Virus record (IMG/VR): IMGVR_UViG_3300028590_000030
Location: 1-47,284 of that record
Length of the DNA stretch: 47,284 nt
Reading direction: 5' to 3' (one strand)
Source of the DNA: a virus
Within the stretch, counting starts at the first letter, position 1; every line of letters begins with the position of its first letter. A program made the position numbers and the translations under genes. Positions 1 to 47,284 of this stretch are shown here, piece by piece. The notes beneath the pieces are model-generated. The model did no database searches, was not told the DNA's origin, and saw nothing but the letters and a program-made list of their open reading frames with translations.

Positions 1-131
1 CGTGTGACCCCTTGTGTAGTCGGGGAGGTTAGGGCATGGAGGTAGCCTTGCAGGGCAAGCATGTGGTAGGGCATGAGGCTTAGCATGTAGGTGAGGGCGT
101 AGAGGTCCAGCTTGGTGGTGTCCTTGGTGCT
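1..131 (-). pseudogene. Partial early-type ORF running off the window edge, start codon apparently missing one base
   Basis: On the minus strand a frame is open from about 131 to the window edge, reading S-T-K-D-T-T-K-L-D-L-Y-A-L-T-Y-M and onward with a leucine- and tyrosine-rich composition. It is preceded by an excellent Shine-Dalgarno tract (GGAGGAGGG) and the same GGGATAGACCC leader that precedes the first early gene at 46765. Where ATGAGC would be expected the sequence reads ATAGC (133-129), so a single missing G removes the start. The first intact in-frame ATG is at 86. It may be a decayed gene, a sequencing or assembly error, or chance. No function is recognised. Confidence 0.3.
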
Positions 132-180
132 ATGGTGGGGTCTATCCCTCCTCCCCCACTGCCTTGATGGTAGGCTAGTA

Positions 181-197
181 GGTCACTTTAAGCACTA
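181..197. repeat. 17-bp repeat GGTCACTTTAAGCACTA, inverted copy at 47091-47107
   Basis: GGTCACTTTAAGCACTA on the plus strand here is found in inverted orientation near the right end (47091-47107). Similar shorter forms (TAGGTCACTTTGAG, about 46792-46779; TAGTCACTTTACAAG, about 4138-4124) lie in minus-strand control regions. Presence at both ends suggests a terminal or replication/packaging-related motif, or binding sites. This is inference from position. Confidence 0.5.
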
Positions 198-219
198 CCT
201 AAAGGTACTCAGTGGGTCT

Positions 220-237
220 ATCCCTAATGCTAGGGAT
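220..237. repeat. Perfect 7-bp hairpin in left-end non-coding region
   Basis: ATCCCTA-ATGC-TAGGGAT forms a 7-bp stem with a 4-base loop. It lies between the left-end phage promoter and the repeat at 181-197, inside a copy of the GGGTCTATCCCT motif (plus strand), which also occurs at about 136 and at 46767. The region 1-403 otherwise holds only the partial ORF at 1-131 and the promoter at 310-337. Confidence 0.45.
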
Positions 238-309
238 GAGGAGCGATTAGCGAGAATAAGGCAAGCATGAGGAATACTATATGGTAGACCGGGGGGCGGG
301 GGCTTTAGG

Positions 310-337
310 TCCCCTCTATAGTGCGGGAATTAATTAA
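310..337 (-). promoter_or_regulatory. T7-class phage RNA polymerase promoter at the genome end (phiOR-like)
   Basis: The minus strand reads TTAATTAATTCCCGCACTATAGAGGGG, with the CACTATAG core shared by T7-family promoters and +1 at the G at 316 followed by purines. The 14-base block AATTCCCGCACTAT recurs exactly just after the RNA polymerase gene (37778-37765), which supports a specific phage promoter. Its place past the terminase and terminal genes resembles T7 phiOR, a promoter tied to replication initiation at the right genome end; that role is inferred from position. Confidence 0.7.
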
Positions 338-403
338 GGCAACTGATGGGTCAAATAAGGCAGAGAGCCGCCCCAAAGGGCAGCCCTCAAGTTTTACAAA
401 CCG

Positions 404-649
404 CTAAAGCCCGCAGTAGCCCAGCGGAACTTCGGCAGCCAGATGGTGGACTTTCCGCTGCTCACGCTCCTCCGGCGAATGGTTTTGCTTCCACTTCCAC
501 GCCATGCACTCAGAGGCGATGCACAAAGCCTTGGGCACACGGTCCCGCCACGGCCCCGTAACGTCGGCCGCACGGTTACAGCCGGGATTGTTCCCCAGCC
601 GGGCGTGAGGGCACCATTTAGTCCTGGCCTCCTGTTCCGTGACGATCAC
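404..649 (-). CDS. Small Cys-containing terminal protein, unknown function
   Basis: This 81-residue product is the last full gene in the direction of transcription. It starts with GTG, overlapping the TGA of the preceding gene (GTGA). Four cysteines occur in the first half (about residues 13, 24, 43 and 48, in contexts KWCPHARLG, PGCNR, ALCIASECMAWKW), a spacing that could bind zinc, though there is no family I can name. The C-terminal part is basic and carries no obvious domain. By position it is comparable to the T7 gene 19.5 region after large terminase, but I see no similarity. The downstream side is non-coding and carries the phage promoter at 310-337. Confidence 0.6.
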   Translation of the reverse strand: MIVTEQEARTKWCPHARLGNNPGCNRAADVTGPWRDRVPKALCIASECMAWKWKQNHSPEEREQRKVHHLAAEVPLGYCGL

Positions 650-945
650 GCGAAGTCATCCGTGGGGTTAGCTTCCTCGTACCGCTCGCAGTTGCGCTCG
701 TAGTTCCGGTCGGAGACGGCTTCCTGCTCCTTGGAGAGCGAGTAGCCAATCCAGTAGAGAGCGCCCACGGCCAGCACGAGGCCAGCCGCTATGCGCAGCG
801 GAATGGGCGTAATGTCGATGGCGAAGCAGAGCGTGACGAAGCAGCCGAGAGCCCCAGCCGCTGTGCCTACCCCGATGCAGGCCAGCTTCCAGAACTCCCA
901 GAGGAAGCTCAGGGCAGCCTTGTGGTGCTTGTTGTCGGTGCTCAT
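646..945 (-). CDS. Small membrane protein with two predicted TM segments
   Basis: This 99-residue protein has hydrophobic stretches at about residues 20-43 (LACIGVGTAAGALGCFVTLC) and 49-68 (PLRIAAGLVLAVGALYWIGY), followed by a charged cytoplasmic-type tail rich in Glu, Arg and Asn. The ATG overlaps the stop of the upstream gene, and its own stop overlaps the GTG of the next gene, so it is translationally coupled on both sides. It follows large terminase, where T7-like phages carry small poorly conserved genes. No family recognised. A membrane role is inferred from hydrophobicity only. Confidence 0.65.
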   Translation of the reverse strand: MSTDNKHHKAALSFLWEFWKLACIGVGTAAGALGCFVTLCFAIDITPIPLRIAAGLVLAVGALYWIGYSLSKEQEAVSDRNYERNCERYEEANPTDDFA

Positions 946-1130
946 GCCTGCTCCTTCTCGTTGATGTAGATGGGCAGCTCCATGTCTTCCTTGACGGCCT
1001 CCCTCGCTCGGCTGAGGCTATCAGTCTTGGCGAACTGGTGCCAGTAGCTGAGCCCGAGGAACGTCTCCTTGCGGAACACCCCGTACTTCCACCACCAGTC
1101 TCGACTTACGTCTATCTTGTACTCTCTCAT
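942..1130 (-). CDS. Small protein directly after large terminase, unknown function
   Basis: This 62-residue, Trp-rich product (residues 11-15 read DWWWK) has a basic N-terminus and an acidic C-terminus. Its ATG overlaps the TGA of the large terminase gene (ATGA at 1127-1130), so translation is coupled to terminase. No signal peptide, membrane segment or named domain is evident. It occupies the T7 gene 19.3/19.5 position but cannot be equated with those genes from sequence. Confidence 0.6.
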   Translation of the reverse strand: MREYKIDVSRDWWWKYGVFRKETFLGLSYWHQFAKTDSLSRAREAVKEDMELPIYINEKEQA

Positions 1131-3031
1131 CTCGTCTGTATCCGTGTTGCTTCGGCCCGCAGGTCAGGCGCTCGGGCTTTCCCCGGGCCACCCACTGAGA
1201 GGTCCTCTTCCATTTCCTCAAGCTCCCGCAGAAGCTCGTCCTCACGCTCCGTAGAGCGCCGTATGGTCATCCCCTGAGGGTCAACCTCAAGCTCACTGGC
1301 AAACATCGCCAGCAGCCCTGCAAGGCTCTCCAAACGGTCATCCTGTCCAAGGCTGTCCCGCTCGCGTGTCAGGTGGGTGTACTGATAGCCCAGCGAATAG
1401 TAGTGCTGGCCGTCCTCCCCATCCTTCTCCTTGATGCTGGCCTCGTCCCACTGGATGACGGATCGGTTGACCACAAGCCGGTGCTGCTGGGTGACCGGCT
1501 CAAGGACGCTCAGGATGCGCTTCTCCTTCTGGACGGCACCTGACTTGACCTCCTCAATCTCCGTGCCTGTGAGGCCATCAGGGCGCTTCTTGGAGCGATC
1601 CTTGTTGACCTTCTCCCAAGCAGCGTTGAGGACCGGCCGGAGGAGGGCGATGAACATGCCATCCCCGTGGTTACCTTCCACGTAGAGCGTAGAGACCCCG
1701 TATTGCACGCACCGCTCAGCGATGGCCTTGAGGGTTGCCATCTCGTAGCCTTGCTGGGTAGCGAACATGTGCAGCAGGAAGACCCGGCCGACAAGCTCAC
1801 CCCCGATGGCCATAGCCGTCTCGTTGGTGCCACGTCCAGAGCTGTCGATGAAGGCTACCTTACGGCTGTACGGGCTGTAGATATCGCCCATCATCACCGG
1901 GGCATGATAGTAGTCGCCGTCAAAGCCCGGCAGTGGGAGGTCCTTCTCGACCTTCGAGGTTCCCCACACCAGCTCCTCGGGTGCCTTATCCTTGTCCAAG
2001 TCGAGAACCATGAGGTCCTTGAGCTTGAGGGGGTACTTGTCGATGAAGGACCCTTCAAGGTCCAGCATGAACTGGAGGCGGAACTCCGAGTTGCCCATTG
2101 CGGCCCGGCGCTTGGCAAGGTCTTGGTCGGTGAAGCGCATCGGCATCGTGGAGTGGCCAATGCAGGAGGGCCCCAGCTTGGCTGCCACAGCGGGGATGTA
2201 GGGCGCTAGACGGCCCTTGTACTTGACGTACTCCGCCTCGGTCGGGAAGAGAGCCGTCCAGATGCGTGCGGAGTAGACAGGGGTGCCATCCTCGTTCTTG
2301 AGCTTGAGGAGGTACTCGTAGAGGCTGTCCATGTCGTGCGGCGTGCCGAGGTACTTGATCTGACCACCCGGCACCAGCACGCTCTCAAACTCCTTGACGC
2401 CTTCCCTCACGGTATTCCGCATGACAACCGTGCGGCTATTCGTCTGGGTCTCCACGTCGTCGGGGATGATTAGGGAGCCACGGAAGCCCACAAGCTGACC
2501 CCCAATGCCGAACGCCGTGAAGCTGGCCGACTGCTGCGGAATGCAGTTGCCTACGTCCCACATCTGGCCGGACTGGCGGGTGTTGGCTTTGGGTCTCAGC
2601 TCCTTGAGGATGGGGAGCGTCATGACCAGCGAAAGGCACCAGTTGGAGGTAGCCACAGCTCGCATGAGGGAGCCGGACACCACCATCACCTTCTCATCGG
2701 GGTTGATATAGAGCCGCCACAGTGCGTAGGCTCCGGTGATCCACGACTTGGAGAAGCCACGGAAGGCCATGATGATGGCGCGGTCTGGTCCGTGTTGGAG
2801 CCAGTACGCCATGTCGAGCTGGATGGGGTTCGGATCGTTGCCAAGGAGGTGCCGCCAGATGATCGTTAGGAAGACCCGGAAGTCTGCCTTGGCGCGTTGC
2901 TCAAGGGAAGTCCCCGGTAGGACCGCTGGATGGCCTCTGCGCTGCGGTGCGACTACCTGCGCGGCCGATAGCTCCCCGGCTGCTTGGCGCTCGTCCTTGA
3001 GCTTCTGGAGGGGGTCTATGAGCTTAGCCAC
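1127..3031 (-). CDS. Large terminase subunit (T7 gp19 / DNA maturase B-like)
   Basis: The large terminase is the packaging motor: its N-terminal ATPase pumps DNA into the prohead and its C-terminal RNase H-fold nuclease cuts concatemers. The N-terminus holds a deviant Walker A (AFRGFSKSW, residues 89-97, T7-like) and Walker B (SLIIPDDVE, 186-194, with D191, D192 and E194). The nuclease half carries FIDSSGRGTNETAMAI with a candidate metal-binding Asp at 396. Length is 634 aa against 586 in T7. GTG start at 3031, with GAGGG about 6 bases upstream, overlapping the end of the preceding gene. Acidic and basic residues alternate in the C-terminal 40 residues. Small terminase is about 1.2 kb upstream, separated by five small genes rather than adjacent as usual. 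Confidence 0.95.
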   Translation of the reverse strand: MAKLIDPLQKLKDERQAAGELSAAQVVAPQRRGHPAVLPGTSLEQRAKADFRVFLTIIWRHLLGNDPNPIQLDMAYWLQHGPDRAIIMAFRGFSKSWITGAYALWRLYINPDEKVMVVSGSLMRAVATSNWCLSLVMTLPILKELRPKANTRQSGQMWDVGNCIPQQSASFTAFGIGGQLVGFRGSLIIPDDVETQTNSRTVVMRNTVREGVKEFESVLVPGGQIKYLGTPHDMDSLYEYLLKLKNEDGTPVYSARIWTALFPTEAEYVKYKGRLAPYIPAVAAKLGPSCIGHSTMPMRFTDQDLAKRRAAMGNSEFRLQFMLDLEGSFIDKYPLKLKDLMVLDLDKDKAPEELVWGTSKVEKDLPLPGFDGDYYHAPVMMGDIYSPYSRKVAFIDSSGRGTNETAMAIGGELVGRVFLLHMFATQQGYEMATLKAIAERCVQYGVSTLYVEGNHGDGMFIALLRPVLNAAWEKVNKDRSKKRPDGLTGTEIEEVKSGAVQKEKRILSVLEPVTQQHRLVVNRSVIQWDEASIKEKDGEDGQHYYSLGYQYTHLTRERDSLGQDDRLESLAGLLAMFASELEVDPQGMTIRRSTEREDELLRELEEMEEDLSVGGPGKARAPDLRAEATRIQTR

Positions 3032-3266
3032 CGGCAGCCCTCTTGAAGACTTCCATGATTGCCTCCTTGTCGGCCAGAAGGGCCTCAGGTTCCCAGTACA
3101 CGAGGTATGGGTGGCTCATCTCTTGCTGGACGCGGGCCTTGGAGACGGTCAGCAAGTTCCTCCATGCAAACTCCGCTCGGTGCGCAGCATCCACCCGCTC
3201 GGCATCCGCTAGGTCCCTGTGGAGGTTGCCGTGCACGTCCTTGTAGGCAATTACTTGTTCGGCCAT
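3024..3266 (-). CDS. Small charged protein upstream of large terminase
   Basis: This 80-residue, mostly helical-looking protein is rich in Ala, Glu and Arg, with no cysteines or membrane segments. ATG at 3266 has a strong AAGGAG 5 bases upstream. Its 3' end overlaps the GTG of large terminase by 8 bases, and its 5' end overlaps the previous gene by 16 bases. Position suggests co-expression with packaging genes, perhaps as an accessory to terminase, but no family is recognised. Confidence 0.65.
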   Translation of the reverse strand: MAEQVIAYKDVHGNLHRDLADAERVDAAHRAEFAWRNLLTVSKARVQQEMSHPYLVYWEPEALLADKEAIMEVFKRAAGG

Positions 3267-3466
3267 ACGGGCTCCTCAAGGACGACACATTCATTGGGCC
3301 AGATGCCCTGCGAAAGGCCAGTGCAGAATGCAACGCTTAGTGGCCCGAGATACGGAGCCTCAAGGCTCTTCACCCTCCCGACCTCTTGCCCAAGTAGGCC
3401 AGAAACCGCAACCAAGCTGCCCACCCTGATGCGCTTCCCTTGGATGTCGTAGAGGGGCTTACTCAT
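3251..3466 (-). CDS. Small protein with SH3-like/beta-rich N-terminus, unknown
   Basis: This 71-residue protein contains the pattern IQGKRIRVGSLVAVSG...QEVGRVKSLEAPYLG, typical of small beta-barrel (KOW/SH3-like) modules that bind nucleic acid or protein. This is a pattern impression, not a confirmed domain. I chose the ATG at 3466, which overlaps the end of the upstream gene, over the longer frame at 3511, because the extra residues are a shadow of that gene. The next upstream gene pair (3631-3897, 3459-3638) has a similar small-basic character. Confidence 0.6.
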   Translation of the reverse strand: MSKPLYDIQGKRIRVGSLVAVSGLLGQEVGRVKSLEAPYLGPLSVAFCTGLSQGIWPNECVVLEEPVWPNK

Positions 3467-3638
3467 CGCCGGGGACCTCCGCGTACACAGGGACAACCAC
3501 AAGCACGCCACTCTGGAAGCTGGAGGGGTGGCCCTCGCACTGTCCCTCGGTGGTCCATACCTTGCGCCGCCGCGTGCCTACGTGAGGCTCATTCGCCTTG
3601 GTGTTCCACGTCATGTAGCCGATGGGGACCCTAGCCAT
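3459..3638 (-). CDS. Small protein, unknown function
   Basis: This 59-residue product starts MARVPIGYMTWNTKAN and ends VVVPVYAEVPGDE. It looks beta-rich. ATG at 3638 lies within the end of the preceding gene, with GGAG about 10 bases upstream. Its stop overlaps the ATG of the gene at 3466. No domain recognised. It is one of a run of five short, tightly overlapping genes between small and large terminase. Confidence 0.55.
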   Translation of the reverse strand: MARVPIGYMTWNTKANEPHVGTRRRKVWTTEGQCEGHPSSFQSGVLVVVPVYAEVPGDE

Positions 3639-3897
3639 TGCCCATAATCTCCGCCGTGTTGAGCCCGCCACGTTGCTCCTTGACCAGCTTGTCCACCACC
3701 ACTAGGTTGTAGAAACGGCACTTGCGGGGGAAGACGTACTTGTCCGCTCCACGGCAGTCATCCAGCACGGCCATCTGGGGCGTCATGCCTACCACCTTGG
3801 CAAGCGTGAAGTGGTGCGAGCGGCGATGCGTGAAGCTGGCCACTACGGTAGCCCCCACGGTAACCGGCTGGCCGAGCTTGTCGGTCTGGCTATTCAT
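3631..3897 (-). CDS. Small basic protein, possible beta-barrel, unknown
   Basis: This 88-residue product has an N-terminal stretch LGQPVTVGATVVASF followed by basic segments (HRRSHHFTLAKVVG and FPRKCRFYNLVVVDK), again resembling a small SH3/KOW-like fold. ATG at 3897 overlaps the upstream TGA (ATGA). Similarity in pattern to the protein at 3251-3466 (G-x-x-V-x-V-G-x-x-V-A-V followed by V-x-x) could reflect distant paralogy. Function unknown. Confidence 0.6.
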   Translation of the reverse strand: MNSQTDKLGQPVTVGATVVASFTHRRSHHFTLAKVVGMTPQMAVLDDCRGADKYVFPRKCRFYNLVVVDKLVKEQRGGLNTAEIMGNG

Positions 3898-4109
3898 GCT
3901 CCCCGCTCCCCGGGAACCGGCCACGGGGTCTGGAAGCAAACCACAGCGGCCCGCTCCTTGGGGACCTTGGCGACATGCATGCGCACTTGGAGGTCCTTGG
4001 CGGCGAGCACACAGGCTGCCTCGGTGTTGTACTGCCCTTGGTGGGCAATGAGGGTCTGGCCTTCAGGGCTGAGCCCGAGGACAAACAGAACGAATATCTT
4101 TGAAAGCAT
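3894..4109 (-). CDS. Small exported or membrane-anchored protein, unknown
   Basis: This 71-residue protein begins with a signal-like sequence (M-L-S-K then IFVLFVLGLSPEGQ), followed by a soluble part with two cysteines. I chose the ATG at 4109, which has AAGGAG 10 bases upstream, over the 93-residue frame starting at 4175, because that extension would be encoded by the terminator hairpin at 4141-4171. T7 carries its Rz homologue at about this place, but this protein lacks an Rz-like coiled coil; a spanin analogue already exists near 32638. Confidence 0.55.
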   Translation of the reverse strand: MLSKIFVLFVLGLSPEGQTLIAHQGQYNTEAACVLAAKDLQVRMHVAKVPKERAAVVCFQTPWPVPGERGA

Positions 4110-4140
4110 CTGCGCCACGCTCCTTGCTTGTAAAGTGACT

Positions 4141-4171
4141 AAAGGCCCCCAGCCGTTAAGCTGGGAGCTTT
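4141..4171 (-). terminator. Intrinsic terminator after small terminase
   Basis: On the minus strand GCTCCCAGC-TTAACG-GCTGGGGGC forms a 9-bp stem (one G-U pair) flanked by AAA and CTTTAGTC. The stem-loop lies between the small terminase stop (4197) and the next gene (4109). The plus-strand reading also ends in a short T run, so it could act in both directions. Confidence 0.6.
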
Positions 4172-4196
4172 GCAATAGCTTACGGTTCCAGCCTGT

Positions 4197-4481
4197 TTAA
4201 GGCTCCCACTCGGGCTTGCCAAACTCTGGCAGCTCAGCGGGTTCCTCTCGGCTGTCCTCGGTGGCTGGCGGGATGCCGAGCGTGAGGCCGTTGTCCTTGA
4301 GGAGGTTGCGGAGGATGGCCAACTCCTGATGGCTGGCCTTGCCGCTGCGGACCACGCCGACTAGCTGGACGAAGATGGCCTTCTGCCCAGCCCTCAGGAC
4401 CTCCTCAAGGGTCATGCCCTCAAGGTCGGAGAAGTCGAGGTCCTCCGGGTCTTCCCCGGAGTTGTGCCCGATGCCCGGCAT
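4197..4481 (-). CDS. Small terminase subunit (T7 gp18 / DNA maturase A-like)
   Basis: This 94-residue protein (T7 gp18 is 89) has an acidic N-terminus (SGEDPEDLDFSDLEG), a helical middle ending in LAILRNLLKDNGLTLG, which resembles the gp18 family, and an acidic C-terminus. The small terminase recognises concatemeric DNA and recruits the large subunit. ATG at 4481 is taken because upstream residues of the longer frame are shadow sequence of the neighbouring gene. Unlike T7, where small terminase is followed closely by Rz and large terminase, a terminator and five small genes intervene here. Confidence 0.8.
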   Translation of the reverse strand: MPGIGHNSGEDPEDLDFSDLEGMTLEEVLRAGQKAIFVQLVGVVRSGKASHQELAILRNLLKDNGLTLGIPPATEDSREEPAELPEFGKPEWEP

Positions 4482-4488
4482 CAGGTGG

Positions 4489-4881
4489 TTACCACGGCTG
4501 CTGGTTGGACAGGTCGGTGCCGTCCCAGATGAGGAGGTTGCCAGCGAGAGCGCCACCGCCGTTGAATGCCGACGCCGGAACGATCTGGAGGCGATCACCA
4601 ATGTTGACTGCCCGGGTCGTGGTGCCCTGCGTGGCGCTGTCCGAAACAACGGCACCCTTGGCCGCTGCGTCTGCCACGGTAGCTGTGAGCCCGGTGACTG
4701 CCGTGGTGCCGATGTTGACGGTAACGTCGCCGCCTGTCACGATGGCCGTCTGGACGATGACCTGAAGGCCGGTCACAAAGCCATTCACCGGGCTCACGAT
4801 TTCGGTGGAGGTGCCTGCTGCCAGCTCGGTGGCCGGGATGACGAACGGAAGGGCGACGGTGCGGCCTGCGTTGAGAGACAT
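4489..4881 (-). CDS. Probable small virion structural protein (beta-rich, decoration- or fibre-like)
   Basis: This 130-residue, low-charge protein rich in Val, Thr, Ala and Gly has repeated beta-strand-like segments (VTGLQVIVQTAIVTGG, DVTVNIGTTAVTGLTA) and ends in DGTDLSNQQPW. Such composition is typical of phage head decoration or fibre-tip proteins, and the place between tail fibre and terminase supports a virion role. ATG at 4881 has AAGGAACT 8-10 bases upstream. No named family assigned. The protein at 34459-34746 has a similar composition and may be another structural protein. Confidence 0.6.
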   Translation of the reverse strand: MSLNAGRTVALPFVIPATELAAGTSTEIVSPVNGFVTGLQVIVQTAIVTGGDVTVNIGTTAVTGLTATVADAAAKGAVVSDSATQGTTTRAVNIGDRLQIVPASAFNGGGALAGNLLIWDGTDLSNQQPW

Positions 4882-4901
4882 ATTGATAGTTCCTTTCGAG
4901 G

Positions 4902-5216
4902 TTACTTGAGATAATTCAGCACGGTCATGCCGATGCCGAAGATGGTGAGAAGGATGGGGGTAGCCCACTGGGCCATCCCCGCCCCTCCCGATGCACGCGC
5001 TTGGGTCAGCTCAAGGGCGCGGATGCGGATTTCGTGGTCCGTGTGTTCCTCGCCTATGCGCTTAACCTCTGCGGTCAGGAAGTCAACCTTGCCGTCAATC
5101 CTCTGGACACCCAAGTTGATGCCCTGAAGCTCGGCGTAGGTGACGATGATGTTGGTCTTGCGGCCCTCGGGCTGATCGTCTTGTGTGCTCAGTGGATGGT
5201 CCTTGTGCTGTTGCAT
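4902..5216 (-). CDS. Holin-like protein: coiled coil plus C-terminal TM helix (XhlA-like)
   Basis: This 104-residue protein has a charged N-terminus, a helical region with heptad-like spacing (VQRIDGKVDFLTAEVKRIGE, then DHEIRIRALELT) and one C-terminal TM helix (WATPILLTIFGIGMTVLNYL). This architecture matches XhlA-type haemolysin/holin accessory proteins, and T7 places its holin gp17.5 right after the tail fibre gene, as here. The TGA of the fibre gene overlaps this ATG. A second holin-like gene lies next to the endolysin at 33473, so which one opens the membrane is open. Confidence 0.6.
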   Translation of the reverse strand: MQQHKDHPLSTQDDQPEGRKTNIIVTYAELQGINLGVQRIDGKVDFLTAEVKRIGEEHTDHEIRIRALELTQARASGGAGMAQWATPILLTIFGIGMTVLNYLK

Positions 5217-7954
5217 CAGGCCGCGCTTGCGACGACTTGAAGACCCATTGTTTCCGGCTGCCCGCTGCGGTTCTCCACATAGGCCCTGCCGCCAGTGACC
5301 GACACGGTAACGTTACCATCTGTGCCTGTCGTCCCCGTGAGGACACTGGTGCTCCCCACGAAGTTGGCGTTTCCGTACATCTTCTCCGTGGCCGCACTCT
5401 GGCAAGCAACCGCTCCATTCATCGCAGCCCGGAAGCCCGACACCGTGATGATAGCGTGGTTTGAGGGGATGGGGAAGGACACAGCGGTATCGTCGGGCAA
5501 GTAGATGCTGGCCGTACCCACGTTGTTCCGCCAGAGCATAGCGCTCGACACCGTTGAGGGTGTGGACGGCAGCTCCCCATCACCCCTGATGATGTTGTCG
5601 TTGCAGGTCCACCGGAGGCACGTTGACGCAATGGCCGCTGAGATGATACCCACGCCGAGGTCATCGAACGTGTTGGCACCCACACCGCAATCGTTGGCGT
5701 TCTGGAGCCGCATGCCCCTCCCGCTCATGGGCCCACGGATGGTATTGTTTTCCACCTTGATGCCGTGTGCCCCATCGATGTCAATACCGGTGTTGCTTGC
5801 TTGGATGACGTTGCCCCGCAGAACGAGACCAGTGTTGGCAGTTGCGGTGTTGGTCCCGCTCCGCACGCGCCAGATGCCGTACGCAACGTTACGGATTGAG
5901 TTGCCCTCGATGAGGCATTCAAACTTCTCGAAGTTGCGGTTCCTGAAGCCGCCCGTGCCTCCCGCCCCACTATCGTGGAGCGTGATGCCCTTCTCGAAGC
6001 CGTCGATGAAGTTGTTGGACACGATGCAGTCCCGTGCCCAGCCCTCCCGCAGCGAAATGCCGTAACTGTCGGCAACACCAGCCAGCCCGGCTGTGACCAG
6101 ATTGCCCGTCACTATGGAGGCCCGGCTACGGATGGCCACGCCAGAGCGTGCCGACTGTAAGAAACGGCATCCGGTGATCTGTGCGCCGTAGCCCCCCGGG
6201 TGCGTGGTGGCTGGGGTCCACTTGTTCCAAAGCGTCCAGCAATCCTGAAGGAAGCAGTTGACATGCGGGATGCCGTTGCTCTCGAACGTGATGTCGAAGC
6301 CCTGCGATCCAAGCACGCTGCCGCACCTCTTAAACCCGCAGTTCTGGCTACCGGCCACGAGGAAGTCATTGTAGTTGAAGAAGTTGCTGGAGTAATCGGT
6401 GGAGGCATCATGGGTGGAGACACACCACTCCGCGTAGCTGTCGAAGGACGAGCGCCAAAGGCACGCATATCCGGCCATGGTGCCCATCTCGAAGTTAACC
6501 CGGCTGACCCGGCACCCTACCGCCCCGGTCCCACGAACAATCGCCCCGATGTTGGGGCCGTTCATCAGCGTCATGTCCTCAATGGTTGCATCGCGGCATG
6601 GCGTGAGCTTGGATATCGTGGAAGATGCCCGTGCCGTGGGTGAGGTATCGCTGGAGTTGTTCTCCCGGTAGCTCGGGAAGATCAGGGGAGAGGCCGAGAC
6701 AAACGTAGTGGTGCTGCCCACGGACTGGGTGGCCAGAAACTCCGCGAAGTACACAGACTGGTTATCGCCGCCTAGTTGCCACAGGGGGCCAGCATCCTCT
6801 GAGTTTGCGTCACGCTGCGACTTGAAGAGGGCAATGTCGTTAACAGTCAGACCGTGAGCCGTTGCCGTTGTGATGGCCGTATCGCCACGCCCGTAGTTGT
6901 TGACGGTGCTTATCTCCGCCCCGAAGGTGCCCGTGAACGATATCCATTCGGAGGCTGACGTGGTGCCCGGGTTGTTGATAGTGACCCCTCGTCCCGCTCC
7001 AATCCACTTGACCTTGGGCTTCATTTGGATCGGCCCATGGCGGAAACGCCCAGCGCCTTGGACCAACGTGCCGCCGAACAGCTTTGCTTGGAGGGTATCT
7101 ATCCCTGCTTGGATAGCCGCCGCGTTGTCGGTGCCGTCCGTGAGGGTCGTGTTGTCGGCCACTGTGCCAAACGCTTCGGCCGGGAGCCGGTTGCCCACAA
7201 TCTCGTACCAAACGGTAGACCCACCTGCCAGAGCTACCGCCAGCTTTCCAGCATGAGCTGGCTCGGTGTCCCTGAGGGCGTACAGGGCTCCGCCGCCATC
7301 ACCTGCCGCTGCGTATCCCGCCACCCGGATTTTGTTGGGAGCCGTGGCTGGGTGGAAGCTTGCGCCCGCGTAGGCCCTGCTGTCCAGCTCCACGAGTGTG
7401 TTGGACGCCGCCGCCACCGCCGTGTCCCGCGCATCCTCAGCCGCCTGCCCTGCCGCCACTGCTTCATCGCGTGCCTGCTCGGCATCTTCAAGGTAGCCTT
7501 GCAGGTCGCTGGCACTTGGCCCCGGCACCACATTCCCATCGCCGTCGAAAGCAAGGAGGCTGCCATCGGGCCCGGGCTGGATGGTCCCGCCAGCTCCAAA
7601 GTTTGTGGTTACCCACGCCCGCGCTGATAGGTCGAACGCAACGTCGTAACCCTCCTGTGCGAGGTAGAGAGCCTGCCTATCGGCCGTATTGAGGTCAGCC
7701 GCCTCAAGGTTGCCCGGCTGGAAGTCCACTAAGGGGTCGGCCGGAGTGCGCCGCCGCCTCTCCACGACGGCCCCTGCCGTGGGGTTGCCGGTGAGTATCT
7801 GCACACTGCCGTCTGTCGGCCACGAGATGTTGATGGGGTCTACCACCACGCCGTCCACCGACACAATGACGTGCGCCTTGTCGAGGTAGGGCATGGGCAC
7901 GGGGAACGTGTCTGTGCTCCCCGATGCCGTAGACCGTACGTAGCTAAGTGCCAC
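5216..7954 (-). CDS. Tailspike: T7 fibre-type anchor plus pectate-lyase-like beta-helix
   Basis: Residues about 1-130 resemble the T7 gp17 tail-attachment domain (ALSYVRSTASGSTDTFPVPM, then YLDKAHVIVSVDGV). An Ala/Glu-rich helical linker follows (about 150-190, EDAEQARDEAVAAG). From about 255 the sequence AEAFGTVADNTTLTDGTDNAAAIQ is typical of pectate-lyase-superfamily beta-helix tailspikes, and right-handed beta-helix turns with repeated N-x-I/V patterns continue to about 800. Such proteins bind and often depolymerise surface polysaccharide. The C-terminal 100 residues are likely a trimerisation or receptor tip. 912 aa. GTG start with AAAGGA 7-8 bases upstream. Catalytic residues cannot be assigned by eye. 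Confidence 0.9.
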   Translation of the reverse strand: MALSYVRSTASGSTDTFPVPMPYLDKAHVIVSVDGVVVDPINISWPTDGSVQILTGNPTAGAVVERRRRTPADPLVDFQPGNLEAADLNTADRQALYLAQEGYDVAFDLSARAWVTTNFGAGGTIQPGPDGSLLAFDGDGNVVPGPSASDLQGYLEDAEQARDEAVAAGQAAEDARDTAVAAASNTLVELDSRAYAGASFHPATAPNKIRVAGYAAAGDGGGALYALRDTEPAHAGKLAVALAGGSTVWYEIVGNRLPAEAFGTVADNTTLTDGTDNAAAIQAGIDTLQAKLFGGTLVQGAGRFRHGPIQMKPKVKWIGAGRGVTINNPGTTSASEWISFTGTFGAEISTVNNYGRGDTAITTATAHGLTVNDIALFKSQRDANSEDAGPLWQLGGDNQSVYFAEFLATQSVGSTTTFVSASPLIFPSYRENNSSDTSPTARASSTISKLTPCRDATIEDMTLMNGPNIGAIVRGTGAVGCRVSRVNFEMGTMAGYACLWRSSFDSYAEWCVSTHDASTDYSSNFFNYNDFLVAGSQNCGFKRCGSVLGSQGFDITFESNGIPHVNCFLQDCWTLWNKWTPATTHPGGYGAQITGCRFLQSARSGVAIRSRASIVTGNLVTAGLAGVADSYGISLREGWARDCIVSNNFIDGFEKGITLHDSGAGGTGGFRNRNFEKFECLIEGNSIRNVAYGIWRVRSGTNTATANTGLVLRGNVIQASNTGIDIDGAHGIKVENNTIRGPMSGRGMRLQNANDCGVGANTFDDLGVGIISAAIASTCLRWTCNDNIIRGDGELPSTPSTVSSAMLWRNNVGTASIYLPDDTAVSFPIPSNHAIITVSGFRAAMNGAVACQSAATEKMYGNANFVGSTSVLTGTTGTDGNVTVSVTGGRAYVENRSGQPETMGLQVVASAA

Positions 7955-7965
7955 TCGGTTATCCT

Positions 7966-10900
7966 TTAGTTGCCAACGCCAAAGGCGCTGGTAAGATTGT
8001 CGATTGCAGACCGGGGACCCCGGGGCTCCTCGCCGCTGGCCCTTGCCTTGTAGGCATCGCGCACCCTCACGGTTTCCTTCATGAGGGCCTCACGCACCAC
8101 AGGGTCTGCCTTGATGCGGTTGGAGGCAGCCTTTCGGTACTTCGAGGTGATGGAGTGGAGGAGCCACAGCTTAGTGCCTCGGGTATCCGCAGCCCCATCG
8201 GGAGCATTAAGGTAGCGCTCCGTCTGGATGAACTTGACCACCCTGTCCTTCAGGCTCATTGCCCGAGGCGTGGGCTTGCCGCTCAGCCGCTGGTACTCCT
8301 CATAGGCGTTCTTGCCGTTGGACATTGTGATGTCCCTGAGGTCTACGCCGTTAAGGTTTGGGCTCACCCTTACCGGGACACCACCATCGCCAGCCATTGC
8401 AAGGCGCTGCACCTCGCCATCCAGCAAGGCATCCTCCGAGCTTGACCACAGGCCATTGCGTACCCGGATAGGCTCACCGAAGGCATCGTACCGTGCTGGC
8501 ACCGTCTCACTGAGGCCGGGCACCGTGGCCATAACCTTGTCGGCCATGCTGCGGGCTTCCCTGAGGTAGTCATCGGGGTTGAGCTGGCGCATAGCTGCGG
8601 AGTACGGTATGAAGCTGGACAACATGTTGCCGCCCACCGAGCCCACCCGTGTCTCCGGGTCCATCAGGAACTCCATCGTCTGGGTAGCTCCCAGTAGGTA
8701 GGACTTGGAGGTGAACTGCTTGGCAAGTGCGATGCCCAAACCTCCGATGGCAGCTTGAAGCTCTGGAGGCTCCTCGGCATCCTCAAGGCTGTTCTTGAAG
8801 TCCATCAGGTCTGCCACGATGCCCATGGGAACGGCGATGGGGTCGAACCGGCCAAAGGTGACATAGTTCTTGGTCCCGTCGTCATTCTCCCATACAACAC
8901 TGTAGGGCTTCCACCCTGTAGCCATAAGCTCCTGCTTGGCCTTCGGGTCCTTAGGCCCGCCCCCAGTGATCATCCCGTTGGCTGCCATGTAAGCGATGGA
9001 CCCCATGAACAAGGACCCCATGGACATCTGCCCGATGGCCTGAGCCTTCTGCTCAGCCGTACCACGGAACAACAGGTCCCGATACTCGCCTTGCGCAAGG
9101 TTTAGGCCCGGGGTCATCTTCCAGCCATACCGGATGACGTTCGTGGGGGTCTTGACAAAGGGCAGCACCAGACGGAGCGCCTTGATGTTGCTCGTGCCGT
9201 TCTGGACCCACTTGCCCACTGTGTTGGGGAGGAGGTCCTGCTGGAAGGTGGCAATTTGCGCCTCATGCAGCGCCGTGGGGTCTGTCCCCCTGAGGCTGCT
9301 ATCGAAGCCCTCCTCCACCCGCCTGTTGACATGGGCCTTCACGAAGTCCTTGGCGGCTTTGCCAGTAAGCCCGGCATCGGCAGCCATCCCCACGGCCTCC
9401 ACGTGTGCGTTGGCCATGAGCTTGGACCTGTAGGTCATCTGCTTGACCAGCTCATCCACAGTCCCGAGCAACCGCGTGGGAAGCCCGATGGGAACCGTAG
9501 CCACGCTTAGCGCGTTATACGTGAGGTTGGACACGTTGTCCCACGGCTTGAAGAACTGAGCGTTAAGCGGCTGGGTGCCGGGAAGGCCGATCCCTGCTGC
9601 TGCCTGCGCCCCCTCATAAAGCTCTGTGCGGTGCGGTGCCAAGATGCTGTCGTTGCGCATGAACGCCTTGCCTGCCGCGAAGAAGCCATCCACAAAGGAG
9701 TTGCCCATGTAGGCGTACTGTGCGGCTGCTTGACGAAGGACCCTGCGGCTCTCGGGGTTGCCTGCAAGAGCCCCCGGGGTAGACCCCAAGATGCGCTCAA
9801 GGGGGCGAGCCCCAAGCATGTAGGCGTTGGTGGAGACGTTGATGAGCTGGGTGATGGGGCCAGAGACCATGCTGTTGACCCGGAGGTATAGCGCATAGTC
9901 CCCGATCTTGCTCCAGATATCCGGGTTGGCCAGCTTCTTGAATTTGGCGGGGTTGCCCTCGGTGGCGTCCAGCAGATCGAACGCCTTGTCCATGTCCATG
10001 TCTTTGAGCTTGGAGTAGTCATTGAAGAACGCCATGCGCCGCATACCGCGTGCATAGTTGGACTTCAAACTGTCCGCATGGGCAAACAGGGAGGCAGCCA
10101 TCGACATACGCTTGGCCAGTTCTTGGCGCATGGCCTCAGGGGTCCCGTATTTCGAGAAGTCCCCGGCCTTGTACTGCTGGCGTAGCCTCCACGTATCCCG
10201 AAGGACCCGCTCGGACAGAATGAAGCCAGCCTCCATGCGAGCCGTGAGGTCAGCCCCCATCTTGCCCGCCTGTTGGATGGCACCGAGCACAGCCGCAGGG
10301 TCTTCCCCAAAGAGCCGCGCGTAGTCCCCGAGACGCTTGTTGGCTGCCTCATCGGTCAGCACCTTGCCGCCCTTGATGGTGGAGCGCTTCTCGTCAATGG
10401 CATCCACAACGCGGGCCATGAGGTCGTCCATGTCGGCGTCGGTGTTGAGGCGGCGGTAGTTGATGCCCTCCCCTGTGCCGAACTGGTGGCCTGCCTCCAT
10501 GGCCTTATACCATGAGCCGTACGTTTCGATTGCCGCCTTGTCCGCTTCGGCTTGCTCAAGGATTTCGTCCGTGCGTTCGGCGTCTAGCTGGACCCGGGGT
10601 CGTCCACGAGGAGGCAGCTCGGTGTCAAGCCCTGAAGCTGCGGAGGTGGGATTGGAGACGACTTCAACCGGGACGGCCTCTTCTGCCACTGCGGATGGAG
10701 ACCCCTCTGGCAAAGCCTGAGCATCTCCTTCTGGTACGGCCAAAGCCTCATCCCCAGCAGCTTCTCCACGAACACCACTGGGTCCGCTTCCGGTGTCCCC
10801 AAGGACTTGCTCATCCGCCTCCACCGCTTTCTGCTGGCTTGCCTCCAGCTCATCCACAGCCCTTGAGGCTGCCTCTGTGTCGCCACTGCGGAGCGCCTTG

Positions 10901-11661
10901 TAAATCTTGGCAGCTCCCATGAAGGTGCCGAGGATGGCCGCATCAAGCCCAAGGCTCTCAATGGCCGACTTCATGCGGCCCTCTGCGGCGCTGTCCTTGG
11001 GGTCAGCAGCAAGCCATGCCGTGACGGGGTTGGCCAGAGGCGTGCCCTGTACGAGATTGCTCAGCCGCTCCTCGTAGGGGTCGAACGCAACGGCCCCAGC
11101 GGTAGCAGCATTTACGCTCTCCGTGAGGCCACGCGACCAGCCGAGCACAGAGCCTACCCCCTTGCCCACCCACGGAAGAGCCTTGGCTACAGCCTGAGCC
11201 TTGCCGATGCCCACCATGGCACCAGCGAACTGCCCGATGCCTGCGGAGAAGCCGTTGATGATGGAGCCCTCTTTCTTGGCCTCCACGTCCTGCTCAATGT
11301 TGCGCCGAAACTTGCTCTGGTCCTCGGCAGGGGTGTCACCGAAGAGGAAGTCCTTGGTCTCAAAGACGCTCTTGGCAACACCCCCGGCAAAGGCTTCCAC
11401 CGGGTCGTCAAGGGTAGACAGGCCGTTGTCCTTGAGGGATTGCGCCATGGTGGCTGCTTGGTCCTTCAGGGCTTGCGGTGGCCACTCGGCTCCCGCTTCC
11501 GGCTCTCCCTCACTGGTGGAAGCCTCAGTACCGGAAAGCACCTGCTGGGCCACCGACTGGAGGGCCTCTGTGTCCAGCTCCAATGACTGCGGCTCTTGGT
11601 CGGCCACGGCGCTGGGCCGCTGTGCCTGCTGCATCATTGCTTCAAATGCTTTCTGGTCCAT
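7966..11661 (-). CDS. Internal virion protein, T7 gp16-like (ejectosome)
   Basis: This 1231-residue protein (T7 gp16 is 1318) sits last in the internal virion series, just before the tail fibre, as gp16 does. It has a low-complexity acidic N-terminal part (about 30-60), small-residue and hydrophobic stretches around residues 120-200 (FSAGIGQFAGAMVGIG, LPWVGKGVGSVLGW) that could insert into membrane, and a long helical body. The T7 gp16 N-terminal transglycosylase domain is not apparent; a lytic domain appears instead at the C-terminus of the neighbouring gp15-like protein. SD GGAAGAG before ATG at 11661. The protein would be ejected at infection to form the DNA conduit. Confidence 0.8.
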   Translation of the reverse strand: MDQKAFEAMMQQAQRPSAVADQEPQSLELDTEALQSVAQQVLSGTEASTSEGEPEAGAEWPPQALKDQAATMAQSLKDNGLSTLDDPVEAFAGGVAKSVFETKDFLFGDTPAEDQSKFRRNIEQDVEAKKEGSIINGFSAGIGQFAGAMVGIGKAQAVAKALPWVGKGVGSVLGWSRGLTESVNAATAGAVAFDPYEERLSNLVQGTPLANPVTAWLAADPKDSAAEGRMKSAIESLGLDAAILGTFMGAAKIYKALRSGDTEAASRAVDELEASQQKAVEADEQVLGDTGSGPSGVRGEAAGDEALAVPEGDAQALPEGSPSAVAEEAVPVEVVSNPTSAASGLDTELPPRGRPRVQLDAERTDEILEQAEADKAAIETYGSWYKAMEAGHQFGTGEGINYRRLNTDADMDDLMARVVDAIDEKRSTIKGGKVLTDEAANKRLGDYARLFGEDPAAVLGAIQQAGKMGADLTARMEAGFILSERVLRDTWRLRQQYKAGDFSKYGTPEAMRQELAKRMSMAASLFAHADSLKSNYARGMRRMAFFNDYSKLKDMDMDKAFDLLDATEGNPAKFKKLANPDIWSKIGDYALYLRVNSMVSGPITQLINVSTNAYMLGARPLERILGSTPGALAGNPESRRVLRQAAAQYAYMGNSFVDGFFAAGKAFMRNDSILAPHRTELYEGAQAAAGIGLPGTQPLNAQFFKPWDNVSNLTYNALSVATVPIGLPTRLLGTVDELVKQMTYRSKLMANAHVEAVGMAADAGLTGKAAKDFVKAHVNRRVEEGFDSSLRGTDPTALHEAQIATFQQDLLPNTVGKWVQNGTSNIKALRLVLPFVKTPTNVIRYGWKMTPGLNLAQGEYRDLLFRGTAEQKAQAIGQMSMGSLFMGSIAYMAANGMITGGGPKDPKAKQELMATGWKPYSVVWENDDGTKNYVTFGRFDPIAVPMGIVADLMDFKNSLEDAEEPPELQAAIGGLGIALAKQFTSKSYLLGATQTMEFLMDPETRVGSVGGNMLSSFIPYSAAMRQLNPDDYLREARSMADKVMATVPGLSETVPARYDAFGEPIRVRNGLWSSSEDALLDGEVQRLAMAGDGGVPVRVSPNLNGVDLRDITMSNGKNAYEEYQRLSGKPTPRAMSLKDRVVKFIQTERYLNAPDGAADTRGTKLWLLHSITSKYRKAASNRIKADPVVREALMKETVRVRDAYKARASGEEPRGPRSAIDNLTSAFGVGN

Positions 11662-11674
11662 CTCTCACTCTTCC

Positions 11675-14170
11675 TTAATCGCGGTCATCCCGCTGCTGTG
11701 TGGTCCTCTTGTTGGACCGCTGCTTCATGCTCTTGTGGCCCGGCCTGAGCTTGACCCCCATGCTTTCCCTGAAGGTTGGCCCTGTACGCGGTTCTGCCTC
11801 GGTGCTTGCCGAACTGCCCACCCCAAAGCCCAGCGCAGCGTAGACGTCCCGAACGGGGATACGAGAGGCATTGAGCCCGTCGCCTGCATAGTAGCTCCGC
11901 CCCGTGTTGGGGTTGGGGAGGGAGGCCCACTCCTGACTGAGGTTGAGCGCAAACTGCCGCTTGCTTATCCTCCCATCAAGGAACTGCTGGAGGCCGCGCT
12001 GGCGGAGCAACTCGTCCATAAGGCGGGACTGAAGCTCTGGCGTGAACTTCTCCGTGCCGATCAGCCCGAGGTCCCGCTTGAGGCCCCTGAGCGTCTTGTA
12101 GATGAACTGGGGACCACCAATGGCCGTGGAGGCTACACCCCTGCGCCGCGCCGCTTGCTGCCGTGCTAGGATTTGGTCAAGGGTGTACTTGCCAAGGTCG
12201 GCCGTACTGCGGGAGTTGCCGTAGACAGCATTCCAGTTGCCGCCAGCCTCGTGCTTGAGGATGAGGGACTTGAGGTCGCTGAGCTGCCCCTCGCTTGTCG
12301 TGGAGCCACTCTCGGAGAATGCCTCGTCAAGGAACGCTGTGGCCTGCTCAAGGCTGATGCCTCCCTCCCGCACATCTCCCTCCCCAAGGTCTGGGTCATC
12401 GGGGTTATACACGATGGGACGGAGTGCCTCGTTGGCCGTGAGCTGCTCCCTTACGAAGTCCTGCGAGGTCTTGCCGGTAGCTGCTGCCGCCTGCTCCACC
12501 TGTGTGCGCTGCTCCGGGGTCATCTCCCCGAGGAACGTGCGGACCTCATCGTCACTGACCGGGTCGGATCCCTCCGTGCTCGGCTCTCCGGTCCCGTCCC
12601 CTTGCTCCTCGGGGGTGAAGGGGTTGTCGAAGTCCTGACCTTCAGGCCGGTTGTACGGGGCAGCCTCGAAGCCATCACCTTCGGGTATCCGGTCGAGGAT
12701 GAGCCTGCCAATCTCGCTGATGGCCTTCTCGCGTTCCGTAAGGTTCTGGGCCTTATCGGGGTTCCTGACAATCCAGTCGGTGACCATGCGCTTGAAGTCA
12801 TACTGCGCCTCGAAGCCTTCGTTGGACAGACCCGGGAGGGGCATGCCGCTTATGTCGTTTAGGCCCTTGGTGCGCTGCTCGATGGTGGACAGGAAGTCCT
12901 TGGCGATGTTGGACGAGAGGCCGTCCTCGATCTTGGACCGATTGCCCTCCCAGTTCTCAGCGAACGAGCGGGCAGCATTGAGGTCCTCGATACGGCCGAA
13001 GACCCCTTGGCCCCATGCATCAGTGACGGCCTTCATGCCTCCACCGGCAATCACATCGTCATACACCTTCTTGAGCGCGTCGTTGTCCGTGAAGCCTTTG
13101 TTGAGGTCTTCCCGCCAGCCAGCCACACGGGACTTGAACGCGGGGTCATACTTCTCCGCCTCCCGCACAAGGCCATCCGGCAGGGCAGCCCCGGGGTTGG
13201 CAGAGAGGATGTCCATGGTCTGCCGGACAGTGTTGTCCGCTGCCAGCTTGTCCGCTTTGGTCTGCTTCTGGCTGTCCTCAACCTCGGAGCGTCGAGCGAT
13301 GACCTCAAGGTTCTCGATGGTGGCCTGCTTGACCTTCTGGCCCTCGGGAGTATCGCCGTAGGTGTAATCCTTGCCGGGCACCTTCTGGTCGAACCACTTG
13401 AGAAGCCCGGGGTCCCGCGTCTCCACGATCTTGAGGGACATGGCGGTGAGCATCTTGGTATCGAAGTCTTCCGCCCTGCCGCCTGTCTTGACCCATTCGT
13501 CCCGCCGCTTGAAGACGTTGGCGAAGAGGGTGTCGTAGTCCGTACCCTTCTCGCTCACAAGGCCAGCATCGTTGGCGGCATCCACATCCTGAGAGACACC
13601 CGCCACGCCAGCATCAAGGCTGCCATCGTAGGTGACCTTGGAGCGGTACTCGATGTGCCGAGCCCTGCCGTTAGCCTCAATCTCCTTGATGCTAGGCAGC
13701 AAGCCACGGAGCACATCGGGATCGGAGGTGGAGGAGATGTGGGTCCGAAGGAACTCCTGATAGAACGTATCGAACGCTACCGGGTCTTCGCTATTCTTCC
13801 CCTCCCACGCATCGTAGGCCGCAGCAAACTGCTCACGGAGGTTGCCCCCTGCGACGTTGCCCTGCGCCAGCTTCCAGCCGCGCACGAAGGCCGGGCTGTA
13901 CTGGGGCGGTATCTGGCCAGACCGTACGCCTTCCGCCATGCCCTCCGCATTGTCCGCGTAGAAGGCAGCCTCACCCCTGATGGCATCCTCTTTGCTGGCC
14001 TTCTCGGCACGTTCACCAAGGAAGGTCTGCAAGGGTGCGGATACCTTCTGGAGGCTTTCGGCAAACTCCAACAGGCGGTTCTTGCCGGGGGCCACATAGG
14101 CGTCCACAGGGGAGGCGACGGGGTTAAGCTGTGCGGTGCCCTGTATGGGACGGAGCGGTGGGCGGGCCAT
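11675..14170 (-). CDS. Internal virion protein, T7 gp15-like, with C-terminal lysozyme/transglycosylase-like domain
   Basis: This 831-residue protein (T7 gp15 is 747) is mostly helical. At about residues 630-725 the sequence ILKHEAGGNWNAVYGN, followed by GVASTAIGGPQFIY and KFTPELQSRLMDELLRQRGL, resembles the lambda R-type lytic transglycosylase fold: a candidate catalytic Glu, a G-x-x-Q-F core and a final helix. Inference: it digests peptidoglycan during genome ejection. In T7 this activity lies at the N-terminus of gp16, so the domain has moved. The C-terminus is very basic. ATG overlaps the gp14-like stop (TAATG). Middle domains are not recognised. Confidence 0.75.
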   Translation of the reverse strand: MARPPLRPIQGTAQLNPVASPVDAYVAPGKNRLLEFAESLQKVSAPLQTFLGERAEKASKEDAIRGEAAFYADNAEGMAEGVRSGQIPPQYSPAFVRGWKLAQGNVAGGNLREQFAAAYDAWEGKNSEDPVAFDTFYQEFLRTHISSTSDPDVLRGLLPSIKEIEANGRARHIEYRSKVTYDGSLDAGVAGVSQDVDAANDAGLVSEKGTDYDTLFANVFKRRDEWVKTGGRAEDFDTKMLTAMSLKIVETRDPGLLKWFDQKVPGKDYTYGDTPEGQKVKQATIENLEVIARRSEVEDSQKQTKADKLAADNTVRQTMDILSANPGAALPDGLVREAEKYDPAFKSRVAGWREDLNKGFTDNDALKKVYDDVIAGGGMKAVTDAWGQGVFGRIEDLNAARSFAENWEGNRSKIEDGLSSNIAKDFLSTIEQRTKGLNDISGMPLPGLSNEGFEAQYDFKRMVTDWIVRNPDKAQNLTEREKAISEIGRLILDRIPEGDGFEAAPYNRPEGQDFDNPFTPEEQGDGTGEPSTEGSDPVSDDEVRTFLGEMTPEQRTQVEQAAAATGKTSQDFVREQLTANEALRPIVYNPDDPDLGEGDVREGGISLEQATAFLDEAFSESGSTTSEGQLSDLKSLILKHEAGGNWNAVYGNSRSTADLGKYTLDQILARQQAARRRGVASTAIGGPQFIYKTLRGLKRDLGLIGTEKFTPELQSRLMDELLRQRGLQQFLDGRISKRQFALNLSQEWASLPNPNTGRSYYAGDGLNASRIPVRDVYAALGFGVGSSASTEAEPRTGPTFRESMGVKLRPGHKSMKQRSNKRTTQQRDDRD

Positions 14171-14673
14171 TATGCCATCCTATAGCGGTTGTACGTGTTC
14201 GCCCCCTCAAGGACGTTACCTGCGATGCCTGCCACCAAGCTCAGAGGGCTGGGCCGTGGGGCAGAGTTAATGCGGCTCTGGGCATCGGCGCTGACTTTGG
14301 TGCGCTGCGTCGTGAGCTGCTGGGCGATGTTGCGGTAGTTCTGGGCTTCCACCTCACGGTTGCGCGAAGCTTGCCGCCCCACGTCCGCAAGGATGTTGTC
14401 CACGGAGATGCCCGAGATGCCGCCCGCAATGGCCCCGACTTGAGCGGAGGCCTTGACTTCGGCTTCCTCAATGTTCTGAGCTTCCTGCTTTTGGCGTAGG
14501 GCATCCTCCTCCTGCATCTGCCGTTGGGTGATGAGGTTCTGGTCAATCCGCCAAGCTTCCTTAGCGGCTCGCTCCGTCTCCTTGGATTGCTGTTGCTGCC
14601 CCACAAAGGTGGCCACCGAGCCTACAGCGCCGATAGCCCCCTGAAAGATGCCTAGTGCAAGTGGCGTGCACAT
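14170..14673 (-). CDS. Internal virion protein, T7 gp14-like
   Basis: This 167-residue protein (T7 gp14 is 196) has an N-terminal hydrophobic Gly/Ala helix (LGIFQGAIGAVGSVATFVG), then a Gln/Glu/Arg-rich helical region with coiled-coil character (residues 28-75) and a second small-residue hydrophobic segment near the C-terminus (LSLVAGIAGNVLEGA). Gp14 forms an outer-membrane channel component of the ejectosome. ATG at 14673 has GAGG 8 bases upstream and overlaps the preceding gene by 22 bases. Assignment rests on gene order and architecture. Confidence 0.75.
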   Translation of the reverse strand: MCTPLALGIFQGAIGAVGSVATFVGQQQQSKETERAAKEAWRIDQNLITQRQMQEEDALRQKQEAQNIEEAEVKASAQVGAIAGGISGISVDNILADVGRQASRNREVEAQNYRNIAQQLTTQRTKVSADAQSRINSAPRPSPLSLVAGIAGNVLEGANTYNRYRMA

Positions 14674-15125
14674 GGATGTGACCTCGTGAATAGTGTGAAG
14701 GGGACCTTGCCGCTGCCAACAAGGTAGTCAGCCTCAGGGGTGAAGCCAATTTGGTTGAGCCACTTGATATGCAGCGCGTTGTCCCGAAAGGCCAGAGCCT
14801 TGAGGGTATCAAACTGCATGTGCATGTAGCCCACCTCTTCGGGCCAGAAGCGGTGGATGCGCGTGCCTACCTTCTCGGCTTCCGTGTTGGCGATGAGCCA
14901 AACGTTGCCAATCCCGTGGTTATCCTCAACGCCCCAGAGAGCGATGCAGACCCCACCATCATCAAGGAGGGCGCGGACATACTGGGTCTCTACGTCCAGC
15001 CGTTTGGTGAGGAGGTCTCGATACGGAACGCCCGTGCCGAGTACCCACTCATCGATGTCCACCTGTCGGACTTGCGAATAGGCGAACTGGTTGACGTGGA
15101 ACGAAGTGGCATCCACTACTTGCAT
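14652..15125 (-). CDS. GNAT-like protein in the T7 gp13 position
   Basis: This 157-residue protein (T7 gp13 is 138) has segments GVCIALWGVEDNHGIGNVWLIA and NALHIKWLNQIGFTPEAD, which match the pattern of acetyltransferase-fold proteins: the last strand-turn-helix ends in W-L-x-x-I-G-F. T7 gp13, needed for virion morphogenesis, shows the same kind of tail (IRFLKTIGA). It lies between the tail tubular protein B and gp14-like genes, the exact T7 gene 13 slot. An acetyl-CoA-binding motif is not evident, so enzymatic activity is doubtful. Confidence 0.75.
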   Translation of the reverse strand: MQVVDATSFHVNQFAYSQVRQVDIDEWVLGTGVPYRDLLTKRLDVETQYVRALLDDGGVCIALWGVEDNHGIGNVWLIANTEAEKVGTRIHRFWPEEVGYMHMQFDTLKALAFRDNALHIKWLNQIGFTPEADYLVGSGKVPFTLFTRSHPCARHLH

Positions 15126-15128
15126 GAC

Positions 15129-17543
15129 CTACTTAACTCCCTTCCAGCCTACCATTGTGTACTCCCATGCAGCGTTTTGCCAGTAGCTGGGCAAGAAGCT
15201 GTCGTTTACGATGCGGACTGTGACATCCCGTGAAGCATGGCCAATAGCTCCGCCTACGTCGCCACTGCCAATTGGCGGTGACCCTGTAGTGGCTGACTGG
15301 GTGCCGAGCCTGCGACCTTCCCATACGTACTGCCGCTGCACGCCATTAGACGCTGAGACCTCCACACGGCTATACCCCGTGTTGGCAAAGGTCACGCTGA
15401 AGCGGTTGAGCGTTAGAATGTCATAGGGCTGGCTGCCTTCTTCGGTGCGTACGAAGAACTCCAGCTCTGTGCGTTCGGATATGATCTGCTGACCAACGTA
15501 GAAGAGGTAGGACGATAGGTCACCCTTAACGGTTACCACGTCGTCTACCACGCTGATAACCTCAAAGGTCCTGCCCCGGTCATGGCCACCCACAACGCCC
15601 TGCCTCACGGCTACCTTGGTGGGATTGCCCACTGGGATGTACGGGAGAGTGAAGGTGGAATTGCCAGTGCCAGCATCGTATGTCAGGTCCGCAACGCCCG
15701 CCTCAGTGAGCCTTGTGTCTAGCCGTGTCTGGTACGTAGCTCCGGGGTCATCATCCACCACCAGCGGCGTTAGATTGACCTTGAGGTATGCCACACCCTC
15801 GGCTCTCTGCTGGAGTATCCGCAGGAAGTTGCCCTGCACGCCAGCCCAGAGGATGTCACCACCCGGTATGCGCCACACGTTGAACGCCTGTTGGGCAAAC
15901 TGCTGGCCATCCCACAGGTAGCTGAGAACGTAGAGCCTCCCAGCGTCGGCTGCCGAGAGGACGAACTCAAGGCGCAAGGTCTCGGAGGCTGTGAGCGTCT
16001 CTACGCCCGCTGGGATGTAGTGAGGGACATGTGCTGAGAGGTCCACGTCCCCTAGGATGCGACCGTTGGCGAACTGCAAGGCCCGAAGGCTGGCCCACTG
16101 CCCCACGTCCGTACTGAAGTGCAGGAACTGGCCAATGGGCATCGGGTCCACCCGAGGGCTGTACTCGTAGCTGCTGGCCTCGTCACTACTCACTGTCTTC
16201 TGCGAGAAGCCTTGGTCCTGACCATGTTCGATGACGTGCTGCTGGCGCTGAGCCCAGAAGTATAGCTTCTCGTTGGTAAAGACCGCGAAGTCCATGGAGG
16301 TTGCACCCTTGCCCGACGAGTTGGTGGGCTTGATGTCCACCGGGGCCGTGTCAAGTTGGGTCTGCACCGTGTCGGGGAAGAGGGTGAAGGATGCGTCAGC
16401 CTTCGATGTTAGCGCTGTGCTCTCCGTAAGGATGCCCAAACGCCGCTGATGGTAGAACACATCCCGTATCCGCTTGCCGATGAAGGAGGGGTCCTTCCCG
16501 GTCTTTACCCCGTCGCCTGCAATGCGGGTGCTCCACGCTGGCCTCCGAAACTCGAAGACCCGGTAGGCCGTATTGACCAGAGTGTGGGGCAGTGTGGCTG
16601 CATTAAGGCTAGTCTTGACACCCGGCCCTACGGTTTCCACCCACTTTCCTGTGGCCCCCGATCCCGTGAAGCGGACAAAGTAGTTATCGTCCTCGGTACG
16701 GCTCTCGCCAGCTACCTCAAGGATTGTCCCGGGGAAGCATCTGGCGGGCAAGTCGGAGAAGCGCTGAGCTTGGCCATTGAAGGCAATCATTCCCTGCCCG
16801 CCCTGTCCATCCTCAACGGCTACTGTGAATGCTGCCCCATCGGTTCGGCGTATGCGGAGCACGGAGCCCACGCGCTGGCAGATATAGCCATCAGTGCCAT
16901 CAAGGGGGTCGCCGGTAAGGCTCTCGAAGACTCCGCCCGGGTCTACTTGGTCCAACAGGGCTTGCGCGATGACGTGGGTGCCGCACGGGTTAGTTCCGCT
17001 GGTCATGATGCTGGAGGTGGCCGTACCGGGGCCGCTAAGGGTGACCTTGTATTCCATGCGGATGTAGGTTGCCCGTACGAAGATGATGGCCTCGTTGACC
17101 TTTGCGTCCGACGTGGTGCTGAGCATCGCAGCAACCACCTCCCGATTGGTGATGAAGGTAGTGTCCTCCGCCACCTGAGACCTTAGCTTCTCTTTGGCAC
17201 TACCACTACCAGCAGTAAGATAGCCAGTAATGGAGCCGATCACATTAACGGTGCAGTCCGTCCCATCGGCCAAGTCAATGGCGAAGGGCGTCCCATCACT
17301 CTTGATGCCCGTCAGGTAGTTCTCGCCATCGTGGCTGGTCTCGGAGAAGAACGAGCCGGTCAGCACCCTGCTCGGATACATCTTGACAAGCTCAGTTGGG
17401 GGCCGAGCGCCCGCACCCTCGGAGGCCGCGTTGATGCAGTCGAACTGGGAGAGGCATTGGCTGTCTCGTGCCTGCTGTGGTGCCTGCTGGGTGACCCCTT
17501 GGACTAGGTTGGGGACTACCTTGATGCCATCTCGATTTGCCAA
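15129..17543 (-). CDS. Tail tubular protein B (T7 gp12-like nozzle)
   Basis: This 804-residue protein (T7 gp12 is 794) begins with a segment typical of gp12 nozzle proteins (IKVVPNLVQGVTQQAPQQAR). The body is beta-rich throughout, as expected for a hexameric beta-propeller nozzle closing the tail. It follows the gp11-like gene with one spacer base. The start is TTG at 17543, with GGAGG 8 bases upstream; no ATG or GTG is better placed. This is one of several TTG starts on structural genes in this genome. Confidence 0.9.
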   Translation of the reverse strand: MANRDGIKVVPNLVQGVTQQAPQQARDSQCLSQFDCINAASEGAGARPPTELVKMYPSRVLTGSFFSETSHDGENYLTGIKSDGTPFAIDLADGTDCTVNVIGSITGYLTAGSGSAKEKLRSQVAEDTTFITNREVVAAMLSTTSDAKVNEAIIFVRATYIRMEYKVTLSGPGTATSSIMTSGTNPCGTHVIAQALLDQVDPGGVFESLTGDPLDGTDGYICQRVGSVLRIRRTDGAAFTVAVEDGQGGQGMIAFNGQAQRFSDLPARCFPGTILEVAGESRTEDDNYFVRFTGSGATGKWVETVGPGVKTSLNAATLPHTLVNTAYRVFEFRRPAWSTRIAGDGVKTGKDPSFIGKRIRDVFYHQRRLGILTESTALTSKADASFTLFPDTVQTQLDTAPVDIKPTNSSGKGATSMDFAVFTNEKLYFWAQRQQHVIEHGQDQGFSQKTVSSDEASSYEYSPRVDPMPIGQFLHFSTDVGQWASLRALQFANGRILGDVDLSAHVPHYIPAGVETLTASETLRLEFVLSAADAGRLYVLSYLWDGQQFAQQAFNVWRIPGGDILWAGVQGNFLRILQQRAEGVAYLKVNLTPLVVDDDPGATYQTRLDTRLTEAGVADLTYDAGTGNSTFTLPYIPVGNPTKVAVRQGVVGGHDRGRTFEVISVVDDVVTVKGDLSSYLFYVGQQIISERTELEFFVRTEEGSQPYDILTLNRFSVTFANTGYSRVEVSASNGVQRQYVWEGRRLGTQSATTGSPPIGSGDVGGAIGHASRDVTVRIVNDSFLPSYWQNAAWEYTMVGWKGVK

Positions 17544-17545
17544 GC

Positions 17546-18142
17546 TTAGAGCCTCCGCATGAATGCCATATGTGGGCTGGTGTAGGTGAGGGGTGCATCA
17601 ACCACCTCCGCCTCCTCAAGCTCTGCCGCTGAGATGGCCGAAAGCAAATACTCCTCGGTGTACTGGAAGGTGGAGCCGGTCGGAAGCTTCGGGAGCGCAA
17701 AGGCCCGAGCCGCCCGTGCGGTGACCCACTTACGGAAGGCGGCGCTCAGCTCGGAGAACTCAAGGGCCTCCACCATGTCTACCTTCACGCTCTCCCCGAT
17801 GATGAACGTGCGGCCCCGTGGGTCCCAGAGCTTGCCGCCCCGGAAGACGTAGCGGTCGTAGCCATAGTACCGCGCCGAGCGTACCTTGAGGCAGTTGCTG
17901 GGGAGAATGATCTGCCCATCTGGCGTGGGGTCTATCACGGCGCACTTGACGGTGTTGAAGGTCCAGCCGGTCATCTGGACATCAAGGCTGGCACTGTCAA
18001 TCGCCAACTTGGCATCACTTGCCGCCTCGTTCATGTCGGTGGCCGCAAGGGACATTACGGCTGCCATACGGATGCACCGCAGCAGCTCATTGACGGCATC
18101 CAAGAGGGTAGCCGGTATGGTGGGGGTCGTGTTGATTGCCAT
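17546..18142 (-). CDS. Tail tubular protein A (T7 gp11-like adaptor)
   Basis: This 198-residue protein (T7 gp11 is 196) is mostly helical. It carries the typical gp11 central motif LPSNCLKVRSARYYGYDRYV, then LWDPRGRTF, and a helical C-terminus ending with aromatic and basic residues. The gatekeeper ring joins portal and nozzle. ATG at 18142 is preceded by AAGGAGACC. It is the first gene after the capsid and terminator, starting the tail gene block. Confidence 0.9.
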   Translation of the reverse strand: MAINTTPTIPATLLDAVNELLRCIRMAAVMSLAATDMNEAASDAKLAIDSASLDVQMTGWTFNTVKCAVIDPTPDGQIILPSNCLKVRSARYYGYDRYVFRGGKLWDPRGRTFIIGESVKVDMVEALEFSELSAAFRKWVTARAARAFALPKLPTGSTFQYTEEYLLSAISAAELEEAEVVDAPLTYTSPHMAFMRRL

Positions 18143-18247
18143 GTTGTTGGTCTCCTTAGGTGGCCACAGGGGAGGCGGGAGAGAGCGCCTTCAAGTCGGA
18201 GGAGAACTGTTTACCCTGTGGCCGCCTAAAAAGGCTTGGCATAAAGA

Positions 18248-18273
18248 GACCCCCCGGGGTTAGCCGGGAGGTC
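18248..18273 (-). terminator. Intrinsic terminator downstream of the major capsid gene (T-phi-like)
   Basis: The minus strand reads GACCTCCCGG-CTAACC-CCGGGGGGTC (10-bp stem with one G-U pair) followed by TCTTTAT. It lies between the capsid stop (18325) and the gp11-like start (18142), the place of T-phi after T7 gene 10. In T7 this terminator is partly read through, giving more capsid than tail mRNA; the same is likely here. Confidence 0.8.
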
Positions 18274-18324
18274 AGCACCTAGCCTAGCGGAGTGAAAAGC
18301 GCCGGGTCAGCTAGGTGGAATAGA

Positions 18325-19281
18325 TTAGGCGCGAACCGTCGTGGCCAGCTCGTAGGCGCACTCGGAGCGGAGCTTGCCGTGGCCATCCAGCTTGGAGCCG
18401 ATGATGATGGTGCCCAGACGCTCGGCCTGCTCCTTCATCGTGATGGTGATGGGCTTGCGCTCCAGCGTGCCGACTGCCATCTTGCTAGAGATGTGACCCA
18501 CCGTGTTGGTGAAGTCGCCCTGATACTTGGCAAGGCCGGTCGTGATGTTGACCTTCGGGATGTGGTTCGTGGCCACCGGATCGATGCCGCCGATCTGACC
18601 CAGCTTGGCCGTCACGCGGTTACCAGAGCCGGCTTCCGGGCGGGACACGTCGGTGGACTGGAGGCCGAGGTTGCGTGCGCAGAGGAGATACTGCTGGGCC
18701 GGGAGACGAAGCTCGGGCGCATTGCCGGACATGTCGTTGACCATGAAGTATTCCTTGGCGGCGAACGCCGCCGTCTCGATTGCCGTAGCCGAGGTGCGCA
18801 TGTTGGCGTCCCAGCTATAGGACGGAACCGGCTGGCCCGGGCCGTTGTCGGTGTCGCGGGAAGCGAGGATGTGCATGATGGCGATGCGCTTGGCCGTGAG
18901 GACGCCGAGGGACTGGCCGATCTGCTGGGCGTACGGACCACGGACCTCGATGTGGTTGAGCAGCTCGTCAATCTCCGGGATGAACGCGCTGTCGAAAAGC
19001 ATGCGGTCAACCGTGATTTCCTTGTCATCGTGCTCGACCTTGCCGCCGACGATCAGGTCACCCGGGGTATGCTCAGCGGCATCGCGCTTGCGGCCGATGA
19101 TCGGGAAGAGGTCCGACTTGCCGGAGGTGATGTGCTTGAGCCAGCGGAGGGACTGGTAGTCCATGGCTTCAAGGTAGGCCGTGATGACGAGGCCACCGAA
19201 GTTGGTCAGGAAGAGGGCGCGATCATCACCCGTGAAGTTGCGCTGGCCCGAGCGGGATGCGGAGTCTGTATACTCGTTCAA
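18325..19281 (-). CDS. Major capsid protein (T7 gp10A-like)
   Basis: This 318-residue protein (T7 gp10A is 345) shows the T7-type arm DDRALFLTNFGGLVITAYLE, the SGKSDLFPIIGR segment (T7 SGKSAQFPVLGR), the E-loop/axial segment KEITVDRMLFDSAFIPEIDE, and a C-terminal P-domain. The start is TTG at 19281, with AAGGAG 8 bases upstream and overlapping the stop of the homing endonuclease gene (TTGA). This is unusual for the most abundant virion protein. There is no sign of a slippery site or an in-frame extension for a 10B-type minor capsid protein before the terminator at 18248-18273. Confidence 0.92.
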   Translation of the reverse strand: MNEYTDSASRSGQRNFTGDDRALFLTNFGGLVITAYLEAMDYQSLRWLKHITSGKSDLFPIIGRKRDAAEHTPGDLIVGGKVEHDDKEITVDRMLFDSAFIPEIDELLNHIEVRGPYAQQIGQSLGVLTAKRIAIMHILASRDTDNGPGQPVPSYSWDANMRTSATAIETAAFAAKEYFMVNDMSGNAPELRLPAQQYLLCARNLGLQSTDVSRPEAGSGNRVTAKLGQIGGIDPVATNHIPKVNITTGLAKYQGDFTNTVGHISSKMAVGTLERKPITITMKEQAERLGTIIIGSKLDGHGKLRSECAYELATTVRA

Positions 19282-19643
19282 GTGGATTTCTCCTTGTAGT
19301 GACCGCCAACATGGGTTGTTGCTGCGACGGCCTGTTGCAGTTGGGTTATCTTCACGTCCCCGAGGTAGGGAGCTAGGATGTTAAACACCACGGTTACGTC
19401 CGTGGCGGCACCTGCTGTCCAATCAAAGAACGGCTGGTTGTTTATCACCCGCTCCCTGATGTTGCCCACGAGGACAATACGGTGGAACTTAATGAGGACA
19501 CGGGGGTCCTTCTGCCCGAGGCAGCACCGCACGTAGACCTTGGCTTTCCCTGTAGCATCCCAGTTGCCCCGGTAGTTACACGTCGAGCCTTCCCCATCGA
19601 AGAGGCCAGCAGCCCACGCACGGTCAGTCTCAAGCATGGGCAT
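19278..19643 (-). CDS. LAGLIDADG-type homing endonuclease inserted between scaffold and capsid
   Basis: This 121-residue protein has one LAGLIDADG-like motif, WAAGLFDGEGS (residues 10-20, with candidate metal ligands D16 and E18), a beta-rich middle (VYVRCCLGQKDPRVLIKFHR) and a C-terminal helix after APYLGDVKITQLQQAV. Single-motif enzymes act as homodimers and cut about 20-bp sites, spreading their own gene. It is free-standing, sits between scaffold and capsid where T7 has no gene, and its stop overlaps the capsid TTG start. The middle is short for the family (typical 150-170 per motif), so activity is uncertain; it may have become a spacer or a regulator. Confidence 0.75.
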   Translation of the reverse strand: MPMLETDRAWAAGLFDGEGSTCNYRGNWDATGKAKVYVRCCLGQKDPRVLIKFHRIVLVGNIRERVINNQPFFDWTAGAATDVTVVFNILAPYLGDVKITQLQQAVAATTHVGGHYKEKST

Positions 19644-19646
19644 GGC

Positions 19647-20597
19647 TCAGGAGCGCTTCCAGAGCTTCGGGGATGCCTTCAGGCGCTTCTCTACGTCGCG
19701 CATCTGTTGGACATCCTCGGAGGCGTGTGCCGCTGCTGCTGCCTTCTGGTAGGCGTCGAGCGAGGCGAAAGGTTCCACGGCAGGGGTGGACGAGGAGCTG
19801 GCCGCGTTGGTAGCCGAGCTGCCCGGGCTTGCGGATCGGCGCTGCTTGACCTCCGGGGCAGCCGTTGTGGAGGCAGTGGGGTTGGCCTTGGCGTGGCGAG
19901 CCTTCAGGAGGTCCACCTGCTCCTCAATGGCAGCCGCATCGCCGCTCTCGAAGGCAGCGTTGAAGCGAGCCTTCTGGGCAGCCGTGTAGCCACCCTCGCC
20001 TACGGCCCAGCCGAATGCTGCATCGTAGTTCTCCTTGCCGCCGAAGCTGGAATGGAGAGCCTCGTCGGATGCCTTGAGGTCAGCCTTGACGCCCTTGAGG
20101 TAGGTGTCAATGCCAGCATCCGAGATGCCCGTACGCTTCTTGACGAATGCCCGTTCGTCTGCCGAGATGTCGGCCTTGTCGGGGTCCGCAGCGTAGGACT
20201 TGTAGAAGCTGCCGTTGAATGCTTCGAACTTCAGCTCACCGCTCTCCGAGACGTACTTCGCCTCGTACTGCTTGAGGACTTCCTCATTGTCGGCATCGAA
20301 GGCGGGAAGGTCGCTGACCTCCTCATCCTGCTTGGTGGTCTCCTCCTCGGAGCCCTCCTTGGCGGCTGCTTCCTCTTCGGCACCTTCTTCGGCCTCAAGG
20401 TCTTCCACGGCGTTCTCGTCACCGTAGTTGATCTGGCGCTTGGCCGTGCCATCCGGGTTCATCTCAATGGATGCGCCCCCGGAGCCGTCGCTGTGCTGCA
20501 CGGAGCCATCGGGGAGGAAGGTAGCGCTGGCGCTCTCATCACCCCCAGTGTTGACCTCGAAGCGTGGTGCATCCGAGGTGGATTTGGGATCACTCAT
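19647..20597 (-). CDS. Capsid assembly scaffold protein (T7 gp9-like)
   Basis: This 316-residue, strongly acidic protein (T7 gp9 is 307) has an N-terminal disordered region, a Glu-rich stretch (EDLEAEEGAEEEAAAKEG) and an Ala/Ser-rich tail before a basic C-terminal helix (QMRDVEKRLKASPKLWKRS). This acidic body with a basic C-terminus that contacts capsid is characteristic of T7-type scaffolds. I took the ATG at 20597, with AGGAGAG 6 bases upstream, over the ATG two codons earlier, which is too close to the SD. Gene order portal-scaffold is as in T7. Confidence 0.9.
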   Translation of the reverse strand: MSDPKSTSDAPRFEVNTGGDESASATFLPDGSVQHSDGSGGASIEMNPDGTAKRQINYGDENAVEDLEAEEGAEEEAAAKEGSEEETTKQDEEVSDLPAFDADNEEVLKQYEAKYVSESGELKFEAFNGSFYKSYAADPDKADISADERAFVKKRTGISDAGIDTYLKGVKADLKASDEALHSSFGGKENYDAAFGWAVGEGGYTAAQKARFNAAFESGDAAAIEEQVDLLKARHAKANPTASTTAAPEVKQRRSASPGSSATNAASSSSTPAVEPFASLDAYQKAAAAAHASEDVQQMRDVEKRLKASPKLWKRS

Positions 20598-20608
20598 TCT
20601 CATCTCTC

Positions 20609-22273
20609 CTACTGAGTTTGCGGGATGCCGGATGCCTCAGGGTCGGCCTGTTGCCCACCCATCATGCTATCCATCATGCCCTTTACGGCAGGCCCTGTGC
20701 CCTTGTCCAAGAGCTGTTGCTGCATGGCCTGCTGTTGGTTTGCCTGAGCGTCTGCTTCGAGCTGCTCGGCTGTCTTCACGAGACCATCGGGCTTGATGCC
20801 CTTGGCGGCGGCGAAACGCATGAAGAAGTTGGAAGCGTTATGGCTTGCCTCAAACTGCTTCGGGAAGGTCCTGAGGCCAGCGTCTGCATACTCCAGCAGG
20901 TTCTCGGCATCAAGGTTGTTGCCTAGTGCATCCTTGCCGGTGATTACATCGACGCGGACCACATCGTCTGGCATGACCGGGAGCTGTGGGTCCTCGTCCT
21001 CATGCAGGCGGATAGCCCGCAGAATGATAGGCCGCTGGTTGTTCTGGGCGATCTGTGTGTTGAGGCCACCGAGAGCCTTGTCCAGCTCGGTGCCAAGCCG
21101 CACGATTTCCTCCTTGGTCACCCGTTCGCCTGAGCGTTGGATGGACGCTTGGAGCATGAAGGCTGACCCCAGTCGCCGCCCTGCCTCTTGGAAGGTGTTG
21201 GCGACGAAGTTGAAGTCCACCGTCTTGTCCGTGCGGAACATCGACACGTCCTCCGCCTTGCCGGGGAGTACCGTAAGGTTCCGAGCCTCACGGACGGCCT
21301 TGAGGCTGGTGGCACCCGGCTTGACGAACATGAGGCTCAGTGCCGCGATGGCTGCCCCGTCGTTGAGCGCAGAGGCCATGCTCTCCACCGTGAAGAGGTC
21401 CCCACGGTAGTCCTCGCAGTAGCCACGAGCCCAGTTCTCGCCGGGCACAAGGGTCAGGGCTCCGGGGTGCATCGGCGGCACATCGAAGTCCGTCTCCACG
21501 TTGGTGTCCTCAAGGACGTGGCCTTCCCACTCCTCCCAGTAGAGCCAAGACTTGTCAGGCTCCCGCAGAGGCGGCTTGATGGCATCGACCTTGAGCTTGC
21601 ACACAGAGTAGATGCAGACCTCCCTCTCCCATTCCTTCTGGTTAGACCAGCGGTCCTTGGGGGCAAGCCTTTCGATCTGCTCACGGTGGGCCTTGGGCAG
21701 GGCCATGAGCTTCATCTTGTCCTCAAGGATGGTCAGGAGGGGAGCCCCCGAGCCGTCCCTCTCGACCACGTAGCAGTCCGGCCTGCGGTACATCGGCTTG
21801 TCCAGCGTGAGGTGCTTCCACAAGGCGTTGCCCGCAATGAGCAGGAGCTTGATGTAGTTGAGGTAGGTGGTCTCCAGTATGGTTGACTGGAAGCGCTTGC
21901 GGTGGGCCATCTCCAGACGGCTGCACGCAAGGACTATCTCTGCGTATAGCTCTGGGTCGGCATCGATCTCACCTTGCAGCTTGGTCTCCATGACCTCGTA
22001 GCGCAAGATGGGCTGGCCCGGGGGGAATGCCATGAAGGTGATGTTGGAGGCGAGGGTGTTGACCGCCATGGCCGTGAGCGCTTGGTTGTTGCCCGGCAGG
22101 TCATCGCCCGTATGGTAGCCGTCAGGCGGGAACACTGCGGGTATCGTCAAGGCTGCCATCTTGCGGCCCATGTCGATAACCTGCTGCCTGCCTGTCTGGA
22201 GGGACTTATAGGCGTCCTCAGCGTTGAGGTCCTTGCCCAGAGTGAACTCCGTGAGGTCCGCCATAACGGTCAC
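20609..22273 (-). CDS. Portal / head-tail connector (T7 gp8-like)
   Basis: This 554-residue protein (T7 gp8 is 536) carries the usual T7-type features: SLQTGRQQVIDMGRKMAALT and NTLASNITFMAFPPGQPI near the N-terminus, a wing/stem region with helix SMASALNDGAAIAALSLMFV, and a Gln/Met-rich disordered C-terminus. The 12-fold portal is the vertex for DNA entry and exit. The gene may start at GTG 22273 (GTGA overlap with the previous stop) or at ATG 22264. Homologues are long enough that neither is excluded. Confidence 0.93.
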   Translation of the reverse strand: MTVMADLTEFTLGKDLNAEDAYKSLQTGRQQVIDMGRKMAALTIPAVFPPDGYHTGDDLPGNNQALTAMAVNTLASNITFMAFPPGQPILRYEVMETKLQGEIDADPELYAEIVLACSRLEMAHRKRFQSTILETTYLNYIKLLLIAGNALWKHLTLDKPMYRRPDCYVVERDGSGAPLLTILEDKMKLMALPKAHREQIERLAPKDRWSNQKEWEREVCIYSVCKLKVDAIKPPLREPDKSWLYWEEWEGHVLEDTNVETDFDVPPMHPGALTLVPGENWARGYCEDYRGDLFTVESMASALNDGAAIAALSLMFVKPGATSLKAVREARNLTVLPGKAEDVSMFRTDKTVDFNFVANTFQEAGRRLGSAFMLQASIQRSGERVTKEEIVRLGTELDKALGGLNTQIAQNNQRPIILRAIRLHEDEDPQLPVMPDDVVRVDVITGKDALGNNLDAENLLEYADAGLRTFPKQFEASHNASNFFMRFAAAKGIKPDGLVKTAEQLEADAQANQQQAMQQQLLDKGTGPAVKGMMDSMMGGQQADPEASGIPQTQ

Positions 22274-22470
22274 ATCATCCGCAGGCCGGTGCCACCAGCG
22301 GTGCTGGAGCCGATAGCTTCACGGTTGACCCGAAGGGACTGACCCTCCTGCCCGAAGAGGGCTTGGTCTTCCACCGAGCGCTGACCGCCGATTTCCTGCG
22401 GTTCGGCCACCTTGTTGGGCTCCGGTACGTCGGGCATACGCTGGGACTTTGTCTTTCCAAAAATGCACAT
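22270..22470 (-). CDS. Small virion-associated protein (T7 gp7.3-like)
   Basis: This 66-residue protein begins MCIFGKTKSQRMPDVPEPNK and ends QSLRVNREAIGSSTAGGTGLRMM. The C-terminus compares well with T7 gp7.3 (KSLSVARSSGGGINI), a virion assembly and host-range protein encoded just before portal, the same place as here. ATG at 22470 has AAGGAA 12 bases upstream; the longer frame upstream is shadow. Its stop overlaps the portal GTG. Confidence 0.7.
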   Translation of the reverse strand: MCIFGKTKSQRMPDVPEPNKVAEPQEIGGQRSVEDQALFGQEGQSLRVNREAIGSSTAGGTGLRMM

Positions 22471-22489
22471 TGCTTGCTGGGTTCCTTTC

Positions 22490-22702
22490 CTAGCGGGCTG
22501 ACTCTGCGTCGGGCTCAAGGCCAGCCGTGTCGTTGTAGAAGTCCCGAAGCTGACCCACAAGCTCCCACCGGCCCACGTCCCGCAGGTACTCCGCACGGGA
22601 GGCTTTGTGCCCATCCCATACGGGGAGCGGGTAGTTGGCTCCGAGCCAGTCCACAAAATCCTTGGTGAGGTCTGGGGGGTTCTTCCCCTGCCACTCGCTC
22701 AC
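22490..22702 (-). CDS. Small protein, unknown function
   Basis: This 70-residue protein is rich in Trp and Asp (LTKDFVDWLGANYPLPVWDG, then YLRDVGRWELVGQLRDFYND). Start choice is open: GTG at 22702 overlaps the upstream TGA, and another GTG sits at 22708. There is no strong Shine-Dalgarno, so translation is probably coupled to the DUF3310 gene. It is acidic at the C-terminus and has no family I recognise. It closes the DNA-metabolism block before the virion genes. Confidence 0.6.
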   Translation of the reverse strand: MSEWQGKNPPDLTKDFVDWLGANYPLPVWDGHKASRAEYLRDVGRWELVGQLRDFYNDTAGLEPDAESAR

Positions 22703-23481
22703 TTCCACCAGTCCGGGTCCTTATCGTACGTGTACTTGATATACATCTCCAAGTACCGCAGGGCCTTGCGTAGGTCCTCACGCTTGTTCTTGAAGGGGTG
22801 GCGGCACACGTACTTGATGATGTTGAACTGGAAGCCATCCAACTCGTTCTCGATGGAGAAGCGGATGGGCTCAATCTTGTAGCGGGCGTAATGCTGCGGG
22901 AGGTGCACGTTGTCGCCCTTGGCTGCCGCCTCGCTGGTCACAGTGTTGATGAGGGCCGTAGCCTCCACCAGCTCTGCGATCTTCTCCTTGGGGGCACGGC
23001 TCACCGCGCTATCCGTAAGGTAGCTCACAGGCACAGGCATCTCCATGTCAGCCATAGCAGGCATAGGGCCGGAGCGATCTGGCGCAGCGTGCAGCTCATC
23101 CTCCCGGGGCTTTGGGGCAACCTGCTTCAGGGCGTCGTCAAGCCAGTCTTTGATGGGCTCCACCTTGGTATCCTTCTTGGGGTTCTTGGGGCACGGGAGG
23201 TCCAAGGACCTGTCGCCCGGCCCATCGGTTCCTCCGCAGTGGATGCACGTCTCGTCATATATTGAGCTATCCGAATAGCGGGTCTCGTGGGTCTTGTAGG
23301 CAGTCAGCTTGTCCACAGCCTGCTCCGTTCGATACGGCCATAGGTTCTGCACCTCGGCCTCCGTTAAGTTCTTCCGCCACGCCTTGGTGTACGGGTCGTA
23401 GTGGTAGCCCTTGGGTGGGCAGTCGGCTGGCTCGAAGTCTGCCTTGAGGAGGTAGAGGTGGTGTTGATCTACCGTGATCAT
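22699..23481 (-). CDS. DUF3310 (SaV-like) domain protein, DNA-metabolism neighbourhood
   Basis: This 260-residue protein has a C-terminal DUF3310-type domain (about residues 190-255: LPQHYARYKIEPIRF, LDGFQFNIIKYVCRHPFK, LRKALRYLEMYIKY). This family is common in phages and described as nucleotide-kinase-like or nucleotide-pool-associated without a firm biochemical role. The N-terminal half is different and contains a Cys/His cluster (ETCIHCGGTDG, about 77-87, and PCPKN) that could bind zinc. The ATG overlaps the stop of the P-loop ATPase gene, so the two are probably translated together. Confidence 0.75.
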   Translation of the reverse strand: MITVDQHHLYLLKADFEPADCPPKGYHYDPYTKAWRKNLTEAEVQNLWPYRTEQAVDKLTAYKTHETRYSDSSIYDETCIHCGGTDGPGDRSLDLPCPKNPKKDTKVEPIKDWLDDALKQVAPKPREDELHAAPDRSGPMPAMADMEMPVPVSYLTDSAVSRAPKEKIAELVEATALINTVTSEAAAKGDNVHLPQHYARYKIEPIRFSIENELDGFQFNIIKYVCRHPFKNKREDLRKALRYLEMYIKYTYDKDPDWWK

Positions 23482-24026
23482 CCCTCCCCCTTGAACTCCA
23501 TAAGCCAGTTGTGGATGACGTACGGGGCTCCCACGTTGGCCGGGACCTCAAGGCTGTACTTCATGTCGTCCTCAATGCCCGCCGTGTGCCACAGGTTGTC
23601 CAGCACGTTGTCAAGCACCATGGCCTCCTCGTGGGTCTGGTTGCGGCCCTCCTTCTGGAAGCCATTGCTTGCCTGCCGGTGGAGCAATACGTCGAAGTTG
23701 ATGTACTGATCGAAGCAGGCCCATGTGGCATCCTCAAGCCAAGGCTTCCAGCTATCCCCCATGTAGGCAATGCCGGTGGGCAACGGGCTGTCCGTGATGA
23801 CCCACTCTACCTGACCCACAAGGCGGCGTAGGCGTTGGTCCTGCTGGCCGAGGATGAGGAGCTGGTTGCTGAGGCCCTGCCAGTCCTTCGACCATGTGAG
23901 GTCTTTGGCGTACTCGGAGACCAGCTCAACGTTGTGGCCTTGGGTCTTCATGAGGTTAAACAGACCGGCAGCCGTGGTGGACTTGCCAGCGCCGGGACCA
24001 CCCCAGATGTTGATGACCTTAAGCAT
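23478..24026 (-). CDS. P-loop kinase/ATPase-like protein
   Basis: This 182-residue protein carries a Walker A motif (WGGPGAGKSTT, residues 8-18), a DSPLPTGIAYM loop (about 79-89) comparable to the Walker B/lid region of AAA_28- or NMP-kinase-like phage proteins, and HRQ-x(4)-G-F-x-x-E-G-R-N-Q as a likely LID with arginine. A role in nucleotide phosphorylation or a phage-specific ATPase is plausible, given placement between exonuclease and DUF3310 genes. The substrate is not clear from sequence. ATG at 24026, with GGGA about 9 bases upstream. Confidence 0.75.
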   Translation of the reverse strand: MLKVINIWGGPGAGKSTTAAGLFNLMKTQGHNVELVSEYAKDLTWSKDWQGLSNQLLILGQQDQRLRRLVGQVEWVITDSPLPTGIAYMGDSWKPWLEDATWACFDQYINFDVLLHRQASNGFQKEGRNQTHEEAMVLDNVLDNLWHTAGIEDDMKYSLEVPANVGAPYVIHNWLMEFKGEG

Positions 24027-24029
24027 GCC

Positions 24030-24944
24030 TTACAGTCCCTTCAGAGCATCGGGGGTCCAGAGTGTAATCTCCCCGGTCTCCCTGTTGTAGTCCTTGTGGT
24101 GCAGGATGTGGGCGAGACGTGCGGTCAGCAGCGCCTCCTCCTCCCCCTGTCCACCCTTCTTGTAGTGGGACACGATGCCCGCCCAGAAGTCCCGTGTGGG
24201 CTCAGCCTTCCAGCGCGTGGTGGCCTGCCCCTTGTTGATGCCCACGGTCTTGACCCCATGGCCGGGCACCAGCAGGGTGGGAGCTACAAGCCACTCCTCG
24301 GCACGCTTCTTGCCCATCCCGGGGCAGCCCGCATAGCCGTCCGTGGCGTCACCTGTGAGGGTCTGGAACATAAGGAAGCGCTGGGCCTCCCACTCCGAAA
24401 TCTCCTCCACCAAGGGACGGCCACGGGGTGTGGTCTTGCCGATGGTGTGGTAGAGGCCGGGGACCGTGCGGAAGTCCTTGTCGTTGCCCACCAGTATCCG
24501 CTTGCCGCTGTACGCCTGAGGCTCCGTGTTGAGGATGCCCAGAACGTCATCAGCCTCAAGCCCCTCCCACGAGAATGCCCCGTACTTGTCACGGAGGTAG
24601 TCCTTGAGGATGCCGAGTAGCAGAGGCCGTACGCCATCGCCCGTGAAGCCGAGCTTGCGGTTGCCCTTGTAGCCCGGGAAGAGGTCATTGCGGAAGTTGG
24701 ACTTGGGGCAGGTCAGGGCCACCCGGATGTGGGTAGCCTTGAAGGCCGTCTCCAAGCCGAACATGAGGTTGTCCACGATGGTCTCGCCATCCACACGGCG
24801 GGCGAAAGGCTGGACCAAGCCGAAGCGGTCCTCGTAGATCATCTGCGCTGCCGCTGCCGCACGGAAGGCGATAATGTCCCCGTCGATGAGGAGGGTTACC
24901 TCAGGGGTGTCCTTGAGGTCGATGGGGTCGAAGCCCTGCATCAT
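24030..24944 (-). CDS. 5'-3' exonuclease (T7 gp6-like, FEN/PIN family)
   Basis: This 304-residue protein (T7 gp6 is 300) has the PIN-type acidic residues in LLIDGDIIAFRAA (19-31), GLEADDVLGIL (about 130-140, three acids) and VGNDKDFRTVPG (about 150-161), then LTGDATDGYAGCPGMGKKRAEEWL, the helix-hairpin-helix of FEN enzymes. It removes RNA primers and degrades DNA ends during replication and recombination. ATG at 24944, with ATGA overlapping the upstream stop; the adjacent second Met (24941) could also serve. Confidence 0.9.
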   Translation of the reverse strand: MMQGFDPIDLKDTPEVTLLIDGDIIAFRAAAAAQMIYEDRFGLVQPFARRVDGETIVDNLMFGLETAFKATHIRVALTCPKSNFRNDLFPGYKGNRKLGFTGDGVRPLLLGILKDYLRDKYGAFSWEGLEADDVLGILNTEPQAYSGKRILVGNDKDFRTVPGLYHTIGKTTPRGRPLVEEISEWEAQRFLMFQTLTGDATDGYAGCPGMGKKRAEEWLVAPTLLVPGHGVKTVGINKGQATTRWKAEPTRDFWAGIVSHYKKGGQGEEEALLTARLAHILHHKDYNRETGEITLWTPDALKGL

Positions 24945-25177
24945 AGTGTGTCCTTATGCTTGAGCATTGTGATGCCAGCCTCGGTGATGCGCCAGCGGTT
25001 GCGGTAGCCCTTGCCATCGGGATCGTTCACGGAAATCCAGCCCTGCGAGGCCAGAAGGGCTACCTCCACAGAGTGCTGGCGTGCTACATCACATTGTAAG
25101 GCCAGCCCCCACTTCCAGACGCGCCGCAGCACGGACCACGTATCGTCGCTGATAGGGCCAATGTAAATGTTAGCCAC
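24941..25177 (-). CDS. Small winged-helix-like protein, unknown
   Basis: This 78-residue protein reads VANIYIGPISDDTW at the start, and ends SQGWISVNDPDGKGYRNRWRITEAGITMLK. The pattern helix, E-V-A-L-L-A-S-x-G-W-I, beta hairpin, R-I-T-E-A-G is typical of winged-helix DNA-binding proteins. GTG at 25177 has AGGAGG 4 bases upstream and overlaps the stop of the AP2-like gene; an upstream GTG at 25198 is also in frame. It ends overlapping the exonuclease ATG. A regulatory role is possible but unproven. Confidence 0.6.
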   Translation of the reverse strand: MANIYIGPISDDTWSVLRRVWKWGLALQCDVARQHSVEVALLASQGWISVNDPDGKGYRNRWRITEAGITMLKHKDTL

Positions 25178-25367
25178 TTGGCCTCCTGTAAAACTCACCG
25201 TGGGCGCTTGCCAGTACGTTTTCCACTATACACGATGCCTCCTCTGCGGTCCTGAAGTACCCGAGGTGCACCAACTTGCCGCCCAGTTTGGCAACGGCTT
25301 GGTAGGGCTTTGGGCGCTTCTTCAGCCGCACCCCTCTAGGAAGTGTACGGCTCCGGTTAGCATTCAT
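25170..25367 (-). CDS. Free-standing AP2-type DNA-binding domain protein (possible homing-endonuclease remnant)
   Basis: This 65-residue protein matches the AP2 pattern: RGVRLKKRPKPYQAVAKLGG then KLVHLGYFRTAEEA and a final helix ending in AHGEFYRR. In many phages this domain forms the C-terminus of HNH homing endonucleases (typical ending LHGEFAR). No HNH motif is present here. The upstream 94 bases (25368-25461) contain no in-frame HNH sequence, only a small hairpin GACAC-TATCCGG-GTGTC. It follows the DNA polymerase gene, a common homing target. It may be a stand-alone DNA-binding protein or a truncated endonuclease. Confidence 0.65.
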   Translation of the reverse strand: MNANRSRTLPRGVRLKKRPKPYQAVAKLGGKLVHLGYFRTAEEASCIVENVLASAHGEFYRRPSG

Positions 25368-25461
25368 GGCGTTGGTCGGGGTGGTCGCAGGACGTGACCC
25401 GTAGACACCCGGATAGTGTCTTCTCCCTCTAGCCTAAACTCCCGCCTAAGGACTTCTACGT

Positions 25462-27792
25462 CTAATGCGTCTCGTACCATGAGGCCCCCGTCTTGCCATC
25501 GGTCCTGAGCATGCCCCTGAGGTTAAGCAGTGCGGCAACCTCACGCATGGCCAGCTCGGCCTCTTCCCTGATGATGGGCCCGAGGCCCGGCTTGTGGCTC
25601 CACTGGCCCTCATCGTGTATCCAGAGGCGCTGCTTGAAGTCCACCCCATCTACCAGCCCTCGGGCTACCAGACGCTTGCGGGTGAGGATGAGCCACATCT
25701 TGCAGACCTGAGCGCCTGCCGACTGGAGCACGGAGTTGAGCGCTGCGTGGGCCTTGCGGACGTGCAGCTTGCGACCATCCAGCGCCTTGAGGTAACCCCG
25801 CTGGGCTGCCTGTGTGACACCCTCGGTTAGTTCCTTGAGGCCCGTGATGCCTGCTTCCAGTGCGACGATAACCTGCCGTGCTCGGGAGAGGCGGGCCTTG
25901 GCCATGTCATCCATCTTCGCCACGAACTCTGGGCCGAACCTGCGCTCCACTCCACGGAGGAGCATGGGCAGACCACGGTAGGTGAGCAACTGGGGAACGT
26001 CCTCAGGGAGAACGATGATGGCCGGATCAAGGCTGAGCTTGAAGGCAGACCCGCCGTAGACCTTGAGGTAGATGGTGGTCTTGGCGTCTGCTCGTGTAAT
26101 CGATGCGCCTGCCTCGGTGGCAATCTGCGCATGCTCGGCGTGAGGGTCCCGGTTGGGGTCGCACACACGGGCCGAGAAGGCTCCCTCGTCGTGAGGGAAC
26201 AAGTAGTGGCCGAGGAGGATTAGCTCAAGGCTGGAGGCGTCAACGCCTGTCAGCTCGTCTCCCTCGTCGGCAAGCCATAGGGCACGGCACTCCGCACCGT
26301 AGCGGCCAGCCAATCCGTGGAGCACACGCTCTACCTTGGTGCCGTCCTCAAGGGTGACCTTCTCCTTGCGGACTGAAGGCACCTGCGACTTGTTCGGCTT
26401 GGAGTGGGTCCCACGGCCAGTGACGGCACCTGCGGTATCCATCCTCCCGTGTATTCGGCCCGCGTCGGTGACCAGATTGAGCCAAGCGTTCTGCCCGTTG
26501 ACCACCATGCCCAGCGTCTTGTTGACCACGAAGAAGTCCAAGATGAGCTGCTTGATGTCTGGCGGGAGGATGCCCGGGGGTATCTCTTCCAGTACGCTTT
26601 CGTCTACGGTTGGTGCCCCTTGTTCGCCGGGCTTGGCCTTACCGAACTTGGTAGGGTTCCATCCAAACACATCCTGTAGACGCATGCCAAGATGCTGCCG
26701 AGAGGACGGATTGAAGGTGAGGCGCTCAATGGGGGTGTACGGAGCATCGGTGCTGTACCGTTCCACTGGAGGGCCGACGTAAGGTGCCAGCTCCTTGCCC
26801 GTCTTCTCGCTGATGCGTTTGACCGTGACATTGGGGAGGTCCGTTCGTTTGACATTGCGGTCTGCCTTCGGGGTGACCACCGCGCTTGGCTGCCACCAAG
26901 ACCCGAAGGTATCCCGTAGCTGCTTCGAGATGCGTGCCTTCTCGTTCTGGAGCGTCGCGGCGAGCTTCTGGGCACCCTCCACGTCAAACCGCATGCCGTC
27001 CAGCTCTTGCCGGGCGATGATGTCAGCGATGCCGTGCTCGGTGTGCATGACCTGCTCGGGCCACACTAGGTCCACCTTCTCGGGGTCCGTCCAGCCGATG
27101 CGCTTCTTGATGAGGTTCCACAGGTCCACCATGGGCCTATTGTCCTGCATCATGTAGCTGGCCATGTAGGGGTTCCATTCCTCCCACCGCCGCTCGAAGC
27201 GTTCCTTGGCGTTCTCCTCTCCGGGGTACTTATCGTGGTCCCCGTCGTAGTCGTCCTTGAAGTTGCCCAGACGGTAGCCCCATGCCTTCAGTGAGTGGGA
27301 CTTCAAGAGGCCGGGGGGCATCGTGCCCTTCTTCAGTCGGTCAAGGTCGGGACCCAGAAGAACGTCATACGGCCACACCACCTTGGCTGCCACAAAGGTA
27401 TCCCACGCCTTGTCCGGCCTTGTGTAGACCTCAGGGTAGAACTTCTCCATGGCGAGGTAGTCGAAGGAGACCCCGTTATGGAAGATGGACAGCTCACAGT
27501 TTTCCGCAGAGAAGAACCTGATGCCGTCCTCTACGTTGCCTGCTGGGTTGCCCACGATGGGGTCCCACTTTGGATGGCCTACGGGGACAGCGGGGCCAAA
27601 GTAGAACTCCTCCCCGGTATCCAAGTCGATAGCGCCCACGCAATGGATGCGGTCCATGGGGGCAGCCCAGCCGGTCTTGGTCTTGGTGCGGACCAGAAGG
27701 CCGTTGCTCTCAATGTCTCCCCCGAGGTTGCGCTTACGGGGTGCGCTTGAGGAGGAGCTTGATGTGGGTAGGGTCGGGGATGGTGATGCCAA
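25462..27792 (-). CDS. DNA polymerase, family A (T7 gp5-like)
   Basis: The product is about 776 residues (T7 gp5 is 704). The 3'-5' exonuclease domain shows GGDIESNGLL (D26, E28), IFHNGVSFDYLAM and YMMQDNRPMVDLW. The polymerase domain shows motif A GVDASSLELILLGHYL (Asp about 518), motif B RADAKTTIYLKVYGG (Lys about 570, Tyr about 574) and motif C WIHDEGQW (Asp about 726), and it ends GKTGASWYETH like T7. The start is unclear: no ATG, GTG or TTG lies near the homologous start. I use TTG 27792, with AGGAAG 5 bases upstream, which adds a Ser/Pro-rich leader and overlaps the methyltransferase gene by 59 bases. A +1 frameshift fusion or an assembly error is possible. Confidence 0.9.
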   Translation of the reverse strand: MASPSPTLPTSSSSSSAPRKRNLGGDIESNGLLVRTKTKTGWAAPMDRIHCVGAIDLDTGEEFYFGPAVPVGHPKWDPIVGNPAGNVEDGIRFFSAENCELSIFHNGVSFDYLAMEKFYPEVYTRPDKAWDTFVAAKVVWPYDVLLGPDLDRLKKGTMPPGLLKSHSLKAWGYRLGNFKDDYDGDHDKYPGEENAKERFERRWEEWNPYMASYMMQDNRPMVDLWNLIKKRIGWTDPEKVDLVWPEQVMHTEHGIADIIARQELDGMRFDVEGAQKLAATLQNEKARISKQLRDTFGSWWQPSAVVTPKADRNVKRTDLPNVTVKRISEKTGKELAPYVGPPVERYSTDAPYTPIERLTFNPSSRQHLGMRLQDVFGWNPTKFGKAKPGEQGAPTVDESVLEEIPPGILPPDIKQLILDFFVVNKTLGMVVNGQNAWLNLVTDAGRIHGRMDTAGAVTGRGTHSKPNKSQVPSVRKEKVTLEDGTKVERVLHGLAGRYGAECRALWLADEGDELTGVDASSLELILLGHYLFPHDEGAFSARVCDPNRDPHAEHAQIATEAGASITRADAKTTIYLKVYGGSAFKLSLDPAIIVLPEDVPQLLTYRGLPMLLRGVERRFGPEFVAKMDDMAKARLSRARQVIVALEAGITGLKELTEGVTQAAQRGYLKALDGRKLHVRKAHAALNSVLQSAGAQVCKMWLILTRKRLVARGLVDGVDFKQRLWIHDEGQWSHKPGLGPIIREEAELAMREVAALLNLRGMLRTDGKTGASWYETH

Positions 27793-28516
27793 AATCTTCC
27801 TGCCAGCGTTTGCGGTGGAACTCATAGGAGTAGTGCTCGAAGTGGCGCAGCGCATAGCCGGACCCTACGGTGCACAGGTTGAGGTATTCCTCGGAGGTGA
27901 GCGGCAGGTAGTTCTCCGCGTACTCTCTCTCCCAGTTGCCATACTGATACTTGAGGAGGCCGTGGAGCATGTCCCCACGGTTCTCCATGCCTCGGCCGTT
28001 GAGCATCCATGGTTGGTACTTCTCGGCCAAGCATAGCGTCTCCACCTCATGGTAGCTGGGTGCCCGGCTCCACGTCTCCTGCTCGACGGCCATATCGCGG
28101 ATGGCGATGTAGTCAGCGTTGAGGCTGCGAACGGTCTGCCAGAACTGCCACCACATGGTCCCCTGCGAGAGGACCTCATGGATGACGCTTGAAAGGATGA
28201 GGACCACACGCCTGCCATTACGCTTGGCTTCCTGAGCCTTCATGGTGACAAGCTCAATCTGCGGGGTCCAGTAGCCACCGGGAAGGTGACGTATCGCTGC
28301 CTCAATGGCGTCCTTGCGGGTGTCGTACCCGATGATTTCAGCGCAGGGGTTGTCCCTCTGGATGCTGCCAAGCAGTGCCCCATCGGCACACCCGAAGTCG
28401 ATGTACGTGAGGGGTCGGCCTTGGGGGAGGAGACCCACGAACCACAGCTTGTCCTTGAGCGAGCGCCTTAGGTTGGCGTGGTACTGCTCGTGGTCGTGGA
28501 TGCTGTGCACGGTCAT
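27734..28516 (-). CDS. SAM-dependent methyltransferase-like protein (class I)
   Basis: This 260-residue protein has motif I YIDFGCADGALLG (about 38-50), a post-I acidic turn (EIIGYDTRKDAIE) and LILSSVIHEVLSQG with RDMAVEQETW, the pattern of class I methyltransferases found in podophages. The target (DNA, RNA, protein or small molecule) is not indicated; no DPPY-type amino-methylase motif is present. ATG at 28516 has GGAGAGAG before it. Its stop lies inside the 5' end of the DNA polymerase reading frame (27734), which raises the question of coupling or fusion. The C-terminal 60 residues are Tyr-rich and belong to no domain I can name. Confidence 0.7.
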   Translation of the reverse strand: MTVHSIHDHEQYHANLRRSLKDKLWFVGLLPQGRPLTYIDFGCADGALLGSIQRDNPCAEIIGYDTRKDAIEAAIRHLPGGYWTPQIELVTMKAQEAKRNGRRVVLILSSVIHEVLSQGTMWWQFWQTVRSLNADYIAIRDMAVEQETWSRAPSYHEVETLCLAEKYQPWMLNGRGMENRGDMLHGLLKYQYGNWEREYAENYLPLTSEEYLNLCTVGSGYALRHFEHYSYEFHRKRWQEDFGITIPDPTHIKLLLKRTP

Positions 28517-28529
28517 GGGTCTCTCTCCG

Positions 28530-28814
28530 TTAGTGCTTGGTGTCGGTAGGCTTTGTGTTGTCGGTGTGCAGCTTGATGTTGACCTTGCGGTTGGCGGCTG
28601 CGGTGATGGCGTTGCGGAGGCGCTGGCAATAGGCCACCACCTTCTCGGCCATGGCCTGAGGCTTCAGCTTGCGGGCATCCTCCAGATCGCCCACGTCGCC
28701 CCACTCACGGAGGGACTTCATGTCAACGCCGTAGGAGCGGAGCGTATCGTAGCCGTAGAGGACTACCTTGGTGAAGGTCTCGGCTGCGGTGAGGCGGGCC
28801 TTGAGGTCCTCCAC
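28530..28814 (-). CDS. Small helical, basic protein between helicase and methyltransferase
   Basis: This 94-residue protein (GTG start) has an N-terminal coiled-coil-like helix (EDLKARLTAAETFTK) and a basic region (MAEKVVAYCQRLRNAI), ending TDNTKPTDTKH. The frame is open further upstream: an ATT codon at 28835 has AAGGA 8-9 bases before it and would add ITKQTDE, in keeping with the helix. The GTG at 28814 has only a weak SD. A replication accessory role is only suggested by neighbours (primase-helicase, polymerase). Confidence 0.6.
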   Translation of the reverse strand: MEDLKARLTAAETFTKVVLYGYDTLRSYGVDMKSLREWGDVGDLEDARKLKPQAMAEKVVAYCQRLRNAITAAANRKVNIKLHTDNTKPTDTKH

Positions 28815-28846
28815 CTCGTCTGTCTGCTTGGTAATCGGAGTGGTCC

Positions 28847-30595
28847 TTAGTAGTCCGTCGAGACTGCTCCGAACGGTTGGGAACGTGTTGGTGCTCCCTC
28901 TCCGCTGGGCTTCCCGATGGGAGGAAAGGGGATCGTAGAGGGGACCAGACGGCCATCCTCTCCGTAATACAGAACGTCCGCTAGGCCGGACTTGCCGGTG
29001 CGGCGTATGGGCTTCAGGATGCGGGTCTGCGTCACGCGCCAGCCGTCACCCTCTGCCTGATTGTTGCGCTCTTGGCCGATCACTCCGGTAGCGAAGTTGG
29101 CCATACCGCCTGAGGAGCGCAGCTCGTTGAGGCTGGTAGGTGCGCCCTCCTCGTGAGGTACGCCTTGGGTCCGCTTCAAGTGGTGGGCAATGATGAGGAA
29201 GATGCCCAGCTCCTTTGCCAGCTTTGCCAGCTCGCCTGCCACCATGTCAAGGACACGGCGCTCATCAGCGGATAGGTCAATCCCTGAGGCGATGAAGGAG
29301 AGGGGGTCTATGATCACACCCTTGCAGTCCAGCCCCTTGGCCAGATAGCGGACGTACCCCATGATGGCCTCAAGGGACCACTCGGCTGTCTCGGGGTCAA
29401 ACAGCTCGATAAGCCCAGAGCCGAACACCTCGTGGTGGACCCTGAGCATGCGCTTGTCGTACGCCTCCATGCCTGCCGCATCGTCTGGGTCAGGCAGGGG
29501 GATGAGGTGCAGGCGCTCACTCTCATGGACCGACATGATGCCAAGCATTGCGTCACGCTTGGTGTCCTCGAAGGACAACACGCCGATCTTCACGTCTTGC
29601 TGGATGAGGGCGTACTCGGTCTCCCTGAGGAGTGCCGACTTGCCTACCCCGGTGCCAGCCACGATGTACGTCACGTCACCCGGATAGATACCGCCCGTCA
29701 TCTCTTGGAGCTTGGGCATGGAGGCAGGCCAGTTGTAGAAGGGGGTCTTCTCCTTGGGTGCCGTGATGCTGGACGTGCTGTCCTTGGCATTGACGATACC
29801 CTTGGGCCTCCATGTGGCAGCCCCGTAGATGGTGGTACGGATGTCCCCGGGCCGGTCAGCTTGGAGAACATCGGAGGCGTCCTTATGGCCAGCCGCTTTG
29901 GCCAGCCGCACCTTGCCCACCTTGAAGAGTTTGGCACACTCCTCCGCCGCGTCACGTCCCGGTTGGTCATCATCGAACCAAAGCACGATGTCAGCGAAAC
30001 GGTCCAGCCAGAGGTAGTTCTGCTTGAGGCACTTGGCCGCGTTACCTGCCCCGGTGTTGATGGACACCACGGCTACCTTGAAGTCGAGTGCTTGGGCTAC
30101 CGAGAGGGCATCAAGCTCACCCTCGGTGATGACCACCTGCTTGTCGAAGCGGTCGCCATAGACGGACTGGCCGAATAGCTGGCACTTCTCCAGCCCCTCG
30201 TAGCCTTCCCCCTTGACCACCCCGAAGTCCTTGTTCGGGAGGCGTACCTTCTGGGCAACCACTTGGCCTGAGGCATCCGTGTAGGGGTATGCCTGTACGG
30301 TCTGCCCTGAATATCCCGCCTCGCCTACCCCGTACTTGCGAAGGGTGGTGGGCTCAAGGCGGCGCTTCTGGAAGCCTTGGCTGGGGACGGTGATGGGGAG
30401 CAGGTCAGAGGAGACCACGGCAGATGCCTTGAAGCCAGAGCTGGTGGGTTGCCCTGTCGTCCCGGAATGATGGCCGCAGCCAGCCGTGAAGCAGTGCGTG
30501 TGCCCGTCGGCGTAAAGCGCCAGGTTGTCCTTGCCGCACTTGGGGCAAATCTCCTTCTTGCTGATGAGGGTGTCGGAGCCCTCAGGTCTATCCAC
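28847..30595 (-). CDS. Bifunctional primase-helicase (T7 gp4-like)
   Basis: This 582-residue protein (T7 gp4A is 566) has an N-terminal zinc-binding domain (C17, C20, C35, C40 in CPKCG and CFTAGC), a TOPRIM primase domain (VVITEGELDAL with E158, and WFDDD at 207-211) and a RecA-type hexameric helicase domain with Walker A AGTGVGKSA (313-321), Walker B GVIIDPLS (D430) and IIAHHLKR (468-475). It unwinds DNA and makes primers at the fork. GTG start at 30595 with GGAGG 8 bases upstream, overlapping the stop of the gene before it. The C-terminus ends in an aromatic residue (STDY), as in T7, where it contacts the polymerase. Confidence 0.95.
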   Translation of the reverse strand: MDRPEGSDTLISKKEICPKCGKDNLALYADGHTHCFTAGCGHHSGTTGQPTSSGFKASAVVSSDLLPITVPSQGFQKRRLEPTTLRKYGVGEAGYSGQTVQAYPYTDASGQVVAQKVRLPNKDFGVVKGEGYEGLEKCQLFGQSVYGDRFDKQVVITEGELDALSVAQALDFKVAVVSINTGAGNAAKCLKQNYLWLDRFADIVLWFDDDQPGRDAAEECAKLFKVGKVRLAKAAGHKDASDVLQADRPGDIRTTIYGAATWRPKGIVNAKDSTSSITAPKEKTPFYNWPASMPKLQEMTGGIYPGDVTYIVAGTGVGKSALLRETEYALIQQDVKIGVLSFEDTKRDAMLGIMSVHESERLHLIPLPDPDDAAGMEAYDKRMLRVHHEVFGSGLIELFDPETAEWSLEAIMGYVRYLAKGLDCKGVIIDPLSFIASGIDLSADERRVLDMVAGELAKLAKELGIFLIIAHHLKRTQGVPHEEGAPTSLNELRSSGGMANFATGVIGQERNNQAEGDGWRVTQTRILKPIRRTGKSGLADVLYYGEDGRLVPSTIPFPPIGKPSGEGAPTRSQPFGAVSTDY

Positions 30596-30893
30596 CTCGG
30601 AACCTCCTTACTAGGGCTACCGCCGCTCCCCTCACCCTTGAGGGGTACTGGATGGCATACCCGGTGCCTGCCCTCAAGTCATCCAGTGAGATGAGGTGCT
30701 TGTGGAAATGCGTGATGGTCTCCCACTTGGCCTGTAGCTCCTTACTCATCTCGTCAAACAGTGCGTCTGAGATGAGAGGGTCATCCTCTTTGTAATACAG
30801 GAAGCAGGCCATGAGGTAGTGGGGGACCAGCATGTTGGGGTTGGCCTCGGTGACGGACCTAACGTAGGCGTCTGGGTCCTTAGCGGCCCGCAA
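30588..30893 (-). CDS. Small protein resembling subdomain Ia of NAD-dependent DNA ligase
   Basis: The middle reads PHYLMACFLYYKEDDPLISDALFDEMSKEL, comparable to the ligase Ia pattern Y-Y-x-x-D-x-P-x-I-S-D-x-x-Y-D-x-L-x-x-E-L, followed by ISLDDLRAGTGYAIQYP. Short phage proteins of this kind are common and of unknown function. No nucleotidyltransferase KxDG motif exists, so it is not a ligase. Start uncertain: TTG 30893 (GGGGG 9 bases upstream, 101 aa) keeps the conserved-looking N-terminus DPDAYVRSVTEANPN; ATG 30833 would give 81 aa. The stop overlaps the helicase GTG. Confidence 0.6.
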   Translation of the reverse strand: MRAAKDPDAYVRSVTEANPNMLVPHYLMACFLYYKEDDPLISDALFDEMSKELQAKWETITHFHKHLISLDDLRAGTGYAIQYPSRVRGAAVALVRRFRGG

Positions 30894-31047
30894 GGAGGAT
30901 GACCCCCAAGATGAGCAGGAAGACAGCCAGCGGCAGCCACAGTGGGGCGAGCACCCAGACCCAGCTCCAAGCAATCGTGCCGGTGAGCTTGAGGATGAGG
31001 AACACGAGGAACAGCAGGAAGGCCGGGCTTAGTGCAGCGCCCTTCAT
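30880..31047 (-). CDS. Two-TM small membrane protein (Fragile-X-F-type transmembrane family)
   Basis: This 55-residue protein reads MKGAALSPAFLLFLVFLILK, then LTGTIAWSWVWVLAPLWLPL, and a second hydrophobic helix. The K-L-T-G-x-I-x-W-S-W-x-W-V-L-A-P-L-W-L-P-L segment is the hallmark of a phage family labelled transmembrane Fragile-X-F in databases; function unknown. ATG overlaps the upstream TGA. Confidence 0.7.
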   Translation of the reverse strand: MKGAALSPAFLLFLVFLILKLTGTIAWSWVWVLAPLWLPLAVFLLILGVILLAGR

Positions 31048-31178
31048 GCCAGCGCTCCGGTCACGGCCACGAGGATGCCAATGGCCGATGCCACGAAGGC
31101 AAGACCCACTGGCGTCCAGTTGCCATTGAAGGCTCGGCCGTCTTGGTTGATGTAGGGGGCGAGGGGGTCTGGCTTCAT
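31044..31178 (-). CDS. Small single-TM membrane protein
   Basis: This 44-residue product starts MKPDPLAPYINQDGRAFNG and ends with a TM helix (VGLAFVASAIGILVAVTGALA). ATG at 31178, with AGGAG 10 bases upstream and overlapping the TGA of the previous gene. One of three consecutive membrane proteins (31402-30880). No family recognised. Confidence 0.6.
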   Translation of the reverse strand: MKPDPLAPYINQDGRAFNGNWTPVGLAFVASAIGILVAVTGALA

Positions 31179-31402
31179 TTGAACCATGCTCCTAGTTTGT
31201 CGAAGATGTCTGGCTCGGTGGCGTCGAACTTCCTGCCCTTGATGAGCCAGTCCGGGTAGTTGGGGTCCAGAAGCTCACGCCGCACGGGGACCTTGGAGCC
31301 GGTGTTGAAGCTGGACTTCGGGTCGTGCATCCAGCTTTCGCAGCGCCACCACACTAGCAGGAAGAACACCAGCAGGATTGGCGGGATAAGGTACGGGCTC
31401 AT
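31175..31402 (-). CDS. Membrane-anchored small protein
   Basis: This 75-residue protein has an N-terminal TM helix (SPYLIPPILLVFFLLVWW) and a soluble C-terminal part (PVRRELLDPNYPDWLIKGRK). ATG at 31402 is preceded by AAGGAGAGACC, one of the recurrent GGAGAGACC leaders. The upstream in-frame ORF beyond this start is shadow. Function unknown. Confidence 0.65.
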   Translation of the reverse strand: MSPYLIPPILLVFFLLVWWRCESWMHDPKSSFNTGSKVPVRRELLDPNYPDWLIKGRKFDATEPDIFDKLGAWFK

Positions 31403-31626
31403 GGTCTCTCCTTGAGCTTTATGAAGCCAACATGTCCTAGCTTCTTGGACTGGTATTGCAGGGGTTCGCCATCCGGCCCAAGCAGGGAGGAGTGGGTCTC
31501 CTCGTGTGCCTCGAAGACTTCCTCGGTGGGCAGCAGACCGACTAGTCCGAAGTCCCACTCATGGGGAGCTGGGCGGCTGGCCTTCGGGGTTGGCAAGTTT
31601 GTACGCCTTGTAGCCACGCTCGGCAT
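31399..31626 (-). CDS. Small acidic protein, start uncertain
   Basis: The convincing part is the C-terminal HEWDFGLVGLLPTEEVFEAH to KKLGHVGFIKLKERP (about 55 residues). ATG 31626 is the first ATG in frame but has AGGA only 2 bases before it, and the first 20 residues look like out-of-frame shadow of the neighbouring HTH gene. A TTG at about 31596 is another candidate. No domain is recognised. The stop overlaps the ATG of the next gene. Confidence 0.45.
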   Translation of the reverse strand: MPSVATRRTNLPTPKASRPAPHEWDFGLVGLLPTEEVFEAHEETHSSLLGPDGEPLQYQSKKLGHVGFIKLKERP

Positions 31627-31822
31627 GGTCCTGCTTCATCTCCGCGTTGATCTTGTAGCCCAGCTTGCGAAGCTCGGCAATACGGCTGGACAGGGAGCCC
31701 ACGTCAAGGCAGGTCAGGGCCACCTTGTTGGTGAGCGTCTTGCCTTCCTTGAGGTAGGCCAGCACGCGGTCCTGCTGCGGTGTCAAGAGGCGACCACCGA
31801 GGCTGTCTGGTTCATTGGTCTG
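31559..31822 (-). CDS. Winged-helix/HTH-like small protein
   Basis: The 87-residue product carries LTPQQDRVLAYLKEGKTLT, VALTCLDVGSLSSRIAELRK, then LGYKINAEMKQD, the pattern of phage helix-turn-helix domains (HTH_39-like: helix, N-K-V-A-L, SLSSRIAELRKLGY). It probably binds DNA, perhaps as a regulator of middle/late genes. GTG at 31822 has AGGA 10 bases upstream and is preferred over GTG 31861, which has no SD. It overlaps the end of the amidase gene. C-terminus is Pro-rich. Confidence 0.65.
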   Translation of the reverse strand, partial: QTNEPDSLGGRLLTPQQDRVLAYLKEGKTLTNKVALTCLDVGSLSSRIAELRKLGYKINAEMKQDHAERGYKAYKLANPEGQPPSSP

Positions 31823-32298
31823 CACTGGGTGCGTATCCTTTCGATGTCCACCGGGGGGCACTGCACTGGCCGTATCTTGTAGCGGCCCAGCTCGGAGTGA
31901 GCCTTAAGCTCCAGCCCGGGGTAAATTCCGTTGAGCCAGCCCCAGAGGAACTTCAGGGTATCCATCTGGGCTGGCGTGAAGGTATCGCATGATACCCGTA
32001 TCTCCTCACCATCCTCACCGGGCCTTAGCCTCACGCCGCCCTGAAGCACAATCCCGATGCTGTCCTTGTTGAAGCCCGGGGTGTGGGAGCCGATGGCGTC
32101 GTGGGGCCGGACCATAAGGTGCCTGCCGTCTGCGAAGACGATGAAGTGGTAGCCAATCTCAAGGAGGCCCATCTTGCGGCCGGTGACACGGAGCCACGCC
32201 TCAAGGTTATGGGCCTCATGCTCGTGCGTGTGGCTGGCATGCAGGATGATGCGTGAGGTGCTGGCCCTCTTGCGCCACGCTAGGGTACTGCCAGCCAT
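31783..32298 (-). CDS. N-acetylmuramoyl-L-alanine amidase (T7 lysozyme gp3.5-like)
   Basis: This 171-residue protein (T7 gp3.5 is 151) has Zn ligands H20 (RIILHASHT), H134 (LKAHSELG) and C147 (RPVQCPP), with GYHFIVFADG (Tyr50) and the conserved NKDSIGIVLQGG. It cuts the amide bond in peptidoglycan and in T7 also binds and inhibits the phage RNA polymerase. The Lys before the zinc Cys (T7 K128) is not at the same spacing: V145-Q146 precede C147, with K141 nearby. ATG at 32298, SD AGGACC. The gene follows the two lipoprotein genes, so it joins the lysis cassette. Confidence 0.88.
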   Translation of the reverse strand: MAGSTLAWRKRASTSRIILHASHTHEHEAHNLEAWLRVTGRKMGLLEIGYHFIVFADGRHLMVRPHDAIGSHTPGFNKDSIGIVLQGGVRLRPGEDGEEIRVSCDTFTPAQMDTLKFLWGWLNGIYPGLELKAHSELGRYKIRPVQCPPVDIERIRTQCRPMNQTASVVAS

Positions 32299-32423
32299 AG
32301 GTCCTGACCCGGAGGTTGGTAGCCTTGGCAGCCGCTAAGCACCAGCATGACGAGGAGCATCATGACGATCATGATGCCCATCACTTGGCTGGCCCACCAC
32401 GCTATCCAGTCGCCCCACCTCAT
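32280..32423 (-). CDS. Small lipoprotein (second candidate o-spanin)
   Basis: This 47-residue protein reads MRWGDWIAWWASQVMG, then a hydrophobic segment ending in the lipobox MLVLSGC, and a 15-residue Pro/Gln-containing tail (QGYQPPGQDLWLAVP). ATG overlaps the stop of the previous lipoprotein gene; its end overlaps the amidase start by 19 bases. Its lipobox and short tail resemble Rz1-type o-spanins. Confidence 0.6.
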   Translation of the reverse strand: MRWGDWIAWWASQVMGIMIVMMLLVMLVLSGCQGYQPPGQDLWLAVP

Positions 32424-32641
32424 CGGCAGGCGTCCAGTTTTGCGTAGTGTCTCTCCAGCCCGATGGTCCACGATGCCGCGTTCGGGTCGTGCTCCGAGGC
32501 TTGCTCCAAGGCGTCCACTATCGAACCGGGGGGCGGGCTCAGGGATGGGCACAGGGTCTTGGTAGTGGCGCTGCATGCTGTCAGCACGAAGATGAAGAGG
32601 GCCACGCATACTGCCCACACGAGGATGCGCATTGAGGTCAT
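32420..32641 (-). CDS. Rz1-like outer-membrane lipoprotein (o-spanin candidate)
   Basis: This 73-residue protein has a signal sequence with lipobox (WAVCVALFIFVLTAC), then SATTKTLCPSLSPPPGSIVD, Pro-rich as in Rz1, and a helical C-terminus. ATG overlaps the TGA of the Rz-like gene. With the Rz-like inner-membrane protein it would form the spanin that fuses the membranes after cell-wall degradation. Two lipoproteins in a row is unusual. Confidence 0.7.
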   Translation of the reverse strand: MTSMRILVWAVCVALFIFVLTACSATTKTLCPSLSPPPGSIVDALEQASEHDPNAASWTIGLERHYAKLDACR

Positions 32642-32907
32642 CCCTTACGGCTCCTGTCCCGCAGCTTGCCAAGAGCACCGTCAAGGTCAGGCTTACGGCT
32701 GTCAATCTCACGCCACTTCTCCGTGACCTTATCGGTCTGCTTCTGGGTTTCCTTGTGGGCGTCCGTGATGCCACCCCTGCGGCCCCGGGAGTAGGCGTAG
32801 AGCATGGCCACGATGACTGCCCCGAGGATAGCCAGCCAGCCCTTGAACTTGTTGAGGACGTAGGCAATCAAAAGGGGTGCCTCCGGGGTAGCCATTTGGC
32901 CAGCCAT
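32638..32907 (-). CDS. Rz-like i-spanin: N-terminal TM plus coiled coil
   Basis: This 89-residue protein has an N-terminal TM helix (WLAILGAVIVAMLYAYS) and a charged helical periplasmic domain (TDAHKETQKQTDKVTEKWRE) ending in KLRDRSRKG. That is the i-spanin layout, although short for Rz. ATG at 32907 overlaps the 33-residue gene upstream in another frame; ATG 32895 is an alternative. It precedes the Rz1-like lipoprotein with a TGATG-type overlap. Confidence 0.65.
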   Translation of the reverse strand: MAGQMATPEAPLLIAYVLNKFKGWLAILGAVIVAMLYAYSRGRRGGITDAHKETQKQTDKVTEKWREIDSRKPDLDGALGKLRDRSRKG

Positions 32908-32969
32908 GTGACCCGCTCGTAGAGGAGGCAGGCGAGGGGTAGGCCGATGCAGATGGTGAGTATGGTCAT
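32868..32969 (-). CDS. Tiny membrane protein (33 aa) in the lysis cassette
   Basis: M-T-I-L-T-I-C-I-G-L-P-L-A-C-L-L-Y-E-R-V then TWLAKWLPRRHPF: a short hydrophobic helix followed by a basic tail. The ATG overlaps the endolysin TGA (ATGA), with AGGGA immediately upstream, and the 3' end overlaps the Rz-like start. Too short for similarity-based judgement; it could be a holin/antiholin-like peptide. Confidence 0.5.
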   Translation of the reverse strand: MTILTICIGLPLACLLYERVTWLAKWLPRRHPF

Positions 32970-33472
32970 TTCCCTGCTACTCCTTCAAGGCAGACCTTAA
33001 GCTCGGCCTGCCGCCTGTTGTTGAGGCCCTTGACCACACGGCCACCTGCCTTGTTCCACTTGAGCAGCTCGTTGCAGGCACCCTTGAGGTCACCGGCCTT
33101 GAGCTTGGCCACCAGCGTTGACTTGCAGGCTGCCCCTACGCCGACATTGTAGGTCCACGAGATGAGGGCAGCTTGTACCTTGACGGGAGCCACGCGGAAC
33201 TCAGGCCCGGCGCAGGCCCAGAGGGGCTTGGCGTAGTCCTCCATGACCCGCTTGCTGAGCTTCTCCTCGCACTGCTGCTTGGTGAACTTCTGGCCGGGCT
33301 TAACGCCTTGCGTCTCGCCATAGCATACGGTCCACACGCCCACGATGTCGGGGTAGGAGGTCAGCTCCAGACCCTCCCACGGCTTGATGAGGACCGAGGT
33401 GGAGAGCGCGATGGCAGCAGCTAGGCCGACTGTGCCGGTGGTCTTCGGGTTGCGCTTAAGGAAAGCGAACAT
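32966..33472 (-). CDS. SAR endolysin, GH24 lysozyme family
   Basis: This 168-residue protein has an N-terminal signal-anchor-release helix (GTVGLAAAIALSTSVLI, residues 13-29) followed by the GH24 catalytic triad E33 (KPWEGLELTSY), D42 and T48 (PDIVGVWTVCYGET), spaced 9 and 6 as in T4 and P21 lysozymes. It cleaves the glycan backbone of peptidoglycan and stays inactive while tethered to the inner membrane. This enzyme plus the T7-type amidase gives two different wall-degrading activities. ATG overlaps the holin-like gene stop. Confidence 0.92.
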   Translation of the reverse strand: MFAFLKRNPKTTGTVGLAAAIALSTSVLIKPWEGLELTSYPDIVGVWTVCYGETQGVKPGQKFTKQQCEEKLSKRVMEDYAKPLWACAGPEFRVAPVKVQAALISWTYNVGVGAACKSTLVAKLKAGDLKGACNELLKWNKAGGRVVKGLNNRRQAELKVCLEGVAGK

Positions 33473-33691
33473 CTAGTTCACACCCCGCTGGACTTGAAGC
33501 CGGGACAGGAAGGCCATCGCAGAGCTTACCCCGGAGAGGGCCGCAAAGACACCCCGGGGGATTGTCTCGTAGCCGTCCATGATGGGGAGCCCTATCTCCA
33601 GCCCGGTGAAGATGAAGGCAAGGATGGTCCACCGGATGCTCCACGCATGAAGCACCACGGTCTTCCACTTACTGCCGATGGGGGCAATCAC
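33473..33691 (-). CDS. Holin-like protein next to the endolysin
   Basis: This 72-residue protein has two hydrophobic helices: WSIRWTILAFIFTGLEIGLP and GVFAALSGVSSAMAFL. The layout and the W-S-I-R-W-x-x-L-A segment match small two-TM holin-type proteins encoded just before phage endolysins. GTG start (33691) overlaps the upstream stop (GTGA). Its stop abuts the endolysin ATG (33472). Basic C-terminus. Confidence 0.65.
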   Translation of the reverse strand: MIAPIGSKWKTVVLHAWSIRWTILAFIFTGLEIGLPIMDGYETIPRGVFAALSGVSSAMAFLSRLQVQRGVN

Positions 33692-33948
33692 AGGACGATC
33701 TTGAGCACCGTCTCGTGGGTCACCTTGAGGATGTGGTGACCGCCGATGCGGGAGAAGTAGTCATCCGAACGGAGCCATGCTTCCAGCTCCTCATCCGTCT
33801 TGCCGAGCACCTTGTCAGCCGGGACGTTGACGTAGCCTGCGGTGGTCTCCACCACGTATGCCGCATGGGCTGTGACGAAGCCCTTAACCTCTCGGCTCTT
33901 GGGGTCGAGATGGGCAGTGCTGCCGGTAGCTTTGCGGGGATTTGCCAT
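33688..33948 (-). CDS. Small protein between endonuclease I and the lysis cassette
   Basis: This 86-residue product begins MANPRKATGSTAHLDPKSRE and ends with a helical HILKVTHETVLKIVL. ATG at 33948 has GGAAAG 10 bases upstream. The longer frame starting at 34380 is a shadow of endonuclease I. Mixed alpha/beta; the GYVNVPADKVLGKTDEELEAWL part is unassigned. Function unknown. Confidence 0.6.
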   Translation of the reverse strand: MANPRKATGSTAHLDPKSREVKGFVTAHAAYVVETTAGYVNVPADKVLGKTDEELEAWLRSDDYFSRIGGHHILKVTHETVLKIVL

Positions 33949-33955
33949 GTGTGCG

Positions 33956-34447
33956 TTACTTTCCTTTGGTTGGGAGGCGCTTGGTGAAGCCGTATGGTCC
34001 ATCTGCAAGGACGGCCTCAGGCTTGAGCGCAGGGCCGGGCTCGGCGAACCACTCGGGAGGGATGAGCTTGTCGGCAAACTTGTAGCCGTACTTGCGGCAC
34101 CAGTCTGCCAGTGTCGTCTTGGACCCCTTGGTGATGGGAGCTGCGGAGCGGGTAAAGACAAACCTGATGTCCAGCTCCGGGTACTGGGCCTTGATGAACA
34201 AGTGCTTGGCGCGGTCTTGTGCGTCGAAGATGCCCTTGCCCTCAATGATAATCCCGTTGTCCAGCGGGAAGTCAGGGGTGTATGTGTGGTCCTTCTGGGG
34301 TATCGTGTACCGCAGCTTGAGGGTCTCGAAGCGTGGCACGAAGCCTGCCTCGGTGATCTGCTTGGCGAGCTTCTCCTCAAGGCCGGACCTGTAGCCAGCC
34401 TTCAAGCCCCTTGCGTGAGCCGTGCTGGTCCAGTTGCGGGGCCTCAC
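33956..34447 (-). CDS. Endonuclease I, Holliday-junction resolvase (T7 gp3-like)
   Basis: This 163-residue protein (T7 gp3 is 149) matches T7 endonuclease I: YRSGLEEKLAKQ (E24), HTYTPDFPLDNGIIIEGKGI (D59, E69, K71), KHLFIKAQYPELDIRFVF and KFADKLIPPEWF. It resolves branched DNA and breaks down host DNA. Start GTG at 34447 (frame extended upstream is shadow). It lies between SSB and lysis genes, as in T7. Confidence 0.93.
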   Translation of the reverse strand: MRPRNWTSTAHARGLKAGYRSGLEEKLAKQITEAGFVPRFETLKLRYTIPQKDHTYTPDFPLDNGIIIEGKGIFDAQDRAKHLFIKAQYPELDIRFVFTRSAAPITKGSKTTLADWCRKYGYKFADKLIPPEWFAEPGPALKPEAVLADGPYGFTKRLPTKGK

Positions 34448-34458
34448 TTGGTGCCCTG

Positions 34459-34746
34459 CTACTTGGCTACCGTGACGTTGGCATTGCCGGTGCCCGAGGC
34501 GAGCTTGCCCCACAGGGCGACGGTGGCCGCTTGGTCCGGGACCTCATAGTAAGCACCTGCTGCCACCTTCACCATGGCTGCCGTGGAGGCGAGCGAGGTG
34601 TGGACCTCAAGCACCACAGCGGTATCGTTGAGGAGGAAGAGGCCGATGCGGGAGGGGTCGGAGCCGACAAGCGGGGCCATGGCGTCCGTCATTGCGGTTG
34701 CCGTGGTGACCAGCGTACCGGCTTGGCCGAGATGTTGGCGGCTCAT
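34459..34746 (-). CDS. Small protein between SSB and endonuclease I, unknown
   Basis: This 95-residue product is rich in Ala, Val and Thr with few charges; it starts MSRQHLGQAGTLVTTATAMT and ends LASGTGNANVTVAK. The composition (beta-rich, repeated V-x-V and small residues) recalls virion surface proteins such as the one at 4489-4881, but it sits among replication genes. ATG at 34746 follows the SSB stop by 2 bases with no clear SD, suggesting coupled translation. Confidence 0.6.
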   Translation of the reverse strand: MSRQHLGQAGTLVTTATAMTDAMAPLVGSDPSRIGLFLLNDTAVVLEVHTSLASTAAMVKVAAGAYYEVPDQAATVALWGKLASGTGNANVTVAK

Positions 34747-34748
34747 GG

Positions 34749-35390
34749 TCAGTAGTCCGCGCTGTCGTTGTCCGATGCAGGCGAGAAGCCACCACCAGCA
34801 CTATCATCGTCGTCATCGGCCGTGTAGCCATCCACAGCGCCGAAGCCCTTCTGGCCACCCTTGGACAGCTCTTTGACCTGCACCATGGCGAAGTCCAGAC
34901 GGACGCCCACCATCTTGAGCGGCTTCATGGGGATGGCACGGAGGCTGGCGCGGAGGCGAACCACAGAGCCACCACGGATGATGGTCTTGGCCGGGTCCAG
35001 CTCGTTGCCTGCCGCGTCGTAGAGCGCAATGACCACGTTCTTGGTGGTGCCGTCGTTGAGGCGGAGCTTGGCGTTCTGCTTGAAGTCGAAGCGGATGACA
35101 CCCGTGGGGTTGCCCTCGGCATCCTCAAGGCGCTCGTACGGCTTGTAGACCGTGAACTTCTTCTTCTCGGCTGGCGTCATGTCCTTGCCTTGGCCGTCCT
35201 CGAAGAATGCATCGAAGGCAGCCTGTGCTTCGGCGTCGATGCGGGCAGCAAGGGCCTCAGCCTCAGGGCCTTCCACGTCGAGACCCGTCTTGAACTCCGG
35301 GTTGTCCGGCTTGAACTTGGTGTCCGGCTTGTTGAGGTGCGGGTGGTCCGTAATGCCGAACGGAGTGTCAAAATACTTGTTCTTTGCCAT
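34749..35390 (-). CDS. Single-stranded DNA-binding protein (T7 gp2.5-like)
   Basis: This 213-residue protein (T7 gp2.5 is 232) has a basic/aromatic OB-like body (GGSVVRLRASLRAIPMKPLK, then MVGVRLDFAMVQVKEL) and a glycine-rich linker ending in an acidic tail (DDDDDSAGGG, then SDNDSADY) with a terminal aromatic residue, the feature through which gp2.5 contacts helicase and polymerase. ATG at 35390 has AGGAGACC before it; the extra upstream residues of the longer frame are not needed. A 314-base gap lies upstream. Confidence 0.9.
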   Translation of the reverse strand: MAKNKYFDTPFGITDHPHLNKPDTKFKPDNPEFKTGLDVEGPEAEALAARIDAEAQAAFDAFFEDGQGKDMTPAEKKKFTVYKPYERLEDAEGNPTGVIRFDFKQNAKLRLNDGTTKNVVIALYDAAGNELDPAKTIIRGGSVVRLRASLRAIPMKPLKMVGVRLDFAMVQVKELSKGGQKGFGAVDGYTADDDDDSAGGGFSPASDNDSADY

Positions 35391-35704
35391 GTAGGGTCTC
35401 CTAGTGCTGGCGGGAATGGGCGACTGTTTATTGATGACCACCTCACCCCAAGCGGTTGCCTCACGGAATAGCTCCGAGCGGTCGGCTGTTGGGTCTCTTG
35501 GTGGGCATCGTAAGCAGTCAAGTGGTCGTCATGGCGCTGTGCTCTGTATGTCGGCTAGGCGCTGGCCCTCGGTGGTCGTTGGGCTACTGCACGGATTGGC
35601 TACCGTTCGTTGGCGAGTAAGTCCTCAGGGGGTTTCGGCCCTCCCTCAGCCCTCGCAAATGTATGCTACATGGCCGTCACTCGCCCCTCCTTAAAGCGGT
35701 TCGG
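35391..35704 (-). other. 314-base intergenic region upstream of the SSB gene
   Basis: No convincing gene: the best frame begins with a TTG at about 35521 and is a shadow extension. A short start-stop sequence GTG ACG GCC ATG TAG (35682-35668) follows a strong SD (AAGGAGG), which could be a minimal regulatory ORF. No match to the phage promoter AATTCCCGCACTAT and no clear terminator were found, although GC-rich purine runs (GGGCTGAGGGAGGGCC) are present. In T7 the corresponding gap carries phi2.5. Confidence 0.4.
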
Positions 35705-35788
35705 CTAGTCCTCCATGTCCCCGTCATCATCACTGAGCAGGCAGACCACGAGGGCGATGGACAAGACGATGGCGATGTAGGCTGTCAC
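35705..35788 (-). CDS. Tiny membrane protein (27 aa) with acidic tail
   Basis: V-T-A-Y-I-A-I-V-L-S-I-A-L-V-V-C-L-L then SDDDGDMED. A single TM helix followed by a very acidic tail. GTG overlaps the TGA of the previous gene (GTGA); no strong SD, so it would depend on coupling. Too short for certainty. Confidence 0.45.
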   Translation of the reverse strand: MTAYIAIVLSIALVVCLLSDDDGDMED

Positions 35789-36045
35789 TTGTAGGTAACC
35801 CCGAAGCTGGCATGTTCCCGGGCCCAGAGGTTCTGTCGGGCGGTGGCCATGCGGTCTCCCCAAGAGCTGGCCGGGCGGGGCCACAGACCCGCAACGGTGA
35901 CAGGTGCGAGGCTGGTGTGTCGGTCCATGACGAGGCGGAACGCTAGGTCTCGCCGTCTGCGGGCTCCGTTTACCTCCGCAAGGTCTCGGACCCAAAGGAC
36001 GACAAGGAGGAAGAGAAGGGGTCCGATGATGCCGCCTTCGTTCAT
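35785..36045 (-). CDS. Small membrane protein downstream of the SPFH gene
   Basis: This 86-residue protein has an N-terminal TM helix (GGIIGPLLFLLVVLWVRDL) and an Arg-rich cytoplasmic part (NGARRRRDLAFRLVMDRH). ATG overlaps the SPFH stop (ATGA). Co-transcription with the SPFH protein and other tiny membrane genes suggests a membrane-located complex, an inference. No family assigned. Confidence 0.6.
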   Translation of the reverse strand: MNEGGIIGPLLFLLVVLWVRDLAEVNGARRRRDLAFRLVMDRHTSLAPVTVAGLWPRPASSWGDRMATARQNLWAREHASFGVTYK

Positions 36046-36923
36046 TTCAGGCCCACGAAAGGCACGGCCGAGCCGGGCACGAAGGTGGTAGGCAGCTTGC
36101 CATCCCAAAGCTCGGTGGCTCGGAGCTGGACCAGTGCCGGGTTGTCCCGTAGAGCCTCGCCCTTAGCCCGCAGTGCGGCACCTTCCGCCTCGCCCTTGAG
36201 CTGGAGCGCCTTGGCATCCGCAATGGCCTGCTTCTCGACGGCATAGGCTTGGCCATCGGCTGCTGCCCGGGCACTGTCGGCCGTTGCCTTGGCCTGCGTG
36301 ACGGTTATCTCCGCGTTGACCTTGGCTTGCTCGGCCTGCTGGCGGATGCGCTGGACCTCCACCTCGGCAAGCATGCGCTGCTCGATGCCCTGCTCGTAGG
36401 CTTCCGAGAAGTCGATGTTCTCGATCTGGACGCTTTCGATGACCACGGGGCCCTGCACGGCTGCCGCGATGGCTGCCTTGACTTCATCGTTGAGGCGTGC
36501 CCTGTCGCTGACCGCAGAGGTGGCCGTGAACTGCCCGAAGACGGTCTTAAGCTCCTCGTAGACACGCGGGTAGATGAGCCGTGTGGCAAGCTGCTCGGCA
36601 TCCCCATAGGTGGAGTAGACGGAGCGCACTTGGTCAGGGAGGATACGGTAGTTGACCGATACCCTCATCTCCGCCGTCTGCTGATCCTTGGAGTAGGCTG
36701 CCAGCTTGTCGAAGGACGCCAGCTCGGTACGCACGGTGATGGCCGTAACGCTGTCGATGATGGGGAGCTTGATGCCGAGCCCCGGGTCGGCCACCGAGTG
36801 GAAGGCACCGTTGCGGGTGATGACCCCGCGTTCCCCCTCGTCAATCGTGTAGAAGGGGCCGAAGAGGAGGAAGATGATGAGCCCGAAGATGCCGAGAAGG
36901 CCGAGCGAGATGAGTGCACGCAT
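36042..36923 (-). CDS. SPFH/band-7 (prohibitin/HflK-HflC-like) membrane protein
   Basis: This 293-residue protein has an N-terminal TM helix (ISLGLLGIFGLIIFLLFGPF), an SPFH domain (about 25-180: YTIDEGERGVITRNGAFHSV, PGLGIKLPIIDSV, then VSVNYRILPDQVRSVY and RARLNDEVKAAIAAAV, IESVQIENIDFSEAY) and a helical Glu/Gln/Ala-rich coiled coil (185-260), ending in a small domain. Host homologues assemble ring-like oligomers that regulate FtsH protease. A phage copy could affect FtsH/HflKC, membrane domains or entry-exclusion. ATG at 36923 with GGAGAG upstream. Confidence 0.85.
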   Translation of the reverse strand: MRALISLGLLGIFGLIIFLLFGPFYTIDEGERGVITRNGAFHSVADPGLGIKLPIIDSVTAITVRTELASFDKLAAYSKDQQTAEMRVSVNYRILPDQVRSVYSTYGDAEQLATRLIYPRVYEELKTVFGQFTATSAVSDRARLNDEVKAAIAAAVQGPVVIESVQIENIDFSEAYEQGIEQRMLAEVEVQRIRQQAEQAKVNAEITVTQAKATADSARAAADGQAYAVEKQAIADAKALQLKGEAEGAALRAKGEALRDNPALVQLRATELWDGKLPTTFVPGSAVPFVGLK

Positions 36924-36947
36924 GATGGTTGTCTCTCCAATTGTTGG

Positions 36948-37061
36948 TCAGAAGGGTGGCTTGTTGGGGTCCATGGTGAGGGCCTTGAGTAAGACCCAGA
37001 TGCCAAGGAGCGTGAAGGCACCGAGGACCATGAGCCCTATGCCAGCCATTACGGTGATCAT
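36948..37061 (-). CDS. Tiny single-TM membrane protein (37 aa)
   Basis: MITVMAGIGLMVLGAFTLLG then I-W-V-L-L-K-A-L-T-M-D-P-N-K-P-P-F: one TM helix and a short cytoplasmic tail. ATG at 37061 has GGGGAG 9 bases upstream. It sits between a 39-residue membrane protein and the SPFH gene. Function unknown. Confidence 0.55.
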   Translation of the reverse strand: MITVMAGIGLMVLGAFTLLGIWVLLKALTMDPNKPPF

Positions 37062-37063
37062 GA

Positions 37064-37183
37064 CTAGTCACTCCCCAAGGAGCGGTAGAGCACGAAGGGC
37101 AGCGCAAGGCAAACCCCTACGATGGCCCAGCCAATCCACTCAAGGGAGACGGACCAGAAGATGGTGGCGAGGAAGTCGGTCAC
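37064..37183 (-). CDS. Tiny single-TM membrane protein (39 aa)
   Basis: V-T-D-F-L-A-T-I-F-W-S-V-S-L-E-W-I-G-W-A followed by IVGVCLALPFVLYRSLGSD. GTG start with AGGAGGT 9 bases upstream and a GTGA overlap with the previous gene, which is strong support for translation. Trp-rich TM segment, basic/polar tail. Unknown. Confidence 0.6.
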   Translation of the reverse strand: MTDFLATIFWSVSLEWIGWAIVGVCLALPFVLYRSLGSD

Positions 37184-37506
37184 GAGATGGATACCTCCTG
37201 CGCCATGAGCTTGAGCCCGGCCCAGTCCTTGAGGACCTGTATGCTGCCGTTGGTGGGCGCGTCACCTTCGGAGGGCTCCATGATAACCCTACGGCCCATC
37301 GTGTGGAGGGCCTCGGGGTCTAGCTCGCAGCGCATGCACAGGGCAGCAAACAGGGTGGCTACCCCGAGGACTATCTCCTCAGGGCTCTCCCGGTCCTGTA
37401 GTTGGAACAGTGCGGTTTGCGCGGCGGCGGCGGCGTGGTCTCTTGGCACCATCGTGAGCTTGTCCTTGCTCAGCGGGCGCTTGGCCATCAGGTCTCTTGG
37501 GTGCAT
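37180..37506 (-). CDS. Small helical protein, unknown
   Basis: This 108-residue protein has a basic N-terminus (MHPRDLMAKRPLSKDKLTM), an Ala/Gln-rich helix and a C-terminal IQVLKDWAGLKLMAQEVSIS. ATG at 37506 has AAGGAGAG about 9 bases upstream. Its first 127 bases overlap the basic tail of the gene at 37379-37717 in another frame. Function unknown; it opens the operon containing the SPFH protein. Confidence 0.6.
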   Translation of the reverse strand: MHPRDLMAKRPLSKDKLTMVPRDHAAAAAQTALFQLQDRESPEEIVLGVATLFAALCMRCELDPEALHTMGRRVIMEPSEGDAPTNGSIQVLKDWAGLKLMAQEVSIS

Positions 37507-37717
37507 GGCGGGTTCTCTCCTTCCCGGTGCTGGTATGCTTCCCAGCGGGTTTGTGCTTCTTGGGTGGGCGGGGTGGTCGCTTGAGGCCCAGTGCGTCACA
37601 CAGGGCGTTGACCAACAGGTACTTGGGTTGGCCTTGGAGGTCGTGGACCCCCCCGGCTACCTCAAGGTCATGGCGAGCTGCCCCTATACGGATGACGGCA
37701 TGGTCGGTCTTTCTCAT
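37379..37717 (-). CDS. Basic protein directly after RNA polymerase, unknown
   Basis: This 112-residue product reads MRKTDHAVIRIGAARHDLEV, then GQPKYLLVNALCDALGL, and a strongly basic Pro/Arg-rich tail (PRPPKKHKPAGKHTSTGKE). ATG at 37717 has GGAG 8-10 bases upstream and lies just downstream of the phage promoter (+1 at 37763), so it would be the first gene transcribed from it. The final 40-odd residues overlap the next gene out of frame, so the real C-terminus may be shorter or a frameshift may exist. Confidence 0.5.
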   Translation of the reverse strand: MRKTDHAVIRIGAARHDLEVAGGVHDLQGQPKYLLVNALCDALGLKRPPRPPKKHKPAGKHTSTGKERTRHAPKRPDGQAPAEQGQAHDGAKRPRRRRRANRTVPTTGPGEP

Positions 37718-37757
37718 GGGGGCACACTCCAATGCGTTATGGCCTTTCGGCGCTTCT

Positions 37758-37783
37758 GTCTTCGATAGTGCGGGAATTGTTCC
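37758..37783 (-). promoter_or_regulatory. Phage promoter after the RNA polymerase gene (phi1.1A-like position)
   Basis: The minus strand reads AACAATTCCCGCACTATCGAAG. The block AATTCCCGCACTAT is identical to that in the left-end promoter (331-318), with +1 at 37763. T7 has promoters just after gene 1 that drive middle genes, matching this position. The -1/+1 region reads TCG rather than TAG, so strength may differ. Confidence 0.65.
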
Positions 37784-37787
37784 AGCG

Positions 37788-40517
37788 TCATGCGAAAAAA
37801 TATTCGGAGTGCATAACGTCCTGCAAATCCAGCGTTCCCATCTCCAGCGGTTTAGCCTTTTCGGCAATCATCTCCTCCGCCTTCACGCTGGCATCAAGCA
37901 CATCCAGCTCCGGGTTCTGGTCCAAGAGCACCGGCACGATGACCCCAACAGCAGCAGCTTTGAACATCCCCAGTACGTCGGTCTCGTGGGTCTCCACAAA
38001 GGCTCGGCGCAACAGGTTGGCCAGAAGGTCCATGTTCGCGGCATGCGTACCGTAAGCATCATGCACCGAAGCGAACGCCACGATGCCTACCTCAGTGCAC
38101 ATGTTGAGGCAGTCCACGAGGCAGCTTGCGTCCAGTGAGTGGATGAAATTCGGGGAGATGCCCTGTAGCTGCTCCCGTATGCTCAGCTCGGCGGTCCTTT
38201 CCTTAAGCTGGATGGTGGTGCGGGTGCCGTCCAACAGGCAGTCCACACGGTAGTCCCGCTCAAGGCCGTAGAAGTGGCGAACCACGAAGCCAGACGGTAC
38301 GGTCCAGTAGATGGGCTGGTCATTGAGTGCTGCCACGCGGGCAACATCCTGCAACCACTTCATCACCTTCATGCCCCCGCTCACCACGTCGTTGACCACC
38401 TGCCACATCTTGAGGGCCAAGAAGGTTACCCTACGGTTCCTCACCTCCTTCTGCTCTGGGGTCAGCCCCCGGTCAGACTGGGTGTTCTCGTCCAGCCATG
38501 CCCGGGTGTAGCCGAAGAAGCTGTCCTTGGTGCCCCCGTAAGGCAGCACCATGACTTGGCGTTTGGTCAGGCTTCTGGGCAGGTCATGGTTGCACAGCTC
38601 CAGCCACCACCTAGCATCCTCGTCGTGGGGTAGGTCCTCTAGGATAGCCTGAAGCCGCCTTGCGACGAACTTGTAGATGTCCTGAGGCTCATCGGAAGGC
38701 ACGAGGTTGACGTAGGCTCCTGCCACCTCGTCCCGGGTGATGGCGGAGAGGTGCTGGATACCATTGCAGGTGCCGTCCACCATGACCGGGAGGCTAGACA
38801 TGAAGCCCTCCCCGAAGTGCAGATAGTCCACCCACTCGAAGGTGGCGGCTAGTGCCTGCAATGGTTTGTCCGCATTGACCCACTCGTTGTTGGCATAGGG
38901 GTCCATGGCGATGTTGCGGAGCATCTCCTCGTTATCCTCCACCCACTTGATGCGGGCCTCATAGGATACCTTGTCGTTGCCCCACACGCTGGCCAGATGG
39001 ATAGCCAGCCAGCGGATGCCCCCGTTGTCGTGCGTGATGGGTGCCGAGGTGGCGAACTCAAGGAGACCCCGGGAGAGGTCGTTGCCCTGAGGCTGGAGGT
39101 AGTTCGGGATGGGGTACATGCGGCCCCTGAAGTCGAGCATGTGGGGGAAGTAGAAGGCGTCGTACTTGGAGAACTGGTTGGCGATGTTGACGGTGGCGCT
39201 GGCTGCCCGGCATCTGCCTACCTGTGTGACGTTGAAGCGCCAGATGGGTGCCGCCTTGGCCTTCCACTCGTCAATCTCCTTCTGGGTCTGCTCGTCGGCT
39301 GGTGGAGGTGGGGTCTTTGGGTTGTCCCTCTTCCACTGCCGCTGGCGTTCCTTATCCTCCTCCATGCGGGGTGTCCTCGGGGGGAACTCCCGTTCGTCCA
39401 TCTCCGGCAAGGTCTGACTACCCGGCTTGCCTATAGCCCACCTGCGGACGGTCCACACCTCGTTGACCACATCAAGGACCCTCTGGTTGATCCTCCATGC
39501 CGTCTCTTGCAGGGTGTTGAGCGCGGCATAGACCTTAGGGAAGTCCAGTGCCTCGTACTCATCGGCTGCCCTCTCCTTCTGGTGCTCTTGGTGGGCCTTG
39601 AAGCGGATGAGCCTCGGGGCACGCACGTAGGGTGTCCAGTAGCCGCCATCACGGGTCCCGTTCCACCGCTTTGGTGGCACTACGGTCGGCTTGAACTCAG
39701 GCTGGTTGGCCTCCGCTACGTCCAGCGCCTTTGCCAGCCACTCCATGAGGCCGGGCTTAGGGGCGATGACCAGCATGGGGCTCTTGGGCTTGCCTGCCTT
39801 GAAGACATGGTGAGGGTCGGAGATGACCTCAAACCATTGGGTCTTACGCACGATGCAGTCCATGAGGCACCAGCCTACGCGGAACTTCTGATCGTTGGTC
39901 CATGGGGTCCATGTGAGCTTGTCGCCCAGCTCCCCGGTCTCGATGAAGTTGTTGAACCTGTTGATGTTGACCCGCCGCTTGTGCTCAGCGGTTGACCCCA
40001 TGTCCTCCTGCTCCTTCTGGATGGCCCGGAACATCTTCTTGTTGGTCTTCTCCCAGAGCCGGACCCGCTGCTCGTACTCCACGGTCTGCCCGATGGTTGC
40101 CGCTGTGGCCTGCACCGAGATGTACCCCTTGGCCATCTGGTCCAGCATCGTGCGGAGCGCAATGGCACCGGCAACGTAGGGGTCCAAACTCTCCACCAGC
40201 GGGAGGACAGCAGGCTTTACCCCACGGCTGCGGCGCATGGTGGCGCACCAGTCCTTGATGGTGTCCGCTACGCCCGGCAACCAGTCCTTCAGCAGGCCCT
40301 TCACGGGGGATACCCGCGTCATCTGTCCTTTACGCTCGGCCTCAATGACCCTATCGCGGACCTTATCGGCCCCCGCACGCATCATGCCGTACTCAAGCTC
40401 TACCTGCTCCTCCCACAGTGGATGGCTGGTGATGGTGGAGGCTTGCACTTCTGCCGATATTGCGGCGCTCATATTGTTTAGCAGCATGGCCCTGTTTCCC
40501 AAGATGATTGGTCCCAT
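37788..40517 (-). CDS. DNA-directed RNA polymerase, single subunit (T7 gp1-like)
   Basis: This 909-residue protein (T7 is 883) carries the catalytic features of the family: HMLDFRGRMYPIPNYLQPQG, VDGTCNGIQHLSAITRDEVAG (Asp about 579, T7 D537), KRQVMVLPYGG (Lys about 653 and Tyr, T7 K631/Y639), GISPNFIHSLDA and SVHDAYGTHA (Asp about 820, T7 D812). It ends SEYFFA, like the T7 FAFA foot. The specificity loop (DQPIYWTVPSGFVVRHFY) differs from T7, consistent with its own promoter set. ATG at 40517 sits one base after a terminator T-tract; ATG at 40487 or 40472 are alternatives. Expressed from host promoters, then drives later genes. Confidence 0.96.
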   Translation of the reverse strand: MGPIILGNRAMLLNNMSAAISAEVQASTITSHPLWEEQVELEYGMMRAGADKVRDRVIEAERKGQMTRVSPVKGLLKDWLPGVADTIKDWCATMRRSRGVKPAVLPLVESLDPYVAGAIALRTMLDQMAKGYISVQATAATIGQTVEYEQRVRLWEKTNKKMFRAIQKEQEDMGSTAEHKRRVNINRFNNFIETGELGDKLTWTPWTNDQKFRVGWCLMDCIVRKTQWFEVISDPHHVFKAGKPKSPMLVIAPKPGLMEWLAKALDVAEANQPEFKPTVVPPKRWNGTRDGGYWTPYVRAPRLIRFKAHQEHQKERAADEYEALDFPKVYAALNTLQETAWRINQRVLDVVNEVWTVRRWAIGKPGSQTLPEMDEREFPPRTPRMEEDKERQRQWKRDNPKTPPPPADEQTQKEIDEWKAKAAPIWRFNVTQVGRCRAASATVNIANQFSKYDAFYFPHMLDFRGRMYPIPNYLQPQGNDLSRGLLEFATSAPITHDNGGIRWLAIHLASVWGNDKVSYEARIKWVEDNEEMLRNIAMDPYANNEWVNADKPLQALAATFEWVDYLHFGEGFMSSLPVMVDGTCNGIQHLSAITRDEVAGAYVNLVPSDEPQDIYKFVARRLQAILEDLPHDEDARWWLELCNHDLPRSLTKRQVMVLPYGGTKDSFFGYTRAWLDENTQSDRGLTPEQKEVRNRRVTFLALKMWQVVNDVVSGGMKVMKWLQDVARVAALNDQPIYWTVPSGFVVRHFYGLERDYRVDCLLDGTRTTIQLKERTAELSIREQLQGISPNFIHSLDASCLVDCLNMCTEVGIVAFASVHDAYGTHAANMDLLANLLRRAFVETHETDVLGMFKAAAVGVIVPVLLDQNPELDVLDASVKAEEMIAEKAKPLEMGTLDLQDVMHSEYFFA

Positions 40518-40518
40518 G

Positions 40519-40546
40519 AAAAAGCCCCCACCTTTCGGCAGGGGCT
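40519..40546 (-). terminator. Intrinsic terminator abutting the RNA polymerase start
   Basis: AGCCCCTGCC-GAAA-GGTGGGGGCT followed by TTTT on the minus strand is a strong terminator (10-bp stem with two G-U pairs, GNRA-type loop). The run of T ends one base before the ATG at 40517. Either the early transcript is largely stopped here or the hairpin controls translation of the polymerase. Confidence 0.75.
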
Positions 40547-40569
40547 AGAAGCATTCTTATCGGGTAGGC

Positions 40570-40740
40570 TTAAAGGCCGGACAGTTTGGCGTACCGTGCT
40601 GCTTGCCTGTCAGACTGCCTCGGGTAGATGTTCGGGCTAATACGGCCTGCGCGGTGCGGGACGTAGCGGCTATAGGGCACAGCCCCCTTGGCCCTGATGC
40701 GGTTGAGCTGGCGGCGTACCTGTCTGCTGGGCATTTCCAT
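40570..40740 (-). CDS. Small basic protein (56 aa) upstream of RNA polymerase
   Basis: The product starts MEMPSRQVRRQLNRIRAKG and ends SDRQAARYAKLSGL; Arg-rich, probably nucleic-acid binding or a small host-interaction protein. ATG at 40740 has AAGGAAG 8 bases upstream. It lies just before the terminator. No family is recognised. Confidence 0.6.
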   Translation of the reverse strand: MEMPSRQVRRQLNRIRAKGAVPYSRYVPHRAGRISPNIYPRQSDRQAARYAKLSGL

Positions 40741-40787
40741 GTCGTGTCTTCCTTCTCGGTTGCGTGGTGTCGGCGGCAGATGGGGGG

Positions 40788-41210
40788 TTAGGACTTGCGG
40801 ATGAGCCAGTAGCTCAGGCCGGGAGCGGCACCCTCGACGGGCTTGCCCTCGGCATCCAACAGGCCCTTCTCCCGGTAGACCAGAGCGATGTCGATGATGC
40901 TGCGGGCCTTCTCATCCTCCTTGACCCACTTATTGAAGGCGTCACGGACCTTCCCCCGGCCGTAGCTTGCGTCAACCTTGGCGTCCGGCGTACGGGCTTT
41001 CCAGAAGGCGTCCGGCACGAAGAAGTGCGGCTGCTTGCCCTCGACGGCGGCAGCAAGGTTGGCCGAGAAGGAAGCCTTGAAGGGCAGCTCGGTGGCTCTG
41101 GTGGGGGCCGGGATGTGCTCCGGCATCTTCACCGAGAAGTCAGGCGTGAGGGCGAACGATGCGAGGTCGAAGCTCGGGGTGGTGTCCTTGGGGGTAGCTT
41201 TGGCGTTCAT
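40788..41210 (-). CDS. Early protein, unknown function
   Basis: This 140-residue protein contains a disordered, Thr/Pro-rich N-terminus (PKDTTPSFDLASFALTPD) and a folded part with ANLAAAVEGKQPHFFVPDAF, VREKG-like basic turns, and GLSYWLIRKS at the end. ATG preceded by AGGAGAGACC (repeat leader). An enzyme-like fold cannot be named. Early expression suggests host takeover. Confidence 0.65.
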   Translation of the reverse strand: MNAKATPKDTTPSFDLASFALTPDFSVKMPEHIPAPTRATELPFKASFSANLAAAVEGKQPHFFVPDAFWKARTPDAKVDASYGRGKVRDAFNKWVKEDEKARSIIDIALVYREKGLLDAEGKPVEGAAPGLSYWLIRKS

Positions 41211-41231
41211 GATGGTCTCTCCTAAAGGGGG

Positions 41232-41381
41232 TTACTGGTTGGGTGTCTTGGTGCTCAGTTTGAGGGTCAGCCCGGTGGCCGGGTCTCGCCGTACTTGGGT
41301 GTATACCATAGCGCCGTCATTGGGGTCAACCGCAATGAATGACCTCAGGAGGGGGATGGCGAGGAACTGGGTGCGGGTCAT
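41232..41381 (-). CDS. Small protein (49 aa) in the duplicated gene group
   Basis: MTRTQFLAIPLLRSFIAVDP then NDGAMVYTQVRRDPATGLTL and KLSTKTPNQ. ATG overlaps the TGA of the upstream gene (TGATG), and the SD/start stretch TTGAGGAGGCTACCCTGATG is identical to that of the gene at 41751. Beta-rich; unknown function. Confidence 0.55.
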   Translation of the reverse strand: MTRTQFLAIPLLRSFIAVDPNDGAMVYTQVRRDPATGLTLKLSTKTPNQ

Positions 41382-41539
41382 CAGGGTAGCCTCCTCAAGC
41401 CGCCCTTAAGCCGAAGCTGCCGGGCTACCTCAAAGTGCCAGCGGGCAGTCTGGGTAAGTGAGCCGCCCTGTTGGCGGCACATGATGGCATGGCTAAGATG
41501 GCCCCAGTACAGGTCCTTGAGGGAGTAGCGCTTAGTCAC
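41381..41539 (-). CDS. Small basic protein (52 aa), paralogue of the C-terminus of the 41751-42017 product
   Basis: VTKRYSLKDLYWGHLSHAIM and then RWHFEVARQLRLKGGLRRLP. The last 21 residues closely match the C-terminus of the neighbouring upstream gene (RRWHVKVGRALRLKDGLRRLP). GTG start with TGGAGG 10 bases upstream and a GTGA overlap. The two coding ends also contain the SD of the following gene, so the pair of genes was copied together. Confidence 0.6.
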   Translation of the reverse strand: MTKRYSLKDLYWGHLSHAIMCRQQGGSLTQTARWHFEVARQLRLKGGLRRLP

Positions 41540-41751
41540 TTGAATAAGTCCTCCAGTTGCTCCTTGGTCATCCCCGGGGGTGCCGTGTAGCAGTCCCCGA
41601 TGCAGGTGAAGCCAGCGGCGATGAGCTTGTGGTGGAGCGCTACCTGACACCGCTCGGCCTCTCGGAGCTGGTTGTAATACGCCTCGGTGACCTTGAGGAC
41701 AGGGCCTTCAAAGGGACCGGGGTGGTTGGCTGGGTAGACTTTGCGGGTCAT
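41536..41751 (-). CDS. Small protein (71 aa) in the duplicated gene group
   Basis: MTRKVYPANHPGPFEGPVLK followed by a helical segment (VTEAYYNQLREAERCQVAL) and a short hydrophobic Cys pair (GFTCIGDCYT). ATG overlaps the preceding TGA, and the region before it carries the repeated AGGAGGCTACCCTG. The helical Cys segment may be metal- or membrane-related. Unknown. Confidence 0.6.
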   Translation of the reverse strand: MTRKVYPANHPGPFEGPVLKVTEAYYNQLREAERCQVALHHKLIAAGFTCIGDCYTAPPGMTKEQLEDLFK

Positions 41752-42017
41752 CAGGGTAGCCTCCTCAAGCCGTCCTTGAGCCTAAGTGCCCGGCCTACCT
41801 TTACGTGCCAGCGGCGCATTGCCAACGTAAGGCTGGTAGAGCTGGCCCGGTTGATGTGAGCCCAGTAGGACACCGCAGTGAAGGCGGTGACGGTGGCCAG
41901 CGCTTGGCGCATTGCCATTAGGTGATCCTCGTAGCGGACCCACTCCCCCTCTGGGTTTGGTTCTGCATCAGCGTCGTAGCCGTATTGGCCGTATATCTCG
42001 TACCGGATGATGCTCAT
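41751..42017 (-). CDS. Small protein (88 aa), first member of duplicated pair
   Basis: MSIIRYEIYGQYGYDADAEP begins an acidic/Tyr-rich region; then EDHLMAMRQALATVTAFTAV and a basic C-terminus (RRWHVKVGRALRLKDGLRRLP) shared with the gene at 41381-41539. ATG overlaps the integrase stop (ATGA), with AGGAGG 8 bases upstream. Co-translated with the integrase, so it may act with it as an accessory factor, though no excisionase motif is evident. Confidence 0.6.
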   Translation of the reverse strand: MSIIRYEIYGQYGYDADAEPNPEGEWVRYEDHLMAMRQALATVTAFTAVSYWAHINRASSTSLTLAMRRWHVKVGRALRLKDGLRRLP

Positions 42018-42949
42018 TTCAAGTACCTCCTCATCTCCTCGGTGCCATAGCCGCCAGTCAGCTCAAGGTAAGCCAGCGTGGTGGACATGGCGCGATGCCG
42101 CAAGTACCTCTGGACCATGGCAAGCGGCATGCCCTGCTCGACGTGTAGGTGATACGCTGCGGTGCGCCTCAGGGCCTTAAGCGTGGCCGTGGGGTCATCC
42201 CTCCAGCCGAAACGCTCACGGACGGCCTCCCAGCCTACCCTAAGCTCCTCGTAGGTGCTTTCGATGAACTTGAAGCCAGTCTGTCCGGCCTCCGCGTCTA
42301 GGCACTGGCTTGAGGCCAGCATGCGGGCGTAGGACCCCAAGGGCAGCGTAGCTTGGCTCCCAGCGGTCTTGGTGCCCGGCACGTTGACGTCCTTGTAGCC
42401 CTTCGAGAAGCTGTCCCGGGTGAGGCGCAGGGTCTCCTCAAGGCGCAGCCCTGTAACCATCGTCCAGCGGACATAGCGGGCTAGATCGTAGGGGACAACC
42501 GTGCGGTCGGCCTCCTCCTCAATCCAGTAGCACACCTCCTCCTTCATCTCCATGGGCAGGTGCCACTTGAGTTGCTTGGGGACTGGCTTGCGGCACCCCT
42601 CGACGTTGACCCCGAGCTTGCTGAGGCAGTTGAGGCGCTTCTGGATGGTGGCAGGGGACAGGCCCCCAGCGTACCATGCAGCGGTGGCCTGCTGCACGTC
42701 ACGGTCCCCAATGTCTTCGCACGGGGTGGCCACTCTGAGCTGCCGCATGCTGGTGTCATCAAGCTCAGGCCCGTGGATGGCCTTGAGGACGGACGTGATG
42801 GCCTTGACGGCTTGGCTTCGGAGGGTCTGCCCCGAGCGCATGTGCCGCCACTGCTCGCTGATACGGCTCAAGGCTTGGTCCAGTGTCTCGGGAGCTTTAA
42901 GGAACTTGCTGGGGTCCGTGGGTATCCCTGTGTTTGGGCTCATGGGCAT
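42014..42949 (-). CDS. int: Tyrosine recombinase / integrase
   Basis: This 311-residue protein has a core-binding N-terminal domain (about 25-125, helical) and a catalytic domain with R169 (TMVTGLRLEETLRLT), K194 (PGTKTAGSQATLPL), R261 (LKALRRTAAYHLH), H285 (RYLRHRAMSTTLAY) and nucleophile Y294. The position of the usual His in H-x-x-R is Lys258 (K-A-L-R). Site-specific recombination between phage and host DNA is the known role of the family. Start at 42949 (GGAGAGACC leader, ATGCCCATG) rather than 43006. Presence in a T7-like genome is rare and suggests a temperate capacity. No attP was located. Confidence 0.88.
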   Translation of the reverse strand: MPMSPNTGIPTDPSKFLKAPETLDQALSRISEQWRHMRSGQTLRSQAVKAITSVLKAIHGPELDDTSMRQLRVATPCEDIGDRDVQQATAAWYAGGLSPATIQKRLNCLSKLGVNVEGCRKPVPKQLKWHLPMEMKEEVCYWIEEEADRTVVPYDLARYVRWTMVTGLRLEETLRLTRDSFSKGYKDVNVPGTKTAGSQATLPLGSYARMLASSQCLDAEAGQTGFKFIESTYEELRVGWEAVRERFGWRDDPTATLKALRRTAAYHLHVEQGMPLAMVQRYLRHRAMSTTLAYLELTGGYGTEEMRRYLK

Positions 42950-42977
42950 CGTGGTCTCTCCTTTCGATAGCCTCAAT

Positions 42978-42996
42978 GCGAAGCACGCTGCTCCGC
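42978..42996 (-). promoter_or_regulatory. Hairpin just upstream of the integrase ribosome binding site
   Basis: GCGGAGCA-GCG-TGCTTCGC (8-bp stem, one G-U, tight loop) lies about 16 bases before the GGAGAGACC leader of the integrase and 9 bases downstream (in transcription) of the terminator at 43032-43005. A control of integrase expression is possible. Confidence 0.35.
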
Positions 42997-43004
42997 CTAA
43001 CGCC

Positions 43005-43032
43005 AAAAGGGGGCAGCCTGTTGGCCACCCCC
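43005..43032 (-). terminator. Intrinsic terminator between the acidic early gene and integrase
   Basis: Minus strand GGGGGTGGCC-AACA-GGCTGCCCCC forms a 10-bp stem with two G-U pairs, followed by TTTTGG. It separates the gene ending at 43063 from integrase. It would reduce readthrough into the integrase gene unless antiterminated or transcribed by the phage polymerase. Confidence 0.75.
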
Positions 43033-43062
43033 TAGTGTCATTCCGTTACGTCACCGTGAGGC

Positions 43063-43632
43063 TTACTCGCCGCTGGTGCCCGTCTTGGAGTAGCCCGTGG
43101 CCTGCTCCTTCTCCAGCTCTGCGATTTCCTCCGGGGAGCGCAGGTTGTCTTCCCGCAGCTCCACTTCGATTGCCGAGAGGCCAGCAATGGAGCCGGTCTC
43201 GTCGCCGTGCTCGTCCAGCTCGGCTTCAAGGCCGTGCACCGTGGCAACCTGCTGCTGGCGGAACTCGTGGTCGGCATCGAAGTGCAGCAGATCGTGGTCC
43301 ATGCCGTCGAGCGTGGTGCCTTCCGGCAGCTCACGGGCACCCAGCCAGCCGAGGTCCTCGAAGGCGAAGACTTCCGGCATCTGGCGTTCTTCCGTGTAGA
43401 GGTCACCGAGTGCCGCCGTGTAGAAGACGTGGCGCTCTCCGATCTGGGCGACCGTAAGCTCCTCTGCCCATTCGGGCCGCTCATCGGCAGACGTGATGAT
43501 GTGGCCGGTGATGGGGTCGATGGTGATGGAGCCCTCAGCGTCCTGCTTGTGGACCAGTGCGGTCAGCCCGGAGCCGCCCATGGTCTCGTTGAGGTTGGTG
43601 CTGGTGGCTTCCGTCTGCGTGGTCGTGTTCAT
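43063..43632 (-). CDS. Acidic early protein, unknown function
   Basis: This 189-residue, Glu/Asp-rich protein contains HIITSADERPEWAEELTVAQ, a His/Asp-rich middle (GMDHDLLHFDADHEFRQQQV) and a C-terminal Glu-rich helix (NLRSPEEIAELEKEQATGYS). Very acidic small phage proteins often mimic DNA or bind host factors. ATG 43632 with GAGAGAAAG upstream. It is bounded by terminators on both sides (43725-43694 and 43032-43005), so it forms its own transcription unit. Confidence 0.65.
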   Translation of the reverse strand: MNTTTQTEATSTNLNETMGGSGLTALVHKQDAEGSITIDPITGHIITSADERPEWAEELTVAQIGERHVFYTAALGDLYTEERQMPEVFAFEDLGWLGARELPEGTTLDGMDHDLLHFDADHEFRQQQVATVHGLEAELDEHGDETGSIAGLSAIEVELREDNLRSPEEIAELEKEQATGYSKTGTSGE

Positions 43633-43693
43633 GGTGGTTCACTTTCTCTCTAGCTAGATGCTGGGCGACCGGCCAGCGCGGGTAGTCATGCGC

Positions 43694-43725
43694 AAAGCCC
43701 CGGCTTGTGGTGGGGCCGGGGGCTT
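43694..43725 (-). terminator. Intrinsic terminator after the 43743-44090 gene
   Basis: The minus strand reads AAGCCCCCGGC-CCCACCACAA-GCCGGGGCTTTG: a stem of 10-11 pairs with one bulged C and a 10-base loop. Poor T-tract (TTT). It lies 18 bases after the stop at 43743. Confidence 0.6.
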
Positions 43726-43742
43726 CATCTCATGATTTGTGG

Positions 43743-44090
43743 TCAGCCGTCAAGGGGTTTCTTGCGGCCGAACATCCTCTGGGCTTCCGTGGCGGCTCCC
43801 ACCATGGCGATGAGAGGCAAGGCTTGCTCCAGTGTGCTGGCGATGCGCTCAAGCGTCTCGTGGCACTGCGCTGAGGCCGCATGCTCTACCTGCGCCTTGC
43901 TGTGGCCATGCGGATTGTCCGTGGGGCTGGCGACGATGCGTGGCAGCTCGGCAATCATCTTGTCTAGCTCATCCAGCTTGTGGCGGATGGCAGCCATGGT
44001 GGTCACGCACATCTGGAGTGACTTGCTGTCAATGCCTTTGCGGGCCTCCTCGACCATCGCCGCAAAGGCTGCCTTTGCGTCCTGTGTCAT
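43743..44090 (-). CDS. Helical early protein, unknown
   Basis: This 115-residue, largely helical protein has coiled-coil-like repeats (MAAIRHKLDELDKMIAELPR, HETLERIASTLEQALPLIAM) and ends in basic RMFGRKKPLDG. ATG at 44090 has AGGAGAGACACC upstream. The N-terminal extension of the longer frame is rejected. Upstream 44091-44219 holds a 7-bp inverted repeat (CCGATAG/CTATCGG) and no gene. Confidence 0.6.
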   Translation of the reverse strand: MTQDAKAAFAAMVEEARKGIDSKSLQMCVTTMAAIRHKLDELDKMIAELPRIVASPTDNPHGHSKAQVEHAASAQCHETLERIASTLEQALPLIAMVGAATEAQRMFGRKKPLDG

Positions 44091-44219
44091 GTTGGGTGTC
44101 TCTCCTAAATCCCCAGCCTCATCAGCACGCCTTAGGGGTGTCGGTACGTGGACCATCGCGGCAGCCGATAGGGCAGGCCGCTAGGTTTCGGCTATCGGGC
44201 TAGATCGCCCTTGGCTATG

Positions 44220-44672
44220 TTACTTCTCTGCGGGGCTAGCCGCGATGATCTGGAGGACAAGCGCAAGGTACTTATCGGCCCATGCGGCTGCCTCACTGTC
44301 CATGCTTGCTATCCATTTCCTGCCCGCCTCGCTGTCCCATCGGGCCCACTTGTCGATGGCGTGGCGCTGGCAGCCAATCTGGAGGGTGTCGTGGGTGTAG
44401 CCGATGGCCCACTTGTCGAATTGGAGGGACTTTAGTTGCCGCCTGTTGCCAAAGGCTCTAAGGTCCGCGCCTTCAAGGTTCGCGCCGTAAAGGTTCGCGC
44501 CTCCAAGGTTCGCGCCTTCAAGGTTCGCGCCGTAAAGGTCCGCGCCTTCAAGGTTCGCGCCGTAAAGGTTCGCGCCTCTAAGGTTCGCGCCTCTAAGGCT
44601 CGCGCCGTAAAGGTCCGCGCCTTCAAGGTTCGCAAACGGCTTAACCTTTTCCTTAATCTCTGTCGGGGTCAT
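44220..44672 (-). CDS. Pentapeptide-repeat protein, early region
   Basis: This 150-residue protein consists of a short leader ([20 protein letters not shown]), 11-12 pentapeptide repeats of the type A-(N/D)-L-x-(G) over residues 14-70, and a helical C-terminal domain ([20 protein letters not shown], then [20 protein letters not shown]). Right-handed pentapeptide solenoids such as Qnr/MfpA mimic DNA and bind gyrase or other DNA enzymes. A phage early version could shield or inhibit a host nuclease or topoisomerase. The coding DNA is a 15-base tandem array. ATG with AGAAGGAG upstream. Confidence 0.85.
44456..44635 (-). repeat. 15-base tandem repeats encoding the pentapeptide solenoid
   Basis: About twelve copies of the unit AAGGTTCGCGCC plus three variable bases on the plus strand. 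This array can recombine, giving variable repeat number between isolates. Several units are identical, implying recent unit duplication. Confidence 0.8.
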
Positions 44673-44703
44673 GATGGTAGTCTCCTTCTAGTGGTTGCCA
44701 ATG

Positions 44704-44738
44704 GGCAAGCGCAATGGCCTGCCCTGAGGTAACGACTA
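44704..44738 (-). repeat. Intergenic element, copy E3, anchored at a stop codon
   Basis: 35 bases identical to 44985-45019. On the minus strand it starts at the TAG stop of the gene at 44736, reads TAGTCGTTACCTCAGG and onward, and can fold GGGCAGG-CCATTGCG-CTTGCC(C). It is followed by an AACCACTAG leader and AAGGAG. Confidence 0.75.
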
Positions 44739-44936
44739 GTTGTCCGGCATAGCGTCTATCAACAGGTACAGCAGCGGGATGCCCAAGAGCAAGACCCCGA
44801 TGATGCAGGCTGCCATGTTGCGAACGTCGCGCCACCATTGAGCGTGTAGTTGCTTCGAGGCTTCCTCACGGGCTGCCTTGCGCATTGCCGGGGTGTCGTG
44901 CTGGCGGTAGTCGTCTAGGTAGCGTAGTTCGGCCAC
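44736..44936 (-). CDS. Small membrane protein (66 aa)
   Basis: VAELRYLDDYRQHDTPAMRK, an amphipathic basic/acidic region and a C-terminal TM helix (MAACIIGVLLLGIPLLYLLI) ending DAMPDN. GTG start at 44936 with AAGGAGG about 9 bases upstream. It lies between two copies of the 35-base intergenic element, as a repeat-flanked cassette. Confidence 0.65.
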   Translation of the reverse strand: MAELRYLDDYRQHDTPAMRKAAREEASKQLHAQWWRDVRNMAACIIGVLLLGIPLLYLLIDAMPDN

Positions 44937-44984
44937 TGTGTATTCCCTCCTTCTAGTGGTTATGTCGGCTAGTGGTTGCTGCAA

Positions 44985-45019
44985 GGCAAGCGCAATGGCC
45001 TGCCCTGAGGTAACGACTA
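44985..45019 (-). repeat. Intergenic element, copy E4, anchored at a stop codon
   Basis: Identical over 35 bases to 44704-44738 and again beginning with the TAG stop of the upstream gene (45017-45019). AGTGGTTGC also recurs beside both copies. The copies flank the gene at 44736-44936. Confidence 0.75.
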
Positions 45020-45208
45020 ATCGGCGCTATTGAATGCCTCAGAGAGCCATCTGTTAAAGGTCAGCTCATGGGCCATCTGTAAGCGCATGTCGGCCGGGAT
45101 CACGTTGCGTAATACCGTCCGGGTGACCCCTGATGGCTTGTAGGTGATGTCCGCATAGCCATCCCCCGAGGCTGTGACCTTCCAGAGCTTGCTTTCAATG
45201 TTCATCAT
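45017..45208 (-). CDS. Small early protein (63 aa), unknown
   Basis: MMNIESKLWKVTASGDGYAD to YKPSGVTRTVLRNVIPADMR, mixed beta and helix; no TM. ATG at 45208 has GGGGAGG 7 bases upstream and overlaps the TGA of the preceding gene. Unknown function. Confidence 0.6.
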   Translation of the reverse strand: MMNIESKLWKVTASGDGYADITYKPSGVTRTVLRNVIPADMRLQMAHELTFNRWLSEAFNSAD

Positions 45209-45537
45209 GCCAGAACCTCCCCAGTCCACATGTTGAACCGCATGCCGTCCTTGAAGGGAATAGCGAGGGCCTTCCAGTAGGTCTCTCCCCCGACGCTGGT
45301 CCGCACGTCAACGAACCATTCGCCCTTGCGCTGGAACACGCAGAACCGCAAGGCGAACTGGTTGGCGGCTTGGTTCATCTTGCGCTTGGTGGTGACCGTC
45401 TGCCAGCCCCCAGAGTTAAGCGTGACGATATCCCCCTCCCATGCCACAATGCGGGTGCGGACGTAGGTGACGGACCCCCGGTTGCCTTCACGTTCCCATG
45501 TGGTGCGGTAGGTGCTGAGTTTGTCAGAGCGTGCCAT
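45205..45537 (-). CDS. Small early protein (110 aa), beta-rich
   Basis: The product starts MARSDKLSTYRTTWEREGNR and contains RTRIVAWEGDIVTLNSGGWQ, then FALRFCVFQRKGEWFVDVRT; a beta-rich protein with Trp residues. ATG at 45537 has AGGAG 9 bases upstream; the GTG at 45564 lacks this. Its stop overlaps the next ATG. No family recognised. Confidence 0.6.
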   Translation of the reverse strand: MARSDKLSTYRTTWEREGNRGSVTYVRTRIVAWEGDIVTLNSGGWQTVTTKRKMNQAANQFALRFCVFQRKGEWFVDVRTSVGGETYWKALAIPFKDGMRFNMWTGEVLA

Positions 45538-45611
45538 GTTGTCGTTCTCCTTGATGTCGGCCACGGCGGGATTGCCATTGTGTTAGCCGTCTAGTCTAGC
45601 GTGGTTAGTGT

Positions 45612-45662
45612 GGCGCTAGGGATGCCTCAGGGGATGGCCTGAGGTCACCGCAACGTCACTTG
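45612..45662 (-). repeat. Intergenic hairpin element, copy E1, anchored at a stop codon
   Basis: Contains CCTCAGG-GGATGG-CCTGAGG (7-bp stem, 45625-45644). Flanks match E2 at 46141-46190. On the minus strand the element begins with AAGTGAC, that is, the last Lys and the stop codon of the gene at 45656-45832. Confidence 0.75.
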
Positions 45663-45832
45663 TCGTCATCTTCCTTAAGAGCTGACAAAGCGTCCACCAC
45701 GTCGTTAATGCTATCTGCATTCATCACGTAGGCAAGCACCTCGTTATCTAAAAGGCCACTATCTGTGGCCATGCGGAAGGCTGCCAACAGTTCATCAAGA
45801 GCTTCGCGCTTATCCGGGGTCAGCGTGGTCAT
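45656..45832 (-). CDS. Small acidic early protein (58 aa)
   Basis: MTTLTPDKREALDELLAAFR then MATDSGLLDNEVLAYVMNAD and a C-terminal acidic tail (ALKEDDDK). Helical and acidic. ATG is 3 bases after the stop of the upstream gene (TACTGAGCTATG), without a separate SD, so coupled translation is likely. The stop codon is inside element E1. Function unknown. Confidence 0.55.
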   Translation of the reverse strand: MTTLTPDKREALDELLAAFRMATDSGLLDNEVLAYVMNADSINDVVDALSALKEDDDK

Positions 45833-45835
45833 AGC

Positions 45836-46117
45836 TCAGTAACCCTGCCATTCGCGGATAGGCGCAAGGTCTACCACGTTGCCAACAACAGGGAACACGT
45901 AAGGCACCTCCTCCCATATGTCATCCATGTTGACAGCCTCGAAGTCCGCAAAGGTGCGCCGGGTGTCTGCCTGCCAGTCCTTCACCAAGATACCATCGGG
46001 CGTCATGATGGGGCTATGGCCGTGGCGCTCAAGGAACATGAGGGCTTGCGCGACGGTGACCGGGTGGCGCATGGGCGGAAGGATGGTAGGCGTGGTGGTG
46101 AGCATTGCGGCTTGCAT
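45836..46117 (-). CDS. Small early protein (93 aa), unknown
   Basis: The product has MQAAMLTTTPTILPPMRHPV, a helical part with EAVNMDDIWEEVPYVFPVVG, and ends PIREWQGY. ATG at 46117 with GGAGAGACCACC. Hydrophobic and acidic; no signal sequence. Unknown; one of the first proteins made. Confidence 0.6.
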   Translation of the reverse strand: MQAAMLTTTPTILPPMRHPVTVAQALMFLERHGHSPIMTPDGILVKDWQADTRRTFADFEAVNMDDIWEEVPYVFPVVGNVVDLAPIREWQGY

Positions 46118-46140
46118 GGTGGTCTCTCCTAGTTGGTGGT

Positions 46141-46190
46141 GGCGTTAAGGATGCCTCATGGTGGTCATGAGGTCACCTTAAAGTCACTTG
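46141..46190 (-). repeat. Intergenic hairpin element, copy E2, anchored at a stop codon
   Basis: Contains CCTCATG-GTGGT-CATGAGG (7-bp stem, 46154-46172). Compared with E1 the sixth stem pair changes from G-C to T-A on both sides (a compensatory change). It begins at the AAGTGAC of the gene ending at 46184. Confidence 0.75.
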
Positions 46191-46459
46191 CGCCTGTACG
46201 GTTCCGTAAGGAAGTGACCTAGCGGCCACGTTGGGTTTGTCGAGTAGCATGCACCAAGGCGTGGCGAATGGGGATTGCCTTCCTCGCCGGGGAATAGAGT
46301 GTTAGCGTACCACTCCGCATCGCTGGCATACTGCGGGGCATAGTGCGTACCGTTTGGCATAGGCTTTGCGGCCCATGCTGGCACGTGCTCCATGGTGAAG
46401 CGGTGGACGTACTCGCGCTTGGCTTGCTCTATGGTAGGGCGCTTGGTCTTGGTGGTCAT
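46184..46459 (-). CDS. Small early protein (91 aa), unknown
   Basis: MTTKTKRPTIEQAKREYVHR, basic; then FTMEHVPAWAAKPMPNGTHY and a Tyr/Pro-rich middle; ends LTEPYRRK. ATG at 46459 with GGAGAGACACCACC upstream. Unrecognised. Early position suggests a host-takeover role. Confidence 0.65.
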   Translation of the reverse strand: MTTKTKRPTIEQAKREYVHRFTMEHVPAWAAKPMPNGTHYAPQYASDAEWYANTLFPGEEGNPHSPRLGACYSTNPTWPLGHFLTEPYRRK

Positions 46460-46480
46460 GGTGGTGTCTCTCCTTCTAGG

Positions 46481-46765
46481 TTAAAGCCAGTTGCGGCCGC
46501 GCTTTGGGTCTACACCATAGGCCCGCATACAGGCTTGCTTAAGGTCTCGCATGGTGTCGCCCTGCTCACGGCTGAATATGGGGCTGACCTGTATGCCAGC
46601 ATCGCCGGACACAAGGTAGACGCACCAGCCATCAGTGCTAGACCCCCAAATCTCCACTGTGTGGGTCTTGGCTTCAAGGCATTCCTTGGTGGTGACGAAC
46701 TTGCCACCCCAGTAGGTGCGGTCAGGCCAGCACACATTGGTGTATCGCTTGGTGTTGTCTCTCAT
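46481..46765 (-). CDS. First early gene product (94 aa), unknown
   Basis: The product starts MRDNTKRYTNVCWPDRTYWG, followed by a beta-rich part (HTVEIWGSSTDGWCVYLVSG) and a basic C-terminus (AYGVDPKRGRNWL). ATG at 46765 has GAGGG 8 bases upstream; an upstream TTG is less likely. It lies directly downstream of the early promoters. No similarity to T7 0.3 (Ocr), which is acidic, is seen. Confidence 0.65.
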   Translation of the reverse strand: MRDNTKRYTNVCWPDRTYWGGKFVTTKECLEAKTHTVEIWGSSTDGWCVYLVSGDAGIQVSPIFSREQGDTMRDLKQACMRAYGVDPKRGRNWL

Positions 46766-46829
46766 GGGTCTATCCCTCAAAGTGACCTAGTGGTTTCGCC
46801 CTATAGCCTAGGGCATCATCAGGGGACCG

Positions 46830-46859
46830 GCATTAGGTCCCGACCTATTCGATTGTCAA
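46830..46859 (-). promoter_or_regulatory. Sigma70-like early promoter
   Basis: TTGACA (46859-46854), 18-base spacer, TAATGC (46835-46830). Perfect -35 box, weak -10. Lies 65 bases upstream of the first early ATG (46765). Confidence 0.5.
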
Positions 46860-46914
46860 AGAGCCTAGGCCCTAGGGACCTAGCCGCCTACCCTAGCTGG
46901 GTGGCTTGGCGCTA

Positions 46915-46943
46915 ACCTTATGGTGATTTGCTAAGGTGGTCAA
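46915..46943 (-). promoter_or_regulatory. Second sigma70-like early promoter
   Basis: TTGACC (46943-46938), 17-base spacer, TAAGGT (46920-46915). Good spacing; imperfect -10. Together with the promoter at 46859-46830 it gives tandem early promoters, as in T7 A1-A3. Confidence 0.4.
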
Positions 46944-46978
46944 TCCCGCCTCTCTAACTTTTTGCTAGACCCCGCATG

Positions 46979-47056
46979 CTAACCACCAAGTGCGGCCTTA
47001 GCACGGCCTATGTTGGGCCTGTTGCCTGCCTTGTCGTTGGTCATGGTGTTGGGCAT
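46979..47056 (-). CDS. Possible tiny leader peptide (25 aa)
   Basis: MPNTMTNDKAGNRPNIGRAK then A-A-L-G-G. ATG at 47056 has AAGGGG 5 bases upstream. Basic/polar. It lies upstream of the mapped promoters, so an additional promoter would be needed. It may be spurious. Confidence 0.3.
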   Translation of the reverse strand: MPNTMTNDKAGNRPNIGRAKAALGG

Positions 47057-47090
47057 GCGGTCCCCTTGCCCTGATGGTGACCCACGTACC

Positions 47091-47107
47091 TAGTGCTTAA
47101 AGTGACC
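47091..47107. repeat. Inverted copy of the left-end repeat (181-197)
   Basis: Plus strand TAGTGCTTAAAGTGACC is the reverse complement of GGTCACTTTAAGCACTA at 181-197. Flanks also partially agree. Confidence 0.5.
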
Positions 47108-47196
47108 AAGTAGCTAGGCCATTGAGGTGATCACTAGAGGGATGGTGAGGAGCATAGCGGGCTAGGTAGGGGCCATATGCTCGGCTAGATGGGCAC

Positions 47197-47218
47197 AATG
47201 TCCCTACCTGAGGACATT
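47197..47218. repeat. Perfect 7-bp hairpin near the right end
   Basis: AATGTCC-CTACCTGA-GGACATT. No T-tract follows on either strand, so it is not a standard terminator. Lies about 70 bases from the window end. Confidence 0.4.
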
Positions 47219-47284
47219 TCCCGCCAAGGATATCAGCATGTTAGGCACTAAGGAGGGCGGCAAGGCACTCGACAAGGCCGGTAG

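Follow-up and report, generated by a model that had tools for sequence, protein, structure and literature searches.

In the early operon of phage T7, the R sites (R0.3-R1.3) lie between genes on the coding strand, some right after a stop codon, and cuts at these sites split the early transcript into gene-sized mRNAs. One of them, R1.1, is a bulged hairpin cleaved by RNase III (PMC8708148). The E. coli enzyme is able to cut a stem of 12 bp (PMC8708148), and RNase III of S. meliloti also cleaves T7 R1.1, although it prefers longer double-stranded RNA (PMC6121014). Two other kinds of repeated phage element deserve comparison. Hammerhead ribozymes that flank genes in rhizobial prophages are active in vitro, and those of A. 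tumefaciens cleave in E. coli as well (PMC3088659). In cluster K mycobacteriophages, the ESAS are 17-bp inverted repeats adjoining SAS (GGGATAGGAGCCC), and they are without RNA covariation (PMC3203893). For rhizobial T7-like phages, literature searches returned nothing relevant on RNase III hairpins between genes.

Here we describe two hairpins, E1 and E2, that follow stop codons in the early region of a temperate T7-like phage. Like the T7 R sites, they are intergenic, on the coding strand of an early operon, and they have a similar size, a bulged design and a common base with a variable tip.

Results

The window analysed is an entire IMG/VR record of 47,284 bases, whose called genes lie on the minus strand. 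Genes for a T7-type RNA polymerase, a family-A DNA polymerase, a head-tail connector and a tyrosine integrase identify it as a temperate T7-like phage (Table 1). Its closest relatives are prophages in G071 and in G001, an Aminobacter genome (RNA polymerase identity about 54%), together with the IMG/VR contigs L058, L061, L063, L064 and L164; among integrated relatives in named hosts, the Aminobacter prophage is the nearest, and named phages reach at best only about 33% identity. In the prophages a non-coding leader and then the early genes come after the terminase, which means that the early genes of the window (43-47 kb) are read away from its right end. Between terminase and early genes we also noted a conserved TGATATC with an ATGTCCT..AGGACAT hairpin 13-16 nt further on, with copies in the window (47197-47235, minus strand, imperfect), L048 (17789-17825, plus) and L045 (about 12125-12080, minus); L058 (about 13070) and L064 (about 11275) have hairpins like it. 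This element is a candidate packaging, end or origin signal.

Table 1. Position of the hairpins and of the genes around them in the window.
Feature	Position	Strand	Remarks
E1 hairpin	45610..45659	-	starts in the TGA stop of gene 45656-45832
E2 hairpin	46139..46187	-	starts in the TGA stop of gene 46184-46459
58-aa early gene ending at E1	45656..45832	-	ORF
93-aa early gene	45836..46117	-	Shine-Dalgarno CTAGGAGAG 3' of E2; homologues in relatives
91-aa early gene ending at E2	46184..46459	-	L064 homologue, 43% identical
F1 hairpin	44688..44738	-	starts at the TAG stop of gene 44736-44936; repeat D4; post-stop z -4.8, 2nd of 56
F2 hairpin	44969..45019	-	starts at the TAG stop of gene 45017-45208; repeat D4; post-stop z -3.0, 5th of 56
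T7-type RNA polymerase gene	37788-40517	-	
Tyrosine integrase gene	42014-43006	-	

The strand that matters for both elements is the minus strand, on which E1 reads CAAGTGACGTTGCGGTGACCTCAGGCCATCCCCTGAGGCATCCCTAGCGCCAC and E2 reads CAAGTGACTTTAAGGTGACCTCATGACCACCATGAGGCATCCTTAACGCCAC. The initial annotation held that they begin in the last codons of different genes, and this is what we find: both start at CAAGTGAC, which comprises the final sense codon and the TGA stop (45656-45658 for E1, 46184-46186 for E2), and they occupy the coding strand between that stop and the Shine-Dalgarno of the next gene. Several other early junctions are without such a hairpin. The 58-aa protein encoded upstream of E1 has no PHROG or Pfam match. 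The two copies share about 81% identity across 54 columns, which bears out their shared flanks, except that E1 reads GGCGCTAGGGATG where an ending in ..AAGGATG had been given.

Both proposed stems were located, CCTCAGG-n6-CCTGAGG at 45625-45644 in E1 and CCTCATG-n5-CATGAGG at 46154-46172 in E2. The estimated size of about 50 bases was also correct, but the 7-bp stem turned out to be only the tip of a larger hairpin. Each element extends from its stop codon to the CAC that follows GCATCC and forms 19 bp, interrupted by small bulges, within about 50 nt, laid out as GUG.CGUUG.GGUG.CCUCAGG(CCAUCC)CCUGAGGCA.CC.UAGCG.CAC in E1 and GUG.C.UUAAGGUG.CCUCAUG(ACCAC)CAUGAGGCA.CCUUAA.G.CAC in E2, with at most 7-8 bp uninterrupted. 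The folding energies were -20.4 kcal/mol for E1 (45612-45662, z=-3.1) and -21.1 kcal/mol for E2 (46138-46190, z=-5.6), and the antisense strand folds no worse than the coding strand. Perfect minus-strand stems of at least 7 bp with loops of 3-10 nt number only 13 in the whole 47 kb, E1 and E2 included. When the region around and after each stop codon was compared with dinucleotide shuffles for the 56 gene ends in the window, E2 ranked first (z=-6.1) and E1 third (z=-4.4).

Stable hairpins after stop codons could be transcription terminators or attenuators, and a new terminator class had indeed been proposed as an alternative to an RNase III site. We regard this as highly improbable. There is no T-run on either strand and no U-tract follows either element, which makes termination unlikely, and neither is among the terminator-like sites of the window, which do include a T-tailed hairpin (40523-40546, minus) immediately ahead of the RNA polymerase gene. 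Termination at E1 and E2 would moreover cut off the later early genes. They are not terminators of the known intrinsic kind.

The stems had been reported to carry a compensatory change, and this was confirmed as a G-C to U-A replacement altered on both sides. In total, 5 of the 21 pairs differ between E1 and E2: besides this two-sided change, two pairs show a wobble change on one side only, and a further pair is gained and another lost. Of the 21 pairs, 19 are retained in E2, where random substitution would leave 14.5 on average (p=0.0036). Taken by itself, this comparison of two copies is only suggestive of selection on pairing, and therefore a covariance model built from E1 and E2 only (R1) was searched over related phages. 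In 414 kb of their sequence it matched L063 (13855-13925, E=1.5e-5) and L058 (13693-13740, E=0.0015), both in early regions; the next-best match had E=0.27, and there was no further convincing match in these 414 kb or in another 557 kb. The L063 copy is intergenic, and no ORF of at least 20 codons ends at it. Copies were not detectable in the prophage relatives G071 and G001. A match of a second model, R2, in RHEph01 (1729-1788, E=0.0064) was disregarded, as it falls within a coding gene. In IMG/VR the exact shared-flank pattern gave no match, and a looser hairpin pattern gave six, about the number estimated by chance, with none in the nearest prophages. Megablast of the E1/E2 region found no match in named phages. 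Sensitive blastn returned mostly pentapeptide repeats, plus a leader match to RHEph01; the window has an early gene for a pentapeptide-repeat protein (44220-44672, minus) that is built of near-identical 15-nt DNA repeats.

The wider covariation check suggested at the outset was run on a MAFFT alignment of E1, E2 and the L058 and L063 copies, and the covariation was strong. Two-sided changes occurred at 10 of the 21 pairs (12 such cells), and 91.7% of cells were paired, as compared to 32-42% in slid-partner controls; none of 500 shuffles did as well. The apical stems CCUCAGG, CCUCAUG, UUGCGGG and UUCAAGC, each with its complement, vary freely, whereas the bulged motif GGUGAC/GCAUCC (GGUGA-C..G-CAUCC) is invariant in all four sequences. 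The outer stem changes too, from GUG/CAC to UUA/UAA in L058. Because of this covariation, we conclude that base pairing is selected and that E1 and E2 are, very probably, a selected RNA structure. The strand is less certain from the pairs themselves, as 5 G-U against 4 A-C wobble cells barely favour the coding strand; it is on the coding strand that the copies lie between stop codon and Shine-Dalgarno.

The covariation also bears on two readings at the DNA level. The first takes the repeats as portable recombination modules, blocks of homology from stop codon to ribosome-binding site that shuffle early genes and in which the hairpin is incidental. Repeats that include the stop codon, end near the next start and belong to a different family in different phages are what it predicts, but modules alone leave the compensatory changes in four sequences unexplained, since these show selection on the pairing itself, and we find it very unlikely. 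The second sees DNA sites such as operators, because GTGAC is repeated 11 bp apart and resembles the AAAGTGACC leader sites; CAAGTGACnTTnnGGTGACC is present in both copies, and AAAGTGACC at 46779 and 47099 (plus) and 181 (minus). In L058, however, the outer GTGAC is lost (UUAGC) while the pairing is kept, which leaves this reading with hardly any probability. The AAAGTGACC sites (about 181-200, 46776-46800 and 47096-47115) are in opposite orientations, one near each leader end, and occur also in G071 and G001.

The ESAS of cluster K resemble E1 and E2 in being repeated inverted repeats before gene starts with a consensus that differs per subgroup. Departures in the ESAS arms do not support RNA pairing (PMC3203893), whereas the arms of E1 and E2 covary; as the sequence differs as well, we rejected this assignment.

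At least five further repeated families, with 2-5 copies each, are placed likewise: the window has one more (F, Table 1), and relatives have the others. L058, L061 and L161 have two copies each and L064 has five; L164 has two close copies and two more divergent ones, the latter read by eye. The modules form 15-25 bp in 51-63 nt, and those in relatives mostly begin at the stop codon. In the predicted fold of F1 and F2 the stop codon pairs with a CUA near the next Shine-Dalgarno, and the L058 pair looks related to this family. MAFFT alignments of F with L058, and of L164 with L063, put the loops out of register and were left out of the pair counts. The five intergenic modules of L064 (11868-14030, plus) mostly carry different apical stems on a common base, ACCUCRUG../CAYC.GGGAGG. 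Each has a second hairpin with the Shine-Dalgarno GGGAG in its loop, with compensatory changes (CACGU-UGGGAG-ACGUG vs GUGU-UGGGAG-ACAC vs CAUGU-UGGGAG-ACAUG); both L064 patterns were read by eye.

An invariant bulge on a helix that is free to vary is typical of protein-bound hairpins, and a phage or host RNA-binding protein, such as a regulator or antitermination factor, could read the motif. Yet the F, L061 and L064 families have different bulges from E1 and E2 at the same position, and no known RNA-binding family was found among the ten early proteins scanned, so we consider such a protein improbable.

T7 early junctions folded in the same way gave hairpins of 13-19 bp in 48-58 nt segments, as compared to 19 bp in 51-nt segments for E1 and E2. 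The T7 hairpins at 0.4/0.5 and 0.7/1 lie directly 3' of the stop codon, and several T7 sites share a common base, CUCAAGG../CCUUUAUGAU, with differing tips. No sequence homology to the T7 sites was detected, as the R2 model had no match in T7 1-8000. E1 and E2 further differ from the R sites in that small bulges break the lower stem, in that several unrelated hairpin families exist across relatives and in that their cleavage is a prediction.

Hammerhead-like sequences are found in the same phage region. One, in the leader that precedes the first early gene of the window (46788-46849, minus), has a complete core (GUC, CUGAUGA and GAAA) and scores 29.4 bits against Rfam RF00008, short of the gathering score of 48.5. 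Others like it are present in RHEph01 (658-715), L094 (43.1 bits) and the prophages G012, G138 and G1081. A weak candidate type II hammerhead lies in the gp004/gp005 gap of RHEph01 (L010; 2078-2148, plus; 28.4 bits, E=0.1, below threshold). None was found in four IMG/VR relatives with hairpin modules. Since hammerhead-like sequences stand in the early leaders of the window and of several T7-like relatives, early transcripts in these phages are plausibly cut by RNA parts, which would fit a processing role for E1 and E2. The presumed task, splitting the early transcript, would then be common to the hairpins and the rhizobial hammerheads (PMC3088659). E1 and E2 are not themselves hammerhead ribozymes, as they have neither a CUGANGA/GAAA core nor an Rfam match.

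Discussion

E1 and E2 are a duplicated element with homologues in two related phages and strong covariation. Of the functions proposed initially, an RNase III site agrees best with the size, position and design of the element, and by analogy it would most likely function like a T7 R site. The chances that E1 and E2 are RNase III-type processing or stabilising sites in the early transcript seem to us about even. The two are paralogues of one structured RNA element within the polycistronic early transcript, and in both a variable apical stem sits on the invariant bulged motif and this on a lower stem. Host RNase III, which we infer to be the enzyme, would cut at or near the bulged motif and divide the transcript into gene-sized mRNAs. 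The stop codon of each mRNA would then be followed by a protective hairpin at the end, with a putative effect on mRNA stability, and the cut would free the ribosome-binding site of the next gene. The uninterrupted helix is short, so that cleavage by RNase III is no more than plausible: it covers 7-8 bp at most of the 19 bp in total, when the E. coli enzyme needs at least 12 bp and that of S. meliloti, which like the likely hosts belongs to the Hyphomicrobiales, prefers longer double-stranded RNA. Also weighing against this reading are the missing E copies in G071 and G001, the lack of a match between R2 and the T7 sites, and the small difference between the strands in wobble pairs and folding energy.

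The short helix would be explained if the hairpins are not cut by RNase III at all, which is the main rival to this reading. They may instead protect early-mRNA 3' ends from exonucleases after cuts elsewhere, or act as insulators between the stop codon on one side and the ribosome-binding site of the next gene on the other. Nearly every copy lies between a stop codon and a Shine-Dalgarno, and the second covarying hairpin of L064, with GGGAG in its loop, points to translation initiation. The invariant bulged motif is nevertheless more specific than a plain barrier requires, and the early junctions that have no such hairpin also speak against it, so that we judge uncut hairpins possible but somewhat unlikely. 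A related and more doubtful scenario is that covarying RNA modules from stop codon to ribosome-binding site separate the early genes, that each phage amplified its own version, and that their conserved internal bulge is read by some factor of the host or the phage, distinct from classical RNase III, with the modules acting together with the hammerhead in the leader.

If E1 and E2 are processing sites of the RNase III type, the T7 paradigm of early-mRNA processing would be extended to temperate T7-like phages of alphaproteobacteria. The RNA family is undescribed, as judged from Rfam, and its covariation supplies a precise, testable structure. Related phages seem to use diverse RNA parts to one end, both hammerhead ribozymes and unrelated hairpin families, and this lineage therefore offers a natural comparison of ways to cut one transcript.
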